Assembly (NCBI RefSeq): GCF_003269065.1
Contig: NZ_QLTA01000021.1
Coordinates: 1-64,000 of the forward strand
Length of the DNA stretch: 64,000 bases
Reading direction: 5' to 3'
DNA from: Paracidovorax anthurii
GTDB taxonomy: Bacteria; Pseudomonadota; Gammaproteobacteria; Burkholderiales; Burkholderiaceae_C
Below are positions 1 to 64,000 of this stretch, piece by piece (position 1 is the stretch's first letter; each line of letters starts with the position of its first letter). The translations under genes were made by a program, and so were the position numbers. Under the pieces are notes generated by a model. The model made no database searches. It was not told the origin of the DNA and saw only the letters and a program-made list of their open reading frames with translations.

Positions 1-1
1 G

Positions 2-1333
2 AGCTGCTGGATCCGCGTCTCGCACGGCTGGGCCGGGCAGAACTACGGCAGCATCTACCTGCCGCGCATCGGGCAGGAAGTGATCGTGGACTTCCTCAAC
101 GGAGACCCCGACTACCCGCTCATCACCGGCCGCGTCTACAACGCCGACCAGATGCCGCCCTGGAAGCTGCCCGACAACAAGACCCAGTCCGGCACGCTCA
201 CGCACTGGAGCAAGGGCGGCGGCGGCGCGAGCATGCTGCGCTTCGAGGACAAGAAGGGCATCGAGCACCTGGAGCTGTCCAACACCTACGGCAACACGTA
301 CCTGAACATGGGCTACCTGATGCACCAGGGCTCGGGTTCGCAGCGCGGCTACGGCTTCGAGCTGCGCACCGACCTGTGGGGCTCGATCCGTGCGGACAAG
401 GGGTTGCTCATCACCACCTACAACCAGGACTTCACGTCCCGGGTGTCGGTGAACAACCCCGACGGCTTCGAGCAGTTGGGAGCAGGGCTGGCCGGCACGG
501 CGTCGCTCATGCAGCAGGCCAGCCAGGCGGCCCAGGCGCTGGACGCGAACATCGGCGCACTCAACTCACTCAAGACCTCGCACATGATGGAACTGGGCGC
601 CGGCATCGCGGCCATGACCGGCGGGCAGGCTGCGTCGGCGACGCTGTCCAAGGCGGCGGCCGCGCTCTCGGCATTCCAGGGGCACGGAGGCAGCGGCGGC
701 GGGCCGGAAGCGGTGCTGCCGTCCGACACGGATCCGGCCATGCCGCAGTCGCAGGCGCTGCGCGAACTGTCGCGCGACATCACGCAGCCCATCGTCTCCA
801 TAGTGAGTCCGGAGGGTCAGAGCTTGATTAGCCCCAAGCCCATCGTCATCAGTTCCGGGCAAAGCGCCTCAATGCACGCCACGCAGCACATCACGGTCTC
901 CAGCGGCGCGCAGCTCACCCAACTCGCCAAGGCCGGCATGCTGACCCACGTCTCCGAAGGCGGGCAGCGCACCACGGTGGGCGCAGGCGATATCGCCACC
1001 GATGCGCAGACGGGCAACCTGAACCTCACCGCCCAGCAGAACGCCACCCTGGCCTCGCGCACGGACACCGCGACCATCGTCGGCCAGCAGAACGTCAACC
1101 TGCAGGCCACCGAGGACTCGGTGCTCGTCAAGGCCGGTCAGCACATCCGCCTGCAGGCCGGGGCCACGATCACGCTCACGGCCGGCAAGGAAGGCGATGG
1201 CGCCTCCATCACGCTCACCAACGACGGCAAGGTCGTGATACGGGGAAAGAACGGGTTGATTGAGCTCTCCGAACTGCTCGACCTCTACGGCGTGCCGATC
1301 CAGCTCAACTGCTCGGCGGCAGCGCCTGAATAG
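2..1333 (+). CDS. vgrG: VgrG (TssI) type VI secretion spike protein, 5'-truncated by window edge
   Basis: The frame is open to the left edge, so the N-terminal gp27-like part of the spike lies outside the window. The visible part begins in the gp5-like OB fold (WAGQNYGSIYLPRIGQEV, then NGDPDYPLITGRVYN), which is strongly conserved in VgrG. It continues through the DUF2345 region into a repetitive beta-helical needle rich in Thr/Val/Gly (roughly the last 200 residues). VgrG trimers cap the Hcp tube and carry effectors out of the cell. The next two genes are an Eag-type chaperone and a PAAR-Rhs effector on the same strand, so this VgrG most likely delivers that Rhs protein. No other T6SS structural genes are visible, so this is an orphan vgrG locus. 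Confidence 0.93.
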   Translation, partial: SCWIRVSHGWAGQNYGSIYLPRIGQEVIVDFLNGDPDYPLITGRVYNADQMPPWKLPDNKTQSGTLTHWSKGGGGASMLRFEDKKGIEHLELSNTYGNTYLNMGYLMHQGSGSQRGYGFELRTDLWGSIRADKGLLITTYNQDFTSRVSVNNPDGFEQLGAGLAGTASLMQQASQAAQALDANIGALNSLKTSHMMELGAGIAAMTGGQAASATLSKAAAALSAFQGHGGSGGGPEAVLPSDTDPAMPQSQALRELSRDITQPIVSIVSPEGQSLISPKPIVISSGQSASMHATQHITVSSGAQLTQLAKAGMLTHVSEGGQRTTVGAGDIATDAQTGNLNLTAQQNATLASRTDTATIVGQQNVNLQATEDSVLVKAGQHIRLQAGATITLTAGKEGDGASITLTNDGKVVIRGKNGLIELSELLDLYGVPIQLNCSAAAPE

Positions 1334-1411
1334 GAGCCCGCGCGCGCTCTGCGTCTCCTCCGATCGACCGCTGGACGTGGCGTATCCCCTCCATCCCAAC
1401 GAAAGCACGAT

Positions 1412-1843
1412 ATGCGCTATCAGATGCAGGAAGGCAGCTTCGAACTGCCCGATGGCCTCCACGACAACACTATGCACATGCTCATGACCGGCACAAGCGG
1501 CCTGGACATGAGCCTCATTGCCACGCGGGACCGCCTGGAGGCTGGCGAGAGCTTCAACGCCTACATGGAGCGCCAGTTCAAAGCGGTGTCCACACAGGTG
1601 AAGGACTTCAAGGTGGAGGAGCGGCTGGGCGACACGGGCATTCCCACCAGGGGCCTGGCATCGCTCGAGTGCGTGCAGACGTTCCGCCAGAACGGCCAGA
1701 CCGTCCACCAGCGCCAGCGCACGTGGCTGCTCGCCGACCAGTCCGGCGTGCTGGTGCTGACAGGGGCATCGGTGGTTCCCTTCACCGAGGCGCAAAAGAC
1801 CCGTTGGCGTGCCATCTGCGACAGCTTCCAGCCGCGCGCGTGA
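1412..1843 (+). CDS. Eag-type T6SS chaperone (DUF1795/DcrB-like)
   Basis: A 143-residue soluble protein without signal peptide that I recognise as the DUF1795 family, whose T6SS members (EagR/EagT) are dedicated chaperones of PAAR effectors. Typical features are an N-terminal segment giving the substrate property (QEGSFELPDGLHDNTMHML), a central R-D-x-L-E-x-G-E-S region, and a C-terminal strand ending in T-x-W-R-A-I-x-D-S-F. Eag proteins bind and shield the N-terminal transmembrane helices of their effector and help load it on VgrG. The next gene encodes a PAAR-Rhs effector with just such helices, so the pairing is expected. The gene sits 78 bp after vgrG and 71 bp before rhs on the same strand. 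Confidence 0.85.
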   Translation: MRYQMQEGSFELPDGLHDNTMHMLMTGTSGLDMSLIATRDRLEAGESFNAYMERQFKAVSTQVKDFKVEERLGDTGIPTRGLASLECVQTFRQNGQTVHQRQRTWLLADQSGVLVLTGASVVPFTEAQKTRWRAICDSFQPRA

Positions 1844-1914
1844 TGGCCACGTTTCCCCTCGCGCGCCGTCGCGCTCGAGGCCCTCAAGTGGATTTCCCTT
1901 CCTGACGGTCACTC

Positions 1915-4900
1915 ATGAGCACCTATCCCGCCGCCGCCCGCCGCAATGACCCCATCGCGCACAGCAACGCGAATTCGCGCCTGCTGGCGAAGGTGGTGGG
2001 CATCGCCGCCGGAGCGGCGGTCCTGGGCGCCGTGTGCGCAGGCACCATTGCCGCTGGCGTGGCTGCGGGCCTGTCGGCGGTGGGGACGGTCGTTTCTGGC
2101 GGACTGGCCGCTCCCATCCTGGCGGGGGCGGTGATCGCGACCGGTGCGCTGGCCACGCTTGCGGTCAGCGTGGCGGGCGGCAACATCGGCGAGAAGATCG
2201 CCGACTACATCGTGCCGGAGACTTGGGAGGTCAAGGGCAAGATCACGTCGGGCTCGCCGGATGTGTTCATCAATGGCCGCCCGGCCGCCCGGGCCACCGA
2301 TGCCGTGCCACTCGACGAAGTGTATTGCAGCGATCATCATGTCCGACCCGTCAATCTCATCGCCCAGGGCGCGGCGCAAGGGCCGCGCCAGACGCTCATC
2401 AACGACGCGCTGGCCGCGCGCAAGGGAGACAGGGTGGTTTGCGGCGCGGCCATCCACGAAGGTTCGTCGAACGTCTTCATCGGCGGCGCGCCGGCCACCG
2501 TGCGCGACTACGACGAAGAGGCCAGCATCTGGCTGCGAGGGCTGCTCTTCGCGCTGGAGGTTCGCCGCTTCTACAAGAACATAAAGTGCCTGTGGAACCT
2601 GGCGCGAGACCCCAAGGCGGTCCTCCAGAGCGTGCCATGCATCCTGCAGGCTGCGCAGGCGGCAGGCTCCGCGGCGATGACGCTTCCGGCGATCCTTGGC
2701 CGTCCGGTGCACGTGGCTTCCGGTGCCAAGCTGCTGGGCGATGGTGAGGACTTGGACTTCGTGCTGCCCGGCGTGTTGCCCATCGTCTGGCAGCGTATCT
2801 ACAACAGCCTGGATTATCGCCCCCAGGGACCCTTCGGGCAGGGCTGGAGCACGCCCTACTGCCAGCAGTTGCATCTAGGGACCGGTCCGGATGGTGTGGC
2901 CACGATCACCTACTTCGACGGCGACGGGCGGGACATCACCTTCGATGCGCCACCGCCCGGCGAAGGCCAATTCAGCGTGGCCGAGGGCATGGGCATCCTC
3001 TGCAGCGAAGGCGGCGACTACCTGGCCGTCACTGCGGAGGGGCACTACCAATGGTTCGGTAAGGCGCAGGATGCGCTGCCGGGCGGCATCGCAGGCGGCG
3101 GGGTGCTGCAACTGCGGCGCGTGGAGGACCGCAACGGCAATTTCCACGCGCTGCGCTACGACGCGCAGCACCGCCTCGCGCATCTGGCCGACAGCGCGGG
3201 TCGGCTGCTGGCCTTCGAGTACTTTCCGGACAGCCGCCGCCTGCGCCAGATCGCGCTGCGCATAGGGGCGCAAGGCGAGGCTCCCGAGGTACTGGCGCGC
3301 TACGAGCACCACGGCGATCTCCGGAGCCTGCAGGCCCAACTGGCGCAGGTCACCGACCGCAACGGTGAGATAGTGCGCCGCTTCGCCTACGAGCAGGGCC
3401 ATCTGGTGCACCACCAACTGCCGACGGGGCTGAACTGCCACTACGCCTGGCAGCGCTTTGATGCGGACCTCGGCGCGCGCAGCGGCCCCCACTGGCGCGT
3501 CGTGCGCCACTGGACGGACGATGGCGCGGACCATCGTCTCGCCTACGACCTGGCCGCCCGCACCACCCAGGTCACCGATGCCCAGGGCCGCACGTGCCGC
3601 TGGCGCTGGAACGGCGACCACGAAATCACCGAATACACAGACGCCCTCGGCGCTACCTGGAAGCAGGAGTACAACGCATTGCGGCAGCTTCTGCGCCATG
3701 TAGATCCGCTCGGCCAAGCCACCGCCTGGGCCTACGACGACACCGGCAATCCCGTCGCGGAAACCGATCCCCTGGGGCGCACTCAGCGCTGGCGATGGAC
3801 GCCCGGGCCAGCGAGCCTGCTGCAGTCCAGTATCGATCCCGCGGGTGGCGCCTGGAGCTACCGCTACGACGACCACGGCAACCTGCTCGCGGAAACCGAT
3901 CCGCTGGGTCACACCACGACCTATGCCAACGACGACCAAGGCTTGCCCATTGTCATTACCGATGCGCATGGCGGCCGCAAGCGCCTGCAGTGGGATGCGC
4001 GAGGCCTGCCGACAGTGTTCACTGACTGCTCGGGCCAAGCTACACGCTTCGCCTACGACCAACGGGGGCACCTGCGTGAGGAGACCAACGCCCTGGGGCA
4101 GACCACGCGCACCGAACACGATGCGCTGGGCCGGCTGTTGCGCATCGCGCTTCCGGATGGCGCCAGCCACGCCTGGCGCTACAACGCGGCGGGACAATGT
4201 GTGCAGGCCAGCGATGCCTTGGGCCGTACCACCCACTACAGCTACAACGCGCGTGGCCAACTGCTCGGGCGCACGCGCACTGTCGGCGGGCTGGCGAGCA
4301 CTATCCACTTGGGCTACGACGCGGCGCACCGCCTCGCGGCGCTGGTCAACGAGAACCGCCAGACCTACCAGTTCGCCTACGATGCGGCCGACCGGCAGGT
4401 GAGCGAAACGCGCATTGACGGCTCACACCAAGCGCTGGAGCGGGACGCGGCCGGGCAGGTGGTCGGCATCACCGAGTACCCCATGCCGCCGGGTGCCTGG
4501 GATGACGTGGCGGGCCACGCGCCCGTGCAGCCCATTCATACCCGCCTGGAGCGCGACGAGGCTGGGCAGTTGGTGGGCAAGCGCATCTTCATAGTGCAAA
4601 CGGATGCGCGAGCGCAGATCCAGGCAATGGCCTTGCAGGCCCACCTGACCTATCGCTACACGCCCACAGGCGAACTCGCCGAGACCGAGGAACTCACTCC
4701 CGCGGGCCGGCGGCTGTCGCGGCACGCGTGGCAGTATGACCGGCTGGGGCAACTGCTGCGGGAGGACAGCGTGTGCGCCATCGGTGAAAGCGGCGGGGCG
4801 CATGCCGGCTTGTTGCAGCACGCCTACGACGCCCTGGGCAACCGGATCGCCACGGTGATGCCTGATGGCCGCACGGTGAACTACCTGCACTATGGCAGTG

Positions 4901-6672
4901 GGCATTTGCACCAGATCAACCTGGACGGCATCGTCGTGAGTGACTTCGAGCGTGACGGCCTGCATCGCGAAGTGCTGCGTACGCAGGGGCGGTTGGCGAG
5001 CCGCTTCGCCCACGATGGCGTGGGCCGGCGCACCGCAACCTGGGTGCGTCCGGCCCTGCTGCGTGTGGAGAGCGGCACTGGGGGGCCGGGCGTCTGGAAC
5101 CCCGGTGACGCGGACTGGACTGCGCGCCTGCGCCAGCCGGGCCTGGAGGACACTTTGCTCAAGCGTTACGGCCACGACGCCAACGGCGAACTCGTGCACG
5201 AGGAACACAGTAGCCATGGGACGACCGTGCGCAGCTACGATGAGGCCGGGCGCATCGTGGGCAGTTTGACGCAACGCCATCCGGCGCTGCAGGAGAACTT
5301 CCACTTCGACCCGGCCGGCAACCGCATCGGCGCGCTGGAGGCCCAGAGCCTCGCGACCCAGGGCCGGGGCTGGGTGCGGCACAACCGGGTCAAGGTGCTG
5401 CAGGACAAGCGCTACGACTACGATGGTTTCGGTCGCCTGATCCGCCTGCGCATCGGGGCGCATGTAGAGCAGCACTTCCGCTACGACGCACAGCACCGCA
5501 TGACGCATGCGGCGGTGATCCGTGCGGGCAAGGACGGCGAACCTCTGCGGCAGGTGTTCCGCTATCACTACGATTCCATTGGGCGGCGCGTGGCCAAGGA
5601 GGACGACTTCGGCGCGACGCTCTTCACCTGGGAAAGCATGCGCCTGCTGCAGGAACGCAGAGGTGAGCAATGCACCACGTACCTCTATGAGCCGGACAGC
5701 TACGTTCCACTGGCCCGGATCGATGGCGCGGGCGCAATCGAGGCGCATCCGGCTGCGCGCCATGCGTTTGGGCACGATACGCGGGCGGGCAAGCAGGCGT
5801 CGGTCCCGAACACGAACCCGGACTGGAGCGATCGGTTCAACGTCGCGGCCGCGAACGACCCGCAGGACGAACATGGTGCATCACCACCGCCGACGGGTCG
5901 TCCACCGGGCAGCGCCACGGCGCTGATCTACTATTTTCACGTCCAGCCCAATGGTCAGCCCGAGGAGATGAGCGACGCACAGGGCAACCTGGTGTGGCGG
6001 GCTCAGTTCCGCACTTGGGGTGCGACCGTGCAGGAGCACTGGCAGGCGTTCGATGCCGCTGGCCGGCCTGTGGATGCTCTGGTGGCCGAGACTGGGCACC
6101 AAGCGCAGGCGAGTCCCTCACCGATGCCGCAGAACCTGCGCATGCAGGGGCAGTACCTGGACAGAGAGACAGGGCTGCACTACAACACGTTTCGGTACTA
6201 CAGCCCGGATCTGGGAGCTTTCACCACGCCCGATCCGATCGGGCTGGCGGGTGGCCTCAATCTGCACCAATACGCGCCAAATCCGATTGCATGGATCGAT
6301 CCTCTGGGTTGGGCGTGTATACAGCAAAAAATCGATGGGACGCGACGCGAAGAACGCGTTGGGGCAAAGTTAAGAGCAGTTTTTGGAAAAGACAATGTTC
6401 TTCGTGAGAGGGCCCTTCGTAACGCGAAAGGGGAGCGAGTCAGGGACAATAGTAGTGGTGGTGACGGAACGGGAAGAAATATTGACTATGTTGTCAAAGG
6501 AAAAGATGGAAAATGGCGACCCGTCGAGGTTACTAGCAAGAGTGCGGATAAAACTGCGCAGCTATCGAAGGAGCGGGCTATCAGAAATCAAGGTGGCACT
6601 TTTGTTCGATTGCCCGGCAGTAAGGTATTGGTTCCTGTTGAAGGGACATCTAGGGTTATCAGGGTGGAATGA
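1915..6672 (+). CDS. rhs: PAAR-Rhs polymorphic toxin, T6SS effector with putative nuclease tail
   Basis: 1585 residues. Order: PRE-PAAR motif AARRNDPIAH (7-16), a hydrophobic Ala/Gly/Val-rich double transmembrane segment (about 22-90), a PAAR domain (about 105-200), then a long Rhs/YD-repeat shell. The shell ends in the self-cleavage region DPIGLAGG...NPIAWIDPLGW (W at base 6310). The remaining 119 residues (from base 6313) are the variable toxin. They are charged and AT-richer than the shell, and hold D..(about 17)..E-V-T-S-K, reminiscent of PD-(D/E)xK nucleases but with Thr where Lys is usual. The shell should encapsulate the cleaved toxin, and the helices and PAAR should let it ride the upstream VgrG. 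Nuclease activity is inference. The base-composition change at the DPLG boundary is typical of toxin-tail exchange between strains. Confidence 0.93.
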   Translation: MSTYPAAARRNDPIAHSNANSRLLAKVVGIAAGAAVLGAVCAGTIAAGVAAGLSAVGTVVSGGLAAPILAGAVIATGALATLAVSVAGGNIGEKIADYIVPETWEVKGKITSGSPDVFINGRPAARATDAVPLDEVYCSDHHVRPVNLIAQGAAQGPRQTLINDALAARKGDRVVCGAAIHEGSSNVFIGGAPATVRDYDEEASIWLRGLLFALEVRRFYKNIKCLWNLARDPKAVLQSVPCILQAAQAAGSAAMTLPAILGRPVHVASGAKLLGDGEDLDFVLPGVLPIVWQRIYNSLDYRPQGPFGQGWSTPYCQQLHLGTGPDGVATITYFDGDGRDITFDAPPPGEGQFSVAEGMGILCSEGGDYLAVTAEGHYQWFGKAQDALPGGIAGGGVLQLRRVEDRNGNFHALRYDAQHRLAHLADSAGRLLAFEYFPDSRRLRQIALRIGAQGEAPEVLARYEHHGDLRSLQAQLAQVTDRNGEIVRRFAYEQGHLVHHQLPTGLNCHYAWQRFDADLGARSGPHWRVVRHWTDDGADHRLAYDLAARTTQVTDAQGRTCRWRWNGDHEITEYTDALGATWKQEYNALRQLLRHVDPLGQATAWAYDDTGNPVAETDPLGRTQRWRWTPGPASLLQSSIDPAGGAWSYRYDDHGNLLAETDPLGHTTTYANDDQGLPIVITDAHGGRKRLQWDARGLPTVFTDCSGQATRFAYDQRGHLREETNALGQTTRTEHDALGRLLRIALPDGASHAWRYNAAGQCVQASDALGRTTHYSYNARGQLLGRTRTVGGLASTIHLGYDAAHRLAALVNENRQTYQFAYDAADRQVSETRIDGSHQALERDAAGQVVGITEYPMPPGAWDDVAGHAPVQPIHTRLERDEAGQLVGKRIFIVQTDARAQIQAMALQAHLTYRYTPTGELAETEELTPAGRRLSRHAWQYDRLGQLLREDSVCAIGESGGAHAGLLQHAYDALGNRIATVMPDGRTVNYLHYGSGHLHQINLDGIVVSDFERDGLHREVLRTQGRLASRFAHDGVGRRTATWVRPALLRVESGTGGPGVWNPGDADWTARLRQPGLEDTLLKRYGHDANGELVHEEHSSHGTTVRSYDEAGRIVGSLTQRHPALQENFHFDPAGNRIGALEAQSLATQGRGWVRHNRVKVLQDKRYDYDGFGRLIRLRIGAHVEQHFRYDAQHRMTHAAVIRAGKDGEPLRQVFRYHYDSIGRRVAKEDDFGATLFTWESMRLLQERRGEQCTTYLYEPDSYVPLARIDGAGAIEAHPAARHAFGHDTRAGKQASVPNTNPDWSDRFNVAAANDPQDEHGASPPPTGRPPGSATALIYYFHVQPNGQPEEMSDAQGNLVWRAQFRTWGATVQEHWQAFDAAGRPVDALVAETGHQAQASPSPMPQNLRMQGQYLDRETGLHYNTFRYYSPDLGAFTTPDPIGLAGGLNLHQYAPNPIAWIDPLGWACIQQKIDGTRREERVGAKLRAVFGKDNVLRERALRNAKGERVRDNSSGGDGTGRNIDYVVKGKDGKWRPVEVTSKSADKTAQLSKERAIRNQGGTFVRLPGSKVLVPVEGTSRVIRVE

Positions 6673-6684
6673 ACGGAGGTTTTG

Positions 6685-6996
6685 ATGGATGAAATATTCC
6701 ATATGGAGACGATCTATGGGGCCAGTAAGAATGTTGAATACAAGAAACAGGTTCTTCAGAAATGCACGGCCATTTTTCTGTTCTTCAAAAGCAACGGCCT
6801 GATCAAGTTTGACCCTCTGGATAGTGATGGGATTGTCAAAAAGGATCTGGTTGTTCTTGCGGATGACTTGACGGCGGCTGGCTTGGTCGTGTGGAAGGAA
6901 GCATTTGCTAAATGGAGTAAGGCTCGCGACAAGGACAACAACTATCAAAACATGAAAATGTTTGAGGTGGCACTGCAGAAAGCAAAGGAAAACTGA
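6685..6996 (+). CDS. Probable immunity protein to the Rhs toxin tail
   Basis: 103 residues beginning MDEIFHMETIYG; family not recognised. I choose ATG 6685 because GGAGG at 6675-6679 sits 5 bases ahead; an upstream TTG at 6682 is too close to it. The gene starts 12 bp after the rhs stop, shares the low GC of the toxin tail, has no signal peptide and is mostly helical and charged. This is the standard position and size for a cytoplasmic immunity protein, needed because sister cells inject the Rhs toxin. Function is inferred from position only. Confidence 0.6.
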   Translation: MDEIFHMETIYGASKNVEYKKQVLQKCTAIFLFFKSNGLIKFDPLDSDGIVKKDLVVLADDLTAAGLVVWKEAFAKWSKARDKDNNYQNMKMFEVALQKAKEN

Positions 6997-7052
6997 CTGC
7001 ACAGTGCTTTCGTGAAGCGCTGTCAGGCCACTCCGAGAAACAATTCAAGACT

Positions 7053-7072
7053 CAAAGAGGCTTTGTTTTTTT
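7053..7072 (+). terminator. Weak candidate intrinsic terminator after the rhs-immunity operon
   Basis: A short hairpin CAAAG-AGG-CTTTG is followed by seven T residues (7066-7072), 57 bp after the immunity gene. The stem is only 5 bp, so it would be weak; the T-run and position are the main support. Confidence 0.3.
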
Positions 7073-7147
7073 ACAAGGCGTCGGAGTCTGAGTTTTGCAG
7101 ATAATTTTCGGGCAGGTGCATCATCCGGTCTGCGCCATTTTTTTCGT

Positions 7148-7504
7148 ATGGCTCAGTATTCGGTTGTCCAGCAAAGTCGCTACTGTCCCTCTGCGCAGGA
7201 GGTTGATTTGGATCTTGAGTCATTGCTCGATGCCATGGGCAAAGGGAAGACTAGAGGCTATTCCGAGAAGGTAAGCCAAGAAGGCATTGAGTTCTTTAAT
7301 CAATACGCTATGAAAGGAGTGGGAGGGGAGTATTTGGTTTACAAATTCTCCATCGATTCATCGAAAATGGATGCGATTGATGATTATGGTGATTTTGAAG
7401 AGAGAAGAGTTTTCGAAGATTTCGATGCTGCAATGGAGTTCTTTCGGAAAGCAGGTGCCGATATTGAGAAGTTCAGTGCATTCAAAGGAATAAGTCCGCT
7501 TTGA
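7148..7504 (+). CDS. Small AT-rich protein of unknown function in the Rhs locus
   Basis: 118 residues (MAQYSVVQQSRYC...), not recognised. It has no signal peptide or membrane segment, is acidic, and contains an aromatic-rich stretch (GVGGEYLVYKFSIDSS). No convincing ribosome binding site precedes ATG 7148. Base composition matches the Rhs tail and immunity gene rather than the chromosome on either side, so it probably arrived with them. It may be a second immunity gene, for instance left behind by a previous toxin tail, or a gene of unrelated role. Rhs loci commonly keep orphan immunity genes, but nothing in this sequence proves that. Confidence 0.5.
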   Translation: MAQYSVVQQSRYCPSAQEVDLDLESLLDAMGKGKTRGYSEKVSQEGIEFFNQYAMKGVGGEYLVYKFSIDSSKMDAIDDYGDFEERRVFEDFDAAMEFFRKAGADIEKFSAFKGISPL

Positions 7505-7626
7505 ACATCCGATCGTCTTAATGAATTCGGTAGTCTCGATACGAGGTGGGGCGCGACACCGAAGTGCGATGCTCGCGTCCCCCGGCAAATGCCAGAGGCT
7601 TCGCCCCAATCCATCCGCCACAGCAC

Positions 7627-8811
7627 TTATCCGCGCCGCGAGGTCCGACGCGTCAGCGCAGCGGACCGCGCGGCTGCTCCGCGCTTGCGCGCCCAGATCA
7701 CGATCCCGGTGATGCTGAGCACGGCGATCGCGATCCCCATGTCCGCGACGAAGATCCGCCCGGGCAGCCCGCCCATCTGCCCGCTGTGCAGCGGAAACTG
7801 CGCCTGCGCGAAGACATCCCCCGCACTGCCGTGCCCCGGAACGCTCTGGCCCAGCAGTTGCCCGGTGGCCGCGTCGATGTACAGCATGGGCTCGCCCAGC
7901 CCCGCGCCGCGGTCGTAGTGCGACGGCCAGAGCAGCGCGAGGTAGATGCCCGATGAGCGGACCCACGTCACCCCGGAGGTCCTCGCGCTCCAGCCCTGGC
8001 TGTGCGCGTGCGCGTCGGCGCGCCGGCGCGCGTCCTCGAAGGACAGCATGGGCGCGCGCGGCGGGCTGGGGCGCGGGGTGTCGAAGGGTGTCGGCGTGAC
8101 CGGCGAGAACCACGACACCACCGGCAGGAAGATCTCGCGCTTCAAGTTGAGGGCGACGCTGCTCAGGGCCAGGGCGATCAGCGCGAACCACAGCCACAGT
8201 CCGCCCGCGCGGTGGAGGTCCACGTTGAGCCGATAGGCCCCGCTCCCGGCCTTGATGCGCCAGGCCGGCCCCCACTTGCGCCACAGCGGAGACTTCAGCG
8301 GCAGCGTGAGGTACAGGCCCACGAAGCTGTCCAGCAGCCAGGCGATGGCCACGGCGCCCATGAACCACCATCCCCAGTGCCCCGGCAGGTACAGGCTGTG
8401 GTGCACGCGCAGGACGAAGTAGTAGAGGTTCTCGGCCTGCAGGCAGCAGGCGCCGCGCTGGCGCTGCCCCAGCAGCGCGCCGCTGACCGGGTCGATGAAC
8501 ACCTGGTCGAAGCCCGCTGGCGCTGCCAGGGCATCCGCACGATGCGGCAACTGGGCCGGCGAGACGAAGGCGAACGCGGCCTGCCCCGGCACCTTCGGCA
8601 CCGTGAGATAGTCCACCTGGACCCGGGGATCGGCCGCTTCGATGCGCTGGACCAGCGCGTCGAAGGGCAGCGGGGTCCCGCGTGCGGGGCTTCGGAACAG
8701 GTGCGGGTTCAGCCAGGCATCGAGCTCGGGGCCGAAGGCCAGGAGGCTGCCCGTGAGGCCGGCCACGATGAGGAACGATGCGCAGGCCAGGCCCCCCGGA
8801 CCCACAGCCAC
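7627..8811 (-). CDS. PepSY-associated membrane protein of siderophore uptake; N-terminus appears frameshifted
   Basis: The open frame gives 394 residues from a GTG at 8811. It has the fold of PepSY_TM proteins found next to siderophore receptors: a first membrane helix (LACASFLIVAGLTGSLLAF), a periplasmic PepSY region, the HHSLYL..GHWGWWFMG helix, a third helix with the DLHRAGGLWLW signature, a second PepSY region (MLYIDAATGQLLG) and a last helix ending in Arg/Lys. Members are thought to act in ferric-siderophore reduction or release. The family's usual lead-in before helix 1 is not in this frame: it lies in another frame from ATG 8840 (MGAQRPRAARWLWV), and the two join only if the G6 tract near 8796-8801 had one more G. 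ATG 8840 lies one base after the receptor stop, so the gene was built as the receptor's operon partner. Confidence 0.8.
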   Translation of the reverse strand: MAVGPGGLACASFLIVAGLTGSLLAFGPELDAWLNPHLFRSPARGTPLPFDALVQRIEAADPRVQVDYLTVPKVPGQAAFAFVSPAQLPHRADALAAPAGFDQVFIDPVSGALLGQRQRGACCLQAENLYYFVLRVHHSLYLPGHWGWWFMGAVAIAWLLDSFVGLYLTLPLKSPLWRKWGPAWRIKAGSGAYRLNVDLHRAGGLWLWFALIALALSSVALNLKREIFLPVVSWFSPVTPTPFDTPRPSPPRAPMLSFEDARRRADAHAHSQGWSARTSGVTWVRSSGIYLALLWPSHYDRGAGLGEPMLYIDAATGQLLGQSVPGHGSAGDVFAQAQFPLHSGQMGGLPGRIFVADMGIAIAVLSITGIVIWARKRGAAARSAALTRRTSRRG

Positions 8812-8841
8812 CGGGCCGCACGGGGGCGCTGCGCGCCCATC

Positions 8842-11259
8842 TCAGAAGTCCATCGACGCCGACAGCAGGAACGTGCGTGGCGCCGCGTAGGTCGCGACCT
8901 GGAACGCCGGGACGGAATCCCAATAGCGGCGGTTCGCGGCGTTCTCCACGATGGCGCGCAGCACGAGCGGCCTGCCATTCCACTGGGTGGCATAGCGCAG
9001 CCCCAGGTCCAGCCGCGTCCAGGCGGGCAGGCGCACCGAATCGTCCACGGTCAGCGGCTGCGAGCTCGTGTGGATCACGCGGCCCGTGGCCGTGAGTCCG
9101 GGGAGGGCGGCGAGGTCCCATTCGCCGCCGAGCTTGAGCTGCCACTGCGGCGCGCCGGCGGCCTGCCGGCCGTCGTTGGCACCGCCCTGGGTCTTGGTGA
9201 GTCGGGCACGCGTCCATGTGGCGCCCCCCAGCACGCGCAGCGAGCGCTGCAGTTCCCCGAACCATTGCAGCTCGACGCCCCGGTTGCGCTGCTCGCCATC
9301 GACCGAATAGCGGTTGGACGCGTCGAGCAGGCCGCTCGGACGGCGAATCTCGAAGGCACTCAGCGTGGTGGTCAGGCGCCCCCAGTCCACCTTGACGCCG
9401 ACCTCGCCCTGCTTGGACACGAAAGGCGGGAAGACCTCGTTGGCATTCACGGCCGTGCTGGGCGCGGTCGCTCCCTGCGAGAGCGCTTCCACGTAGTTCG
9501 CGTAGAACGACAACCGCTCAGTCTGCTTATAGACCGCCGCGATCGCCGGCGTGGTCCTGCTGCGCTGGTAGCTGGACTCGAACGCCCCCGTCGCGTAGTT
9601 GAACGCGTCGGCCTGGATCTTCTGCTGGCGCACGCCCAGGGTCAGCAGCAGCCGGCCATCGAGCAGGCCCAGGGTATCGGTGAGCGCCACGCTGTTCAGG
9701 GTGGTCTCGCCGAGCTGCACCAGCGGCTGGTCGAGCAGGCCGCCGCCGGGCGAGGGTGCATCGACCGGCCGGTAGAGGTTGGACGTGTAGCCGTAGTTGA
9801 TCGTCGGCTGGAAGTTCTTCAGGTCCGAGCTGAAGTGGTTCGCCGCCAGCACCACGTTGTGCTTGACGCCAGCGGTGCTAAAACGCCACCGCAAGCTGGC
9901 CTCGGCGCTGCGGCGCTCGTTGCGCTCGTGCAGTCCGTTCGCGGACGCGTTGAGCGTGCCGGCGGCATCGGCCAGCACGGAGAAGGCTTCGATCATCCGC
10001 CGCTGCGAGGTGGCCGTGCCGTAGGCGAGCGTCGCCATCACGCTCTCGGAGAGGTCGAACTCGCCGCGCAGCACGCCGAAGCGGTGTTCCTTGTCCTGGT
10101 AGGTCCAGGCCGGCCAGACGTTGGTCTTGCCGTCGGGGGCGGCCGGCAGCGTGGGCGAGGCCACGAAGAAGTTGCTGCGCGCGCCGTCCAGTCGCTGGGC
10201 GCTGCTGCCGAGGTCGGCGCTCAGCCGCACGCGCTCGCCGCGGTAGTCGATACCGGCGGTGAGGTTGTGCGAGCGCAGGGACTCGTGGTCCGCGGCCATG
10301 CGTCCGTCGTTGTAGGCTGCGTTGATGCGCACGCCGATGGCGTTGTCCGGTCCGAAGCGGCGGCCGATGTCCAGGTGGACGCCGCCGTGGGCCTCGCCGA
10401 GGTAGCTGGTGGTGAGCCGCGTGAGCGGCGTGTCGTCCGCCCGCTTGGGCACGAGGTTGATGGCGCCTCCGGCCGTGCCCCTGGGGGCGCTGCCGTTGAG
10501 CAGCGTGCTCGGCCCCTTCATCACCTCGACGCGCTCGATGCCCTGGAGCAGGTTGCCCTCGGCGCTGGAGATGCCGAACAGGCCGTCGAAGCCGATCTCC
10601 TCGCGGTTCACCGCGAAGCCCCGGATGTAGAAATTGTCGAAGCTCCGGGGGCCGCCCGCCTGCGCCGACGGATCGTTGGCGAGGACGTCCACGATGTTGC
10701 GTGCCTGCTGGTGCTCGATCAGTTCGGCCGTGTACGCGGTGACGTTGAAGGGCGTATCCATGAGGTCGACGTTGCCCAGCAGGCCGAGGCGGGCCCCGCG
10801 GGCGACCTGTCCGCCGGCGTGGGGTTTGGGCAGATCGCTGGGCAGCCGCGTGGCCGTCCCGGTCACGGTCACGGTCTGCAGCACCTGTTCCGTCGGCGGG
10901 GCAGCAGGAGGGGGCGTGGGGGCCGGTTCGATCGTCACCAGGTTGCCCTCGAAACGGCCCCGCAGCCCGCTGCCCTCCAGCAGCCGCTCCAGCGCTTCGC
11001 GCGGGTTCAAACTCCCCGACACGGCGCGCGCGGTCTTGCCGGCGACGGCGCTTTGCGGCGCGGCCACCTGGATGCGCGTCTGGCGTGCCCATTCGTTGAG
11101 GGCCTGCGCCAGGGGCTGCGCGGCGATCCGGATCTCGCGGGCCGCGCCCGGTGTGTCCGCACGGGGGGCGGGGGCCGGCTGCGCCTGCAGCGAGGCACTG
11201 CCCAGGGCAAGGGCCAGGGCGATGGCGATCGGCAGGGGGCGTGGTGGCAGGCGGTGCAT
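8842..11259 (-). CDS. TonB-dependent siderophore receptor with N-terminal signalling domain
   Basis: 805 residues: signal peptide (PLPIAIALALALGSASLQAQ), secretin/TonB N-terminal signalling domain (STN, about 40-115), a Pro-rich linker with a TonB-box-like QTVTVTG, plug domain (about 140-260, with IERVEVMKGPSTLLNG and GGAINLVPKRA) and a 22-strand barrel ending in SASMDF with terminal Phe. It should import a ferric siderophore with TonB energy. The STN domain should pass the ligand signal to FecR, encoded just upstream with FecI on the same strand. A FecI-type promoter motif lies at 11301-11327, giving this gene its own ECF start. The PepSY gene follows at once. Substrate cannot be told from sequence. 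Confidence 0.93.
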   Translation of the reverse strand: MHRLPPRPLPIAIALALALGSASLQAQPAPAPRADTPGAAREIRIAAQPLAQALNEWARQTRIQVAAPQSAVAGKTARAVSGSLNPREALERLLEGSGLRGRFEGNLVTIEPAPTPPPAAPPTEQVLQTVTVTGTATRLPSDLPKPHAGGQVARGARLGLLGNVDLMDTPFNVTAYTAELIEHQQARNIVDVLANDPSAQAGGPRSFDNFYIRGFAVNREEIGFDGLFGISSAEGNLLQGIERVEVMKGPSTLLNGSAPRGTAGGAINLVPKRADDTPLTRLTTSYLGEAHGGVHLDIGRRFGPDNAIGVRINAAYNDGRMAADHESLRSHNLTAGIDYRGERVRLSADLGSSAQRLDGARSNFFVASPTLPAAPDGKTNVWPAWTYQDKEHRFGVLRGEFDLSESVMATLAYGTATSQRRMIEAFSVLADAAGTLNASANGLHERNERRSAEASLRWRFSTAGVKHNVVLAANHFSSDLKNFQPTINYGYTSNLYRPVDAPSPGGGLLDQPLVQLGETTLNSVALTDTLGLLDGRLLLTLGVRQQKIQADAFNYATGAFESSYQRSRTTPAIAAVYKQTERLSFYANYVEALSQGATAPSTAVNANEVFPPFVSKQGEVGVKVDWGRLTTTLSAFEIRRPSGLLDASNRYSVDGEQRNRGVELQWFGELQRSLRVLGGATWTRARLTKTQGGANDGRQAAGAPQWQLKLGGEWDLAALPGLTATGRVIHTSSQPLTVDDSVRLPAWTRLDLGLRYATQWNGRPLVLRAIVENAANRRYWDSVPAFQVATYAAPRTFLLSASMDF

Positions 11260-11300
11260 TCAGGGGTCTCCAGGGATAAGAAATGCGCGTTCCCTGTGTT

Positions 11301-11327
11301 GACGCAAGAGCGCGCCTCGACCCTGTA
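11301..11327 (-). promoter_or_regulatory. ECF (FecI-type) promoter of the 8842-11259 receptor gene
   Basis: On the minus strand TACAGGGT, 13 bases, TGCGTC. Read as -35 ACAGGG, 16-bp spacer and -10 CGTC, this has the spacing and the CGTC -10 usual for ECF sigma factors. The same arrangement with identical spacing occurs before fecR (12437-12463) and before the second receptor (13367-13393). It lies 42 bp upstream of the receptor start. A further ACAGGGAACG follows the -10. Confidence 0.7.
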
Positions 11328-11347
11328 AGACCGCTGGATGGGAGGGC

Positions 11348-12406
11348 TCAGTTCGCGGGCAGCACCTCGGCCACGCCATCGTGCTCGCGCAGGCGCACGG
11401 GCAGCACGCGGGGAAGGGCCCGGCGCAATCCGCCCGGGTCCATCGGATCGAAGGTGCCCGAGAGCCGCAGCGCCGCCACCCGGGGGTCGCGCACGCGCAG
11501 TCCCGTGTCGCGGTAGCGCTCCAGCTCGGCGAGCGCTTCGGCCAGCGGCGTGTCGACGAAGCTGACGCGCCGCTCTCGCCATGGGGCGATGCCGCCCGCC
11601 GGCACCGCTGCCAGGGGGCCCAGCGTCCCCTCACTGTCGACCTCCGCCTGCTGGCCTGCGGTCAACAGCAGGACGGGCTCCGGACGCCCGCCCCGGGCCG
11701 CGCCCGCGGCGCCGCTGCCCGTCACCCGCACCTTGCCTTCCTCCACGGCGACGCTCGCGCCGGGGCCGATTTCCGGCGTGTACCGCACGGAAAACCGCGT
11801 GCCGACCACGGTCGCCTGCAGGGGACCCGCGAGCACCTGGAAGGGACGGTCCTTGTCCGGCTGCACCTCGAATTCCGCCTGGCCGTCGAGCAGCCGCGCT
11901 TCGCGCCGCCCGCGGTAGAAGGTGACCTCCAGGCGCGTGGCCGTGTCCAGCCGCAGCCGCGAGCCGTCGGCGAGCTGGACGCTCCGCTGCTGCCCGCGCT
12001 CGGTACGGTACGCCTGTGCGGAGAGCGGCTGGGCCAGGAAGTGCTGCCAGGCCATGTAGCCCCCGCAGGCCACGACCGCCGCCGCTGCAACCGTGGCTGC
12101 GGACATCGCCGGCCATGCGAGGAAGCGTCTGCGGGAGCCGTCAGCCGCTCGCGGGGGCTCGGCGCCCCGGCGCGGTTCACCGTCGAGGTCGCGGCGCAGG
12201 CGCGCCAGCAGGTCGCCCGGCATGCCATCGAGCTCCGTCCATTGGGCGCCGCAGCGCTCGTAGGCCGGGGCATGCCGCGGGTCGGTGCCCAGCCATGCCT
12301 GGAAGGCCCGCTCGTCCTCGGTCCGCCAGCCGGCGTCCCGGCGGCGCACGAACCATTGCGTCGCCTCCTGGTGCAGGCGCCGGGCATCGTCGGGGGCGGG
12401 GTTCAT
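11348..12406 (-). CDS. fecR: FecR-type anti-sigma / signal transducer
   Basis: 352 residues from ATG 12406 (MNPAPDDARRLHQEA); ATG 12415, three codons earlier, is equally possible and neither has a clear ribosome binding site. An N-terminal cytoplasmic DUF4880 region (ATQWFVRRRDAGW...FQAWL) binds the sigma factor. One membrane helix follows (about 97-117, AATVAAAAVVACGGYMAW), then the periplasmic FecR domain (RSVQLADGSRLRLDTAT, QVLAGPLQATVVGTRFSV) and a C-terminal STN-like segment that contacts the receptor's signalling domain. Ligand-loaded receptor would release FecI from FecR. It lies downstream of fecI with its own ECF-like promoter between them, so FecI should boost fecR. Confidence 0.9.
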   Translation of the reverse strand: MNPAPDDARRLHQEATQWFVRRRDAGWRTEDERAFQAWLGTDPRHAPAYERCGAQWTELDGMPGDLLARLRRDLDGEPRRGAEPPRAADGSRRRFLAWPAMSAATVAAAAVVACGGYMAWQHFLAQPLSAQAYRTERGQQRSVQLADGSRLRLDTATRLEVTFYRGRREARLLDGQAEFEVQPDKDRPFQVLAGPLQATVVGTRFSVRYTPEIGPGASVAVEEGKVRVTGSGAAGAARGGRPEPVLLLTAGQQAEVDSEGTLGPLAAVPAGGIAPWRERRVSFVDTPLAEALAELERYRDTGLRVRDPRVAALRLSGTFDPMDPGGLRRALPRVLPVRLREHDGVAEVLPAN

Positions 12407-12436
12407 CGCGGGCATGCGGGTGGGGTCATCGGTGAA

Positions 12437-12463
12437 GACGCATGGCCGGGCGTCAACCCTGTA
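12437..12463 (-). promoter_or_regulatory. ECF (FecI-type) promoter in front of fecR
   Basis: Minus-strand TACAGGGT-N13-TGCGTC, with the same elements and spacing as the two receptor promoters. It sits between the fecI stop (12486) and the fecR start, so a transcript starting about 7 bases past the -10 would have a leader of only about 15-25 bases. Confidence 0.65.
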
Positions 12464-12485
12464 TTCGGAATGGCGTGCGGCACTT

Positions 12486-13085
12486 CTAGTTCTCGGAGTC
12501 GACCGGCTTCGCCCGCATCTTGCCGCCCCGGGCGTTGCCTGGCGCGGCGTCCAGCGCATCCAGGGCGTTCCGGCAGGCCTGCAGGGCGATCTGGACCTGC
12601 ATCTCCACGGTCTTTACCGTGATGCCCATGCGCGCGGCGGTTTCCGCGTGGGTGAGGCCGTCGAACTTCACGAGCATGAAGGCCTTGCGGCAGCGCGGAG
12701 GCAGCCGGTCCACGACGCCCGCGACGACTTCGAAGCGCTGGCGCGACGAGAGCGCGATCTCGGGCTCCAGCGCATCGGGTCCGGCCAACTGGTCGGGCTC
12801 CACCATGTCCTCGGCCGGATCCTGCGGGGCCGCGCGCAACCGGGCGCTGGCGCGCCGGTGTGCATCGACGAGCAGATTGCGCGCGGTGCTGAACAGCAGG
12901 GCGCGCGGGTCGCGCACGGTCGAGCCTGATCGCTGCGCCGCATAGACGCGCGCGAAGCTCTCCTGCGCCAGGTCGGCGGCCGCGTCCCGGCTGCGTACCT
13001 TGAGCGCCAGGAAGTTCAGCAGTTCACGGTAGTGTTCGAACACGACAGGACGGCCAATGCAGTGGGGGATGGGGTGTTCCCTCAC
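12486..13085 (-). CDS. fecI: FecI-type ECF sigma factor
   Basis: 199 residues from GTG 13085 (a GTG at 13043 is a shorter option). Region 2 has the helix ADLAQESFARVYAA, with DPRALLFSTARNLLVD following. Region 4 has the recognition helix-turn-helix HAETAARMGITVKTVEMQV. There is no C-terminal extension. Length and motifs match iron-starvation sigma factors. It should direct RNA polymerase to the TACAGGGT-N13-TGCGTC sites ahead of fecR and both TonB receptors. A Fur-box-like sequence lies 48 bp upstream of its start, so iron would control fecI and FecI would control the rest. Confidence 0.93.
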   Translation of the reverse strand: MREHPIPHCIGRPVVFEHYRELLNFLALKVRSRDAAADLAQESFARVYAAQRSGSTVRDPRALLFSTARNLLVDAHRRASARLRAAPQDPAEDMVEPDQLAGPDALEPEIALSSRQRFEVVAGVVDRLPPRCRKAFMLVKFDGLTHAETAARMGITVKTVEMQVQIALQACRNALDALDAAPGNARGGKMRAKPVDSEN

Positions 13086-13132
13086 TGGCTGGCGTCATGT
13101 GTGGCGTTGGCAGAGGGTGGTTGGCGGGGGAT

Positions 13133-13151
13133 GCGAATTCCTCGCATTATC
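13133..13151 (-). promoter_or_regulatory. Candidate Fur box upstream of fecI
   Basis: The minus strand reads GATAATGCGAGGAATTCGC, matching 12 of 19 positions of the classical Fur box GATAATGATAATCATTATC, including the whole first heptamer. The GATAAT part could double as a -10 element. Placement 48 bp upstream of a FecI-type sigma gene is where Fur control is expected. Confidence 0.45.
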
Positions 13152-13366
13152 GCCGATGACCGCACGGGAGTTGCGTGCTGGTTACGTTCCGCAGGGAGAT
13201 CTCCTGCAGGGTGCCGGGCGCGCGTGCGGCGCGCAAGCCGCGGGGGTTTTGGGGGTCGGCGCGGAAATGCATGCGGTGTGCAGGCGTGCCGGGGGCGGCC
13301 GCCATGGGCGGCAGTCACGCCGGCGGTCACGCAGGGGGTGGACCGACAGGGCCGGCCCCACCCTGC

Positions 13367-13393
13367 TACAGGGTGGGCGGGCCCGGCTGCGTC
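13367..13393 (+). promoter_or_regulatory. ECF (FecI-type) promoter of the 13438-15870 receptor gene
   Basis: TACAGGGT-N13-TGCGTC followed by TTCACAGGGACG, 45 bp before the receptor start. Elements and spacing are identical to the sites at 11301-11327 and 12437-12463, on the opposite strand to those two. Confidence 0.7.
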
Positions 13394-13437
13394 TTCACAG
13401 GGACGACCTTGTCGAGACCAGCCTGGAACCCATCGAA

Positions 13438-15870
13438 ATGAGACCCTCCTGCGCGCGGCCCTTGCCGCTTGCCATCGCCCTGGCATTCGCCATCGGCAGC
13501 CCCGCCCTGCATGCACAGGCGGACAGTGCCGGGGCCCGACCCGGGGACACCGTGCAGGTGCGGATCGAGGCGCAGCCCCTGGCGCAGGCGCTCAATGCCT
13601 GGGCGCGGCAGACCCGCATGCAGGTGGCGGTGCGCCAGGCCGCGGTGGCCGGCAAGTCCGCGCCGGCCGTCTCCGGCGACCTGAGTGCGCGCGAGGCGCT
13701 GGACCGCCTGTTGGAGGGCAGCGGACTGCGCGGGCGCTTCGAGGGCAACCTCGCCACGATCGAGGCAACCACGGCGGGAGCCGCGGTGACGCTCCAGCCC
13801 GTGGTGGTCACGGCGCAGGCGGCCCGGGAGTCCGCGGACGGGCCGGTGGTGGGCTACGTCGCCCGCCGCAGCGCCGCGGGATCCAAGACGGACACGCCCC
13901 TGTCCGAGACGCCCCAGTCGATCTCCGTGGTGGGGGCCGAGCAGATCGAGGCGATGGGCGCGGCCCGGCTGGGCGACGCGCTGGCCTACACCCCAGGGGT
14001 CGACGTTGCCGCAAACGGCACCGACTCCCGCTTCGACTGGCTCACCCTGCGCGGCTTCGATCTCTATTCCCCCGGCTTCTACCTCGATGGCCTGCCACTG
14101 CGCAACATCGGAACCTGGAGTGTCTGGCAGACGGAGAACTATGCCGCCGAACGCATCGAGGTCCTGCGCGGCCCGGCGTCGGTCCTCTACGGCATGGGCA
14201 ATGTGGGCGGCACGGTCAACGTCGTCAGCAAGCGCCCGACCGCGAACCCGCAGCGGGAACTGCAACTGCAGTGGGGAGACCATGGGCGCAAGCAGGTGAT
14301 GGGGGATTTCTCGGGACCGCTCGACGAAGCGGGGACGCTGCTGTACCGCGTGACCGGACTGCTGCGCGATGCCGAATTGCCCGCAGGCGGCATGCGCGAC
14401 GACCGGGCCTACCTCGCTCCGTCGCTGGCGTGGCGGCCCTCTGGCGACACCCGCCTGGTGCTGCAGGGCCACTACCTGCGCGTGCGCTCGGGCGTGTACA
14501 CGCGTGGGCGGAGGGCGGAGGGAAGCCTGTATCCCACGCCGGCCGGCACCACCGTGCCGGCATCGTTCTCGTCCGCCGAGCCCGGGTTCGACCATTTCGA
14601 GCAGGACCAGTGGGCGCTCGGCTACGCGTTCGAGCACGACCTGGGCAGCGGATGGACGGTGCGGCAGAACGCGCGCTATGGCCGCCTGGACGTCGATCTG
14701 GCGCAAGTGTCCGTCAACGGTTACGAGGTCGTGGACGGCAGCGATCCGCTCGCTCCCGCCAACTTCCGGCGGGCCACCCGTGGGGTCTTCGCGGCCCGCG
14801 AGAAAGCCCGTGGCTTCGCCATCGACAACCAGCTGCAGGGCACGCTGCGGCTGGGCGAGTGGCGCCACCAGGTGCTCTTGGGCCTGGAGCATCAGCGCAG
14901 CACCTTCGACACGGTCGCGCGCAACGGCAGCGCGCCCTCGATCGACCTGTTCCAGCCGGTCTACGGTCAGCCGGTGGTGCTGCCCGACCCCTACCAGGAC
15001 ACGGCGACGCGGCTGACGCAGACGGGCCTGTACGTGCAGGACCAGATCAAGTGGCGCGATCGCTGGGTCATCACGCTGGGCGGCCGCTACGACACCGCGC
15101 GCACGGCCGTCGAGGATCGGCTGAGCGAGCCTGCCGCCAGCACCCGGGTTTCCGACCACAAGGCCTCGGCGCGCGGTGGCGTCGTCTACCTGGCGCCGCA
15201 GGGGTGGGCGCCTTACGTGAGCTACACCACGTCGTTCCTGCCGATCGGGGGCGCCATGGATCCGGCCACGGGCCGGCCCTTCAAGCCCGAGACCAGCCGG
15301 CAGTACGAAGCCGGTGTTCGCTACCAGCCCCCGGGGCGCAACGACAGCTACAGCGCCGCCGTCTTCGACCTGCGCCGCCAGAACTACATCACCTACGACC
15401 CCTCGTTCGCGCCGAGACAGACCGGCGAGGTGCAGGTGCGCGGGCTGGAATTGAGCGCCCAGGCCCAGCCCCTGCGCGCCCTGAACCTGGTGGCCAGCTA
15501 CACCTTCACGCCCAAGGCGGATGTCACGGCGAGCGCCAAGCCCGAGGAGATCGGCAGGCAGCTCATCGCCATGTCCCGGCACAAGGCATCCATCTGGGTG
15601 GACTACCGGTTCGCATCGGGCCTGAAGGCGGGCATCGGCGCGCGCTACACCGGCTCCAACCGCGGCAATGGCGAGGCTGTCGCGCCGCACAAGGTCCCCG
15701 CATTCACCGTGTTCGACGCGCTGCTCGGCTATGACTTCGAGCGATGGAGCGTGGCGCTGAACCTGCGCAATCTCACCGACAAGACCTACATCGCCAACTG
15801 CGATGCCTATGGAGGCTGCTACTACGGTGAGCCGCGGCGAGCGACGCTGTCGGCCACCTACCGCTGGTGA
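13438..15870 (+). CDS. Second TonB-dependent siderophore receptor with signalling domain
   Basis: The open frame runs back to 13057, but ATG 13438 is chosen because it begins a proper signal peptide (PLPLAIALAFAIGSPALHAQ) downstream of the ECF promoter. 810 residues: STN domain (about 40-110), linker with TonB-box-like LQPVVVTAQ, plug (SETPQSISVVGAEQI, RIEVLRGPASVLYGMG, GGTVNVVSKRP) and barrel ending in SATYRW with a terminal aromatic. Plug and barrel fit the FhuE/FoxA/FpvA-like siderophore receptor family. The STN domain is nearly identical to that of the 8842-11259 receptor (shared LLEGSGLRGRFEGNL), so both may signal through the same FecR. It is divergent from fecI. Confidence 0.93.
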   Translation: MRPSCARPLPLAIALAFAIGSPALHAQADSAGARPGDTVQVRIEAQPLAQALNAWARQTRMQVAVRQAAVAGKSAPAVSGDLSAREALDRLLEGSGLRGRFEGNLATIEATTAGAAVTLQPVVVTAQAARESADGPVVGYVARRSAAGSKTDTPLSETPQSISVVGAEQIEAMGAARLGDALAYTPGVDVAANGTDSRFDWLTLRGFDLYSPGFYLDGLPLRNIGTWSVWQTENYAAERIEVLRGPASVLYGMGNVGGTVNVVSKRPTANPQRELQLQWGDHGRKQVMGDFSGPLDEAGTLLYRVTGLLRDAELPAGGMRDDRAYLAPSLAWRPSGDTRLVLQGHYLRVRSGVYTRGRRAEGSLYPTPAGTTVPASFSSAEPGFDHFEQDQWALGYAFEHDLGSGWTVRQNARYGRLDVDLAQVSVNGYEVVDGSDPLAPANFRRATRGVFAAREKARGFAIDNQLQGTLRLGEWRHQVLLGLEHQRSTFDTVARNGSAPSIDLFQPVYGQPVVLPDPYQDTATRLTQTGLYVQDQIKWRDRWVITLGGRYDTARTAVEDRLSEPAASTRVSDHKASARGGVVYLAPQGWAPYVSYTTSFLPIGGAMDPATGRPFKPETSRQYEAGVRYQPPGRNDSYSAAVFDLRRQNYITYDPSFAPRQTGEVQVRGLELSAQAQPLRALNLVASYTFTPKADVTASAKPEEIGRQLIAMSRHKASIWVDYRFASGLKAGIGARYTGSNRGNGEAVAPHKVPAFTVFDALLGYDFERWSVALNLRNLTDKTYIANCDAYGGCYYGEPRRATLSATYRW

Positions 15871-15885
15871 TGCCCGGCGGCGTGA

Positions 15886-16794
15886 TCAGCCCGCGGCGGC
15901 AATCGCATCCACCACCGTGCGCAGGGCGGAGGACAGGGGTTTGTCGTTGCGCAAGACCAGGGCCTGCGTGCGCCGCAGGGGCGGCGAGATGGGTCGCAGC
16001 TCGAGCCCGGGATGGTGCCCGTTGCCCGTGACGGCCATGCGGGGCAGCAGGCTGCACCCCAGCCCGGCGGCCACGACCGCCTTGATCGCCTCCACGCTGT
16101 CGAGCTCCATGGTGGGGGTGCGCAGGGCGCCGCCCTGCAGCAGCCATTCGTCGATCAGATGGCGCGTGGAGGTCCCGCGATTGAGCATCACCAGGGGGGC
16201 ATCGATCAGGTGCGAGGTGCTGATCCGCTCCGGCCAGGGCGGCTGGGCCGGGGCCCGGACGGCGACGATGTCGTCCTCCAGCACCGCGGTGGCGGCGACC
16301 AGCGGCGAGGCCACCGGCAGCGTGACGAGTGCCAGGTCGAGCGTGTTGTCCTCCACGCGGCGCACCAGGTCCTCCGTGTTGCCCGTGCTCACGATGAGCT
16401 CGAGCCTCGGATGGGCGGCCCGCAGCGCGTGCAGGATGTCCGGCAGCAGGTACAGGCAGGTCGTCACGCCCGTGCCGATCCGTACCCGTCCGCGGATGTC
16501 GGCCGCGTGGGCGCTGACCGCGCTGATCGCGGCATCGATCGCGGCCGTGATGCCGGGCAGGTGCGCCAGCAGATCCCGGCCTGCGGCCGTGGGCGACACG
16601 CTGCGGCCCACGCGCTCGAGCAGCCGCACGCCGAGCTCGCGCTCCAGCAGCCGGATCTGCTGGCTGATCGCCGGCTGCGTGAGTTCGAGCCGTTCCGCCG
16701 CCGCCGTGAAGCTGCCGAGCTCGGCGACGAGCGCGAATTTCTTGAGCTGGTCCAGGTTGAGCTGGGACACCCAAGTGGCACTGATGGACTCCAT
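15886..16794 (-). CDS. LysR-family transcriptional regulator
   Basis: 302 residues from ATG 16794 (MESISATWVSQLNLDQLKKF). The open frame continues upstream, but this start places the winged helix-turn-helix (AAERLELTQPAISQQIRLLE) at the normal N-terminal position and gives the usual family length. The C-terminal part is the LysR substrate-binding domain (RVRIGTGVTTCLYLLPDIL onward). It is divergent, 85 bp away, from the M20 amidohydrolase / RidA / aminotransferase operon and converges with the second TonB receptor (15 bp gap). The likely job is control of the amidohydrolase operon in response to its substrate; the effector is unknown. Confidence 0.9.
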   Translation of the reverse strand: MESISATWVSQLNLDQLKKFALVAELGSFTAAAERLELTQPAISQQIRLLERELGVRLLERVGRSVSPTAAGRDLLAHLPGITAAIDAAISAVSAHAADIRGRVRIGTGVTTCLYLLPDILHALRAAHPRLELIVSTGNTEDLVRRVEDNTLDLALVTLPVASPLVAATAVLEDDIVAVRAPAQPPWPERISTSHLIDAPLVMLNRGTSTRHLIDEWLLQGGALRTPTMELDSVEAIKAVVAAGLGCSLLPRMAVTGNGHHPGLELRPISPPLRRTQALVLRNDKPLSSALRTVVDAIAAAG

Positions 16795-16803
16795 AAGCCG
16801 CAG

Positions 16804-16817
16804 GTTCTTTTTTGAAC
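16804..16817. promoter_or_regulatory. Candidate LysR operator between the divergent genes
   Basis: A perfect inverted repeat GTTC-TTTTTT-GAAC lies in the 85-bp gap between the LysR gene and the M20 hydrolase. It fits the T-N11-A style of LysR sites and is the only clear dyad seen there. Confidence 0.4.
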
Positions 16818-16879
16818 GGGTACGGCAACGCAGCATACCGGGTCCGATTCGATCGTTTTTTTCAATCGCTCCTGCCCCC

Positions 16880-18187
16880 ATGTCCATGCAACCCGAGATC
16901 CAATCCGAACGCCTCTGGCAAAGGCTCCAGACCCTCGCCACGTTCACCGTGCCCGGCATGCCATGGACGCGGCGGGCGTTCTCGCCGGAGTTCCATGGGG
17001 CGCGGCAGTGGCTGCGCAGCGAATTCGAGGCGGCGGGGCTGCGGGTGCAGCTCGATGCGGCGGGCAATCTCTGCGGCCGGCTGGAAGGCCGCCAACCCCA
17101 TCGGCGGCCCATCGTCACCGGCTCGCACTGCGACACCGTGGCGCGGGGCGGGCGCTTCGACGGCACCCTGGGCGTCCTGGCCGGCCTCGAAGTCCTGCAG
17201 TCGCTGCGGGAGGCCGGACGGGTCCCGCTCCATCCCATGGAGGTCGTCGACTTCCTGGCCGAGGAGCCGACCGACCACGGCGTGTCCTGCGTGGGAAGCC
17301 GCGCCTTCGGCGGGCACCTGGCGCCCGCGATGCTGGAGCTGGCGGATGCCACGGGCGAAACCCTGGCGGCGGCGATGCGCCGGGCCGGCGCCCGGCCCGA
17401 CCAGCTGGAGAGCTGCTCGCGCCTGCACCAGGGCGTGGCCGCGTTCGTCGAATTGCACATCGAACAGGGACCGGTGCTGGAAGCCGCGCAGCTGCCTATC
17501 GGCGTGGTCAGCCGCATCGTCGGCATCCGACGGGCGAGCGTCACCGTGGAAGGCCGCGCCGACCATGCCGGCACCACGCCGATGCCGGTCCGCCGGGATG
17601 CGATGGCCGGCGCGTCCATCGTGATCGGTGCCGTCCGCGCGCTGGCCGACAGCTACGAGGGCTCCAATGCCTACGTGGTGGCGACCGTGGGCCGGCTGGA
17701 CGCCGTGCCGAATGCCGCCAACACGGTGGCAGGGCGGGTCGAGCTGACGCTGGAGGTCCGCAGCGACTCGGAGGTCGTCCTGAAGGAGTTCGTCGCGCAT
17801 GCCATGGCCCTGTGCGAGCGCGACTTGCGCAGGCTGCAGGTGCGCGCCGAGGCCAAACTGCTGAGCGCGACGCCGCCCGTGGCCTGCGCGCCGGCCGTGA
17901 TGCGGGCCATCGAGTCGGCGGCCCGCAGCCTGGATCTGCCCTGTCGCGCCATGCCCAGCGGCGCGGGGCATGACGCGATGCATGTGGCCAGCGCCGGCCC
18001 GGTCGGAATGATCTTCGTGCCTTGCCTGCAGGGACGCAGCCATTGCCCCGAGGAGTGGATCGACGAAGCCGCCGTGGCCGATGGCGCGCGGGTTCTGGCG
18101 CGCGCGATGCTGGCGCTGGACGAAGAGCTTTCCACCGAAACGGCATCCCAACACCCGGAGAACGACCATGCCCCGCGAAGCCATTGA
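16880..18187 (+). CDS. M20 family amidohydrolase (N-carbamoyl-amino acid hydrolase / allantoate amidohydrolase type)
   Basis: 435 residues from ATG 16880. Metal and substrate motifs of the hydantoinase/carbamoylase branch of peptidase family M20 are present: GSHCDTVARGGRFDGTLGVL, FLAEEPTDHGVSCVGSRAF, VELHIEQGPVLE, HAGTTPMP, PSGAGHDAM and GRSHCPEEW. The acidic loop usually reading EEGSRF is EEPTDHG here, so substrate choice may differ. The enzyme should cleave a carbamoyl or ureido C-N bond in the cytoplasm. It overlaps ridA by 20 bp and is followed by an aminotransferase, pointing to catabolism or remodelling of a ureido- or amino-compound. A role in the neighbouring cyclitol cluster is possible but unproven. 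Confidence 0.87.
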   Translation: MSMQPEIQSERLWQRLQTLATFTVPGMPWTRRAFSPEFHGARQWLRSEFEAAGLRVQLDAAGNLCGRLEGRQPHRRPIVTGSHCDTVARGGRFDGTLGVLAGLEVLQSLREAGRVPLHPMEVVDFLAEEPTDHGVSCVGSRAFGGHLAPAMLELADATGETLAAAMRRAGARPDQLESCSRLHQGVAAFVELHIEQGPVLEAAQLPIGVVSRIVGIRRASVTVEGRADHAGTTPMPVRRDAMAGASIVIGAVRALADSYEGSNAYVVATVGRLDAVPNAANTVAGRVELTLEVRSDSEVVLKEFVAHAMALCERDLRRLQVRAEAKLLSATPPVACAPAVMRAIESAARSLDLPCRAMPSGAGHDAMHVASAGPVGMIFVPCLQGRSHCPEEWIDEAAVADGARVLARAMLALDEELSTETASQHPENDHAPRSH

Positions 18188-18569
18188 CACCCCACTGTTC
18201 GACCCCATCGGCCCCTACAGCCATGCCGTGCGGGCCGGCCACCTCGTCTTCGTCTCCGGGACGCCCGGCATCGATCCCGCTTCTGGCGAACTGGCGGGCA
18301 CGACGGCCCACGAACAGGCGGGGCAGGCGTTCGACAACGTGATCCGGCTCGTGGAGGACGCCGGCGGCAGCGCGGCGGACATCGTGGCCGTCCAGGTGCA
18401 TCTCGTGGATACCGCTGACTTCGCCGAGATGAACCGCGCCTTCGCCCGGAGGTTCAAGGCTCCGTACCCGGCGCGCACGGTCTTCGGCGTCGCCGCCCTG
18501 CCCAAGCGGGGGGCGCTGCTGACCGTGTCGGCCACGGCTTGCCTGGCCTCCGACAAGGGGGCGCCATGA
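18168..18569 (+). CDS. ridA: RidA/YjgF/UK114 family enamine/imine deaminase
   Basis: 133 residues from ATG 18168, with CGGAG 7 bases ahead; overlaps the M20 gene by 20 bp. Recognised by the N-terminal IGPYSHAVRAGHLVFVSG, the internal AHEQAGQAFDNVIRLVEDAGG, and the C-terminal YPARTVFGVAALPKRG with the active-site Arg. RidA proteins hydrolyse reactive enamines or imines released by PLP enzymes. The next gene overlaps it by 4 bp (ATGA) and encodes a PLP enzyme, so the pairing makes biochemical sense. Confidence 0.92.
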   Translation: MPREAIDTPLFDPIGPYSHAVRAGHLVFVSGTPGIDPASGELAGTTAHEQAGQAFDNVIRLVEDAGGSAADIVAVQVHLVDTADFAEMNRAFARRFKAPYPARTVFGVAALPKRGALLTVSATACLASDKGAP

Positions 18570-19744
18570 ACGCGGACCGCGTGCCGGGCCCGGCCGTTCT
18601 TCACTACCTCAACCATGCCGCCTGCGCGCCGCTGCCACAGGCCGCCCTCGATGCGATGCAGCGCTTCATGGAGTCCGAGCGGCAGTGGGGCGGCTACGTC
18701 GCGGCGCGGCATGCGCAGCAGGCGATCGACGCCGTCTACGAGCGGCTGGCCGGCGTGGTCGGCGCGGCGGCCGAGGACATCGCCCTGACCCAGGGCAACA
18801 CCGACGGCTGGGGCCGCATCGTCGGCGCGATGCGCTGGCAGGCCGGCGACCGGGTGCTGGTGGCGCGCAACGAATGGGGTGGCAACCTCGGGATCCTGCG
18901 GCACCTCGCATCGCGCGGCGGCATCGAACTCCAGGAGATTCCCAGCGATGCCGAGGGCGCCGTGGACCTCGGCGCGCTGGAGGTGCTGCTGCGCCAGCAG
19001 CGGGTGCGGCTGGTGGCGCTGAACTGGGTCTCCACCAACAGCCCCCTGGTGCAGCCCGCCGAAGCGATCGGCGCGCTGTGCGCCCGATTCGGCGCGCCCT
19101 ACCTGATCGATGCCGCGCAGGCCGTCGGGCAGATTCCCGTCGACGTCGGCAGGCTGCGCTGCTCGGCGCTGACGGCGCCCGGCAGGAAATGGCTGCGCGG
19201 CCCGCGCGGCACGGGCTTCGTCTACGTCCACCCCGGCTTCGCGGCGCAGTTGAAGCCGCCGATGGCCGACCACCGCGCCCGGCCCTGGAGCGAGGCCGGC
19301 GAGCCCGCCTACCGCGCGGGCGCCCGGCGGCTGGAGGCGGCGGAGGCGTCGATGGCGCTGCGCCTGGGCCTGGGCGCGGCCGTCGCGCAGTGGCAGGCAT
19401 CGGGCATCGAGACCATCGAGCGCGAACTGTGCGACCGGGCCCGGTTCCTGCGCGAGCGGCTCTCGGGTCTTTCGGGGCTTCGCGTGCATACCCTGTCGTC
19501 CCGCCCGATGTCGGGCATCGTCACGCTGCACAGCGATCGGCATCCGGCGGCGTACTTGCACGAGCAACTGCAGCGCGCGGGTGTGGAGACCGCCGTCAGT
19601 CCCTTCGAGTTCACGCCGCTCGAGATGCGGGCCCGGGGACTGCCCAGCGTGCTGAGGATCTCGGGTGGCCACGATACGACGCGGGAGTCCCTGCAAGCCT
19701 GCGTGGACGGACTCGAGCAACTCGGGCACCCGGCCACCGGCTGA
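18566..19744 (+). CDS. Class V aminotransferase-fold PLP enzyme
   Basis: 392 residues from ATG 18566, overlapping the ridA stop by 4 bp, so translation is probably coupled. Fold type I class V features: HAACAPLPQAALDAM near the N-terminus, ALTQGNTDGWGRI (phosphate cup), YLIDAAQAVGQIPVDV (Asp binding the pyridine N) and APGRKWLRGPRGTGFVYV with the Schiff-base Lys. The RKWLRGPRGTGF context resembles ergothioneine EgtE-like and isopenicillin-N-epimerase-like members more than NifS/IscS, and no desulfurase Cys loop is evident. The reaction could be transamination, C-S or C-N lyase chemistry. With an M20 hydrolase and RidA it should process an amino- or ureido-substrate. Confidence 0.85.
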   Translation: MNADRVPGPAVLHYLNHAACAPLPQAALDAMQRFMESERQWGGYVAARHAQQAIDAVYERLAGVVGAAAEDIALTQGNTDGWGRIVGAMRWQAGDRVLVARNEWGGNLGILRHLASRGGIELQEIPSDAEGAVDLGALEVLLRQQRVRLVALNWVSTNSPLVQPAEAIGALCARFGAPYLIDAAQAVGQIPVDVGRLRCSALTAPGRKWLRGPRGTGFVYVHPGFAAQLKPPMADHRARPWSEAGEPAYRAGARRLEAAEASMALRLGLGAAVAQWQASGIETIERELCDRARFLRERLSGLSGLRVHTLSSRPMSGIVTLHSDRHPAAYLHEQLQRAGVETAVSPFEFTPLEMRARGLPSVLRISGGHDTTRESLQACVDGLEQLGHPATG

Positions 19745-19794
19745 ACCGAAGTGCATCGAATTCCGTCCACCCCTCCCACACCATCGACCCCACC

Positions 19795-20319
19795 ATGACC
19801 GCTGCCGCCATTTTTTCTTCGATGCTCCGCTACCAGGCCTGGGCCCACGACGCATTCCTGCGGGCCCTGGAGGACATCGATGACCCAGGCCAGGCCGAGG
19901 CGCGACACGCCGCCCTGCGCGTCCTGAACCATTGCCTAGTGGTCAATCTGATCTTCAAGGGACACCTGACCGGCGTGCCCCATGGCTTCGCCGCCAACAA
20001 CACCCCGGACACGCCCACGCCGCAAACGTTGCGCACGGCCCTGGCAGCCCTCGACGGCTGGTACCTGGAATTCGTCGCAACCGTTCCGGACAGCCAGCTT
20101 GCCGAGTCGATCGCCTTCACGTTCACCGATGGAGACAAGGGATGCATGACGCGGCAGGAGATGCTGCTGCACGTCGTGACCCACGGCACCTACCACCGCG
20201 GCGAGGTGGGGCGCATCCTCAAGCAGATCCAGGTCGCACCGCCCTGGGACACCTTTGCCGTCCACCTGCACCAGGACGATCCCGTCCGGCGGCTGCATCG
20301 GCCGTCCGCGCCTGCCTGA
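19795..20319 (+). CDS. DinB-family metal-dependent four-helix-bundle protein
   Basis: 174 residues from ATG 19795, 50 bp after the aminotransferase. The DinB/YfiT fold is indicated by MLRYQAWAHDAFLRAL at the start, a first metal His in LNHCLVVN and a distal pair in HVVTHGTYHRGEVG. Such proteins are often thiol-S-transferases or of unknown activity. A clearly related second copy lies on the island at 49781-50290 (LNHALVVDQIW, HTVNHKTYHRG). It may belong to the preceding operon or stand alone; the substrate cannot be inferred. Confidence 0.85.
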   Translation: MTAAAIFSSMLRYQAWAHDAFLRALEDIDDPGQAEARHAALRVLNHCLVVNLIFKGHLTGVPHGFAANNTPDTPTPQTLRTALAALDGWYLEFVATVPDSQLAESIAFTFTDGDKGCMTRQEMLLHVVTHGTYHRGEVGRILKQIQVAPPWDTFAVHLHQDDPVRRLHRPSAPA

Positions 20320-20451
20320 GCCATCCGTCGTTGCCCTATCGCAGGTGCCTGCGGGGCCTGGCGGTCCAGCCGGGCGGGGAGGGCCTTCGATGCGAAATGT
20401 CCCGGCCCAGGTCGCCGCCACGGCCCAAGCCGCATGGATTGACGCACGGGC

Positions 20452-20482
20452 CTCAAGAATCGACGGCCAAGGCTCAAGAATC
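20452..20482 (+). repeat. Direct repeat CTCAAGAATC upstream of the cyclitol operon
   Basis: CTCAAGAATC occurs at 20452-20461 and again at 20473-20482, exactly 21 bp (two helical turns) apart, 57 bp before the cyclase start in the 219-bp gap after the DinB gene. That layout suits a regulator dimer on one face of the DNA. A TTGACG lies at 20438-20443 with no good -10. Confidence 0.4.
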
Positions 20483-20538
20483 CAGGGAGCGCAGAGCCTT
20501 ACGCTCACCGCACGACCAACAAAAAGGGAGTGGGGAGC

Positions 20539-21735
20539 ATGAACGATAGAGCGCATGGGGAGGCGTCCGCCGGCAACCTGGGCCGGCGGGATCAGAGTTC
20601 CTGGCAGGTCCGCGCGATCCAGAACGTAGGCTACGAAGTCAGGCTGCTGGATGGATTGTTCGACAGCGCGAACAAGGCGTTTCTCGATGCCTGCTGTCCT
20701 GCCGGCGGAGCGTCCCGCCACGTCGTGGTCATCGATGAGCGCGTCCACGAACTCCACGGAGCCCGGATTCGCCGCTACTACCAATGCCATGGCATCGACC
20801 TGCACACACTGGTGCTGCCGGTCTCGGAAGAGGTCAAGGAGATGGACGTGGCCCTGGAGATCCTGCGCCACTTCGAGCGCGAGGGGGTACTGCGCCGCAG
20901 CGAGCCGGTCATCGCCATCGGTGGTGGCGTCCTGCTGGACCTGGTGGGCTTCGCGGCGGGCCTTTATCGACGGGGGATTCCGTACATCAAGGTGCCGACC
21001 AACGCGATGGCGCTCTGGGATGCGGCCGTGGGCATCAAGACCGGCATCAACGCGATGGGGCGGCGCAACCGGCTCGGCTCGTACCACCCACCCCTGCGAT
21101 CGTTGCTGGACCGCACGTTCCTGCGCACCGTGGAGCGGCGCGACCTCTCCAATGGCATGGGTGAGCTGTTGAAGCTGGCCGTCATCAAGGACGCGCGGCT
21201 CTTCGACCTGCTGGAGCGCCACGGCCGCATGCTGCTGGATACCGCCTTCCAGGACGGCATCGTGGCACCGGAGGTGATCTCGCGCGCGGTGCATGGAATG
21301 CTCGAGGAACTTGCCCCCAACCTTTGGGAGACCACGCTGGAGCGTTCGGTGGATTTCGGGCACTCGTTCGCGCCACTGCTCGAGATGCGTGCACTGCCGG
21401 AACTGCTGCACGGCGAAGCCGTCGCACTCGATGTGCTCCTGTCGTGCCGCATCGCCGCCCAGCGCGGCCTGATGACCATGGCGCAGACGCACCGCGTTCT
21501 GGCCGTCATGCAGGCGATGGAGTTGCCGCTGGACCATCGGTTCTTCGGCGATCCGGAGATGCTGCAAGAAGCCCTGGCCGACACCATGCGTCACCGCGAC
21601 GGAATGCAGCGTCTGCCGATACCGGCCGGCATCGGTGCGTGCACGTTCATCAACGACCTGCGCCCCGACGAAATCCGGGCTGCGGCCCGCGAGATGGCCG
21701 GCGCGCCCTCCGAGGCGCTGGCGTGCACGGCATGA
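20539..21735 (+). CDS. Sugar-phosphate cyclase of the dehydroquinate-synthase superfamily (EEVS-like, putative C7-cyclitol synthase)
   Basis: 398 residues from ATG 20539 behind GGGGAG. NAD- and zinc-dependent cyclase core: IGGGVLLDLVGFAAGLYRRG, KVPTNAMALWDAAVGIKTG, RNRLGSYHPP, GMGELLKLAVIKD (Zn Glu), DFGHSFAP (Zn His) and LLHGEAVALD (Zn His). Dehydroquinate synthases usually read N-L-G-H-T-x-G-H where this protein reads DFGHSFAP. The Asn-to-Asp and last-His-to-Pro changes, with RLGSYHPP, are what I recall of sedoheptulose-7-phosphate cyclases such as 2-epi-5-epi-valiolone synthase rather than AroB. No shikimate genes adjoin. It heads an operon with DUF336, SDR and exporter genes overlapping by 4 bp, and ROK and PfkB kinases follow. 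The exact product is not decidable from sequence. Confidence 0.82.
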   Translation: MNDRAHGEASAGNLGRRDQSSWQVRAIQNVGYEVRLLDGLFDSANKAFLDACCPAGGASRHVVVIDERVHELHGARIRRYYQCHGIDLHTLVLPVSEEVKEMDVALEILRHFEREGVLRRSEPVIAIGGGVLLDLVGFAAGLYRRGIPYIKVPTNAMALWDAAVGIKTGINAMGRRNRLGSYHPPLRSLLDRTFLRTVERRDLSNGMGELLKLAVIKDARLFDLLERHGRMLLDTAFQDGIVAPEVISRAVHGMLEELAPNLWETTLERSVDFGHSFAPLLEMRALPELLHGEAVALDVLLSCRIAAQRGLMTMAQTHRVLAVMQAMELPLDHRFFGDPEMLQEALADTMRHRDGMQRLPIPAGIGACTFINDLRPDEIRAAAREMAGAPSEALACTA

Positions 21736-22133
21736 CCGACGAACAGGCGCTTGAGGTTGCGGCCAAGGCCACGGATGCCGCCCAAGGCCGGGGGCTGCAG
21801 GTTGCGGTGGCCGTGGTCGACGCAGCGGGGCTGCTGCTGGCGTTCCGGCGCCATGATGATGCGTTCCCCGCTTCGGTCGACCTGGCGATCGGCAAGGCCC
21901 GAACGGCGGCATCGTTTCGCCGCAGCACCCAGGCCATGCAGGAGAGCCTCGAGCAGGGGCGGGCCTCCTACCTGGCCATGCCTGGGGCGCTTCCCTTGGC
22001 GGGTGGAGTTCCCCTGGTGTCGCGGGGAGCCGTGATCGGGGCGTTGGGCATCAGCGGCGCATCGTCCAGGGACGACGCGGAGCTCGCAGTGGCAGCGGCG
22101 CGGGATGCCGGCTGGGCGGGGGATCCGGCATGA
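21732..22133 (+). CDS. DUF336 / GlcG-HbpS-like protein
   Basis: 133 residues from ATG 21732, overlapping the cyclase stop (ATGA). The family is shown by LQVAVAVVDAAGLLLAFRRHD, AIGKARTAASF and the Gly-rich GGVPLVSRGAVIGALGISG. DUF336 proteins occur in many small-molecule operons (glcG, pdu, hbpS). Some bind haem or cobalamin and some are proposed to stabilise metabolites, but a general activity is not established. Tight coupling to the cyclase suggests an accessory or isomerase-like role in the cyclitol pathway; this is inference. Confidence 0.85.
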   Translation: MTDEQALEVAAKATDAAQGRGLQVAVAVVDAAGLLLAFRRHDDAFPASVDLAIGKARTAASFRRSTQAMQESLEQGRASYLAMPGALPLAGGVPLVSRGAVIGALGISGASSRDDAELAVAAARDAGWAGDPA

Positions 22134-22888
22134 GCGACTTCTGCCAGGACCGCGTGGTCCTGATCACAGGCGGCGGCACCGGTATCGGCCGGGCGACCTC
22201 GCTGGCGTTCGCGCAGGCGGGCGCCCGCGTGGTGGTCGCGGGGCGCTCCGCGGCGTCGTGTGAGGAGACTGCTCGGGAGATCCGTGCATCCGGCGGTTCG
22301 GCGCTCGCCGTGGTGTGCGACGTCGCGGACGAAGGGCAGGTGCAGGCCATGTGCGAACGCGCGCGGGCCGCCATGGGGCCGGTGGACTTCGCTTTTCTGA
22401 ATGCCGGCGTCGGGTCGGCGTCCAGCGTCATCGAACAGGAGGTCGACGCCTTCGAGCGGGTCCTGCGGACCAACTGCACGGGGCTCATGCTCTGCCTCAA
22501 GCACCTCCTGCGGCCCATGTACGAGCGCCGCTGCGGCGCGATCGTTGCCAACCTGTCCGTGCATGCGCATCGCACGATCCTTGCGGGCACCATGGCCTAC
22601 ACGGCGTCCAAGCACGCGGCCTGGGCCATCACCAAGACCGCGGCCATCGAGTCCGCGATCCATGGCGTGCGCGTCAATGCCGTCTCCCCGGGGCCGGTGC
22701 ACACCGACATGCTCGTGCGTTCGTGCGAGGTCTCCGGTGGGACCGAGGCCTGGGCCGCGCGGCTGCCCATGCAAAGGGTCGGCCGGCCGCAGGAGGTGGC
22801 CGACACGGTGATGTGGCTGTGCAGCCCGTCGGCTTCGTTCGTCACCGGCGCTGCCATCGCAGTCGACGGTGGATTTCTCGCGGCCTGA
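22130..22888 (+). CDS. Short-chain dehydrogenase/reductase
   Basis: 252 residues from ATG 22130, overlapping the DUF336 stop by 4 bp. Classical SDR: TGGGTGIGRA (NAD(P) binding), AGRS after the second strand, NAGVG, catalytic Ser in ANLSVHAH, catalytic YTASK, then VNAVSPGPVHTDML and a C-terminal AIAVDGGFLAA. The AGRS rather than Asp at the end of strand 2 hints at NADP preference. In a cyclitol pathway it would oxidise or reduce a ring hydroxyl or keto group; the fungible SDR fold prevents naming the substrate. Confidence 0.93.
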   Translation: MSDFCQDRVVLITGGGTGIGRATSLAFAQAGARVVVAGRSAASCEETAREIRASGGSALAVVCDVADEGQVQAMCERARAAMGPVDFAFLNAGVGSASSVIEQEVDAFERVLRTNCTGLMLCLKHLLRPMYERRCGAIVANLSVHAHRTILAGTMAYTASKHAAWAITKTAAIESAIHGVRVNAVSPGPVHTDMLVRSCEVSGGTEAWAARLPMQRVGRPQEVADTVMWLCSPSASFVTGAAIAVDGGFLAA

Positions 22889-22909
22889 GTCCGCCCGGCT
22901 GGAGTTTCC

Positions 22910-23809
22910 ATGACCTGGATTGCGTTGGGTCTGCTCGCGGGACTGGTCCTCGGGACCTATGACTTCCTGACCAAGCTCGCGCTGCGGGAGAAGGGCGTGC
23001 TGGAGGTGGTCTTCTGGTGCTCGGTGCTGGGCGCGATGCTCTGGTTGCCATTCTTCTGCGTCCCGGTGGAATGGCTGCCTGCATTGCGCGCCGCGGGCCT
23101 CGCGCCCGAGCCGCTCGCGCCGCACGAGCAGATCGCGCTGCTGCCCAAGTCCACCATGATGGTCGTGACCTGGATCCTGTCGTACTACTCGGTCAAGTTC
23201 CTGCCGCTGTCGATTTCGGCGGGTGTGCGCGCCAGCGGACCGCTCTGGACGGCCCTGGGCGCGGTGCTGCTGCTCTCCGAGACCCTGGGCTGGTGGCAGT
23301 GGCTGGGGCTGGCGGTGTCGATGGCGTCGTATTACCTGTTCTCGCTGATCGGGCGGCGGGAAGGCATCAGTTTCCGACGCAACCTGTGGGTGCTTTGCAT
23401 GCTGGCCGCGACGCTGCTGTCGTCGGCCAACGCGCTGTACGACAAGCACATCCTGGCCAACCTGCGGATGGATCTGGCCGCGGTGCAGGCGTATTCGGCG
23501 CTCCAGCGGGGGGCGCTGGCCCTGCTGCTGTTGCCCTGGGTCCTTCGGCAATTGGAGATCTCCAGCTTGTTGCGCCGCAACTGGGCCGTGCCCGCCATCG
23601 CCCTGTGCTACGTGCTCGCCGAGTACATCTACCTGGCGGCGGTCCAGATGGACGGCGCGCAAATCTCCGTGATCTCGGTGCTGCGGCGCACGAACCTCGT
23701 GATGGTCTTCGTCCTGTCGGCCCTGTTCTTCACCGAGCGATTCATCCGCCAGAAGATCGTGGCCATCGGCGGCGTGCTGCTCGGCATCGTGCTCACCATC
23801 CTGCACTGA
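22910..23809 (+). CDS. EamA/DMT-superfamily transporter
   Basis: 299 residues with about ten hydrophobic helices in two EamA-like halves (first helix TWIALGLLAGLVLGTYDF, last QKIVAIGGVLLGIVLTIL). DMT proteins are inner-membrane drug/metabolite permeases, often exporters. The gene follows the SDR by 21 bp on the same strand, and its stop is 9 bp from the convergent LysR stop. It could export the cluster's product or import its precursor. Confidence 0.88.
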   Translation: MTWIALGLLAGLVLGTYDFLTKLALREKGVLEVVFWCSVLGAMLWLPFFCVPVEWLPALRAAGLAPEPLAPHEQIALLPKSTMMVVTWILSYYSVKFLPLSISAGVRASGPLWTALGAVLLLSETLGWWQWLGLAVSMASYYLFSLIGRREGISFRRNLWVLCMLAATLLSSANALYDKHILANLRMDLAAVQAYSALQRGALALLLLPWVLRQLEISSLLRRNWAVPAIALCYVLAEYIYLAAVQMDGAQISVISVLRRTNLVMVFVLSALFFTERFIRQKIVAIGGVLLGIVLTILH

Positions 23810-23818
23810 CCGATGCCG

Positions 23819-24694
23819 CTATCCATCCACGAACAAGGACCGCAGCCAATCCATGACCGTGGTCCCATGCCGCGAGATCACGGCCCGCTCGGAGGCGAGC
23901 AGGAAATAGGCCTGGCTCGACGGGATCGAGATATTGGAGACACGCACCAGCGCTCCGTCCTGCAGCAGCCCTTTCACGAGGGAGCGCCTTCCCAGCGCAA
24001 TGCCCTGCTGGTTCAATGCCGCGTCAAGCATGAAGCCCGTGTCCGTGTAGGTGAGGTTGCGCTGCGCGGGCGAGATCTCCAGTTTTGCGGCCTGGAGCCA
24101 GGGCTCCCATGCCTGGCGGCTATGGGTCAGCAGATCCGCGCGCTTGAAGAGCTCGGGCAGGCTGCGCTTGCCGATCTGCTGGAGGTAGCGCGGGGACGCG
24201 ACGGGAAACCACTCGTCTTCCAGCAGTCGTTCCGCGTGGAAGGCGTCGGGCTTGTCGCGCGCGAAGCGGATCGCGATATCGGCTTCACCCTGGTTGAGGT
24301 TGACCAAGCGGGTCGTCGGCTGCAGTGCGATCGAGATCGACGGGTGCGTCCGGTGGAAATCCGTGAGGGCCGGGACCAGACGGAATCGGCCGAAGGAGGG
24401 GAGGGCGCTGATGCGGATCACGTCCCGCTCGTGGGCGAAGCCGCTGAAGGCCGCCTCCAGCATCTCCAGCGAGGCCTTCATTTGCTGGTGGAGATAGGCC
24501 CCTTCCGGACTCAGGGACACGACGCGCGTCGTGCGGTTGAACAACTTGGTGCCGAGCAGCTTTTCCAACTCCCGCACGCGATGGCTCACGGCACTGTACG
24601 AAAGGCTGAGATCGTCCGCGGCCTGGCTGAAGCTCTGGCGGCGCGCGACGGCGTCGAATGTCACGATCAAATGAATCGGGGGGATGTTGCGCAT
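23819..24694 (-). CDS. LysR-family regulator (GcvA-like), probable regulator of the cyclitol cluster
   Basis: 291 residues from ATG 24694 (MRNIPPIHLIVTFDAVARRQ). The frame runs on to 24757, but this start matches the usual GcvA/AmpR-type beginning. Helix-turn-helix: ADDLSLSYSAVSHRVRELEK. The effector domain begins near IRISALPSFGRFRLVPAL. It is embedded between the cyclase operon (convergent) and the ROK/PfkB genes (divergent), so it probably controls both. Its start codon overlaps that of the ROK gene, so the promoters of each gene must lie inside the other's coding region. Confidence 0.9.
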   Translation of the reverse strand: MRNIPPIHLIVTFDAVARRQSFSQAADDLSLSYSAVSHRVRELEKLLGTKLFNRTTRVVSLSPEGAYLHQQMKASLEMLEAAFSGFAHERDVIRISALPSFGRFRLVPALTDFHRTHPSISIALQPTTRLVNLNQGEADIAIRFARDKPDAFHAERLLEDEWFPVASPRYLQQIGKRSLPELFKRADLLTHSRQAWEPWLQAAKLEISPAQRNLTYTDTGFMLDAALNQQGIALGRRSLVKGLLQDGALVRVSNISIPSSQAYFLLASERAVISRHGTTVMDWLRSLFVDG

Positions 24695-25607
24695 GGAAAA
24701 GAGTCCACTGGCGCCCGCGCCGCGCCACCGTATCGGCATCGATGTGGGAGGCACCAAAATCGAAGGAATCCTACTCGATGACCATGGAAAGGAGTGCGCA
24801 CGGACACGCTGCGCGACGGCCGCCGACGAAGGCTACGACGCCGTGGTCCTTCGCATCGCGGGCGTCTATCGCGATCTGGCCAAGGGCCTCGCGCAGGGCG
24901 AGCACACGCTGGGCATCGGAACGCCCGGCTCCCTGTCGCCGGCCACAGGTCTCTTGAGGAATTGCAATGCGGTGGCGCTCAATGGCCATCCCCTTCATCA
25001 CGACCTCGAGCAGGCGCTGGGGCGCGGGTTCGCACTGGCCAACGACGCGAACTGCTTCGCGCTCGCCGAGACGCGGCTGGGGGCCGCGGCCCCCTACACC
25101 GATGTACTGGCCTTGGTGCTCGGCACAGGGGTGGGCGCGGGGCTCGTGGTGGGAGGCGAACTCATCCAAGGGCGCAACGGAATCGGCGGTGAATGGGGCC
25201 ACATGGTGCTCGATCCATCGGGGCCGCAGTGCTACTGCGGTCGCAGGGGTTGCGTGGAGCGCTATCTGAGCGGTCCTGCGCTGGAGCGGCAGTACGCGCA
25301 GTGGAGCGGAGCGCCGCTGGATGCCGCGCGCATCGCCCAGCGTGCCCGGGCGGGAGAGAAGGAGGCATCGGCCGTCATGGACCGCTTCCTGGACTACTTT
25401 GCTCAAGCAGTCGCCAGCGCGGTCGCCTTGGTGGATCCGCAGGCCATCGTCATCGGGGGAGGTCTGGCTGGCATCGATGCACTCTACGCGCAGGGTGTCG
25501 AGCGGCTGCATGCCCTGGTCTTTTGCGATCGCTACGAGACCCCTGTGCTGCGCAACCGGCTCGGGAATTCGGCGGGCGTGGTCGGCGCAGCGATGATCGG
25601 AATTTGA
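24693..25607 (+). CDS. ROK-family sugar/cyclitol kinase
   Basis: 304 residues from ATG 24693, with GGGGGG 9 bases upstream (ATG 24684 would abut that tract). ROK hallmarks: ATP loop IGIDVGGTKIEG, catalytic Asp in ANDANCFALAE, GTGVGAGLVVGGEL, the GEWGHM motif and the structural zinc site CYCGRRGCVERYLSG. Members phosphorylate glucose, fructose, ManNAc and similar sugars. In acarbose-type clusters a ROK-type kinase (AcbM) phosphorylates the C7 cyclitol at O7, a precedent for the role proposed here. One base separates it from the PfkB gene. Confidence 0.9.
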   Translation: MEKSPLAPAPRHRIGIDVGGTKIEGILLDDHGKECARTRCATAADEGYDAVVLRIAGVYRDLAKGLAQGEHTLGIGTPGSLSPATGLLRNCNAVALNGHPLHHDLEQALGRGFALANDANCFALAETRLGAAAPYTDVLALVLGTGVGAGLVVGGELIQGRNGIGGEWGHMVLDPSGPQCYCGRRGCVERYLSGPALERQYAQWSGAPLDAARIAQRARAGEKEASAVMDRFLDYFAQAVASAVALVDPQAIVIGGGLAGIDALYAQGVERLHALVFCDRYETPVLRNRLGNSAGVVGAAMIGI

Positions 25608-25608
25608 G

Positions 25609-26538
25609 ATGCGGGTCACCACCATTGGCGGCGCGACGGTCGACATCGTGGTCGAAGGGGGGCGATGGCCCGGCCCGGCCGGCGGCAAGCAGGATGTGGG
25701 CGCCATCACCATGGGCGTGGGCGGCGGCGCCGTGAATGCGTGCCTGGCGTTCAGGGCCTGCGGCGCCGATGCCAGGATCGTCTGCGCCCTGGGGTGCGAC
25801 CCGGAGGCCGAGTGGGTCCGCTCCATCCTGGCTCGCGAGGGCGTCGATGTCTCGCTCGTGCAGTCGGTGTCCGGCCAGCCCACGGGGCGCGCGGTGATCC
25901 ATCTGGACACGGGTGGTGATGTGCGGATCTTCGCGCAGCGCGGCGCGAGCGTGTGCGTCTCGCCATCGCGTGCCCTGGAGGCATCGGGGCAGTCGGACCT
26001 CCTGTACGTCTCGGCGTTGTCCGCGCAGGCCGAGGCCGAACTGGATGCGGCGCTCTCGCGCAGTGCCGGGCAGCCCCCCAGGCTGGCCGTCAATCCCGGC
26101 AGCGGCCAACTGCAAGCCCGCTCCGCGGCCCTGGAGCGGGTGCTCGGGCGCGCCGACCTGGTGAGCGTCAACGAGGCGGAGGCGCGCACTTGGGCATCTG
26201 GGCGTGGGATGGAATTGCCACGAGACCTGCGCTCGGATGGCGCCGCATGGATGGCCCGCCTGCGAGTGCATGGGGGACAGGCCCTGCTGGTGACCCTGGG
26301 CGCCGGCGGCGCGCTCTTCGATGATGGTGCGCAGGTGCACGACCTCCAGGCTGAGCGCATTGCGGTGCGCTCGTCTCTGGGCGCCGGGGACGCCTTCGCC
26401 GCGATGCTGGCCTATCACTGGACTGCGGGTTGCGCCCCGGCCAAGGCGCTGGAGCGCGCACGGACGCATTGCGGCCGGGTGCTTCGGGCCGTCGGCGCCA
26501 ATCTTGCCGGACAGGATCGCGGCGGGCTGACTTCGTAA
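25609..26538 (+). CDS. PfkB/ribokinase-family carbohydrate kinase
   Basis: 309 residues from ATG 25609. N-terminal signature GVGGGAVNACLAFRACGAD and the C-terminal signature SSLGAGDAFAAMLAY with the catalytic Asp define the PfkB family; VNEAEARTW lies between them. Substrates in this family range from ribose and fructose to nucleosides and phosphosugars. Co-transcription with the ROK kinase suggests two successive phosphorylations, or activation of a second sugar, in the same pathway. A hairpin without a T-run follows at 26563-26580. Confidence 0.9.
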   Translation: MRVTTIGGATVDIVVEGGRWPGPAGGKQDVGAITMGVGGGAVNACLAFRACGADARIVCALGCDPEAEWVRSILAREGVDVSLVQSVSGQPTGRAVIHLDTGGDVRIFAQRGASVCVSPSRALEASGQSDLLYVSALSAQAEAELDAALSRSAGQPPRLAVNPGSGQLQARSAALERVLGRADLVSVNEAEARTWASGRGMELPRDLRSDGAAWMARLRVHGGQALLVTLGAGGALFDDGAQVHDLQAERIAVRSSLGAGDAFAAMLAYHWTAGCAPAKALERARTHCGRVLRAVGANLAGQDRGGLTS

Positions 26539-26562
26539 AGGGGGATTCTTTGGGGCGTTGGC

Positions 26563-26580
26563 AAGCCGATGGAACGGCTT
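26563..26580 (+). terminator. Hairpin after the kinase genes, possible terminator
   Basis: A perfect stem AAGCCG-ATGGAA-CGGCTT lies 24 bp past the PfkB stop. No T-run follows, so if it terminates it would be weak or factor-assisted. The rest of the 26539-26715 gap shows nothing recognisable. Confidence 0.3.
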
Positions 26581-26715
26581 CTCGGCGGTCGTGGTGGTGA
26601 GTGTTCCGGGGCCTTGATGGAGTCGGGGACATGCGCATCGCATGGCGGTTCGCGGTCCTCCATCCACGCGATCGCATGCAGCCACGAATGCCTATCCGCC
26701 GTGAAGTCCACCGGA

Positions 26716-27471
26716 TCACGTCCACCGGGCGAGCAGTCTCGGCAATGACGAGGCCAACAGCACGATGCCGGACACTGTCAGCAGTCCGAGCACGATCTGG
26801 CGGAACCGGACCTCGCTGATGCCGATGTACAGCCGCGCGCCGAGCAGCGTGGGAACCAGCATCGCGGGGGCCACGATGGCGAAGAGCGGCAGCATCTCGC
26901 GCGTGACGAGTCCCGTGGCGAGGTAGGTGCCCATCGTCACCAGCAGCATCGCGAGGTTGAAGTTCTGGATCACCGCGCGCTGGGTGTCCTTCTCGAGGCC
27001 TCGCAGGGTGCACCACAGCGTGGGCAGCGTCCCGGAAAAGCCGCCGATGCCGCTCATGACGCCGCCGGCCAGCCCCACGGCGCCGTCGGCGAGCCGTCCG
27101 CCCCGCGCGATGCGCGGCAGGCTCTTGGCCATCAGCATGGTGGGGCACCAGAGCACGAGCAGCGTGCCCAGCACGGCCTTGAACCCGTCCACGTCCATGC
27201 GCGGCAGCAGCAGCACGCCCAGCGGCACGCCGGCCAGGCCTCCTGCAACGAAGGGCAGCAGGCGCCGCGCATCGAAGCCGCGCCGCACCGAGACGGCCGC
27301 GATGATCTGTCCGGTGAGCGCGCCGAAGACCGCCAGCACGGCCGCCAGGCGCGGCTCCAGCGTCCAGGCCCAGAACGACATGGCGACCAGCCCGAACGCG
27401 AAGCCGGACAGGCCCTGCACGAAGCCGGCAACGACGGCGCCAAGCGCCGCGACGAGATAGATCGAATCCAT
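26716..27471 (-). CDS. TauE/SafE-family (sulfite exporter-like) permease
   Basis: 251 residues from ATG 27471, chosen because AGGAGG lies 8 bases ahead; the frame extends to 27507. About seven to eight membrane helices; family features are FVQGLSGFAFGLVAMS near the start, GVPLGVLLLPRM, and the duplicated GGVMSGIGGFSGTLPTLW. TauE/SafE proteins move sulfite, sulfoacetate or other organic anions across the inner membrane. It is divergent from the LysR gene at 27566 (94-bp gap), which presumably regulates it. Confidence 0.9.
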   Translation of the reverse strand: MDSIYLVAALGAVVAGFVQGLSGFAFGLVAMSFWAWTLEPRLAAVLAVFGALTGQIIAAVSVRRGFDARRLLPFVAGGLAGVPLGVLLLPRMDVDGFKAVLGTLLVLWCPTMLMAKSLPRIARGGRLADGAVGLAGGVMSGIGGFSGTLPTLWCTLRGLEKDTQRAVIQNFNLAMLLVTMGTYLATGLVTREMLPLFAIVAPAMLVPTLLGARLYIGISEVRFRQIVLGLLTVSGIVLLASSLPRLLARWT

Positions 27472-27565
27472 GGGTAGCCCTCCTGCCCGGCATTGTGGAG
27501 AGGCCATATAACCAGATCATTCGCAATTAGTATCAGGCCATACCAAACTCCTAATGGAGGCGATG
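27472..27565. promoter_or_regulatory. Divergent promoter region with repeated GGCCATA
   Basis: The 94-bp gap is AT-richer than its surroundings and contains GGCCATA at 27502-27508 and 27536-27542, flanking ATTCGCAATTAGTAT. Direct or interrupted repeats in such a gap are the usual LysR binding pattern. The GGAGG of the LysR gene is at 27556-27560. Confidence 0.4.
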
Positions 27566-28564
27566 ATGGCTTCCGACGAACTCCAGGCCCGGCTGGCATC
27601 GCGCCTGAAGATGCGCCACCTCACGCTGCTGCGCCTGATCGCGCAGCATGGTTCGCTCACGCGCGTGGCCGAGCACATGGCTACCAGCCAGCCGGCGGTG
27701 ACCCATGCGCTCGCGGAACTGGAGGCGATGTTCGGCGCGCCGCTGTTCACGCGCTCGGCGCGCGGCATGAAACCTACGGTCCTGGGAGAGGTCGCGCTCA
27801 GCCGTGCAGGGGCCATGCTCCAGGACCTGGGCCACTGGGCACGGGACATGGAGGCCGCCGGGGCGGGCCGCGCGGCCCACCTGCAGGTGGGGGTCATCCC
27901 CTTCATCCCGGGTCGGCTGCTGGCTGCGGCCATCGGACGAACCCGGCCGCAGGACAGGGGCATCACGGTGACCATCCATGAAAGCACCAGCGACCACCTG
28001 CTGGCGCGGCTGCGCGCGCACGAACTCGACTGCGTGATCGGCCGCACGTCGGCCGTGCTGACGATGGAGGGGCTGGTGCACGAGGTGCTCTATGAGCAGG
28101 AGCCGCGCCTGATCGCGCACCGGCGGCTGGCGACCCGCCTCGGGCGCCGGCCCCTGTCCTGGCCCGAGCTGGCGCAGCTCGACTGGGTGCTGGGCCAGCG
28201 CGACACGCCGATGCGCGAACAGATCACCGACTTCTTTCTGCGCGCCGGTGTCGCGCCGCCCGCCCCGATGGTGGAGAGCCTGTCCGCCAAGGTGATCGGG
28301 GAGCTGATCGCGGCCAATGAGCGCGCGGTGTCGATCGTTCCCGCCGACATCGCAGAGGAACTGGGGCGCCTGGCGGGCGTGGGCGTGGTGGCGCACCGCT
28401 TCGGCTGGACGCTGCCGCCGGTCACGTTGTTCCGACGGGCGCAGGCGTCCGCGCGAGAAGCCGATGCGCTGTTCGCGCAGGCGCTGCGTGACGTGTGCCG
28501 CGTCGGCGAGTCCCGCGGCGTTGGGCGGCGCACGGTGCCATTCAGGCGTCCTTCGCTGCGCTGA
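27566..28564 (+). CDS. LysR-family transcriptional regulator
   Basis: 332 residues from ATG 27566 (MASDELQARLASRLKMRHL), 5 bases after GGAGG; ATG 27554 would place the ribosome binding site inside the gene. Helix-turn-helix: AEHMATSQPAVTHALAELEAM; effector domain begins near HLQVGVIPFIPGRLLAAA. The N-terminal R-L-x-M-R-H-L-x-L-L-R resembles the Cbl/PcaQ/GbpR-like branch that handles aromatic or sulfur compounds. It faces the TauE/SafE permease. It is the last chromosomal-looking gene before the island genes begin. Confidence 0.9.
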   Translation: MASDELQARLASRLKMRHLTLLRLIAQHGSLTRVAEHMATSQPAVTHALAELEAMFGAPLFTRSARGMKPTVLGEVALSRAGAMLQDLGHWARDMEAAGAGRAAHLQVGVIPFIPGRLLAAAIGRTRPQDRGITVTIHESTSDHLLARLRAHELDCVIGRTSAVLTMEGLVHEVLYEQEPRLIAHRRLATRLGRRPLSWPELAQLDWVLGQRDTPMREQITDFFLRAGVAPPAPMVESLSAKVIGELIAANERAVSIVPADIAEELGRLAGVGVVAHRFGWTLPPVTLFRRAQASAREADALFAQALRDVCRVGESRGVGRRTVPFRRPSLR

Positions 28565-28705
28565 ATGGCATCTTCAGTGCGCCAGGCGGAAGAGGGCTGC
28601 GGTGCTGACGTGCCCGCGGGTCAGCGGTGTCAGTCCCAGGCCGCAGTGGCGCCTCGCCCCCGCGTGGGGACTTGAAGCCGTGCCCCTCCGCGAGAAGCTG
28701 GGCAC

Positions 28706-30871
28706 ATGCTCAGCGACGACGAGAAAGCCCGGATGCAATCCTGCCTGCGCACCTTGCGGGAGGCCATGCCCGGCTTCGCGAGCCGCCGTTCGCAGTTGAT
28801 CATGATGGCCGAGGTGGCGCATGCGCTGAGCGCCCTCGGCGACGGCAAGGAGGGCCTGGCCGATGCGGCGCAGCGCATTGCCGTCATCGAAGCCGGCACC
28901 GGCACCGGCAAGACCCTCGGCTACCTGCTGCCGGCCATCGTGCTGGCGCGCTCGCGGGGACTCAGCGTCGTCGTGTCATCGTCCACGGTCGCGTTGCAGG
29001 AACAACTCATGACCAAGGACCTGCCGGCCTTGCAACAGTACCTGCCGCTGGCGTTCAGCTGCGCACTGGCCAAAGGGCGGCGCCGCTATGCATGCCCCGC
29101 CAAGCTGCTGCGCCTGGATCTGCAGCGGCCTGTGGCTGTCCTGGAAGCCGCGGCGTCTCCGGGGGCCGTACCACCGCAGGCGCCGTCCCGGCCACTTCGC
29201 CTCGAGGGGCGGCTGGCGAAGGCCTTTGAAGGCGGTACCTGGTCCGGGGATCGCGACGACTGGTGCGACCCGATACCCGAGGGCCTGTGGCACCGCATCA
29301 GCACCGACAGCGAGGGCTGCCTGGGGCCGCGCTGCGAGGAGTTCGGACGCTGCCCCTTCCAGGCCGCGCGCCAGCGGGTCAAGGAGGCCGACGTGGTGGT
29401 TGCCAACCACGACCTGTTGCTGGCGGCCCTGGATATGGAGCCCGGCCTGCTGCTGCCGGACCCCGCCCGGACCCTGTTCGTGCTCGACGAGGCGCATGGC
29501 CTGCCCGACAAGGCGGCGGCCCGCGGTGCATCGCGGCACGCGGTGCTGGCCGCCCATCGCTGGGTGGAGGATGCCGCCTTGGTGGCGGACCACGCCGGGC
29601 GCGAACTGCGACTGGATGCACCGCTGGCGGTGGCGGTCGGCAAGCAGGGCCGGCGCCTGTGCGGAGCGCTGGAGGAACTGCACGGGGCGTTGTCCAGGCG
29701 CTACCCGGCGCACGGGCCGTCACCTATCCACCGATTCGCCCATGGCGCGCTGCCCTCCGATATCCACGGAGCTGGCGCGTCCCTTCACGCTTGGGCGACG
29801 GCGCTGCGCGATGCCCTCGGCGCGTTGCGCGATGCCGCGCTCGGACGCGCACGGCAGGACGCGGTGGCCGCGCAGCCCCACGTGGCTGCTCTGGGGGCCT
29901 GCCTGGGCAGTATTGAACACCTGACGGCGACCTGGGAATGCATGCTGCGGCCTGCCGCGGAGGGCGATCCTCCGACGGCGCGCTGGATCGAGGGCCACGG
30001 CAAAGGGGGCCGGGCGGCGGAGTACCACGTGTGCGCGGCGCCCATCAGCGGCGGGCACCGCCTGCGGGCCTTGCTGTGGGAGCGTGCCGGCGCGGCGGTG
30101 CTGACCTCCGCCACGTTGCAGGCCTGCGGATCGTTCGATCTCTTCATGGAGGAGTCGGGGCTGAAGGCATGGGAAGGAGTGCGTGCGATCAGCCTGCCCT
30201 CTCCCTTCGACCATGCGGCCCAGGCCGAACTCCACCTGCCCAGGATGCGGTCGCATCCGCGCGACGCCGAGTCGCACACCGAGGAGGTGGCGGCCATGCT
30301 GCCCGCCTTGCTGGAGGTTCCGTGGGGAACGCCCTCGGGAGCGCTGGTCCTGTTCGCGTCGGCCCGCCAGATGCAGCAGGTCGAGCAGGCGCTGCCGCCA
30401 CCGCTGCGCGAACAGATCCTCATGCAGGGACGGGTGTCCCGGCGCGAAATGCTGGCGCACCACAGGAAGCGCATCGACCAAGGGCTGCGATCGATCCTGT
30501 TCGGCCTGGCCAGCCTGTCCGAGGGTGTGGATTTGCCCGGGGCCTACTGCACGCACCTGGTGGTCGCCAAGCTGCCGTTCGCGGTGCCCGACGACCCGGT
30601 CGAGCAGACGCGGCGGGAATGGATCGAGGCCCAGGGGCGATCCGCGTTTCTGGAACGCAGCGTGCCGGAAGTGGGTATCCGGCTGGCGCAGGCGGTGGGG
30701 CGGCTGCTGCGCACGCCCGAGGACCGCGGGCGCGTGACGGTACTCGATCCGCGCCTGGCCGGCACGCCGTGGGGGCGGCGGTTGCTCGCCGGCCTGCCGC
30801 CATTCCGGCGCGTGCAGGGTGCCGCTTCCGGCGGGCCATCCGCCGCGGCACCCTGCGGCCGAGCCGCCTGA
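28706..30871 (+). CDS. DinG/XPD-type ATP-dependent DNA helicase
   Basis: 721 residues from ATG 28706. Superfamily 2 Fe-S helicase motifs: Walker A IEAGTGTGKT (about 61-70), motif Ia VSSSTVALQEQL, the four-Cys iron-sulfur region (RYACPAK, then CLGPRCEEFGRC), ANHDLLL, DEAH box VLDEAHGL, TSATL, GLASLSEGVDLPG and motif VI QAVGRLLRT. This resembles E. coli DinG, a 5'-3' helicase that unwinds D-loops and R-loops, but the C-terminus after motif VI is short and Pro/Ala-rich. On an island it is more likely an element-borne helicase than the housekeeping dinG. It is followed by a DndC-like gene after a 68-bp gap containing a strong hairpin. Confidence 0.88.
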   Translation: MLSDDEKARMQSCLRTLREAMPGFASRRSQLIMMAEVAHALSALGDGKEGLADAAQRIAVIEAGTGTGKTLGYLLPAIVLARSRGLSVVVSSSTVALQEQLMTKDLPALQQYLPLAFSCALAKGRRRYACPAKLLRLDLQRPVAVLEAAASPGAVPPQAPSRPLRLEGRLAKAFEGGTWSGDRDDWCDPIPEGLWHRISTDSEGCLGPRCEEFGRCPFQAARQRVKEADVVVANHDLLLAALDMEPGLLLPDPARTLFVLDEAHGLPDKAAARGASRHAVLAAHRWVEDAALVADHAGRELRLDAPLAVAVGKQGRRLCGALEELHGALSRRYPAHGPSPIHRFAHGALPSDIHGAGASLHAWATALRDALGALRDAALGRARQDAVAAQPHVAALGACLGSIEHLTATWECMLRPAAEGDPPTARWIEGHGKGGRAAEYHVCAAPISGGHRLRALLWERAGAAVLTSATLQACGSFDLFMEESGLKAWEGVRAISLPSPFDHAAQAELHLPRMRSHPRDAESHTEEVAAMLPALLEVPWGTPSGALVLFASARQMQQVEQALPPPLREQILMQGRVSRREMLAHHRKRIDQGLRSILFGLASLSEGVDLPGAYCTHLVVAKLPFAVPDDPVEQTRREWIEAQGRSAFLERSVPEVGIRLAQAVGRLLRTPEDRGRVTVLDPRLAGTPWGRRLLAGLPPFRRVQGAASGGPSAAAPCGRAA

Positions 30872-30905
30872 AGGGTGGCGAAGGGACTTGAAGGCACGCT
30901 GTCGC

Positions 30906-30939
30906 GGGAGATCCTGGTCTGAACCTTCCTGGATCTCCC
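30906..30939 (+). promoter_or_regulatory. Hairpin abutting the start codon of the DndC-like gene
   Basis: GGGAGATCCTGG at 30906-30917 pairs with CCTGGATCTCCC at 30928-30939 (11 of 12 positions), with loop TCTGAACCTT. The 3' arm ends at the base before ATG 30940, so the whole leader just ahead of the start would be folded and no free Shine-Dalgarno is left. It may control translation initiation or act as a protein-binding site. Confidence 0.45.
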
Positions 30940-32661
30940 ATGCCAACAGAACCCATCCATTTCGCATCGCTGCGCGCGCTGACGCCAGAGGCGCAGGCGT
31001 TGGCGGCCATGCAGGCCGTCCTGCGAGAGGGCCATCCCCTGGCCGTGGCCTACTCGGGGGGCAAGGACAGCAGCGTGCTCGCCAACCTCGCCATCGCGGC
31101 CGCGATGGCCGTGCAGGGGGAGGGCCATCGCGCGCTGCTGGTCATCACCCACGCAGACGTGGGCGCGGTGGAGAACCCCGAGATCCGCACGCTGGTGCGT
31201 GGCGAGCTCGGGCGCATGCGCCGCTTCGCGGCGGCACGCGGCCTGGATCTGCGCGTGCGCGTCGCGCATCCGGCCCAGTACGACTCCTTCGCCGTGCGCG
31301 TGATCGGCGGGCGGGCCCTGCCGGCCTTCCCCGACTCGCGCCGCGATTGCACCAGCTCCTGGAAGCGGGAACCGAGCGAGCGGGCGCTGCGCCAGCTCGC
31401 GCGGGAACTGCAGCGCCAGGGGTGGCGTGCGCCGGTGCTGATGACTGGCGTGCGGCGTGACGAGTCGACCGTGCGCGCCGGCTCGATCGCCCGCCGCGGC
31501 GAGCAGGCCGCCCGGCTGTGGACCGACAAGGAGGGCCGCCTGCGCCTGAGCCCCTTGCTGGACTGGACCACCGACGAGGTATGGAGCTATCTCGGGCTGT
31601 GCCGGCAGGGCGTGATCGAGGCCTACAGCGATTTCGACGACGTGCTGCGCGTCTACCAGGATGCCGGCGGCAGTAGCTGCGTGGTGGTGGCCGACGCCGA
31701 AATGGAGCGCCACGCCAAGCCCTGCGCCAGCCGCTTCGGCTGCTGGGCCTGCACGGCGGTGCGCGAGGACCGTTCGCTGCGCCAGATGATCGAGGGCGAG
31801 CCGCAGCGCTACGGCTACATGCGGCCTCTGGCGGCGCTGCGCGACTTCATCGCCCACACCCAGTACGACTGGAGCCGGCGGCAGTACATCGGCCGCACCA
31901 TCAAGGAAGGGTTCATCACGATCGCTGCCGATACCTACGCGCCTTCCATGCTTGCCGAGCTGCTGCGCTACGCGCTGAGTGCCCAGCAGGCCACCGGCAT
32001 CGAGATCGTCGGCGCGGCACAGCTCATCGCCATCGATGCCCGCTGGTCGCTGTATGCGCTGGCACCGCCGTTCTCGGCGCTGCGCATCTGGCGCGAGGTG
32101 GAGCGTGGCCGGCGCTGGAGTCCACCGGCCGTGGCGGCATTCCCCAAGACCGCGGTGCCGCGCTACGGTCTGATCCACGTCGGCGAGGACTGGGACGACG
32201 AGATCCACTCGGACCTCGTGGTCACCGGACTGCGGGATTCGGCCTGGGAGATGTTCGCCGACAGCTGCGGTCCTGGGCGTCGCACATTGCGCAACGGGCG
32301 CTCGGTGATCGACGTCGAGGCGACGGCGGAGGTGGACGGGGAAGCGGCGGGGATGTTCCTGGACTTCGAGGCCGACCGCATGCTCGATGGGCGCCACGAA
32401 TTCGAGGACGACTGGACAGCGGGCTACCGCACCTACCTGCGCTATGGACTGCTGCAGCCTGGCAAGGGGCAGTCGCACCTGATCGACAGCATCCTGCGGC
32501 GCTCGCAGTGGCGCCAGCGCCACCGGCTGCACGGCGAGCAGAATCTCTCGGAGTTGCGCCAGCGGCTCACGGTCCCATTCGAGCGGCAGGCCGATCTGTT
32601 CGAGTCCCTGGAGCGCGACACCGCAGACGGGGATATCGCTGCGCTGGCCGGGTGCGGCTGA
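30940..32661 (+). CDS. DndC-like PP-loop ATPase / PAPS reductase-family protein
   Basis: 573 residues. PP-loop AVAYSGGKDSSVLANL (about 35-50) and a C-terminal Cys cluster (CASRFGCWACTAV, about 264-276) place it with the PAPS reductase/DndC group that activates sulfur or adenylates a substrate. The middle region (MTGVRRDESTVRAG, LSPLLDWTTDEVWSYL) resembles DndC. DndC works in DNA phosphorothioation with DndA, B, D and E, none of which is encoded nearby, so a complete dnd system is not supported. The roughly 200-residue C-terminal part is unfamiliar. A second PP-loop protein of the same superfamily lies at 41369-42526. Role in the element is unknown. Confidence 0.75.
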   Translation: MPTEPIHFASLRALTPEAQALAAMQAVLREGHPLAVAYSGGKDSSVLANLAIAAAMAVQGEGHRALLVITHADVGAVENPEIRTLVRGELGRMRRFAAARGLDLRVRVAHPAQYDSFAVRVIGGRALPAFPDSRRDCTSSWKREPSERALRQLARELQRQGWRAPVLMTGVRRDESTVRAGSIARRGEQAARLWTDKEGRLRLSPLLDWTTDEVWSYLGLCRQGVIEAYSDFDDVLRVYQDAGGSSCVVVADAEMERHAKPCASRFGCWACTAVREDRSLRQMIEGEPQRYGYMRPLAALRDFIAHTQYDWSRRQYIGRTIKEGFITIAADTYAPSMLAELLRYALSAQQATGIEIVGAAQLIAIDARWSLYALAPPFSALRIWREVERGRRWSPPAVAAFPKTAVPRYGLIHVGEDWDDEIHSDLVVTGLRDSAWEMFADSCGPGRRTLRNGRSVIDVEATAEVDGEAAGMFLDFEADRMLDGRHEFEDDWTAGYRTYLRYGLLQPGKGQSHLIDSILRRSQWRQRHRLHGEQNLSELRQRLTVPFERQADLFESLERDTADGDIAALAGCG

Positions 32662-32717
32662 TCCCGCGCGCCAACGGAACCCTGGCGGTCCGATGCCCGG
32701 GCAGCGGGAGGGGCGGT

Positions 32718-32746
32718 TTGACGTAACTGGCGTAACCTGAGAAACT
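32718..32746 (+). promoter_or_regulatory. Candidate promoter/operator of the toxin-antitoxin operon
   Basis: TTGACG at 32718-32723 lies 17 bases before GAAACT (32741-32746), a poor -10. The spacer holds two CGTAAC repeats (32722-32727 and 32731-32736, 9 bp apart). Repeats inside the promoter spacer are the normal layout for autorepression by an antitoxin. Confidence 0.35.
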
Positions 32747-32794
32747 GTCGGAACCGGGTGTCTTCGGCGCCCGACCTTCAAGGAAGGACATCGA

Positions 32795-33769
32795 ATGGCA
32801 GGCACATCGACTCCGGCAAAGCGGTCGCGCAGCGCGCAGGCATCGGCACCGCCGCATTCCGGCTTCCTGCCGCTCATCGTGGACGCCCACAGCGGCAGCA
32901 TTCTGCACGTGGCACCCGTGGGGCCGGTGAGCGCCGGACGCACCGCCAAGTCCGGCGCCGGGGCGGCGACGCAAGGGCACGAGGCGCTGTACGAACTGCA
33001 GGCCGCCGGCGGTGCGCCCGTGCGCTACGTGCTGGTCCTGCACGGCAAGCGAGAGCGGGCGGTCGATGCGGCCCGTGCCCTGGCGGACGAGGGCCTGGCG
33101 ATCGACCTCGACGCCGTTTCCCGCGCGGAAGGGGCCAGGGAGTCCCTGCTTCGCTCGTTGCTCGAAAAAACCCTGGCGTCCTTCAAGGAGATCCAGGGCC
33201 GCCATGCGGGAGGTCTGACCGAGGACGAGTTGATCCGCGAAGTCGGCGAGACCCTGGCCGACAAGGCATCGGTGTCCACCACCTCCGTGGAGGAGGGCTG
33301 GCAGGAGCTGCTCGAGCGCGGTCTCAGGAGCAAGGTGGCCTTGCTGAAGTCCGGCCCGTTCAAGTCGACCACGCAGGCCAGCGAACTGCTGGGCATCGGC
33401 GAGCCGGCAGTGCGCAAGCGCATCCGGGAGCAGAAGCTTTTTGCGCTGAAGGTGCCGGGCGACGGCGAGCACCGCATCCCCGCCTGGGCGCTGGACCCCG
33501 GCGTGGCGGGGGCGGCCACGGCTTCGCTGTATGCGAGCGTTCCGGGCATGGACGAATGGCAGCTCTACCATTTCCTGTCGACGCCCAACGGGAATCTCAA
33601 CGGACTGCGGCCCTTCGAGTGCCTGCTGTCCAGTGCCAACCTGACGCCGTCCCTGCGGGCCGCCCGGGACGAACTGGTGTCCGAACTGGAGCTGGGCGCT
33701 GGCGCCTCCCTGCTCGCAGTCGTCGAAGACGAACTGAAGGCCGAGGCCCGGGAAGGCCGAGCGGCATGA
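32795..33769 (+). CDS. Antitoxin of a RES-type toxin, Xre/MbcA/ParS-like C-terminus
   Basis: 324 residues from ATG 32795, with AAGGAAGG ahead. The C-terminal segment WQLYHFLSTPNGNLNGLRPF is the MbcA/ParS/Xre toxin-binding motif seen in antitoxins of RES toxins. A helix-turn-helix precedes it (TTQASELLGIGEPAVRKRIR, about 193-212). The N-terminal 170 residues are extra: usual antitoxins of this type are about half this length, so this is a long variant with an added domain of unknown fold. It overlaps the RES gene by 4 bp (ATGA). It should neutralise the toxin and repress the operon. Confidence 0.75.
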   Translation: MAGTSTPAKRSRSAQASAPPHSGFLPLIVDAHSGSILHVAPVGPVSAGRTAKSGAGAATQGHEALYELQAAGGAPVRYVLVLHGKRERAVDAARALADEGLAIDLDAVSRAEGARESLLRSLLEKTLASFKEIQGRHAGGLTEDELIREVGETLADKASVSTTSVEEGWQELLERGLRSKVALLKSGPFKSTTQASELLGIGEPAVRKRIREQKLFALKVPGDGEHRIPAWALDPGVAGAATASLYASVPGMDEWQLYHFLSTPNGNLNGLRPFECLLSSANLTPSLRAARDELVSELELGAGASLLAVVEDELKAEAREGRAA

Positions 33770-34536
33770 GCCAGCCCCGGCCCGTGCTCGACCCCGGCTT
33801 CGATCTGGCCACCGAACGGCTCACGCGCACGACGCTGCACCGGGTCTACTGGTCCGGACAGAACCCGCTCGCAGCGAGCATCGGCCGCAAGAACCGCTAC
33901 GACTGCCCGCCCCGGCTGGCGGCGGCCAAGCAGTTCGGCGTGCTCTATCTCGCCTACGACCTGCCGACCTGCTGGATGGAGACCATCGTGCGGACCAACA
34001 TGGTCCGCGCCGCAGGCACGGACATCCAGATCCCGCTCGCCAGCATGACCCACCGCTGGGCGTGCGAGGTCACGGCCACGGGTTCGCTGGTGCTGGCGCA
34101 ATTCGCCGATGAGCCCCTCATCGACCTGGGCGATTGCGCGTCGAACATCATGGGCGACTCCTACCTGCGCACCAAGCGCTGGTCCCAGCTGTTGCATGCG
34201 CACAAGAACCCGGCGGTCGATGGGATTCGGTACCGCTCACGCTTCAACTCGGGCCAGTTCTGCATCGCCCTGTTCGATCGTGCCGTGGCTCCGCGCGGAC
34301 TGGCCGTGGTGAACCCCAGGAGCATCGATCCCGACGTCGCGCGAAGCGCAGTCCGTCATGCGCAGGTTCAAGGTCGTGCCTATTTGATCGATGCGATCCG
34401 CGCTGCCGACACCCATTTGTGGGAAGGGGCTCCGCCGATAAGCGGGCGCGGCAACGGGCAACGGCTATGCACGAGGAGGGCGGTTGCCTGGTGCCATGCG
34501 GGGAGCCATTACGCCCGTTTGCGGTCCGATCAGTGA
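33766..34536 (+). CDS. RES-domain toxin
   Basis: 256 residues from ATG 33766. The RES fold is named for conserved Arg, Glu and Ser: here HRVYW (Arg, about 26), the Glu in CWMETIV (72) and the Ser in GIRYRSRFN are present, along with LYLAYDLPTCW. RES toxins degrade NAD+ and arrest growth. Together with the SIR2 protein nearby, the island would carry two NAD+-depleting systems. The 3' end overlaps the convergent 34530-35729 gene by 7 bp. The last about 30 residues are Arg/His-rich and outside the domain, possibly a read-through tail. Confidence 0.82.
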   Translation: MSQPRPVLDPGFDLATERLTRTTLHRVYWSGQNPLAASIGRKNRYDCPPRLAAAKQFGVLYLAYDLPTCWMETIVRTNMVRAAGTDIQIPLASMTHRWACEVTATGSLVLAQFADEPLIDLGDCASNIMGDSYLRTKRWSQLLHAHKNPAVDGIRYRSRFNSGQFCIALFDRAVAPRGLAVVNPRSIDPDVARSAVRHAQVQGRAYLIDAIRAADTHLWEGAPPISGRGNGQRLCTRRAVAWCHAGSHYARLRSDQ

Positions 34537-35729
34537 CGCAGGATGTCTCGGGCCGTCGCTTTCGCCACTCTATGCTGGACGCCATCCAGCTCGGGGAGCA
34601 CCAAGCCTTCGTCCCCGTCCACGTACAGTGGTCCGCCGAAGTCGCTGTCGTAGAACTCGCCGTCGTTCGAGCCGCCATCGTGGCGTGCGGCCAGCGTGGA
34701 GTGGGTCAGATCGTCGCCGCGTGCCAGCGCGACGTACTGCCAGACCCAAGCTCGCACCGGATCGCCCTTGCCAAGGGCGCGTTCTGCCGTCGCTCGCAAC
34801 CAGTGCACGCTAGCGCTGGAGGCCATTTGGTCTTCCGCCCACGGGTCACCCAGATCGGCCAGGTCTTCCAACGCCCTGCGAGAACCCGCCTCGGCGGCTT
34901 GGCGCAGCCAACGGGCACGCACTTCGAGGCTCGTGGCCACGCGCGCCATCTGTTCGGGGTCGACCTCGCCGTCCAGGCGCTCCGCCAAAGCGATGAACTC
35001 GGGCCGCTCGAACACCGTTCCGTATTCCAGCGCGGCAGCCCGCACCCCGGCCTCGGCGGCGGCCTTGAGGTGCATTTCGTAGCGCTGGTACCGGGGCGTG
35101 AGCCTCATGTAGTCCTCGACCCAGCCGCGCTCGCTGGCGCTGAGCTGCCGGCCCTTGAGCGATTCTTCGTAGAGATAGGCGTTGGGTTTGCTGCAGCGGT
35201 GCAGAGCCGCCAGCATCAGGTGCGCGTGCGGGTCCGTCGCTGCGGCCTGCTCCAGGCAGTCCAGCAGCAGGGCGGAGGCAAGATAGTGCTCGCGCGGCGG
35301 ATGCACCAAGGCCGGTGGCGAGGGGCGGGGAACATCGCCCCAGTCATCGGAGTATTCGTCGTCTTCTGCGTCGCCGCCGGGGTCTGCGGTAGTCGGGGCC
35401 ATGGACAGGAGCGGTGCCAGCGCGGCCCAGAGAACCAGGCCAAGCCGCCGGTTGGCGATGAACTGGCCCAATGCGTCCGCCATGGCAAGCGCCTCGGCTT
35501 GTCCGTACTGCAATTGCAGCGCGCGTCCCGCGATCTGCGGGCCTGCGGTGGCTTCGGGGTCCTGACCGACACCCTGGTCTGTCAGTAGTGCGTCTGCGCG
35601 CAGCGAGGCCCAGGTTCTGTAGCCGAACGCTGCGGCCAGCAGTTCGTAGACGTGGCTGTGACGGGCGTTGTGGCCCGCTCTTGCTTGCAGGAACTGGTGC
35701 GCGGAATGCGCCAGTGCTCTCAAGGTCAT
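34530..35729 (-). CDS. Hypothetical protein with Sel1-like repeats
   Basis: 399 residues from ATG 35729, preceded by AAAGGAAG. The N-terminus (HSHVYELLAAAFGYRTWASL) is a motif I have seen on plasmid and island proteins. The second half has Ala-rich helical repeats in the Sel1/TPR style (YEMHLKAAAEAGVRAAALEY; ARWLRQAAEAGSRRALEDLA). No signal peptide or membrane helix, and acidic overall. Sel1 repeats mediate protein contacts. It lies 162 bp downstream of the Argonaute gene on the same strand and could be co-transcribed with it, but no link to that system is known to me. Function unknown. Confidence 0.7.
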   Translation of the reverse strand: MTLRALAHSAHQFLQARAGHNARHSHVYELLAAAFGYRTWASLRADALLTDQGVGQDPEATAGPQIAGRALQLQYGQAEALAMADALGQFIANRRLGLVLWAALAPLLSMAPTTADPGGDAEDDEYSDDWGDVPRPSPPALVHPPREHYLASALLLDCLEQAAATDPHAHLMLAALHRCSKPNAYLYEESLKGRQLSASERGWVEDYMRLTPRYQRYEMHLKAAAEAGVRAAALEYGTVFERPEFIALAERLDGEVDPEQMARVATSLEVRARWLRQAAEAGSRRALEDLADLGDPWAEDQMASSASVHWLRATAERALGKGDPVRAWVWQYVALARGDDLTHSTLAARHDGGSNDGEFYDSDFGGPLYVDGDEGLVLPELDGVQHRVAKATARDILRH

Positions 35730-35891
35730 GCGTCTTCCTTTCGGTGTCCCTCGCCGAGTCGGGGCGGACGCACGCGTTTAAGTCCCCGACGACGAGGCCC
35801 GGAAGGGAAAAATCATGACGATGGAATGGGGGGGAGCCTGGTTCTACTCGCGTGCAAGTACGGCGGGCGCCTTGTGCACCATTGTAGTTAC

Positions 35892-37346
35892 CTACATGAA
35901 CAGCCGATAGGGGTAGCTGTGCGCAGGCAGGCTGGGCACGTTCGAGATGGTGCGCGAAAGCCGTTGCGAATACATGATCGTCACTGGCAATGGGTCGTAC
36001 AGCGCATCGTTGTTCCAGTCCATCTTGGCGAGCGCCATGGCTTCGGACGCCAGGAGCTCGAAAGGGCCTCGTCCCATGTGACGGCGAAGAACAATGGGCT
36101 TCGGGATGCTCTTGCCGCCCTGGAAGTAGTCCCTGCCACCGACAGCCGACGGTGCATTGCCTGCGAGCCACAGGAGAGCCGCGTTGCCCGAGGTCATGAC
36201 CAGGGTGCCGCGTGGAACGGGGAAGCGCGCTGGCTGGATGCTGGGTTGCTTGCCTGGCGCCTCGACCATCCAGATCCCTCGCCACGCCGAGCTCGAGCCG
36301 ATTTCGATGCACTCGACTTCCGGGATCGATTGCGTCGCGTCCTGCACGCCCTTGAGCTCGCTCTCGGTGAAGGCGGTGGTCTTGTGGATCACAAGGCGAC
36401 GCGGGACGCGGCCCGCATGTCCTTCAAGGTAGAGCCGGACGCTGCGCGTGAGGACCGCCCGCATGTCGGCTTGGGACAGAAAGGGGTTGCGCCGAGCCTC
36501 GGCTTCGTCGGCAATCGCATCGTTCGCCTCGAATGCGATGAACTGCATGCCGCCTCCTTCCATGTCGAAAACCTGCGAGCAGCAAGTCACATAGTGGGCT
36601 TCGTCCGACGATCGGCGGATGGCGTAGGCCAGGCCGATGTAGGCCGTGTCCTCGGGAATGCCCTCGATCGGCGCCAGCTTCCAGGGCGTCCCACCGGCCT
36701 TCGCGTACAACGCCACGGACAGGCGCCACGCGCGTGCCCCCAAGTTGCCGAACTTCAGCGACTTGTCGTTGATGACTTGCGTGGGAATGCCCAACTGCGC
36801 TCCCAGCGCCTTGAGTTCGTCGTGCGCATCGAACTCCTTGGTCCGGAGATGCGCAAGCCACCGGTCGGGAAAGTACACCAGCGCCACGTCAAACTCGGCG
36901 CGCGCTGCCTCGAGGCGCCGGAGTGCGTGATGGAGCGCGGCGCGCACCCGCTCGCTGACCGTCTCGCCCTGACCGAGCTCGTACAGTTCCTCGGGCCACA
37001 CGACATGGGCCTGCTTGTCGGCACTCAGCAGATCCACCCCGAACAGGGTTTCGAATCCCGGATAAGCCTGCGCGTAGCTGTTGTTGTCGGTGTTGCGCTG
37101 AGGCCCACGCAGGCTCTCTCGCATGTCGCGCACCAGCACCGCGCCGGACCTGGGGCCCACATACGCTACGCGAAGGTCCCGGCTGTAATGCCGGTACGAT
37201 GCCTGGTCGAACGCACCGAAGCGCGACAGTCCCAGCAGGGGGTGCCGGTGGCGGGCCTTGGGGTTTCCGGATGCGAAGGCCAGTTCGGGTTCCTCCAGCA
37301 AGGTGAAGGCAGGCAAACTGATTAGCAGCGGCTTCTCGGTGCTCAT
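35892..37346 (-). CDS. Short prokaryotic Argonaute (MID-PIWI), SPARSA type
   Basis: 484 residues from ATG 37346, overlapping the SIR2-APAZ stop by 4 bp. Size and motifs are those of short pAgos, which contain only MID and PIWI domains: the MID-like region LGAQLGIPTQVINDKSLKF, the PIWI strand AYIGLAYAI, HYVTCCSQVFD, VIHKTTAFTESELKGV and C-terminal PAHSYPYRLFM. Catalytic pAgos have Asp in the IGxD strand; here the strand reads IGLAYA, so the slicer tetrad is broken as expected for a guide-binding, non-cleaving short pAgo. With a SIR2-APAZ partner it should bind a guide and, on target recognition, activate NAD+ hydrolysis and abortive infection. Confidence 0.88.
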   Translation of the reverse strand: MSTEKPLLISLPAFTLLEEPELAFASGNPKARHRHPLLGLSRFGAFDQASYRHYSRDLRVAYVGPRSGAVLVRDMRESLRGPQRNTDNNSYAQAYPGFETLFGVDLLSADKQAHVVWPEELYELGQGETVSERVRAALHHALRRLEAARAEFDVALVYFPDRWLAHLRTKEFDAHDELKALGAQLGIPTQVINDKSLKFGNLGARAWRLSVALYAKAGGTPWKLAPIEGIPEDTAYIGLAYAIRRSSDEAHYVTCCSQVFDMEGGGMQFIAFEANDAIADEAEARRNPFLSQADMRAVLTRSVRLYLEGHAGRVPRRLVIHKTTAFTESELKGVQDATQSIPEVECIEIGSSSAWRGIWMVEAPGKQPSIQPARFPVPRGTLVMTSGNAALLWLAGNAPSAVGGRDYFQGGKSIPKPIVLRRHMGRGPFELLASEAMALAKMDWNNDALYDPLPVTIMYSQRLSRTISNVPSLPAHSYPYRLFM

Positions 37347-39190
37347 CGCTGTCCCTGCTGCACATGGAAGAAGTCGTGGTCGTGCGCGGGCCTGCTGCGC
37401 GCGGTCTTGGCGCCCAGCTCGAACATCGCATCGACACCTGCTTTCTCGGTCAAGCCGTAGGCGCTGCGCCGGGAGCCTTGGGCGTGCGTCAGCAATTCCA
37501 CCCAGGCGTCCAGGATCGCGGACCAGCGGTGGTTGTACTTCTGTACCCAGCGCTCCCTGCGCCAATCCTCGGCTTTGCGCCATTCGGCGGTGGCTTGTGG
37601 CGTATCGGCATCGGGTGAGCGGTGGTCGAGGTCAATGAAGGTCGCTGGCTCGAACACGGCCCACCAGCGCTCATCGGCCTGCTCCAGGCGGATGGACAAT
37701 CCCTCGGAGTACTTGCCGGAAGTGCCGGGGACCGGGCCGGTCAATTCAGAGCCATACGCTGTCTTCAGGCGTGACAACAGGTCTCGTCTGGCCTGGGCCA
37801 GCTCCCGGGGGAGTTCGCTGTTCGGACGTGACACCGATAGGCTATGGCCCCGGCCGTGCAAACGGGCGAACAGCGGTAGCTCCCGGCAGAGTGCGCGCAC
37901 GAGGGCATCGTAGATCAAGCCTTTGGCCCACGAGTCCTTGGCGATGTCCAGCGCGATTTCACCGGCCAGCCTTGCTCCAAGGGGCGCCAGCGCGTTTTCC
38001 ATGGGCGCGTCGGGTCCGAAGGCCGCTAGAACGCCGGGGCCGCCCGCCTGTCCAACGGTCGCTCTCACCCCCGCCTGCTTGAGCAGGGCGCGTACGTCGG
38101 CGATGCCCGCGTTCGAGTTCAGGGTGATCTTTCGGGCACTCCTGGGCATCTCGATCAGCGGCATGGCCGAGAGCCTGAGCACCGGGGCTTTCAAGGCGGC
38201 CTGCCGCTGGAGCGGTACCTGCGCCACAGCGGCCGTATGGCGGTCGCCGAATACATGGGTGACCAGGGAAGAGGGGAGGTCCGTGACGTCCGCGATGTCT
38301 CCGCACAGCTCATCGAAGGTGGTGCCCCGGACGAGGTGCACGTCCACCTGTGCCAATTCGGCCTGTTCAAGAAGTTCCCGGACCGCAGGAAGCAAGCTGT
38401 CGGCGTCGCGGCACAGCCAGTAAATGCCCTTGGGATAGCGAACGGGGGATCGAAGGACGGCGTTCAACGCCTGCATGACCGAGTCATCGCGCCCGCTGTA
38501 GCCGACCACGATCAGTCCAAACCGCTGCAGCGATTGGGTCAACACCAAGCGCAACTGGGCGTCCTGCTGTGCCAGCTCCCGATCGGTGTTCTTGAGCTCC
38601 ACGGACTGGTAGTCGCCGTGCAGCTTCACGATCAGCGGCCACTCGCTCTCGCGCAGGCAGGTCTCGGCGCGGGCCGCGTTGTCGATCGCAGCGAGGGTGG
38701 GTGTGCCGCGTTCGCTGGCGGGCAGTAGCTGCGACGCGATGGTGGCAGCGCTTTCGATGAGCGAATCGAAATTCGTGGTGAACACGCAAGGTGTCTTCCG
38801 TACTCCCAGCAGCGAGCCCAGAACCTTGTGGCCGAGCGACGGGCTTCCCTTGCTGACCTGATTCCGGATGAATAGCCGCCGATCCTCGGGCGTGGGGTAC
38901 AGCGCCTCGAACGCCCGGCTGTACTCGGTGGGGTCGCCCTTGGGCGGAAGCGTTCCCTTCCGCTCATGGTGCAGGTCGATGCGCGACTGCCAGAGGGGAT
39001 CCGCAGAGTCGATTTCACGCAGGCTGATGCCGGTTTCCGAGGCGAAAAGACGCGTGCGAAACTCCTGGATCATCTGATAGCCGGTCGGTATGCCCGCCGT
39101 GGCGGAGGCCCCCGCACCGAGCAACCACGCAAAGCCCAAAGGGTTCAGGGCAAAGCGTTCTGCAAAGGCCCGGCCGCTAATCTCTTTCAT
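37343..39190 (-). CDS. SIR2-APAZ NADase effector partner of the short Argonaute (SPARSA)
   Basis: 615 residues from ATG 39190 with GGAGGAG 6 bases ahead. The N-terminal half is a SIR2 domain: NAD loop AWLLGAGASATAGIPT (about 21-36), FTTNFDSLIES (catalytic-region Asn140), IVKLHGDY (His191) and LIVVGYSGRDDSVM. The C-terminal half (from about residue 330) matches the APAZ region that replaces the missing PAZ/N half of short Argonautes. In described SIR2-APAZ/Ago systems the complex senses invading plasmid or phage nucleic acid through a guide and depletes NAD(P)+. ATGA overlap with the pAgo gene supports a stoichiometric complex. Confidence 0.88.
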   Translation of the reverse strand: MKEISGRAFAERFALNPLGFAWLLGAGASATAGIPTGYQMIQEFRTRLFASETGISLREIDSADPLWQSRIDLHHERKGTLPPKGDPTEYSRAFEALYPTPEDRRLFIRNQVSKGSPSLGHKVLGSLLGVRKTPCVFTTNFDSLIESAATIASQLLPASERGTPTLAAIDNAARAETCLRESEWPLIVKLHGDYQSVELKNTDRELAQQDAQLRLVLTQSLQRFGLIVVGYSGRDDSVMQALNAVLRSPVRYPKGIYWLCRDADSLLPAVRELLEQAELAQVDVHLVRGTTFDELCGDIADVTDLPSSLVTHVFGDRHTAAVAQVPLQRQAALKAPVLRLSAMPLIEMPRSARKITLNSNAGIADVRALLKQAGVRATVGQAGGPGVLAAFGPDAPMENALAPLGARLAGEIALDIAKDSWAKGLIYDALVRALCRELPLFARLHGRGHSLSVSRPNSELPRELAQARRDLLSRLKTAYGSELTGPVPGTSGKYSEGLSIRLEQADERWWAVFEPATFIDLDHRSPDADTPQATAEWRKAEDWRRERWVQKYNHRWSAILDAWVELLTHAQGSRRSAYGLTEKAGVDAMFELGAKTARSRPAHDHDFFHVQQGQR

Positions 39191-39654
39191 TCTGACTCCT
39201 CCGGATCGTTTCTTCTTGCTTCTTGTAACGTATCACAAGCGAGGCCGGTCGCCTTGACGGCAGCCCTGGCGGTCGATGGACCATTGATGGCGGATGTTGA
39301 CGTCGAGTCGCAAGAGTCCGACGGCAGCGGCAGGATCGCTTGGCGGAATCGAGATGGGCCTTCCCTGAAGTCCATCGGAGCGCCCCGGCTTCTTCGCATC
39401 CGCCTTGCTCGCCCTGGCTGTCGCCGTTCGGAAGGGGCCGCGTGGCCTTCCGGGACTGGGCTGCGGGTCGGCCTGGGCACTCCGAGACGGCGGTCATCCA
39501 GTACTTGGGCGCCATCGGGCAAAGCCGGTGGCACCGCTCACCCTGGCCTAGCGCCGCGGGCGCTCCGACGCTTGCCACGCGCTGATGGCTGACTGGGCGC
39601 GATGGCGTGCTGCCACGCCGCCATGTGCCTAGGCTGCGGTGGCGAGGGCGCGAG
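39191..39654. other. 464-bp gap upstream of SIR2-APAZ
   Basis: Apart from the dyad and AT-rich promoter area within the first 60 bp, nothing was recognised. Open frames on both strands here are short, start without ribosome binding sites and give Arg/Pro-rich peptides without motifs. Confidence 0.5.
39222..39239 (-). promoter_or_regulatory. Inverted repeat upstream of the SIR2-APAZ gene
   Basis: CTTGT at 39222-39226 and ACAAG at 39235-39239 form a dyad with an 8-bp centre, 31 bp upstream of ATG 39190. It lies in the only AT-rich stretch of this gap, so it is the likely promoter/operator area of the SIR2-Ago operon. No clear -35/-10 pair was found. Confidence 0.3.
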
Positions 39655-39990
39655 TCAATTCAAGTGCTCGTGCACCAGCCGCCGGAATTCTGGCCGCAGC
39701 TCGCGGGCAGCGTTGATGGACAGCACATCGCGCCGGCCGCTGGGCCAGTGCAATTCGCCATGTGCTCCGCCCAGGGTTAGCACGGCGCGGTCGAAGATGC
39801 GCTCGGAGGGGTTGCTGTCGCCGATGACCTGCAGCGACTGGACCGTGGCGCCCTCGATCCAGAGCCAGCGGCTCGCATCGCTCCGGCGGCTCGCATGGCC
39901 GTCCGGCAGGTCGGGGTGTATCAGCTCGATTTCAGCCAGGCTGCCACAGGCAGTTTCGAGCAGGCAGCGCACGGTGTAGTGGATTGCCAT
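39655..39990 (-). CDS. Hypothetical protein
   Basis: 111 residues from ATG 39990 (MAIHYTVRCLLETACGSLAE); the frame continues upstream, but only as the Arg-rich shadow of the HU gene. The sequence is plausible as a small globular protein: alternating beta-like segments (VQSLQVIGDSNPSERIFDRA, VLTLGGAHGELHWPSG) and no membrane helix. Family not recognised. It lies 58 bp downstream of the HU gene on the same strand, so the two may share a transcript. Confidence 0.5.
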   Translation of the reverse strand: MAIHYTVRCLLETACGSLAEIELIHPDLPDGHASRRSDASRWLWIEGATVQSLQVIGDSNPSERIFDRAVLTLGGAHGELHWPSGRRDVLSINAARELRPEFRRLVHEHLN

Positions 39991-40048
39991 GATGGGGCCC
40001 GTCGCGCGGCGGGGCGCATGGATCCCCGATTCGCGCTGGCAACGGCGC

Positions 40049-40444
40049 TTACAGCGCCGCGTCCTTGAGCTTCTTGAGCGGACGCGTCTTGATGCGCACG
40101 GTCGCGGGCTTGGCCGCGAAAACCTGCTCTTCCTTCGTGAATGGATTGATGCCCTTGCGCTTGGGCTTGGCGGGCACCTTCTGCACGCCGATCTTGAGCA
40201 GGCCGGGCAGGGTGAACTCACCCGCGCCCTTCTTGTGGACCGAGCCAAGCACGGTGGCTTCGAGGGCTGCCAGCACCGCCTTCACGGCCTTGGGGTCGAT
40301 GCCCGACATCTCGGCCAGGTGACTCGTCAACGCACTCTTGGTGAAGGTGTCCTTGACCGGGCGGATCCCGGTCGCGGCCGAGGCCGGGGCCTTGGCGACC
40401 TTCTTCGCGGGCGCGGGCCGGGGGGTCTTCTTCGCAGTTGCCAT
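40049..40444 (-). CDS. HU-family DNA-binding protein with Lys/Ala/Pro-rich N-terminal tail
   Basis: 131 residues. Residues about 30-131 form the HU/IHF fold: FTKSALTSHLAEMSGIDPKA, then GAGEFTLPGLLKIGVQKVPA and the DNA-binding arm with KGINPFTKEEQVFAAKPA. The first 25 residues (AKKTPRPAPAKKVAKAPA) form a basic, disordered histone-H1-like tail not present in standard HU. Such tailed HU proteins are common in Burkholderiales and on mobile elements. It may compact the element's DNA or assist the recombinases. Confidence 0.9.
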   Translation of the reverse strand: MATAKKTPRPAPAKKVAKAPASAATGIRPVKDTFTKSALTSHLAEMSGIDPKAVKAVLAALEATVLGSVHKKGAGEFTLPGLLKIGVQKVPAKPKRKGINPFTKEEQVFAAKPATVRIKTRPLKKLKDAAL

Positions 40445-40776
40445 GGTTCTGGGAATTCGTCGTTATGGATGAGGAGGCGGGTTCGCACCCCGGTGCCCTG
40501 TGCAGGGTCTGGGTCCGGTGCCTGATGCCCGATCTTATCGGGTGCTCCGTGCGGCCGCCGCTGCGCGAATGCCGCACTTGCGAGGGAGCGGGCCGGCGAG
40601 ATCCTGGTGTCGGCAGCGATGGTGCTGTCACTTCAATGGAGCACGCCCTGCGGGGCTCAGCGATCCGAAGGAACGGTTTCCAGGGGGCTTTCGCACGCGC
40701 GAGGTGCAGGGGCGCCTTCGGCTGTCGGCACGGATCGATGCCCGGTCGCGGCGTGGCAGCAGCAAGGAGCAACGAC
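40445..40776. other. 332-bp divergent intergenic region
   Basis: It separates the HU gene (minus) from the 40777 gene (plus) and must hold both promoters. No convincing -35/-10 pair, dyad or repeat was found. The only clear signal is AAGGAG at 40764-40769, the ribosome binding site of the next gene. Confidence 0.5.
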
Positions 40777-41325
40777 ATGCAGATCAGGTACACGGATGGG
40801 AGTGGATTCGACCAGCAGGTGCAGGAGGCGGATTTCGCTGTGATCGTCATATCGCGCGAGGACGTTGAGGCGCCGCGCGTGGACGGCACGGCCCAGCGGT
40901 TGACGGCGTTCAGCGACGATCCGATCCGGGTCCACCGCTTCGCCGGGCGCATGCTGGTGCAGGTCAACGGCTACGACGGCGATCCCAGGCCGCTGGTGCA
41001 GATCCCGGAGTGCGTGCGCTTCTTCCGGGCGCTCGATGCCCGGTGGGGCTACTGGCTGCACTTCCTGCTGCCGGAGCCGGACGTGCTGAAGCTGATCCTG
41101 CTGATGCTGGTGGACGTGGAACCCCAGCCCGGGGAGGGCGGGCAGGTCGGCTATGCCCTGCGCCATCCCGCCCAGCTGGTGCCCGTACTTCGCCGTCTTT
41201 TTCATGCGATGAACGCGTTGCACGACACTTTCGGCGTGCCGTCTGCGCACAACGAGGCGATGACGGCGGCGGCGCTCGCGGCGCTCGGTCTCCCGGGCGC
41301 GCGCGGGTCCTGCAGCCCCGCTTGA
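40777..41325 (+). CDS. Hypothetical protein at the head of the PRTRC region
   Basis: 182 residues from ATG 40777 behind AAGGAG; the frame runs further upstream but without a better start. Not recognised. Soluble, with a beta-rich first half (AGRMLVQVNGYDGDPRPLVQ) and a helical, Leu-rich second half; no Cys pairs, signal or transmembrane helices. It begins a run of same-strand genes continuing into the second PP-loop protein and the PRTRC cassette, so it is probably part of that unit. Confidence 0.55.
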   Translation: MQIRYTDGSGFDQQVQEADFAVIVISREDVEAPRVDGTAQRLTAFSDDPIRVHRFAGRMLVQVNGYDGDPRPLVQIPECVRFFRALDARWGYWLHFLLPEPDVLKLILLMLVDVEPQPGEGGQVGYALRHPAQLVPVLRRLFHAMNALHDTFGVPSAHNEAMTAAALAALGLPGARGSCSPA

Positions 41326-41368
41326 CGCCGCCCGGCACTGCCTATCCTGGGTCTCAGGAGGCACTCTC

Positions 41369-42526
41369 GTGCAACAGATCGAACTGCCCGGGCTGGCGCT
41401 GGCAGCGCCCCCGTCTTCCCGGACCTTCCTTGCAACCGCCGCGCCGCGCTTCAGCGTCGCGTGCGATCCCGTGATCGATGTTGCCCTGGCGGGCCATGCA
41501 CCCGTGTTCGTGGGCGTGAGCGGCGGCAAGGACAGCCAGGCCCTGGCATACCGTGTGCAGACGCATCTGGACCGCATCGGGCATGCGGGCCCCCGCGCGC
41601 TGATCCACAGCGACCTGGGGCGCATCGAGTGGCGGGACTCGGCTCCCGTGTGCGAGCGTCTGGCGCAGCGGCTCGGCTGGGAACTGGTGACGGTGCGCCG
41701 GCCGGCCGGCGACATGGTGGACCGCTGGTTGTCGCGCTGGGCTGCGAACGTGGAACGCTACCGCGCACTGTCGTGCGTGAAACTCATCATGCCCTGGAGT
41801 TCGGCGGCGCAGCGCTTCTGCACATCGGAGCTGAAGTCCCAGGTCATCGCGCGTGCGATCCGCGCCCGGTATCCGGCCGGCCCGGTGGTGTCTGCGGTGG
41901 GGTTGCGCTGGCAGGAGAGCGCCCGGCGTGCACGCCAGCCCGTCGCCAAGCGTGACGCGGTGCTGACCCGCGCGCGCGGCATCGGGCTGTCCTGGCACGC
42001 CATCATCCATTGGCAGCGACAAGATGTGCTCGACTACATCGGCCAGTGCGGTGGCGTGTTGCATGAGGCCTACCGTATCTACGGCAGCAGCCGCGTCTCC
42101 TGCGCCTTCTGTGTGCTGGCCTCGCGTGCCGATCTGCTGGCGGCTTCTTGCTGCGATGACAACGCCGCCGTGTACAGGGAACTCGTGCGGCTGGAGGTGC
42201 GCAGCACGTTTGCCTTCCAGTCGGGACAGTGGCTCGGGGATGTGGCGCCAGCCCTGCTCGATCCCGTGTCGCGGGCACAGCTCGCAGAGGCAAAGGAGCG
42301 TGCCGCGCAGCGGCAGGCTGCCGAAGCGGAGATCCCGGGTCACCTGCTCTACGAGGATGGCTGGCCGACCTGCCTGCCGACCCTGGCCGAGGCGCGGCAT
42401 CTGGCTTCGGTGCGTCGCCGTGTGGCCGAGGCCGTGGGCATCGGCGTGGACTGCCTGGACGGCGAAGCTGTCAGCGCCCGGTATGCCGCGCTGATGCAGC
42501 AGCACGCTCAACGCCGGCGGGCTTGA
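41369..42526 (+). CDS. PAPS reductase-family PP-loop protein
   Basis: 385 residues from GTG 41369, chosen because AGGAG lies 8 bases ahead. PP-loop FVGVSGGKDSQALAYRV (about 47-63), IHSDLGRIEW, the Cys-containing RFCTSELKSQVIARAI and the pair VSCAFCVLAS (about 244-253) define the phosphoadenosine-phosphosulfate reductase/DndC superfamily. True PAPS reductases work in cysteine synthesis; copies on islands next to parB are of unknown function and may thiolate or adenylate nucleic acid. It is unlike the 30940-32661 protein outside the motifs. The same strand and close spacing tie it to the PRTRC genes. Confidence 0.8.
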   Translation: MQQIELPGLALAAPPSSRTFLATAAPRFSVACDPVIDVALAGHAPVFVGVSGGKDSQALAYRVQTHLDRIGHAGPRALIHSDLGRIEWRDSAPVCERLAQRLGWELVTVRRPAGDMVDRWLSRWAANVERYRALSCVKLIMPWSSAAQRFCTSELKSQVIARAIRARYPAGPVVSAVGLRWQESARRARQPVAKRDAVLTRARGIGLSWHAIIHWQRQDVLDYIGQCGGVLHEAYRIYGSSRVSCAFCVLASRADLLAASCCDDNAAVYRELVRLEVRSTFAFQSGQWLGDVAPALLDPVSRAQLAEAKERAAQRQAAEAEIPGHLLYEDGWPTCLPTLAEARHLASVRRRVAEAVGIGVDCLDGEAVSARYAALMQQHAQRRRA

Positions 42527-42639
42527 GTGTCCCGGCGCCAGCCCTGCGCTCCGCGCAGCCCAGGCTGGCCGAAACCCGCACCCTTGAGCAGCCATGGCCC
42601 GCCTGGAGCATGGGCGACATTGTTCCAAGGAGGCAACCG

Positions 42640-43140
42640 ATGACGAATTTCCTCATGGCGATGGGGGCCGCGCTGGCCATGCGCGATGCCTGCCGGCGGC
42701 AGATCGAGTACGGCCGCTCGATCGACAACCTGAACGTGGACGCGATCGTGTCGCGTGCGATCCAGGAGGCCTCCGGCCGCCTGGACTGCCCGGATGATGC
42801 ATTCGAGAACATGGCCCGGGTCATTCAGGTGCAGAACCGCTGCAGCACGGCCGACGCCTTCAGGCTGGCGTGGTGCCTGCTGGACCCGTCCCGCCCCTTC
42901 GGCTACTCGCGCTGGCGGCACGGAGGCTGGTACGTGAGCGGCGTGCGCTACCCGAGCGGGGCCTGCGGTTGCGTCAGCCGCAACTACCCCGACAGGAAAT
43001 GGCGCATCGTGTGCGATGACCGCAGGCAGGAAATGAACGGTCCCGGAGACGCGACCTTTGGGTCGTGCGACGAGGCCGCACGGGCCGAGCAGACGCTGGC
43101 GCTGGATGCCTGGAAAGCGGCGGTCCCATCCCCTGCATGA
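42640..43140 (+). CDS. Hypothetical protein between the PP-loop gene and PRTRC parB
   Basis: 166 residues from ATG 42640, 6 bases after AAGGAGG (42627-42633). N-terminal helix MTNFLMAMGAALAMRDACRR, then a helical stretch and a C-terminal part with several Cys (YPSGACGCVSRNYPDRKWR; FGSCDEA) and aromatic residues. Not recognised. The strong ribosome binding site and its place in the same-strand run argue that it is real. Confidence 0.6.
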   Translation: MTNFLMAMGAALAMRDACRRQIEYGRSIDNLNVDAIVSRAIQEASGRLDCPDDAFENMARVIQVQNRCSTADAFRLAWCLLDPSRPFGYSRWRHGGWYVSGVRYPSGACGCVSRNYPDRKWRIVCDDRRQEMNGPGDATFGSCDEAARAEQTLALDAWKAAVPSPA

Positions 43141-43236
43141 CGAAAACGGGGCGCTGCCGCGCTGCGCGCGGCGCTTGAACGAGCCCGGCGCGGCGGGAGC
43201 ATGGAGTTCACCCAACCCCCGCAGCCAGGAGGACCC

Positions 43237-45015
43237 GTGACCCTGCCTATCCAGCCCACCCTGCCGATCCGCCGGATCGTGCAGGGCAAGAACCCCCGCA
43301 CTTACTTCGACCCCGACAGCATGGCCGAACTGGAGGAGGGCATCCGCGCCGTCGGCATCATCGAACCCATCGTCGTGCGCCGCGTGCCGGGCACCGACCT
43401 CTTCGAAATCATCGCCGGGGAGCGCCGCTGGCGCGCCGCCAGGAACGTCTTCGGCGACGACTACGACATGCCGGTGGTCATCAAGGAGGCGAACGACGAA
43501 ACGGCCGAGGCGATGGCGGTGATCGAGAACTACCACCGCGAGGGCATGTCGCCGGCCGAGGAGGCGCACGCCGCGCAGCGGCAACTGCTGCGCCAGCGGG
43601 GCGACAAGGAAGAGGCCTCCCGCCTCATGGGCTGGAAGTCCGACGTGCTGGAGCGCCGGCTGGCGTTGCTGTCATGCACGCCCGCCGTGCTCCAGGCCCT
43701 GACGACCCGCACCATCCAGCTCGGCCATGCCGAACTGCTCTCGGGCATTCCGCCCGACAAGCAGGACGGCGTGCTTGCCGGCATCGTCGCGCAGAAGGTG
43801 CCGGTGGTCGTGCTTAAGGCGCAGTTGGGCCGCTATGCGCGCCGGCTGGCCGATGCGATCTTCGACACGGCGCAGTGCGCCGGTTGCGCGCACAACTCGG
43901 CACGTCAGGCGGGCCTGTTCGCTGAATCGCTGGGGGAGGGCTATTGCCAGCAGCCCAGCCACTTCGAGGAATTGACGCTCCAGACGGTCCAGGCCCGCGC
44001 CGACGCCTTGCGCGACGAGTACCCGGTGATCCGCATCGTGAAGGTGTCGGACGGCTTCATACCACTGCCGCTGACCGCCGAGGGCGACCTGGGTGTTGGC
44101 GCGCCGCAGTACGGCTCGTGCCAGGGGTGCCAGTCCTTCGGCTGCGCGGTGTCGGCGATGCCGGGCAGCTACGGCGAGGTCACGCGCTCCCTGTGCTTCG
44201 ACGCCGCCTGCAACAGCCAGAAGGTGGCGCAGTGGTCCAGGGCACAGCGCACGGCGCGCCAGCAGGCCGCAGCGCAGGGCGCAAAAGGTGCCGTCGCGGG
44301 CAGCGGCAAGCCCACGGCGAAAAACGGCACACCGACGCCCGCGAACCAGACCCCGCAGCGCGTCGTCAGCCACCGCCTCGCCGAATGGCGCAAATGGGCC
44401 GCCCAGTCCCTGATGGCGCAGCCCCTGCGCAACCAGCGCGTGCTGATCGCACTGGCCCGCTACGGCCACGCCGGGGACGTGCGGGCGATCGAGTACGGCG
44501 TGGCGATGCGCAAGATCGCAGGCGGCTGGGTCAGCGAGTCCGGCTGGGGGTTGGCCTCGCACCTGTCGCAGGCCGACCAGCTGGCCCCCGAACACCTGGA
44601 GCGTCTGGTGCAGGCGGTCGCGGCGTCGGCCGCCTTCGGCGTCAACGAGCGCGACCTGCTGGCACTGCTGAACTACCTGGAGGTGGACGAGGCCCGCTAC
44701 TTCAGGTGGGACAAGGCCTTCCTCGAGCTGTTTACGAAGAGCGAGCTGGCAAGTCTCGCGGCACAGGTGGGCTTGAAGAAGGCCATGGGGGTGCGCTTCA
44801 AGGCGGCTCAGGAGAGCCGCAAGCCGGAGTTCATCGCCGCCCTGCTCGGCGTCAGCGGCTTTGCTTACCAGGGGACGGTGCCGGCGGTGATGCGCTATCC
44901 GCGCCAGCCGGTGGTGGCCGCGCCCACGGTCGCAGTGGCGGATGCCGAAGCGCCGTCGCCCGCGCCGGTCGAAACCGCTGCGCCAAGCATCCCCGAGGCT
45001 GCCGTGCCGGCGTGA
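43237..45015 (+). CDS. PRTRC system ParB-family protein
   Basis: 592 residues from GTG 43237, placed 4 bases after AGGAGG; an ATG at 43201 in the same frame is the alternative. The N-terminal ParB/sulfiredoxin domain (IRRIVQGKNPRTYFDPDSMA, IRAVGIIEPIVVRR, IIAGERRWRAA) is followed by a helix-turn-helix region (AVIENYHREGMSPAEEAHAA; RQRGDKEEASRLMGW). The long C-terminal half is specific to the PRTRC branch: two Cys groups (CAGCAHNSARQAG; GSCQGCQSFGC), an Ala-rich linker and a helical end. The Cys groups suggest zinc binding. It heads the ParB-related, ThiF-related cassette (PRTRC) known from plasmids and islands, whose role is not established. Confidence 0.9.
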   Translation: MTLPIQPTLPIRRIVQGKNPRTYFDPDSMAELEEGIRAVGIIEPIVVRRVPGTDLFEIIAGERRWRAARNVFGDDYDMPVVIKEANDETAEAMAVIENYHREGMSPAEEAHAAQRQLLRQRGDKEEASRLMGWKSDVLERRLALLSCTPAVLQALTTRTIQLGHAELLSGIPPDKQDGVLAGIVAQKVPVVVLKAQLGRYARRLADAIFDTAQCAGCAHNSARQAGLFAESLGEGYCQQPSHFEELTLQTVQARADALRDEYPVIRIVKVSDGFIPLPLTAEGDLGVGAPQYGSCQGCQSFGCAVSAMPGSYGEVTRSLCFDAACNSQKVAQWSRAQRTARQQAAAQGAKGAVAGSGKPTAKNGTPTPANQTPQRVVSHRLAEWRKWAAQSLMAQPLRNQRVLIALARYGHAGDVRAIEYGVAMRKIAGGWVSESGWGLASHLSQADQLAPEHLERLVQAVAASAAFGVNERDLLALLNYLEVDEARYFRWDKAFLELFTKSELASLAAQVGLKKAMGVRFKAAQESRKPEFIAALLGVSGFAYQGTVPAVMRYPRQPVVAAPTVAVADAEAPSPAPVETAAPSIPEAAVPA

Positions 45016-45091
45016 GGCCGCAGCCCCTTGCAGCACGCATGCCGGGGCCGAGCATGGTCCCGGCAGACGTTCCCCCTTCATGGAGATTGTG

Positions 45092-45574
45092 ATGACGATG
45101 TTCGAAGAACTGTTCGCGCTCGCTTGCAGCGCGACGCTGACGATGACCGTGAGCGCCGACGAGAAATCCGGCCGCCTGACGGTCAACGTGATCCCCAGGC
45201 CGAAACACGACGCGGGTGAAGCGGCGCTGGCCCAGCCTCTGAGCCTGACGGCCACACCCGCAGAGTTCGACGCCGGCTTCATCGAGGCGCTGCGCGGCTA
45301 CCGCGAGGTTCGGCACAGCCTCGCGAAGCAAGCGGAGGCCACCAAGGAAGTGATCGAGGCTGCGCAGGCCGCATCGGTGAAGAAGGCCACCGAGGCGTCC
45401 ACGAAGGCCGCTGCCTCCAAGCCCGCCAGCGCCAAGCCCGTGCCTGCGGCCACGGCCGGGCCAGCCTCGGACGACGACGAAGGCGGTGAGGGTGGCAAGG
45501 ACACCGGGCCGCTGGCCGCTGCGGCCGGCGCGATCACGGCGGGCGGCGGTGACTCCTACGACCTGTTCGGATGA
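45092..45574 (+). CDS. PRTRC system protein E
   Basis: 160 residues from ATG 45092, 6 bases after GGAG. Recognised from position and from the N-terminal FEELFALACSATLTMTVSAD..LTVNVIPRPK and central TATPAEFDAGFIEALRGYRE. The second half is an Ala/Lys/Ser-rich, low-complexity linker (about 80-135) and an acidic, Gly-rich tail ending SYDLFG. No enzymatic motif. In PRTRC cassettes E follows ParB; its function is unknown. The conserved short C-terminal motif after a disordered linker looks like a docking peptide (inference). Confidence 0.8.
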   Translation: MTMFEELFALACSATLTMTVSADEKSGRLTVNVIPRPKHDAGEAALAQPLSLTATPAEFDAGFIEALRGYREVRHSLAKQAEATKEVIEAAQAASVKKATEASTKAAASKPASAKPVPAATAGPASDDDEGGEGGKDTGPLAAAAGAITAGGGDSYDLFG

Positions 45575-45670
45575 CCCGCCGCGCCGCCCTTGCGCCGGGC
45601 GCTGCCGGCGAGAGACTGAACACGAGGCCATCGCAGTGGTGGCCGCATCCCATCCCAAGGAAACCGCCCC

Positions 45671-46129
45671 ATGTCCATCGAGGTCATCCCCATCGTGCGC
45701 ACCTTCAGCTACAACGGCATCCTGCTGCCGGACGTGCCCGGCCTCGCGCCGCGCGAGGTGCGCGATCTCTACAGCGCACACTACCCCGAACTCGTGAGCG
45801 CCGAGGTCGAGGCCGGCGAAGTCGCCAACGGGCGCCAGGACTTCACCTTCCGCAAGGCCGTGGGCACCAAGGGTGCGGGGACTGAGGACGCGGGAAAGCC
45901 GGCGCAGCCCGGCCCCCGCCTCGCGGCCCTGCTGGCCCGCGTGCAGGCCGTCGAATCCGGCACCGGAAGTGCCACGCAAAAACTCTCCCGCGCCCTGTCG
46001 CGGCGCACCGTGCAGGCGCGCTCGGCGGCCTGGAGCCGCTTCGCACACTGCTCGCTGGCCCAGGGGCGCCACGAGGCCGCAGCCCATCGCACGAGCGCCA
46101 CCAGCGACATGCTGGCGCCGCTGCCATGA
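45671..46129 (+). CDS. PRTRC system protein C, ubiquitin-like, with a C-terminal extension
   Basis: 152 residues. Residues 1-68 match PRTRC protein C, which I know as a prokaryotic ubiquitin-like (Prok_Ub) family: IEVIPIVRTFSYNGILLPD...LSPREV-like APREVRDLYSAHYPEL, then DFTFRKAVGTKG at 57-68. Family members usually end near this G-T-K-G. Here about 84 more residues follow, Ala/Arg-rich and helical (LAALLARVQAVESG; RRTVQARSAAWSRFAHC). If the Ubl is conjugated through Gly68, the extension must be removed first, and a JAMM peptidase (protein A) is encoded three genes on. The stop overlaps the next start (ATGA). Confidence 0.8.
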   Translation: MSIEVIPIVRTFSYNGILLPDVPGLAPREVRDLYSAHYPELVSAEVEAGEVANGRQDFTFRKAVGTKGAGTEDAGKPAQPGPRLAALLARVQAVESGTGSATQKLSRALSRRTVQARSAAWSRFAHCSLAQGRHEAAAHRTSATSDMLAPLP

Positions 46130-47193
46130 GGCCGGACAGCATTGCAGCGCGCTGCCCGCTGCTGGCGCTGCCGTCTCTCGGCGCCGATGTGCCGATCGCC
46201 ATCGCATCGAAGTCCCAGGCCGGGGCCAACGCGGCCCTGTGCCGCTTCCTCATCGCGGCGGGTGCGGTGCGCGAGGACGATGTGCCGGAGAACGAGTCCG
46301 ACCCGCTCAAGGCCTGCGAAGCCGCCATCGACACCTGGATCAAGCGGCAGGTCGGCGCCCTGCATTGCCTGGAGCCTCGCTTCGCGGTCAACGTGCTCGA
46401 CAAGGACGGCAACTATCCGGCGATGCGCGACGGCCAGCAGACCGCCTATGCCCTGCTCGACGTGTACTGGGGCGAATACCGCGAGGCCGAGTGGGCGGTG
46501 GGCCGGCGGCTGGAAGCGCTCAATGCCGCCATGCCGAGCCTGGGCGCGACGGTCCTGCAGGTGCTGCGCGAGCAGAGCCGCTACGTGTACCCGCTGTTCA
46601 CCCCGGACATCGCCGACGACGTGGCGTCCTATGTGTACTGGCAGGGCGAGATGGACGAGGAGACAGCACTGGACATGATGTGCGAGGACGGCGACGAAGC
46701 CGACCGGGAAGCCATGCGCGAGGAAATGGTGACCCGCCGCATGCTGGATGACGCTTACCCCGATTGGGCGCGGCGCTGGCCGGTACGGACCGGCAAGGGC
46801 TTGCGCCAACCCAAGGGCGTGCCGGCATGGCGTCCGTGCAACCTGCGCCGCGCCGCCAAGACGCTCACCGACCCCGGCCTGCGCCAGATCGCCGCCGACG
46901 CGCTGGCCTTGTCGCGCCTGACGCTCACCGACGATTTCAGGCCGGACATCGACGGTGAATACATCGGCTTCGGCGCGGTGCTGTCCTGGGACGAGGGCGA
47001 CGTGACCACGCGCATCTACGATGACCTGATCAATCTCGCGCATCAGGCCGAATACTGCGACCGCATGGGCGAGGCGATGATCCCGCTGGATGACCCCGGT
47101 GCCCTGCAAGCATGGTTCTACCGCATGGGCCAGCGCTTCCGGGCCATCGGCCTGATCGACCGCTTGATCTACGCCCTGTCGGCCGGACACTGA
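46126..47193 (+). CDS. PRTRC system protein F
   Basis: 355 residues from ATG 46126, overlapping protein C by 4 bp. Identified as PRTRC protein F by position and by its size. It is soluble, rich in acidic and aromatic residues (RYVYPLFTPDIADDVASYVY; EYIGFGAVLSWDEGDVTTRI), with no catalytic motif that I can name. It might be an adaptor or target-recognition subunit of the conjugation enzymes encoded after it; nothing in the sequence proves this. Confidence 0.8.
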   Translation: MRPDSIAARCPLLALPSLGADVPIAIASKSQAGANAALCRFLIAAGAVREDDVPENESDPLKACEAAIDTWIKRQVGALHCLEPRFAVNVLDKDGNYPAMRDGQQTAYALLDVYWGEYREAEWAVGRRLEALNAAMPSLGATVLQVLREQSRYVYPLFTPDIADDVASYVYWQGEMDEETALDMMCEDGDEADREAMREEMVTRRMLDDAYPDWARRWPVRTGKGLRQPKGVPAWRPCNLRRAAKTLTDPGLRQIAADALALSRLTLTDDFRPDIDGEYIGFGAVLSWDEGDVTTRIYDDLINLAHQAEYCDRMGEAMIPLDDPGALQAWFYRMGQRFRAIGLIDRLIYALSAGH

Positions 47194-47212
47194 TCGCAGG
47201 AGGTCATCACCG

Positions 47213-47953
47213 ATGAACGAAGCGGAGTTTTCCATCCACACACCCACGGACAACGTGCTCACGCTGGACCGGGCCGTGCTGCTGTACCACGGACGTTCGG
47301 GCGGCGCGCTGGCGACCGTGCATGAGGTCATGACCGTGGACGGCGCACCCGTGATCGGCGCCGGCCGCGCCATGACCGCGCAGGCGGCGCGGGAGCTGGC
47401 CTCGGCCCTGCTCCAGCGGGCGGCACACGGGGGCTTCCTGCCCGAGACGGTGCTGTACGTGCATGGCGATGTGCTGGTCTGGTGGGTGCCACCGGCCCGC
47501 CGGCATCTTGCGTTCCGCGTCGGCGACGACCATGCCGAATCCTTTGGCGGCAGCGAACGCGGCGAGGCCGTTCCGCTGCCGGGGCTGGTGTTCGCGGCCT
47601 CCAGCCGCGCATGGCGGGTGTGGGCCGTCAAGGGCAGTCGCCGCCCGAGCCCGAAGACGCCGCTGTTCCAGGCACCGTTCTTCAATGTCGATGGCAACGG
47701 CCGCATCTGCCAGGGCAACGTGCCGGTGCCCGAGGGGACCACGGTGGAGAAGATCGGTGCCTGGAACGACGCCTTCCTGCGCTCCTATTTCACGCACCCG
47801 AACGTGGCGGGCAAGCTGCTGCGCTACCGGGGCGGCTCCTATGCCTTCTGGCGCGACATGCTGGAGCAGCGCTTCACGCGCTTCCCCGAGCGGGTGCTGG
47901 TGGACACCAAGACCACGCTGGGCCAACTGCTCGGCGAGCCGGAGGACGCGTGA
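47213..47953 (+). CDS. PRTRC system protein B, E2-like (Prok-E2 family)
   Basis: 246 residues from ATG 47213, with CAGGAGG in the 19-bp gap. This family is, to my knowledge, Pfam Prok-E2_D, a ubiquitin-conjugating-enzyme-like fold. Consistent with that, it has a beta-rich core, FNVDGNGRICQGNVPVP with Cys166 placed like a UBC active site, and the following helix GAWNDAFLRSYFTHPNV. Cys166 is the only cysteine in the protein, which fits a catalytic thiol carrying a ubiquitin-like protein. Neighbours encode the Ubl (C), JAMM peptidase (A) and E1 (ThiF). Confidence 0.85.
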   Translation: MNEAEFSIHTPTDNVLTLDRAVLLYHGRSGGALATVHEVMTVDGAPVIGAGRAMTAQAARELASALLQRAAHGGFLPETVLYVHGDVLVWWVPPARRHLAFRVGDDHAESFGGSERGEAVPLPGLVFAASSRAWRVWAVKGSRRPSPKTPLFQAPFFNVDGNGRICQGNVPVPEGTTVEKIGAWNDAFLRSYFTHPNVAGKLLRYRGGSYAFWRDMLEQRFTRFPERVLVDTKTTLGQLLGEPEDA

Positions 47954-48651
47954 TGGATCCCCGGGACCAAGCCCTTCTGGCATCCTGCCCCGTGGTGGCC
48001 GCACCGCGCTTCGGCGCGCTACCGGACATGCCCAACGGCCAGCGCATCGTTGTCGCCCGCAACGGCTGGTTCGTGCAGACCCGGCTCGATTGGCTCGACA
48101 GCATCACGGCTCTTGGCATGGAGCCGCCCGCGATGCGCCTGCCCTATGGAGATATCGAGGAGCACCTGCGGTTCAGCTTCGGGCCGCTGCCGATCCGAAT
48201 GATCGAGGAGTTCGTGGCCTACGGGCGGGCGCACCTGCCCGATGAGGTGGCGGGGGTGCTGATCTACTCGCGCAGCAGCGGACGGCTGCGCCTGGCGATC
48301 TGCGAGGCCGAGTGGGCCTCGCCCGTGCGCATCGACTACCGCAGGCCGCCGATGGCCCACGACGAGACGGTGGCGGTGGACCTGCACACGCATGGCCGTG
48401 GCCCCGCCTTCTGGTCGGCCGACGACGACCGGGACGACCAGGGCATCAAGGTCGCGGGGGTGTTCGGCCTGCTGGACCAGCCCGCGCCGATGGCGTGCTT
48501 CCGCCTCGTGGTCAACGGGCTCTACAAGGCGCTGCCACGCCACCCCTGGCAGGGTTCGCAGGCGCTGCCAGCGGGGACGGACGGCGAGGATCCCGGTGCC
48601 GTGCACGAAGGCTGGATGCGCCGGGTAATGCGCCGCTGGCAGCGCGCTTGA
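47953..48651 (+). CDS. PRTRC system protein A, JAB/MPN (JAMM) metallopeptidase
   Basis: 232 residues from ATG 47953, overlapping the B stop by one base (TGATG). The N-terminal about 90 residues are family-specific. The C-terminal JAMM domain shows LPDEVAGVLIYSRSSG, then the zinc motif VDLHTHGRGPAFWSADDD (His-x-His, seven residues, Ser-x-x-Asp). JAMM peptidases cleave isopeptide or peptide bonds after ubiquitin-like C-termini. Here the enzyme could trim the extension of protein C and/or remove it from targets. The stop overlaps the ThiF start. Confidence 0.87.
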   Translation: MDPRDQALLASCPVVAAPRFGALPDMPNGQRIVVARNGWFVQTRLDWLDSITALGMEPPAMRLPYGDIEEHLRFSFGPLPIRMIEEFVAYGRAHLPDEVAGVLIYSRSSGRLRLAICEAEWASPVRIDYRRPPMAHDETVAVDLHTHGRGPAFWSADDDRDDQGIKVAGVFGLLDQPAPMACFRLVVNGLYKALPRHPWQGSQALPAGTDGEDPGAVHEGWMRRVMRRWQRA

Positions 48652-49544
48652 ACGCCAGCCGCACCGCGAGAGACTGGTCGCAGGACATTGAACTGGAGGC
48701 GCTCGTGGAACACCTGATTCATCCGAAGCTGCTGGGACACCGTGTGTCGGTGCATCTGGTTGGCGTGGGCGGCAACGGCGCGCAGATGGCGGCCTGTCTC
48801 GCGCGTCTGGATATTGCGATGCGGGCGCTCGGCCACCCGTATGGCCTGCACGTCACCGCCTTCGACGCAGACCGCGTGAGCGAGGCCAACGTGGGGCGCC
48901 AGCTCTACAGCGCCGCCGACATCGGGCGGCACAAGGCCCTGGTGACGATCCACCGCCTGAACCAGTTCTATGGGCTGGATTGGGAGGCGCACCCCATGCG
49001 CTACGAAGACTATGTGCATGGCGAGCGTGTCTCGGCGGGCGCGGACCTGCTGATCAGTTGCGTGGACAGCCGCTCGGCGCGGGGCCTGCTCCATCGCATC
49101 GCGTGGCGCGAGAGCAGCCAATACGGCTACTGGCTCGACCTGGGCAACACGGAGGCCACCGCGCAGGTGGTGCTGGGCGAGCCTTTGGGTGGTGCGGCGT
49201 TCCTGCCGAGGACTCTCGGTCCGCGCCTGCCGTGCGTGACCGAACTTTTTCCTGAACTGCTCGATGACGCTGCGCCCGAAGACAACCAGCCATCGTGCTC
49301 GGTGCGCATGTCGCTGGCGTCCCAGGGACTGTTCGTGAATGACGTGGCGGTGCGGTTCGCCGCGCAGTTGCTCTACGAATTGTTCTCGCAAGGCCGACTG
49401 TCGGCACATGGCGTCGTCATCAACCTGCAGTCCAAGCGCAGCGGTCCCATCGAGGTTGATCCGCGCACCTGGGCGCGTTTCGGGTTCGTGCTGCAGGACG
49501 AGGTGCCTGTCGCACGGGATGCCGAGACCCTCACCGAGGGATGA
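48648..49544 (+). CDS. PRTRC system ThiF/E1-like adenylating enzyme
   Basis: 298 residues from TTG 48648, which overlaps the A stop (TTGA); a GTG near 48704 would give a shorter protein starting close to the fold. E1/ThiF/MoeB Rossmann motif VSVHLVGVGGNGAQMAACL, then TAFDADRVSEANVGRQLYS (Asp and Arg contacting ATP), LLISCVDSRSARG, and a candidate catalytic Cys in RLPCVTELFPEL. It should adenylate the C-terminal glycine of a ubiquitin-like protein, most simply protein C, and pass it to the E2-like B. This is the last gene of the contiguous PRTRC run. Confidence 0.88.
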   Translation: MNASRTARDWSQDIELEALVEHLIHPKLLGHRVSVHLVGVGGNGAQMAACLARLDIAMRALGHPYGLHVTAFDADRVSEANVGRQLYSAADIGRHKALVTIHRLNQFYGLDWEAHPMRYEDYVHGERVSAGADLLISCVDSRSARGLLHRIAWRESSQYGYWLDLGNTEATAQVVLGEPLGGAAFLPRTLGPRLPCVTELFPELLDDAAPEDNQPSCSVRMSLASQGLFVNDVAVRFAAQLLYELFSQGRLSAHGVVINLQSKRSGPIEVDPRTWARFGFVLQDEVPVARDAETLTEG

Positions 49545-49780
49545 CGCCGGGGCAGTGCAGCAATGGAAGGTGCGCGTGATGCGCCAAGGCCTGGTTTTTC
49601 ACATCGGGTAGATGGATGCCAGCGGTGCGCACGCGCGCAGTGCGGCCATCTATCCCGGCGATGAATTCGAAGTGATCGCGGCGGACTGAGCCGGCCGTCA
49701 GGGGGCATCCAAGCTGCGTGCCATCGGGCGATCCGCGTGATCCGGCTTGATTCCGGCGTCCGACAGCACGTGCGCAAGTC

Positions 49781-50290
49781 CTAGACTTGGGGCGGCGCAT
49801 CCCGCAGAAACACCGGCAGGTCCATCACAGGCGGCTTGCCACCGAGTTGGTAGAGCACCACGGCGACGTAGCCTCGATGGTAGGTCTTGTGGTTGACTGT
49901 ATGCAGCATCATGTCGGCACGGCGCAGACACCCCGCGCCCCCATCGACGAACTGGAAGCTCACCGGCTCATCGAGGTCCGCTTCCGACAACGTGTCGGCG
50001 TAGTCGATGTACCACTTGTCCAAGCGTGACTGCGATGCCTGCAGTTCACTCAGCGACGGCTCCTGCTCGGTATTGCGTGACGAGAAGCCATGGGGCCGAC
50101 CTTCGAGGTGGGCTTGCCAGATCTGGTCCACCACAAGGGCATGGTTCAGTGCCCGCGCAATGCTGCCCACGCCGGGCACCATGGGCTTGTGAATCTCCTG
50201 CGCTGGCAATGCCCCCAGCGCTGAAAACAGACGCGCGTTGGCCCAGGCGTTGTAGCGCAGCAGCATGCGCAGGTCGTGCGTCGGGGGCAT
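49781..50290 (-). CDS. DinB-family protein, island copy
   Basis: 169 residues from ATG 50290, 7 bases after GGAA (the frame continues to 50344). DinB four-helix features: RMLLRYNAWANARLFSAL, LNHALVVDQIWQAHL (first His) and MLHTVNHKTYHRGYVAVVLY (second and third His). It is clearly related to the chromosomal 19795-20319 protein (shared L-N-H-x-L-V-V, GRPHGF/GVPHGF, H-x-T-Y-H-R-G) yet diverged throughout. It sits alone on the minus strand between the PRTRC run and the recombinase gene. Substrate unknown. The 236 bp between ThiF and this gene hold no recognisable gene. Confidence 0.85.
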   Translation of the reverse strand: MPPTHDLRMLLRYNAWANARLFSALGALPAQEIHKPMVPGVGSIARALNHALVVDQIWQAHLEGRPHGFSSRNTEQEPSLSELQASQSRLDKWYIDYADTLSEADLDEPVSFQFVDGGAGCLRRADMMLHTVNHKTYHRGYVAVVLYQLGGKPPVMDLPVFLRDAPPQV

Positions 50291-50340
50291 GAAGGTTTCC
50301 AGGTTGATTCTTGGTGAAGTATTTTGCGTTGCTCTGCAAT

Positions 50341-51468
50341 TCACGCAACCTGGCTCTGATTCGCCGACGGGGATGAGATGGCGCCGATGTACGCGGTGGA
50401 AGCTCTCATCCTCGAATGCCCGGCTCTCGCCGCGACGGCCAGTCGCGCTGCCCGGTCCAGCTCGGGAGCCACGGGTCCGCCGCCCCGCACGGGCGAGGGC
50501 ACGCCCGTGATGTCCTCGTAGAGGTCGTTCACGTTGCCATGGCGCAGACCGTGCCCCGTGGTGCCCGCCAGCCGCTTGGTGATGCCGAACTTCTCGAACG
50601 CGTAGTCGAGTCGGCGCAGGTTGCGCTTCAGGCTCAGCGCCGGGTCGCCCATGTGGGCATCGCGGCTGGTGGCCAGTGAGCGCGCGAGCGCCACGGCATC
50701 GCGCTGCGCGTCCGTCTCAATGGCCACCCAGCGCACGCGCCCCCCCTTGCCCTTGGTCCACACGTACTCGTCCGCCTTGCGCTGCTCGGCCGGCAGACCC
50801 GTCTGCTCGAAGGCCACGACGTGTTCGAACGGGCGGAACATGACCGACTCCTTTCGCCGCAGCGCCAGCACCTTCGCCAGACGCATTGATGCGGCGATGC
50901 GTGCGTCGTACTGCGCCACTTGGGCGAGGACATCTTCCACATCGATGCCATGTGCGCTCCAGCTCTTGTCATGCTGGGCGGCCTCGTGCCGCTGGTACTC
51001 CTCCAGGCTCAGCCCGTAGCGCTCTGGCGGGCGCACGAAGCCGGGCTTGTTCATCCAGGACGCGAGCCCGCGAAGGAAACTCAGGTAGGTCTGGATCGTG
51101 GCGGGCGCCAACTGCTCGCGCTGCCAGACCTGCACCATGGCATGCAGGTGCTTCTGGCCGAGGTTGCGTGGATCGGGCACGGTGCGGAAGCCGGCCTTGC
51201 CCTTGAGGTCAAGGAAGAAGCGCCGCAGGAAGCGGGCGCGTTCATGGCGGGTCTTGTGCGAGACCGTCTTCTCGCGCGCCGTATGCCGGGTGTTGAACAG
51301 CCCGATCAGGGTGTCCAGCACATGCATGGGATCGGCGCGGCCGGGCGGCAGGCGCGCGAGGATGTCCTGGGGAGATTTCCCGGCCCAGGCTTGGGGGCGC
51401 GGTGGATCCATGCCGCGAAGGCGTCCCGGGCTTACGGGATCGGCGGGCCGGCGTGAAGGTGTCGTCAT
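50341..51468 (-). CDS. Tyrosine recombinase-like integrase-domain protein
   Basis: 375 residues from ATG 51468, 6 bases after GGAG; the frame runs to 51564. N-terminal SAM-like core-binding region (KTRHERARFLRRFFLDLKGK; QTYLSFLRGLASWMNKPG). The catalytic half has Arg in LALRRKESV, HGLRHGNV (His-x-x-Arg) and AGHSRMRASTAYIG (His and the Tyr nucleophile), so the R-H-R-H-Y set appears complete. It is quite different from the P4-like integrase at 55000-56352. It lies next to a 1.2-kb non-coding region and between PRTRC ThiF and D, so it could resolve element dimers or act on a site there. Confidence 0.85.
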   Translation of the reverse strand: MTTPSRRPADPVSPGRLRGMDPPRPQAWAGKSPQDILARLPPGRADPMHVLDTLIGLFNTRHTAREKTVSHKTRHERARFLRRFFLDLKGKAGFRTVPDPRNLGQKHLHAMVQVWQREQLAPATIQTYLSFLRGLASWMNKPGFVRPPERYGLSLEEYQRHEAAQHDKSWSAHGIDVEDVLAQVAQYDARIAASMRLAKVLALRRKESVMFRPFEHVVAFEQTGLPAEQRKADEYVWTKGKGGRVRWVAIETDAQRDAVALARSLATSRDAHMGDPALSLKRNLRRLDYAFEKFGITKRLAGTTGHGLRHGNVNDLYEDITGVPSPVRGGGPVAPELDRAARLAVAARAGHSRMRASTAYIGAISSPSANQSQVA

Positions 51469-52472
51469 CTTGCTCTCCATGTCAGGTTGGGCGCGCGGCA
51501 TGCCGCCCGAACGGCACGCCGGCAGGAATCCAGGAAGGCCAGCCCCAGCGGCGGATTCCGTCATCCGCTGGAGTGGGTGGTCGAGCAGTCACGGCAGCAC
51601 GCGCGACCACAGCGCGCGCCGCCGACCCAGGGGTTGCGCCAGCCACTCGCAGGTGCGCGGGCCAGCTCGGTCGGTCTTAAAAATGAAAACGTGTGATCCG
51701 GCTCCGTCCGTGCATTTCTGCAGCCACGGAGGCTTGTGACGCGCCACCGCCTCAAGGGCAGGCGGCTGCGTCGGCGACGAGATCGGGTCTCGCGCCCACT
51801 GGTGGATCAATCCTGGAATTCGCAGCGCCATCTGCGCGCATGGGTCCACCCCTGACCGAAAGTCCAGGGCGGTGTCGAGCATTTGAGCGGGGACCAGCGG
51901 GGAGCCAACGAGGGCAAGCACAACTGCTGGCGGCGTGAAACACGCGTGCTCGGGTGATGGCGGGATCGGGAGCCGGCATCGGGTGCCGGGTCGGGAGATT
52001 GGCGGCCTTGACGCGCTTCGGGGAGCGCCCAGCCACAGGCTGGCGAGGGTCGAAGGCACATGCACTGCGAAGGGAGACCTCGGGGCGGTCGCCTCGGGGG
52101 CGACGGCCACCCCGGTTCAGGACCGGGGCTTGAAGGGCAGGTAACGACTGCGACGCCTTTTGCTCCGCGATGGAGCGGGCCAGGGATGGCCCTCGGGAGT
52201 CTGTAGTGGATGACGAAAGGGACTTGCCAGTCAATGCGGGCATGGCAATGCGACGGCATGACTCCACGGTTGCCGATGGCGCTTGCCGGCACGGGACGGC
52301 GTGATAGGGGCGATTTAGTGTCCCGCTGGGCCGCGAAGCGAGGCTGCATGCGGGCTTGACAGGGAAAGTCTCTGCCTCTGGTCCGGCGCGGGGTGCTCAA
52401 GGCCGCAAGCAGGGGCGGGGGAGCCGGGGAGGGGCATCGCTCGCGGACGGGGTTGACGCGGGCTTCCTGGAT

Positions 52473-52490
52473 GGGAGTCTGGTGACTCCC
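52473..52490. repeat. Perfect inverted repeat GGGAGTC-TGGT-GACTCCC
   Basis: A 7-bp stem with 4-base loop, 182 bp upstream of the actin-like gene. No T-run follows, so a protein-binding site or cruciform is likelier than a terminator. Its arms recur singly at 52195-52201 and 52260-52265. Confidence 0.6.
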
Positions 52491-52537
52491 GAGAGATGCG
52501 CGACCGAAGCGGCGGGCAGCGGCGATCAATGCGGCGG

Positions 52538-52558
52538 CACTGGATAACACCTCCAGTG
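52538..52558. promoter_or_regulatory. Inverted repeat CACTGG-N9-CCAGTG, candidate operator
   Basis: A perfect 6-bp dyad with 9-bp centre (ATAACACCT), 114 bp ahead of the actin-like gene start; size and spacing suit a dimeric repressor. Confidence 0.4.
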
Positions 52559-52672
52559 ACTCTCCATTGAAGACCGATGCCGAAAGGAGGTCGATTCGGT
52601 GCGGATTGCGGGTGGCGCGGTCAGGTCGGCTTGCCGATGCTGATCGCCATTCTTCTTTACAGGAGCATCCCT

Positions 52673-53704
52673 ATGGAAAAGATCGTCCGAGCGGTGGATG
52701 TCGGCTCCGGCAACACCAAACTCGTCACCGGCGTCGTGGGCGCCGACATTCGCTGCAGCAGCTTTCCGTCCGTGGCCTATCCGTCCAGCGGTGAGGCGAC
52801 GCACTGGCCGGCGACCGAGCGGCGCAAGACCGCCTGCATTCCCGTCGGACCGCTGTACTACGAGGTGGGCCCCGATGTGGGCCTGGCCGCGGACACGTTC
52901 CGTGCCAAGCAACTGCATGACGACTACACCGACTCGCCCGAGTACATGGCGCTGCTGCGTGGCGCGCTGAACATGATGAAGCTGCCCCATATCGACCTGC
53001 TGATCGTGGGGCTGCCCGTGGCGCTGTTCAACCTCAAGAGGGCATCACTCGAGAAGGCGATGGTTGGCAGCCACCCGGTGGGCAACGGCCGGACCGTGAC
53101 GGTCGCCAAGGCAATGGCGGTCGCCCAGCCTCAGGGAGCGTTGGTCCACTACGCGGCCGAGCACGAGAAGATGGCGACCATCGGCACCGAGCAGAGTCTG
53201 GTGATCGACCCCGGCTCGCGCACCTTCGACTGGCTGGTCACGCGCGGCATGCGCCTGGTGCAGAAGCAGTCGAGCTCGATCAACCGAGGCATGTCGGATG
53301 TTCTGCGGTTGCTGGCGGCCGAGATCTCCAAGGACATCGGCACGCCCTACCGCGACTACGACGCGATCGACCTGGCGCTGCGAACGGGCAAGGCGCCGGT
53401 GATCTTCCAGAAGTCCTACGACATGAAGAAGCACCTGCCGCTGGCCGAGAGCGTGGCGCAGCAGGCGGTGTCGACCATGCGGCAGTGGATCGAGACGCCC
53501 GAGAGCCTGCAGAACATCATCCTGGTGGGGGGCGGAGCCTTTCTGTTCAGGAAGGCCGTGAAAGCCGCTTTCCCGAAACACCGCATCCACGAGGTCAAGG
53601 AGCCGATGTTCGCCAACGTGCGCGGGTTTCAACTTGCCGGGCAGAACTACGCCGCCACCATGCCGGCCGCCATCCGCGATCGCGGGGCAGGGGAGGTTGC
53701 ATGA
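52673..53704 (+). CDS. PRTRC system protein D, actin-like (ParM/StbA-type) ATPase
   Basis: 343 residues from ATG 52673, 7 bases after AGGAG. Actin/Hsp70-fold signatures: phosphate-1 loop VRAVDVGSGNTKLVTGV, phosphate-2 SLVIDPGSRTFDWLV and adenosine motif NIILVGGGAFLFRKAV. Plasmid ParM/StbA relatives polymerise to push DNA copies apart, so segregation of the excised element is the natural reading. PRTRC cassettes include such a protein (D); here it is split from the rest by a recombinase gene and the non-coding region. The following 92-residue gene overlaps by 4 bp and could encode its adaptor. Confidence 0.88.
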   Translation: MEKIVRAVDVGSGNTKLVTGVVGADIRCSSFPSVAYPSSGEATHWPATERRKTACIPVGPLYYEVGPDVGLAADTFRAKQLHDDYTDSPEYMALLRGALNMMKLPHIDLLIVGLPVALFNLKRASLEKAMVGSHPVGNGRTVTVAKAMAVAQPQGALVHYAAEHEKMATIGTEQSLVIDPGSRTFDWLVTRGMRLVQKQSSSINRGMSDVLRLLAAEISKDIGTPYRDYDAIDLALRTGKAPVIFQKSYDMKKHLPLAESVAQQAVSTMRQWIETPESLQNIILVGGGAFLFRKAVKAAFPKHRIHEVKEPMFANVRGFQLAGQNYAATMPAAIRDRGAGEVA

Positions 53705-53979
53705 GCGCACCCTCACAGGAAAAGCCCCAGCCGGTCCGGCTGGTGTTCAAACTGGAGCGCGCCGAGAACCCTCGGCTGTACGACGAGTTGGTGCAGTTTG
53801 CGCAAGGGGTCAAGCGGGTCAATCGGCTGCGCGTGCTCGCGTACGACGGACTGCTTGCCCAGCACGGGGTTTTCTCGCTGTCGGGGGCGACGTCTACGCT
53901 CACGACGGATCGCAGCGGTGCAACGGCAACGCCCTCCGCGGTGACCAACCAGGTCTTCGGGCCCGGATTGGTGGAGTGA
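53701..53979 (+). CDS. Small protein coupled to the actin-like gene
   Basis: 92 residues from ATG 53701, overlapping the D stop (ATGA). Sequence VRLVFKLERAENPRLYDELV, then helix-forming QGVKRVNRLRVLAYDGLLAQ and a Ser/Thr-rich flexible tail. Not recognised. A small partner directly after a ParM-like gene is typically the DNA-binding adaptor (ParR/StbB); the basic helix fits loosely, but no ribbon-helix-helix motif is clear. Confidence 0.6.
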   Translation: MSAPSQEKPQPVRLVFKLERAENPRLYDELVQFAQGVKRVNRLRVLAYDGLLAQHGVFSLSGATSTLTTDRSGATATPSAVTNQVFGPGLVE

Positions 53980-53986
53980 GGCGGGT

Positions 53987-54433
53987 ATGTCTCAGCAAAG
54001 AACACGTGGGTGCGGTGAGGTGACTGCCACCGAGCTGGCCGCGATGGGCTACTGCGAGAAGAAGGTGCAGCTTGCCCATTTGTACGGGCAGCGCACGACT
54101 CCCGAACAGCGCAAGGCTATGGCAAGGGGACGGCAGGCCCATCAGCGGTACTTCGAGCAGGGCGTTGCATCCGCCTCGGATCGCCGATGCTTCGTGGCCA
54201 CCTTCGTCTTCGGCCCGGAAGCGGTGGAGACGCAAGTGCTTCGCACGTACCGCGATAGGGTGCTTCTGCACCGTCGCTGGGGGCGCTGGGTGGTGGCGGT
54301 GTACTACTGGGTGGGGCCGGCTGGCTGCTGGATCCTGGGCCGATCGCCAGCGCTTGCGAGGGGAGTGCGCTTGCTGCTGCGTATCGTGGTCGTCTGGTGC
54401 CGCATTCGGATCGACGCGGGGAGATGGACATGA
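53987..54433 (+). CDS. Small membrane-associated protein with the N-terminal Cas4/RecB-like motif
   Basis: 148 residues from ATG 53987. The segment ELAAMGYCEKKVQLAHLYG (Cys23) and the later RGRQAHQRYF (His52) resemble the first cluster Cys and the helical start of Cas4-like PD-(D/E)xK nucleases. The nuclease core itself is absent. Instead the C-terminal third is hydrophobic and aromatic (WVVAVYYWVGPAGCWILG) and basic. The next gene overlaps by 4 bp and supplies the missing core motifs and the remaining Cys residues. I infer that the two proteins may form one enzyme. Other readings: an unrelated membrane protein, or a gene split by mutation. Confidence 0.6.
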   Translation: MSQQRTRGCGEVTATELAAMGYCEKKVQLAHLYGQRTTPEQRKAMARGRQAHQRYFEQGVASASDRRCFVATFVFGPEAVETQVLRTYRDRVLLHRRWGRWVVAVYYWVGPAGCWILGRSPALARGVRLLLRIVVVWCRIRIDAGRWT

Positions 54434-54978
54434 CCGCGGCCGTGGCGGTGGGGCTCGGGTGCCTCGTACTGGCGCTGCTGCTGGCGCGTGCCTGGTGGTT
54501 TCGACGGACCCTATCCGCCGAGCAACGCTCGAGACCGAAGGCGTTGGCTCAGGCCGAGTTGGTCTACATGGAGACGCTCTTTCGAATCCAGCAGCCCTTC
54601 CCACTGGTGGCCAAAGTGGATCGGGTGTATAGACTGCCCCGCGGTCCGCTGGTGCTGGTGGAACTGAAGGTCCGGCAACAGAATCGTCCGCATCTTTCCG
54701 ATGTCGTTCAGCTTTCTGCGCAGAGGCTGGTGATCGCGATGGAGACCGGGGAAACAGTCGCGCCCTATGGTTTCGTTTCCATTCCGATTCCTGGTCGCCA
54801 TGGGGTATTTCGTTCGCACCGAGTTGACCTGCTGAACTCAAGCGAGCTGGTCCGGCTGTATCGCCGGCGCGAGGAGGTGCTCGCCCTTCGGGTCCACCCC
54901 GGCTATGCGGCCTCGGAGGCCGCATGCCGTAGCTGCGCGTTGCGCTCAAAGTGTGATCGCTTCAACGACCGGACTTGA
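54430..54978 (+). CDS. Membrane-anchored Cas4-like PD-(D/E)xK nuclease with C-terminal Cys cluster
   Basis: 182 residues from ATG 54430, overlapping the previous stop (ATGA), with GGGGAG 6 bases ahead. An N-terminal membrane helix (AAVAVGLGCLVLALLLA) comes first. The nuclease core follows: Asp64 in AKVDRVYRLP, Glu78-Leu-Lys80 in LVLVELKVRQQ and Gln94 in SDVVQLSAQ. The C-terminal CRSCALRSKC (Cys166, 169, 175) matches the three distal Fe-S ligands of Cas4/AddB-type nucleases. The fourth ligand of a usual Cas4 lies near the N-terminus and is missing here but present in the preceding gene. It converges on the integrase gene with a 21-bp gap. A role in element DNA processing is inferred. Confidence 0.75.
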   Translation: MTAAVAVGLGCLVLALLLARAWWFRRTLSAEQRSRPKALAQAELVYMETLFRIQQPFPLVAKVDRVYRLPRGPLVLVELKVRQQNRPHLSDVVQLSAQRLVIAMETGETVAPYGFVSIPIPGRHGVFRSHRVDLLNSSELVRLYRRREEVLALRVHPGYAASEAACRSCALRSKCDRFNDRT

Positions 54979-54999
54979 GGAACTGCGGCGCACCGTCGC

Positions 55000-56352
55000 T
55001 CATTCGTTGGCAGCCGCCCTGAGCGTCATTGCTTGGGGAAGGCGGGTCGGTGTGTAGAGGGGCGGTGCCGCTTCGTCTTCGTTGGCTCTGAGGGTTTCGT
55101 CGGGAAACTGCACAGCCTCTTCTCTGCTGATCGCCCCCAGCATCTCTGCCCACTGGCGTAGAGCCCTTTTTCGTTGTGCGAAGTAGTCGTGCTTGTCGTA
55201 GATCCCTTGCCGTCCAGGCAGTTTGTGGTTGAGGGCCCGCTCTGCGACAAATGGTTCCACGCCGAGGGCGCCAAGTTGCGTTCTGGCCGTTCGGCGCATG
55301 TCGTGGACGGTGAAGTGCTCCATGTCCTTCCTTGGCAACCGCTTGAGCGCGACGTTGAGGGTGTCGGGACTGATGTGTTCAAAACGGTTCTTCCGAGGCA
55401 CCCCGTTTCTGACACGGATGAGTCGGCGCGCAGGAAACAGGTACTCGCTGCCGCATGCGATCGCAATCACTTGCCTGAGCCATTCAACCACTTGTTGCGA
55501 CAGCGGGATTTCGATGTACGACTTGGTCTTCGTCCGATCTGCATCCAGCTTCCATACGCCTCTCTCGAGATCGAAGTCCACCACTTTGGCTGACAGCAGT
55601 TCCATCTTCCGCACGCACAGGGCCAGCAAAAGCCAGACTGCGAGCTCGTTGATGCGGCCGAAATTCGGTGTCTCACGCATGTCCCTGGCCAGTGCCATCA
55701 GATCTTCGTAGCTGAGCCAGCGCTCGCGAGGAAGCTCGGTGCCTCCGGCATCGGACAGGTCGAAGCCCGCAACAGGATTGGCATCGGTCCACCGCCGTTT
55801 GGCGGCGTAGTGAAACATGCGGAACAGGTAGCGCATCGCATCGTTGGCGACAGTCGGAGCGCCGCCTTCGACAATCTTGTTCAGGACCGCGTCGATGTGA
55901 TGTGGGCGGACCTCGTCAATTGCGAGCTTGCCGATCACTGGGTAGATGTGGAGGCGTAGAACCCGTTCGACGACAACCGGGTTCTTAATCTTCTTGAGGA
56001 TATGTCGTTCGTACCAGGTCTGCCCCAGGCCTCGAACATCCTCCATCTCAAGGGTCTTGAGCTTTTCCTGGCGCTTCTTTGCGCTGACGTCGACACCCTG
56101 TTGGATCAAGGCGCGGTCGCGGCGAGCAAGTTCCCTGGCTTCCTTGAGAGTGATGTCTGGATAGCGTCCCAAGACCTTCTCAGGTCGACGGCCTCCGATG
56201 CGGTAACGAAGGATCCAGGTCGCTTGCCCTTGGCGGGCGGAAGCCTCCTTCGCGAAAAAGATCAGCCCACCGCCGATCCCTTTGTCGACGGGCCCGGCGC
56301 TCAGCCAAGCTCGTAGCGTTCTATCCGAAACATTTTGTGTAAACCCAGTCAT
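55000..56352 (-). CDS. P4-like tyrosine-recombinase integrase of the island
   Basis: 450 residues from ATG 56352 with GGAGG 7 bases ahead. An N-terminal DUF4102-type arm-binding region (GGLIFFAKEASARQGQATWI; EKVLGRYPDITLKEARELAR) and core-binding domain (about 105-200) precede the catalytic domain: Arg in LCVRKMELLSAK, HDMRRTARTQLG (His-x-x-Arg), ALNHKLPGRQGIYDKHDY (His and Tyr). P4-like integrases insert elements into tRNA or other conserved genes. Here the gene lies at the island's right end with its 5' side toward yicC, and a nested inverted-repeat region at 56374-56444 lies just upstream. Confidence 0.92.
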   Translation of the reverse strand: MTGFTQNVSDRTLRAWLSAGPVDKGIGGGLIFFAKEASARQGQATWILRYRIGGRRPEKVLGRYPDITLKEARELARRDRALIQQGVDVSAKKRQEKLKTLEMEDVRGLGQTWYERHILKKIKNPVVVERVLRLHIYPVIGKLAIDEVRPHHIDAVLNKIVEGGAPTVANDAMRYLFRMFHYAAKRRWTDANPVAGFDLSDAGGTELPRERWLSYEDLMALARDMRETPNFGRINELAVWLLLALCVRKMELLSAKVVDFDLERGVWKLDADRTKTKSYIEIPLSQQVVEWLRQVIAIACGSEYLFPARRLIRVRNGVPRKNRFEHISPDTLNVALKRLPRKDMEHFTVHDMRRTARTQLGALGVEPFVAERALNHKLPGRQGIYDKHDYFAQRKRALRQWAEMLGAISREEAVQFPDETLRANEDEAAPPLYTPTRLPQAMTLRAAANE

Positions 56353-56373
56353 GGCGCGGCCTCCAGCAGTGTT

Positions 56374-56444
56374 TGGAGGGTTCGCGTTCCGGGTTTGGTC
56401 CGGAACTGGGGGGTTCGACCTCGAACCCGCCTAAAAACCCTCCA
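56374..56444. repeat. Nested inverted-repeat (three-way-junction-like) element at the island's right end
   Basis: Outer arms TGGAGGGTT (56374-56382) and AACCCTCCA (56436-56444) enclose two further perfect hairpins: GTTCCGG/CCGGAAC (56386-56406, 7-base loop) and GGGTTCGA/TCGAACCC (56411-56428, 2-base loop). Single-stranded, this folds as a stem with two internal hairpins. It is not a tRNA: arm order and loops do not fit. Position between integrase start and yicC suggests an attachment or integrase-binding site, or an operator of the integrase gene. Confidence 0.5.
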
Positions 56445-56520
56445 GAAAGCTTGCGCTTGTCTGGGACGCCGTGGCACGGCATGAAAGAGTTTTCTATTGA
56501 AAATCAACGACTTAGGGTGT

Positions 56521-56552
56521 CGTTTTGGGGTGGCATGAGCCCCCCCGAAACG
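56521..56552 (-). terminator. Hairpin directly after the yicC stop
   Basis: CGTTTTGGGGTGGC and GCCCCCCCGAAACG pair across a 4-base loop (ATGA) with two non-canonical positions, starting at the base after the yicC stop codon. No T-run follows on the minus strand. It is probably the transcription end of yicC, but could also mark the element junction. Confidence 0.4.
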
Positions 56553-57464
56553 TCACTCTATGTTCTGCACCTGCTCGCGCATCTGCTCGATCAGCACTTT
56601 CATGTCCACGCTGATGCGGGTGAGTTCCATGGCGGCGGACTTGGAGCCCAGGGTGTTGGCTTCCCTGTGCAGTTCCTGGATGAGGAAGTCGAGCCGCTTG
56701 CCGATGTCCCCGCCCTTCTTGAGGAGTCGTTCGATCTCGTCGAGATGGGAGTCGAGGCGCGTGATCTCTTCGGCCACGTCGATGCGGATGGCGAATGCCG
56801 TGGCTTCCGAGAGCGCGCGGTCCTGGGCGGCTTCTGGGATGGGCGCGCCTTCCGTCAGGGCCATGGCCTCTTTCCAGCGATCGAGGAAGCGCTGGCGCTG
56901 CTGTTCTACCAGTTGAGGCACCAGGGGAGTAGCTTGGCGGGCGAGGTCGCGGAGCTGGCGGAGGCGGTCCTGCAGCATGGCCGAGAGCCGCTTGCCCTCC
57001 CGCTCGCGCGCGGCCAGCAGTTCTTTCAGGGCGCGTTCGGCCAGTGCCTGCACGCCATCGGCCTCCCATCCGGCGGAGGCCGCGCCCGCCGCGGCGCAGA
57101 AGCGCAAGGCGTCGGCCACGGAGAGCGGCGCGGCGGAAGGCAGCCAGGCGCGCACCGCGTCCTGTGCGGAGTTGAGCCGCTGCAGCATGCGCGGGGAGGG
57201 CTCGGGCAGGGCGCCCTGCGCGTCGGACTCTATGGAGGCGCGCACTTCCACCTTGCCGCGTTTGAGGTGCTGTGTGACCAGTGCGCGCAGGGCCGGCTCC
57301 TGGCTGCGCAGTTCGTCCGGCAGGCGGAAGGCCAGGTCCAGGAAACGGCTGTTGACCGAGCGGATCTCGATGCCGAGCCGGGGGAGATGCGCACCGTTTT
57401 CCGCGTCGGCGGCGGAGGCTTCGAGCTGGGCGCTCGCGTAGCCGGTCATGCTGTAAACTGCCAT
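56553..57464 (-). CDS. yicC: YicC-family endoribonuclease
   Basis: 303 residues from ATG 57464 (the frame extends to 57557). N-terminal signature MAVYSMTGYASAQ and EIRSVNSRFLDLAFRLPDEL. The C-terminal DUF1732 region has RIDVAEEITRLDSHLDEIER, GKRLDFLIQELHREANTLGS and the closing helix. YicC is a conserved bacterial RNase implicated in small-RNA turnover. Its divergent neighbour is a Ser/Thr kinase (86-bp gap). It is the first core gene to the right of the island. Confidence 0.93.
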   Translation of the reverse strand: MAVYSMTGYASAQLEASAADAENGAHLPRLGIEIRSVNSRFLDLAFRLPDELRSQEPALRALVTQHLKRGKVEVRASIESDAQGALPEPSPRMLQRLNSAQDAVRAWLPSAAPLSVADALRFCAAAGAASAGWEADGVQALAERALKELLAAREREGKRLSAMLQDRLRQLRDLARQATPLVPQLVEQQRQRFLDRWKEAMALTEGAPIPEAAQDRALSEATAFAIRIDVAEEITRLDSHLDEIERLLKKGGDIGKRLDFLIQELHREANTLGSKSAAMELTRISVDMKVLIEQMREQVQNIE

Positions 57465-57550
57465 CGGACTTTTTCGGTGATTGCTTGCGATCCGGCGATT
57501 ATCCGGGTTCCTTTTCTCGACCAAGGCGCGCCCGAGTTTTCTTCGCAAAT

Positions 57551-58570
57551 ATGTCAAAAATCAAGCCGGCTCCCCTGCCGCCCGACACGATGATCGGCGG
57601 CTACCGCGTGGTACGCCGGTTGTCCGCGGGGGGCTTTGGCGTGGTGTACCTGGCCACGGACTCCGAGGGCCAGCAGGTCGCCATCAAGGAATACCTGCCG
57701 TCTTCATTGGCCACCCGCTCCCCGGGCGAACTGCTGCCCAAGGTGCCCCCCGAGAAGCTTTCGCTCTACCGGCTGGGGCTCAAGAGCTTCTTCGAGGAAG
57801 GCCGGGCGCTGGCGCAGATATCGCACGCCTCGGTGGTCAGCGTTCTCAATTTCTTCCGCGAGAACGAGACGGTCTACATGGTGATGAACTACCTGGAGGG
57901 CGCCACGCTGCAGGATTTCATCATCACCGCGCGCGATCTCAAGACGCAGAAGGTGTTCCGCGAGTCCACCATCCGGTCGCTCTTCGACGAGGTGCTGCGG
58001 GGCCTGCGCATCGTGCACCAGCACAAGATGCTGCACCTGGACATCAAGCCTGCGAACATCTTCATCACCGACGACAACAAGGCGGTGATGATCGATTTCG
58101 GCGCGGCGCGCGAGGTGCTGTCCAAGGAAGGCAATTTCATCCGCCCGATGTACACCCCCGGCTTCGCGGCCCCCGAGATGTACCGGCGGGATTCCTCGAT
58201 GGGCCCGTGGACCGACATCTACGCCATCGGCGCGTGCATCTATGCCTGCATGCAGGGCTTTCCGCCCAACGAGGCGCCGCAGCGCGCGGAGAAGGACCGC
58301 CTCTCGCTGGCGCTGAGCAAGCTGCGGGGCGTGTATTCCGACAACCTGATCGAGGTGGTGGAATGGTGCATGGCGCTCGATCCGCTCTCGCGGCCGCAGT
58401 CGGTGTTCGCGCTCCAGAAGGAGCTCAGCCGCGAGGGCGAGCGCCGCTACACCAAGCTCTCGGTGGGCGAGAAGATGCGCCTGCAGCTCGACACGCTGGT
58501 CTCCGACACGAAGAAGAACGTGCAGAAGATGGGCGATGCAACGCGCCTGGGCGGAGCGAAGCCGAAATGA
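57551..58570 (+). CDS. Serine/threonine protein kinase
   Basis: 339 residues from ATG 57551 (MSKIKPAPLPPDTMIGGYRV). Complete Hanks-type kinase: Gly-rich loop RLSAGGFGVVYLA, VAIKEYLPSS (ATP Lys), HLDIKPANIFI (catalytic loop, L-D in place of R-D), MIDFGAAREVLS (DFG), APEMY and the C-lobe DIYAIGACIYACM. The catalytic-loop Arg is replaced by Leu, so it may not need activation-loop phosphorylation. No membrane helix; the C-terminal about 60 residues are basic and probably flexible. Coupled by ATGA overlap to the PP2C phosphatase, a reversible-phosphorylation pair. Substrates unknown. Confidence 0.93.
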   Translation: MSKIKPAPLPPDTMIGGYRVVRRLSAGGFGVVYLATDSEGQQVAIKEYLPSSLATRSPGELLPKVPPEKLSLYRLGLKSFFEEGRALAQISHASVVSVLNFFRENETVYMVMNYLEGATLQDFIITARDLKTQKVFRESTIRSLFDEVLRGLRIVHQHKMLHLDIKPANIFITDDNKAVMIDFGAAREVLSKEGNFIRPMYTPGFAAPEMYRRDSSMGPWTDIYAIGACIYACMQGFPPNEAPQRAEKDRLSLALSKLRGVYSDNLIEVVEWCMALDPLSRPQSVFALQKELSREGERRYTKLSVGEKMRLQLDTLVSDTKKNVQKMGDATRLGGAKPK

Positions 58571-59481
58571 AATTTTCCGTCTTCCAGATCAGCCGCCGCG
58601 GCGGCCGCGAGATCAATGAGGACCGGATGGGCTACTGCTACACGCGCGAGTCCAGCCTGTTCCTGCTGGCCGACGGCATGGGAGGTCACCCGGAAGGTGA
58701 GGTGGCCGCGCAGATCGCGGTGCAGACGGTGTCGTCGGCCTACCAGCGCCAGGCCAAGCCCTTGCTGGAGGATGTGGAGGCCTTTCTGGCGGAGTCCCTG
58801 CTCGCGGCCCACCACCAGATCCTGCGGTACGCGAGCGACCGGGGCATGCTCGACACGCCCCGCACCACGCTCGTGGCGGCGGTGGTCCAGTCGGGCCGCG
58901 CGAGCTGGGTGCACTGCGGCGACTCGCGCCTGTACATGGTGCGGGCCGGCGAGCTGCTCACCCGTACGCGCGACCATTCCTATCTCGAACTGCGCAATGC
59001 GAGCCTGCCCAGCCTCGACCGCGTGAACCGCAACGTGCTCTTCACCTGCCTCGGCTCGCCGACCAAGCCCATCTACGACATCACGGGCCCCGTGGCGCTG
59101 GAGCAGGGCGATCGCATCCTGCTGTGCTCCGATGGGCTGTGGGGTGCGCTGGACGATGCGGCCATCGCGCGGCAACTGGGGCGCCTGCCGGTGGCGCAGG
59201 CCGTGCCGGAACTCGTCGAGGACGCGCTGCGCAAGGCGGGCGACAGCAGCGACAACGTCACCGTCGTGGCGATGGAGTGGGAGACGCCGGACACCTTCGA
59301 GTCCACGCAGGGTATCTCCACGCACCACATCGGCGACGACGGTTTCGCCTCCACCATCCAGGCCGAGCTGTTCGACGCGGCGCAGGGCGACGACCTGGAC
59401 GATCTGGACGACGAGGCCATCGAGCGCTCGATCGCCGAGATCAACGAGGCCATCCGGCGTTCGGCGGCGCGCAAGTCCTAG
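58567..59481 (+). CDS. PP2C-family protein serine/threonine phosphatase
   Basis: 304 residues from ATG 58567, overlapping the kinase stop by 4 bp. Metal-binding motifs of PP2[58 protein letters not shown] and [12 protein letters not shown]. After the catalytic domain (to about 245) comes an acidic tail with [12 protein letters not shown]. It should remove phosphates placed by the partner kinase, in the cytoplasm. Confidence 0.93.
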
Positions 59482-59596
59482 TCCTGACTCCCGCAGGCTT
59501 TCTTCTCCACGCGGCGCGCCGCGCGCTGGCGTCATCCTGCCGGCGTGCCATGCAGGGCCCCGCCGCCTCTTTCAGTTTCCAACGATCCACCCAGCC

Positions 59597-60343
59597 ATGA
59601 CTCTCTCCGAGACGCCCCTTTCCTTCCAGCGCAGTGCCGGCCGCGCCGCGGATCAGCTGCGCCCGGTGCGCATCACGCGCCGCTACACCATGCACGCTGA
59701 GGGCGCCGTGCTGATCGAGTTCGGCCACACGAAGGTGCTGTGCACTGCCTCGGTGGAAGAGCGCGTGCCGCCCCACAAGCGGGGCAGCGGCGAGGGCTGG
59801 GTCACGGCCGAGTACGGCATGCTGCCGCGCGCGACCCACACGCGCAGCGATCGGGAGGCGGCGCGCGGCAAGCAGACCGGCCGTACGCAGGAGATCCAGC
59901 GGTTGATCGGCCGCAGCCTGCGCGCGGTGTTCGATCTCAAGGCGCTGGGTGAGCGCACGATCCAGCTCGACTGCGACGTGATCCAGGCCGACGGCGGCAC
60001 GCGCACGGCGGCGATCACCGGGGCCTGGGTGGCGGCGCAGGATGCGGTGGCCGCGCTGCTGGCGGCGGGCAAGATCACCGCGTCGCCCATCACGGCGCCC
60101 CTGGCCGCGATCTCCGTGGGCATCGTGCAGGGCACGCCGCTGCTCGATCTGGAGTACACCGAGGATGCGCAGTGCGACACCGACATGAACGTCGTCATGA
60201 CGGGCGCGGGCCATTTCGTGGAAGTGCAGGGAACGGCCGAGGGCGTGGCGTTCACGCGGCAGGAGATGGACCGCCTGCTGGAACTGGCCCAGAAGGGCGT
60301 GGCCGAACTGATCGCGCTGCAGCGGCATGCACTATCAAATTAA
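59597..60343 (+). CDS. rph: Ribonuclease PH
   Basis: 248 residues from ATG 59597 (115 bp after the phosphatase). RNase PH signatures: [92 protein letters not shown] and [19 protein letters not shown]. It is the phosphorolytic 3'-5' exoribonuclease that trims tRNA 3' ends, acting as a hexamer. Full length with no lesions. rdgB follows after 45 bp, as in many proteobacteria. Confidence 0.97.
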
Positions 60344-60388
60344 TAGCAAACAACGTAGCAAACTCGTCGACATGGGAGCATTTTGGCC

Positions 60389-60988
60389 ATGAAACTCGTC
60401 CTGGCATCCAATAACCGCGGCAAATTGGCCGAGTTGCAGGCCATGTTCGCCGGCCTGGGCGTGGAGCTGGTGAGGCAGGCGGATCTGGGCGTGGGCGAGG
60501 CCGAGGAGCCCTTCCACACCTTCGTCGAGAACGCTCTGGCCAAGGCGCGGTTCGCGTCGGGCCACACGGGCCTGCCTGCGCTGGCCGACGACGCCGGCCT
60601 GTGCGTGGACGCCTTCGGCGGGCTGCCGGGTGTGCAGACGGCCCACTACGCCACGCAGTTCGGCTACGAGAAGGGCGATGCCAGCAACGTGCACGCCCTG
60701 CTGGAGCAGATGGCGGGCGTGGAGATGCGCCGCGCGGCGATGGTCAGCACGCTGGTGGCCGTGCGCAGCCCCGAAGACCCGGAGCCGCTCATCGCCGTGG
60801 GCCGCGTGGTGGGCGAGATCACGCGCGAGCCGCGCGGCAGCCAGGGCTTCGGATTCGACCCCGTGATGCTCCTGCCCGAGTTCGGCAAGACCTTCGCCGA
60901 GCTGCCCGGGGAGGTGAAGAACACGTTCAGCCACCGGGGGCGCTCGGCCCGGCAGATGCTGGAGCTGATGCGCGAGCGCTGGCTCTGA
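60389..60988 (+). CDS. rdgB: dITP/XTP pyrophosphatase (RdgB/HAM1)
   Basis: 199 residues from ATG 60389, with GGGAG 10 bases upstream (an in-frame TTG lies two codons earlier). Signatures: LVLASNNRGKLAELQAM, FVENALAKARFASGHTGLPA, LADDAGLCVDAFGG, PRGSQGFGFDPVMLLP and NTFSHRGRSARQM. It hydrolyses ITP, dITP and XTP to monophosphates, keeping deaminated purines out of DNA and RNA. It sits between rph and hemW, the usual arrangement. Confidence 0.97.
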   Translation: MKLVLASNNRGKLAELQAMFAGLGVELVRQADLGVGEAEEPFHTFVENALAKARFASGHTGLPALADDAGLCVDAFGGLPGVQTAHYATQFGYEKGDASNVHALLEQMAGVEMRRAAMVSTLVAVRSPEDPEPLIAVGRVVGEITREPRGSQGFGFDPVMLLPEFGKTFAELPGEVKNTFSHRGRSARQMLELMRERWL

Positions 60989-61050
60989 GCGGCCCACCGC
61001 GCCCTCCGCTCCGGTTTTTCTGCCGACCCCTTCCATCCCCTGCTTGCACC

Positions 61051-62304
61051 GTGTCCATTCCCATCGTTCCCTCGGACGGCCCGGGCGCCGAGGCGTCTCC
61101 CGCGCCCTTGCGGGATGTCCTGCACTCGATGCGCCCCGGCGTGCTGAACCTCGGCAGTCCGCCGCCGCTGTCGCTGTACGTGCACCTGCCCTGGTGCCTG
61201 AAGAAGTGCCCCTACTGCGATTTCAACTCGCACGAGGCGCGCCGGGACACCGCCGGGGCGCTGCCCGAGGGGCGCTACCTGGATGCCCTGATGGCCGACC
61301 TGGAGTCGGCGCTGCCCCTCGTGTGGGGGCGCACCGTGCACAGCGTGTTCATCGGCGGCGGAACGCCCAGCCTGTTCTCGCCGGAGTCGATCGACCGGCT
61401 GATCGGCGGCGTGCGCGCGCGCCTGCGGCTGGAGGCCGATTGCGAGATCACGCTGGAGGCCAACCCGGGCACGTTCGAGAAAGACCGTTTCCGGGCCTAC
61501 CGGGCCGCGGGGATCACGCGCCTGTCGGTGGGGGTGCAGAGCTTCGACGACCGCTTCCTCGCGGCCCTGGGCCGGGTGCACGATGGCGCCCAGGCGCTGG
61601 CCGCGGTGCAGGAGGCCGCGCAGGCCTTCGAGACGTTCAACCTCGACATCATGTATGCGCTGCCGGGCCAGACCCTGGCCGACCTGGAGTGCGACATGCG
61701 CACGGCGCTGTCGATGGCGCCGCCGCACATCTCGATCTACCACCTGACCATCGAGCCCAACACCTACTTCGCGAAGTACCCCCCGCGGGTGCCGGAGGAC
61801 GACCAAGCCTACGCCATGCTGGACCGCATCACCGAGATGACGGGCGATGCGGGGCTGCTGCGCTACGAGATTTCCGCCTATGCGCGTGACGGGCACCCGT
61901 GCCTGCACAACACCAACTACTGGCAGTTCGGGGACTACCTGGGCATCGGGGCCGGGGCCCACGGCAAGCTCAGCTTCGCGCACCGCGTGGTGCGGCAGGC
62001 ACGCTTCCGCGAACCGCAGCGCTACATGGAGCAGGCCCTGGCCGGCAACGCCGTGGCCCAGGACCACGAGGTGCGGCGGGCGGATCTGCCGTTCGAGTTC
62101 ATGCTCAATGCACTGCGGCTGCGCGAGGGGTTCGCGCTGCAGGATTTCGCGGACCGCACCGGGCTGCCCCTGAGCGCGATCCGGGCGCCGCTGGAGGAGG
62201 CCGAGCGCAAGGGCTTGATCGTGCGGGACATGGCGCGCGTGCGGCCCACCGAGCGCGGTTTCGATTTCCTGAGCGATCTGCAGGAGCTGTTTCTCTCCGA
62301 CTGA
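61051..62304 (+). CDS. hemW: HemW, radical-SAM haem chaperone family
   Basis: 417 residues from GTG 61051 (MSIPIVPSDGPGAEA); the frame runs further up but only as a shadow of rdgB. Radical-SAM cluster motif in HLPWCLKKCPYCDFNSH (Cys-x3-Cys-x2-Cys), FIGGGTPSLFSPESI, TLEANPGTFEKDRF, RLSVGVQSFDDRFLAALGR, FNLDIMYALPGQT and a C-terminal HemN_C domain (LPFEFMLNALRLREGF). HemW-type proteins lack the extra residues of true coproporphyrinogen oxidase HemN and carry haem to membrane enzymes. Confidence 0.94.
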   Translation: MSIPIVPSDGPGAEASPAPLRDVLHSMRPGVLNLGSPPPLSLYVHLPWCLKKCPYCDFNSHEARRDTAGALPEGRYLDALMADLESALPLVWGRTVHSVFIGGGTPSLFSPESIDRLIGGVRARLRLEADCEITLEANPGTFEKDRFRAYRAAGITRLSVGVQSFDDRFLAALGRVHDGAQALAAVQEAAQAFETFNLDIMYALPGQTLADLECDMRTALSMAPPHISIYHLTIEPNTYFAKYPPRVPEDDQAYAMLDRITEMTGDAGLLRYEISAYARDGHPCLHNTNYWQFGDYLGIGAGAHGKLSFAHRVVRQARFREPQRYMEQALAGNAVAQDHEVRRADLPFEFMLNALRLREGFALQDFADRTGLPLSAIRAPLEEAERKGLIVRDMARVRPTERGFDFLSDLQELFLSD

Positions 62305-62327
62305 CGGGCCGGCACGGGGGGCGACGG

Positions 62328-62666
62328 TCAGCCGCAGCGGGCGCCGGTGATGCGGCCGGTGGGGTCGATGTCGAGGTTCAGGCGCTGGGCGTCGTATTCC
62401 TGGGTGACCAGTTGCCCCGGCCTCACCACGCGTGCCATGTGCGCGCCGGCCCGCACACGGGCGTCCTCCACTACCTTCGCGGTGCTGTTCTGCCCGATGA
62501 GCGCCTGCGCCGGCTGGGCGTTGCAGGTGCCGCCCACGGGTGCGCCGGTGGAGGACACGGCGGGAACTGGTGGCGCACTGCTGCCCCAGGGCATGTTCGC
62601 CGTGCTGCAACCGCTGGCCAGAAGGGCGATGGCGGTGAATCCGAGGGCGCTGGCAAAAAATCGCAT
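62328..62666 (-). CDS. Lipoprotein, peptidase inhibitor I78 family
   Basis: 112 residues from ATG 62666 (MRFFASALGFTAIALLASGC), where LLASGC is a lipobox; mature Cys at residue 20. After a Pro/Ser-rich spacer the C-terminal 65 residues match the I78 elastase-inhibitor-type domain: GTCNAQPAQALIGQNSTAKV, ARVVRPGQLVTQEYD and RLNLDIDPTGRITGARCG, with a likely disulfide between the flanking Cys residues. It would be anchored in the envelope and may protect against serine proteases. It converges on hemW (23-bp gap). Confidence 0.85.
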   Translation of the reverse strand: MRFFASALGFTAIALLASGCSTANMPWGSSAPPVPAVSSTGAPVGGTCNAQPAQALIGQNSTAKVVEDARVRAGAHMARVVRPGQLVTQEYDAQRLNLDIDPTGRITGARCG

Positions 62667-62838
62667 GGGCTGAAACTCCGTGGCCGAAAGGCAAAAGTGC
62701 AAAAGCAAAGGGCGCAAAACCGGCATGCCCTCCTCGGGCCGCCGTTGCCCGGCACCTTAGCGCGGCCGGGGCGACCTCGCCGTCACCAGCGGTAACACGG
62801 AGCCTGCCGCGCCTTTAATGGCGGGACGCGCCAGCGCA

Positions 62839-64000
62839 TCAGGGGCGCTGCGAGGACGCCGCCGATGTCTCCAGCCCCAGGGCCCGGATGCGGGCGGCCG
62901 CGGCATTCGCTTGCGAGGCGGTGCTGAAGGGGCCCGCGCGCACGCGGATCAGCTCGCGTCCATCGGCGGCCGTCACCGGCTGCGTGGTGGCGGCAACGCC
63001 GGCGCCGCGCAGCATGGCGTGGGCGCGCTGTGCATTGGCGGGCTCGGCGAACAGCCCGACGTTGATGTAGAGCTTGCGGGTGGCGGTGCCCGCGTCTTGC
63101 GCGGAAGACCCCGGGGACTGCGATGGAGCCGGTGCCGGCGGGCTGGCGGATGCTGCCTGGCGTGGGGTGGCGGCACTGGTCGCCGAGGACGCTGGCCGGG
63201 GCACCGTGGCCGAAGAGGCGGGCCGGGAGGCCGCGCCTGGCGCCGCGGCCGCCACGGACGCGCTGGATGCTGCCGTGGCCGGAGGGCGGGCGGCGCTGGC
63301 CGTGCTGGCTGCACGGCCGGGCGCTGTTGCCGTGGGCAGGGAGGCTGCCGGCCCGGCGGCGGACGCGGCCGATGCCCGGGGGGCGGATGCGGGGGGAGCG
63401 ACGAGCGGGCCTGGAGCTGCCACGCTCGACATGGCGGGTGCTGGCGCACTGGCCGCCACCGGCGCTGGAGGGGCGCTCGCGGCCGTGCTGGAGGCCGGCG
63501 CGGCGGCGCTGCTGCTGCCGGCCATCCGCTCCTCCGGGGCCTGTGCCGGGGCCTGCGGGCCGGAGGCCGATGGCGCCGCCATAGGGGCGGACGCGGCGGC
63601 CGGTGCCGGTGGTGCCGTGGCGGGTGCGGCCGGAGCCGGGCCTGGGCCCTGCGGCGCTGTGCCGGATGGGAAGAAGGTGAAAAGCGCGATCGCCAGCAGG
63701 GCCAGCCCTGCATTGATGGCCACGATCCAGGTGAGCCGCCGCGAGGTCGCGGCCTGCCGCTCCAGCAGCGTCTGGGCCTGGGCCAGCGTGGCGGAGGAGG
63801 AGACGGCCTTGGTGATCCGCTTGCGGATCTCGCCGTGGGCGATGGCGTCTCCGTAGAGGCCCGGTATCACGGTGGCGGCCAGCAGCAGCGCCAGGCCCAG
63901 GCCGCCTAGCACGGGCAGGGGCCAATGAGGGACATAGCGGCCCACGGCCACCCCGAGCAGCGCGATGCCTTCCAGCGCCGCCACGTACACGAGCGCGGCG
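62839..64000 (-). CDS. SPOR-domain inner-membrane protein, 5' end beyond the window
   Basis: The frame is open to the right edge; the first in-window start is GTG 63990, giving 383 residues. Two membrane helices near the start (PVLGGLGLALLLAATVIPGL) and at about 88-110 (WIVAINAGLALLAIALFTFF) frame a cytoplasmic segment. A roughly 180-residue Ala/Pro/Ser low-complexity periplasmic linker leads to a C-terminal SPOR domain (KLYINVGLFAEPANAQRAHA; GRELIRVRAGPFSTASQANA) that binds denuded peptidoglycan at division sites. The linker's coding DNA is highly repetitive, so length may vary between strains. Confidence 0.85.
   Translation of the reverse strand, partial: AALVYVAALEGIALLGVAVGRYVPHWPLPVLGGLGLALLLAATVIPGLYGDAIAHGEIRKRITKAVSSSATLAQAQTLLERQAATSRRLTWIVAINAGLALLAIALFTFFPSGTAPQGPGPAPAAPATAPPAPAAASAPMAAPSASGPQAPAQAPEERMAGSSSAAAPASSTAASAPPAPVAASAPAPAMSSVAAPGPLVAPPASAPRASAASAAGPAASLPTATAPGRAASTASAARPPATAASSASVAAAAPGAASRPASSATVPRPASSATSAATPRQAASASPPAPAPSQSPGSSAQDAGTATRKLYINVGLFAEPANAQRAHAMLRGAGVAATTQPVTAADGRELIRVRAGPFSTASQANAAAARIRALGLETSAASSQRP

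Follow-up and report, generated by a model that had tools for sequence, protein, structure and literature searches.

A Putative Membrane-Tethered Cas4/RecB-Type Nuclease Divided between Two Gene Products of Mobile Elements

The Gene Pair and Its Element

The window, by which we mean the whole 64,000-nucleotide stretch of Paracidovorax anthurii DNA that was analyzed, carries two small overlapping genes, referred to here as gene 1 (the N-half) and gene 2 (the C-half). They close a group of four genes running in the same direction, in the order parM-like PRTRC D gene, 92-aa gene, gene 1, gene 2, within an element. The principal features of this region are the following:

43201-49544 (+), PRTRC cassette: ParB, A, B, C, E, F and ThiF, all over NCBIfam cut-offs
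43201-45015 (+), PRTRC ParB, over the NCBIfam cut-off
44942-45574 (+), PRTRC E, over the NCBIfam cut-off
45671-46129 (+), PRTRC C, over the NCBIfam cut-off
46126-47193 (+), PRTRC F, over the NCBIfam cut-off
47213-47953 (+), PRTRC B, over the NCBIfam cut-off
within 47482-48651 (+), PRTRC A, over the NCBIfam cut-off
within 48312-49544 (+), PRTRC ThiF, over the NCBIfam cut-off
50341-51564 (-), second tyrosine recombinase, upstream of parM (PF12835 32.2 bits, PF12834 29.4 bits)
52673-53704 (+), ParM-like PRTRC system protein D (TIGR03739, 524 bits, cut-off 214.8), first gene of the four-gene group
53701-53979 (+), 92-aa protein encoded between parM and gene 1, without a family match above cut-off
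53987-54433 (+), gene 1: Cas4-like N-terminal region at about residues 12-58 (Cys23, Gly48, His52), CFI-box-CTERM at residues 68-135
54430-54978 (+), gene 2: N-terminal hydrophobic helix, PD-(D/E)XK core D64/E78-L-K80/Q94, C-terminal C166-x2-C169-x5-C175
55000-56352 (-), tyrosine integrase (PF00589, 58.5 bits), directly downstream of gene 2 and beside the yicC 3' end
56553-57464 (-), yicC (PF03755 and PF08340)

Gene 1 (148 aa) and gene 2 (182 aa) are both open throughout and overlap by the four bases ATGA, in a -1 frame relation, with gene 2 starting at the ATG at 54430; the sequence-only reading had assigned the frames near this point correctly, and its residue numbers agree with that start. 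It had also placed an N-terminal Cys and a His in gene 1, and Asp64, Glu78-Leu-Lys80, Gln94 and three C-terminal Cys in gene 2, all of which are present. The start of the ParM-like gene at 52673 was chosen by reading, and the searches ran on 52667-53701. ParB, A to F and ThiF thus occur together in the window, as expected of a PRTRC system, all over their cut-offs, whereas neither half of the gene pair matches a PRTRC family. No type IV secretion gene was found among the 22 open reading frames (ORFs) that were family-searched in 28.7-56.4 kb, no promoter-like site in 52300-55100, and no Rfam match in 28000-57000, and a comparison of 56341-56720 with the rest of the window turned up no att repeat that reaches 15 bases, only a single, chance-like 14-mer. 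The left end of the element was not located. As the sequence-only reading had remarked, there is no CRISPR: direct repeats of CRISPR type are absent from 50000-64000, which leaves the pair outside the usual setting of CRISPR-associated Cas4, and the one Cas1 gene found in the genome lies on a separate contig (C18).

The arrangement parM, 92-aa gene, gene 1, gene 2 recurs among related loci. Among 80 such loci, collected as described below, homologues of parM are present in 73 and of the 92-aa gene in 77, while within the fetched flank the tyrosine integrase is found in 34 and the second recombinase in 3. Of the 73 parM homologues, 58 stop no more than 700 bases ahead of gene 1 (the measure applied says otherwise for 10, and 5 are unmeasured), and in all seven loci that lack parM the sequence upstream is shorter than about 1 kb.

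Other genes of the window are recorded here as observations in their own right. Within the element, a protein with a SIR2-like domain is encoded at 37343-39190 (-; PF13289, 57.6 bits), a domain familiar from defense genes, and two PAPS-reductase/DndC-like proteins at 30940-32661 and 41369-42526 (+); a PAPS reductase family gene is also present on an IncC plasmid, between repA and the C-half. A DinB family protein (49781-50344, -; PF05163, 81.3 bits) is encoded after the PRTRC cassette and ahead of the second recombinase. A DinG-type helicase (28706-30871, +) is apparently not orthologous to the chromosomal dinG: its closest counterpart in the genus, at 56%, belongs to genome G004 and shares a contig with the copy of the gene pair there, about 55 kb off, and other members of the genus match it at about 40-42%, elsewhere. 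Finally, two small low-GC genes (GC3 0.57 and 0.45) occupy 6685-7504; a 1585-aa ORF immediately precedes them, and the 2 kb stretch around them has a GC content of 54%.

Domain Content and Conservation of the Two Halves

Gene 1 belongs to the CFI-box-CTERM family (NF041770) by virtue of its C-terminal end, residues 68-135 scoring 63.3 bits against a cut-off of 40, a domain that the sequence-only reading had overlooked and for which, searched by name, no paper was found in the open-access literature. Ahead of it, residues 17-56 resemble the Cas4 family TIGR00372 weakly (12.7 bits, E 0.083). Gene 2 belongs to PF12705 (PDDEXK_1; 26.1 bits, gathering cut-off 22), and its residues 58-175 match TIGR00372 with 23.8 bits, so that both halves remain below the curated Cas4 cut-off of 65. 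As judged from median dN/dS values of 0.236 for gene 1 (214 non-independent comparisons) and 0.304 for gene 2 (225, likewise non-independent), both genes are under purifying selection.

Relatives of gene 2 were collected by a pattern scan of genome contigs that returned 114, and the best 80 of the 114 were kept; these represent 77 distinct proteins, with L011, L070 and L071, L020 and L050, L066 and L067, and L079 and L080 identical in gene 2. P36, E48, D64, L76, E78, K80, R82, L134, C166 and C169 are invariant in all 80. C175 is a cysteine in 80/80 by alignment, and with the tail of L089 diverging after C169 the safe count is 79/80. D91, S96 and Q98 are invariant too, and position 94 holds Q in 45 proteins and E in the other 35; all four positions sit within the search pattern and are hence uninformative on conservation. 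On the side of gene 1, 73 of 78 N-halves were aligned after a motif-based pick. Of the five omitted, L037, L042 and L098 depart from the motif only ahead of the Cys, which they possess, and in L033 and L069 the frame is apparently interrupted; the N-terminal Cys is seen in 76/78. E24, G34, G48 and H52 are invariant in the 73 aligned N-halves, as are A14, L17, M20 and C23, but the latter four are contained in the motif that selected the set.

A profile of the Cas4-like N-terminal region is matched by 73/73 N-halves and by none of the 80 gene-2 relatives at E <= 1. The first 60 residues of the gene-2 proteins contain some Cys in 53 cases and GxxxH in two, and the more distant gene-2 homologues that do have an N-terminal Cys of their own are ordinary single-chain Cas4 proteins. 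Homologues of gene 2 acting alone with such a Cys had been named by the sequence-only reading as what would speak against a divided enzyme, and none of the 80 relatives takes that form. In 18/73 N-halves no CFI motif can be recognized, and the Cas4-like part is retained in those.

A membrane location had been suggested for both halves. Taking as a strong hydrophobic stretch 19 residues with a mean hydropathy of at least 1.6, we find one within the first 45 residues in 73/80 gene-2 relatives and in the rest of the protein in 2/80. For the N-halves, the first 55 residues reach this level in 0/73, and the tail does so in 3/55 with a CFI-box versus 8/18 counted without one. Because of these counts across relatives, the prediction of a membrane helix is firm in the case of gene 2 and partial in that of gene 1; the suggestion thus stands well for gene 2 and only in part for gene 1, where the segment in question is the CFI-box-CTERM domain.

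Co-occurrence and Separateness of the Halves

The sequence-only reading had proposed a search for the two genes as pairs or fusions elsewhere, and it is as pairs that they occur. The N-half lies directly upstream of gene 2 on the same strand in 78/80 loci (L033 and L069, with their interrupted frame, being counted), and the remaining two, L105 and L109, begin at the edge of their locus. Among 94 loci, a few of which are duplicate sequences, there is no ORF that holds both halves. Over 87 same-strand pairs the frame relation is -1 in 57, +1 in 28 and in frame in 2; the halves are parted by another gene in L004, L110 and L113 and inverted in L002. A natural near-fusion is found in L084 (993-1808), where both halves share one frame and are split by a single TGA plus two codons.

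The order was sampled evenly, with 399 genomes in all. Of these, the N-half profile (E <= 0.001) matches exactly 3 and 0/396 others, and the C-half profile strongly matches the same 3 (E 1e-36 or better); seven weaker C-profile matches were set aside from these counts, five being Cas4-like proteins of one chain that carry an N-terminal Cys themselves and two falling in ORFs of 624 and 622 aa. A sample of 398 genomes of the phylum gave the window and one weak C-half match, again a single-chain Cas4-like protein that was set aside. Among 60 near genomes, including the window's own, gene 2 is present in four and gene 1 in the same four, and one further gene-1 match, the fifth, is confined to the CFI-box of a frame of 548 aa. 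Protein distances of N-halves and C-halves correlate with r 0.816 over 73 pairs, a value reached in 0/500 permutations, which is what co-inheritance alone leads one to expect. No relative was matched in phage records or viral contigs, and PHROGs gave no match for the pair. The spread of the pair beyond the window was not visible to the sequence-only reading.

Distribution on Plasmids and the IncC Form

The C-half is present on 11/11 plasmids that were fetched via the N-half, a diversity pick from 73 records, being adjacent in 9 and one gene off in 2. The pair lies near a TraG-type gene on Diaphorobacter and Burkholderia MOBF plasmids, on an Aeromonas MOBH plasmid pair and on a Piscinibacter PRTRC plasmid, and adjoins an M48 protease gene on a Denitratisoma plasmid. 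A more divergent form, in which Pro follows the N-terminal Cys just as it does in ordinary Cas4, occurs on plasmids of Vibrio tubiashii, Aeromonas, Marinobacter, Microbulbifer, Thioalkalivibrio and Pseudomonas, and several Acidovorax/Diaphorobacter plasmid versions of gene 2 are annotated as Dna2/Cas4.

No CFI-box was found in five plasmid records that were searched, among them those of IncC, Vibrio, Azospirillum and Alcaligenes. The idea that C-halves without a CFI-box partner stand alone was considered and rejected for IncC, Vibrio and Azospirillum, each of which has a CFI-less N-half close after mobI. On the IncC plasmid pCF2206-2 this N-half (L121 1805-2074) has a hydrophobic tail and lies between mobI and repA: it begins at the fifth base past the mobI stop and runs off the record end just before repA, with the C-half on the far side of the record start, at a distance of about 5.4 kb. 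Whole-record searches with the N-half profile gave E 1.7e-4 for IncC, weak and motif-read matches for Vibrio (E 0.004) and Azospirillum (E 0.006), and no N-half on the Alcaligenes record. The gene-2 relatives of the IncC and Vibrio plasmids end in C-x-C only, so that the four-Cys cluster is not universal, and their N-halves retain the Cys nevertheless, for which reason a joint loss of Cys from both halves was dropped as an explanation. The Azospirillum gene 2 (L008) lacks the terminal Cys, with the Cys retained in its N-half-like ORF, and the Alcaligenes gene-2 relative (L009) likewise has no terminal Cys.

By tblastn, the IncC-form N-half is found in 1093 plasmid records and the C-half in 1109 or 1147 depending on the query, these being separate tallies unpaired by record. 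In pVCR94, vcrx001 is a mobI-like gene and vcrx003 is repA (PMC3915882, PMC4207636); because it lies between the two, the IncC N-half should, judged by position, be vcrx002 of pVCR94. The tag vcrx002 was found in one open-access paper, in a figure legend, and the open-access literature searched yielded no role for the halves on IncC-type drug-resistance plasmids.

Fold Model and Profile Comparison

The near-fusion L084 lends itself to modeling of both halves together. Its natural read-through, with the stop read as Gly, was submitted to AlphaFold as one tethered chain, together with 85 unpaired rows, none of them extending beyond a single half; in this alignment the C rows begin with about five misplaced residues. 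The resulting model (mean pLDDT 80.8, pTM 0.70) has two helices at the break, residues 70-92 and 99-121. Its best VIA-align match is Cas4 8d3l_I, of the type I-C Cas4-Cas1-Cas2 complex (Z 14.2, rmsd 4.0, 186 residues aligned, model residues 4-272), tied with human Exo5 (14.0) and Cas4 7mi4 (14.0) and followed by AdnA nuclease domains; absences from the VIA-align list carry no evidential weight. The first Foldseek match is SSO0001 (4ic1; E 5.5e-7), a Cas4. The gene-2 part of the model comprises residues 98-272 (175 residues), so that at least 11 of the aligned residues must come from the gene-1 part, a minimum that rises to 39 should the gene-2 membrane helix be unaligned. The L084 read-through is modeled as one Cas4-like nuclease domain that spans both halves.

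The N-half of the window, modeled alone, has no fold match in the PDB (best E 9.8), and its CFI-box is helical and well ordered (pLDDT 91-95). Residues 11-30, which include the Cys, reach pLDDT values of 92 and 81 in the joint model versus 49 and 53 in the window N-half alone, whereas residues 31-60, with the His, are modest in the joint model (68, 72, 59) and show no gain over the N-half alone (66, 78, 63); as the two models are of different proteins with different alignments, this contrast is a hint and does not amount to a control. Profile comparison aligns gene 2 with Cas4 residues 74-191 (probability 97.4%, E 9e-12) and gene 1, weakly, with Cas4 residues 5-54 (probability 3.7%, E 0.011), Cys and GxxxH being in register.

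Comparison with Known Systems

The closest known counterparts are the Cas4 proteins, both those of CRISPR type such as the type I-C Cas4 8d3l and the solo or mobile-element (MGE) Cas4 proteins, which the pair resembles in fold, in its PD-(D/E)XK motifs and in the order of its segments. Cas4 has four conserved Cys for an Fe-S cluster (PMC5704561). One N-terminal and three C-terminal Cys are likewise present here, spread over two chains in the window and, at the counts given above, in nearly all relatives, and lacking as a full set on the IncC and Vibrio plasmids. The catalytic residues are similarly complete over the two chains, with D64, E78 and K80 in 80/80 gene-2 relatives and H52 of gene 1 in 73/73 N-halves. 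The pair differs from Cas4 in consisting of two chains from two genes, with 0 fusions in 94 loci, in its membrane segments at the break, in its CFI-box domain, in having no CRISPR repeats alongside and in scoring under the Cas4 family cut-off.

Cas4 genes are known from mobile elements, including a clade on Burkholderiales conjugative plasmids (PMC5704561, section 6). Gene 2 of the pair may belong to that clade; the section on it mentions no split, and the words "split" and "transmembrane" do not appear in the main text (PMC5704561). The nuclease fold is also shared with AddB, AdnA, Exo5 and Dna2 (Z 9.7-14.0, with Exo5 tied with Cas4). In these enzymes the nuclease domain lies within one chain, joined in AddB, AdnA and Dna2 to a helicase, whereas neither gene 1 nor gene 2 matches a helicase family. 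The likeness to the CFI-box-CTERM family is that of gene 1, over the cut-off, at its C-terminal end. No earlier report of a split or membrane-tethered Cas4 was found in the open-access literature searched, most subscription journals being outside it.

Proposed Function and Alternative Explanations

We consider it probable, with a fair margin of doubt, that the two genes encode two subunits of one membrane-tethered Fe-S nuclease of Cas4/RecB type belonging to mobile elements. The sequence-only reading had already proposed one Cas4-type enzyme over two genes, and the conservation of the pair, its co-occurrence, the invariant residues and the fold model all support that proposal. An active-site His is a feature of RecB-family nucleases; gene 1 would give this residue together with one Fe-S Cys, and gene 2 would give the active-site Asp, Glu-x-Lys and Gln/Glu together with three Fe-S Cys. 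By analogy with what is established for the Cas4/RecB family, the chains would assemble into one Fe-S nuclease, and we infer that the pair cuts DNA and holds an Fe-S cluster. The chain break would fall after the N-terminal helices, and the segments at the break would be membrane-associated: the hydrophobic helix that starts gene 2 and the CFI-box or, in some relatives, the hydrophobic tail that ends gene 1. Because such segments sit at the break, the enzyme would be anchored in the inner membrane and its catalytic part would face the cytoplasm, and tethering at the inner membrane is probable on the hydropathy of the predicted proteins.

Single-stranded or broken element DNA would then be processed at the membrane in the transfer or establishment of plasmids and integrative elements, a role that the neighboring genes, from which it is deduced, make most likely; a part in maintenance, or mobilization of the element by a helper, is also possible because none of the 22 family-searched ORFs in 28.7-56.4 kb is a secretion gene. 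The sequence-only reading had suggested maintenance or transfer of the element from the place of the pair behind the actin-like gene, and the surroundings would suit such a role. A broader version of this proposal, which we advance tentatively and rate at somewhat less than even chances, is that conjugative and integrative elements (PRTRC, MOBF, MOBH and IncC) share the pair as a general factor for transfer or establishment, that it was overlooked as each half scores below family cut-offs, and that its assembly depends on both halves coming together in the membrane, the transfer channel being one place where this could happen.

Among the alternatives, the one that survives best, though we regard it as unlikely, is a membrane-tethered entry nuclease that destroys foreign DNA, of a phage or a rival plasmid, as it crosses the membrane and so shields the host of the element. 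The adjacency of the membrane helix to the nuclease core would suit such a role, as would the company of the SIR2-like gene and the two DndC/PAPS-reductase-like genes in the same element, and a Cas4-like nuclease of Synechococcus is reported to lower plasmid transfer or maintenance (PMC10653904). However, the pair occupies the parM group of PRTRC elements or a place near mobI and not a variable cargo position, and PADLOC returned weak Cas4 matches only (best E 8.5e-6, for gene 2) and no dedicated defense family.

That gene 1 is a partner, an anchor or regulator with a retained Cas4-like motif, and gene 2 alone the nuclease, strikes us as improbable. The Asp, the Glu-x-Lys and the three Cys do all lie in gene 2, and gene 1 is linked to Cas4 only weakly by its profile, but Gly48 and His52 are kept in every aligned N-half while in 18 of them no CFI motif can be recognized, and the Cas4-like N-terminal region is found in none of the 80 gene-2 proteins. 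A structural, non-catalytic DNA-binding derivative of Cas4 has a precedent proposed for the TTV1 nucleocapsid protein (PMC5704561), but the invariance of D64, E78 and K80 in all 80 gene-2 relatives makes it very improbable here. Least credible of all is an artifact or decay, with one cas4 gene frameshifted or two genes joined by programmed frameshifting, which the ATGA overlap and -1 relation of the window might suggest but which is refuted as a general explanation by the variable frame relations, by halves that are gene-separated, inverted or, on IncC, about 5.4 kb apart, and by purifying selection on both genes.

Significance

Two separately encoded, membrane-associated chains would set the proposed nuclease apart from the Cas4 proteins with which it was compared, all of which are single-chain, and the pair appears to be backbone equipment of several families of mobile elements. 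If the role in transfer or establishment is true, the proposal would provide a testable function for backbone genes on plasmids that spread drug resistance, as well as a clear-cut example from nature of an Fe-S enzyme split in two.
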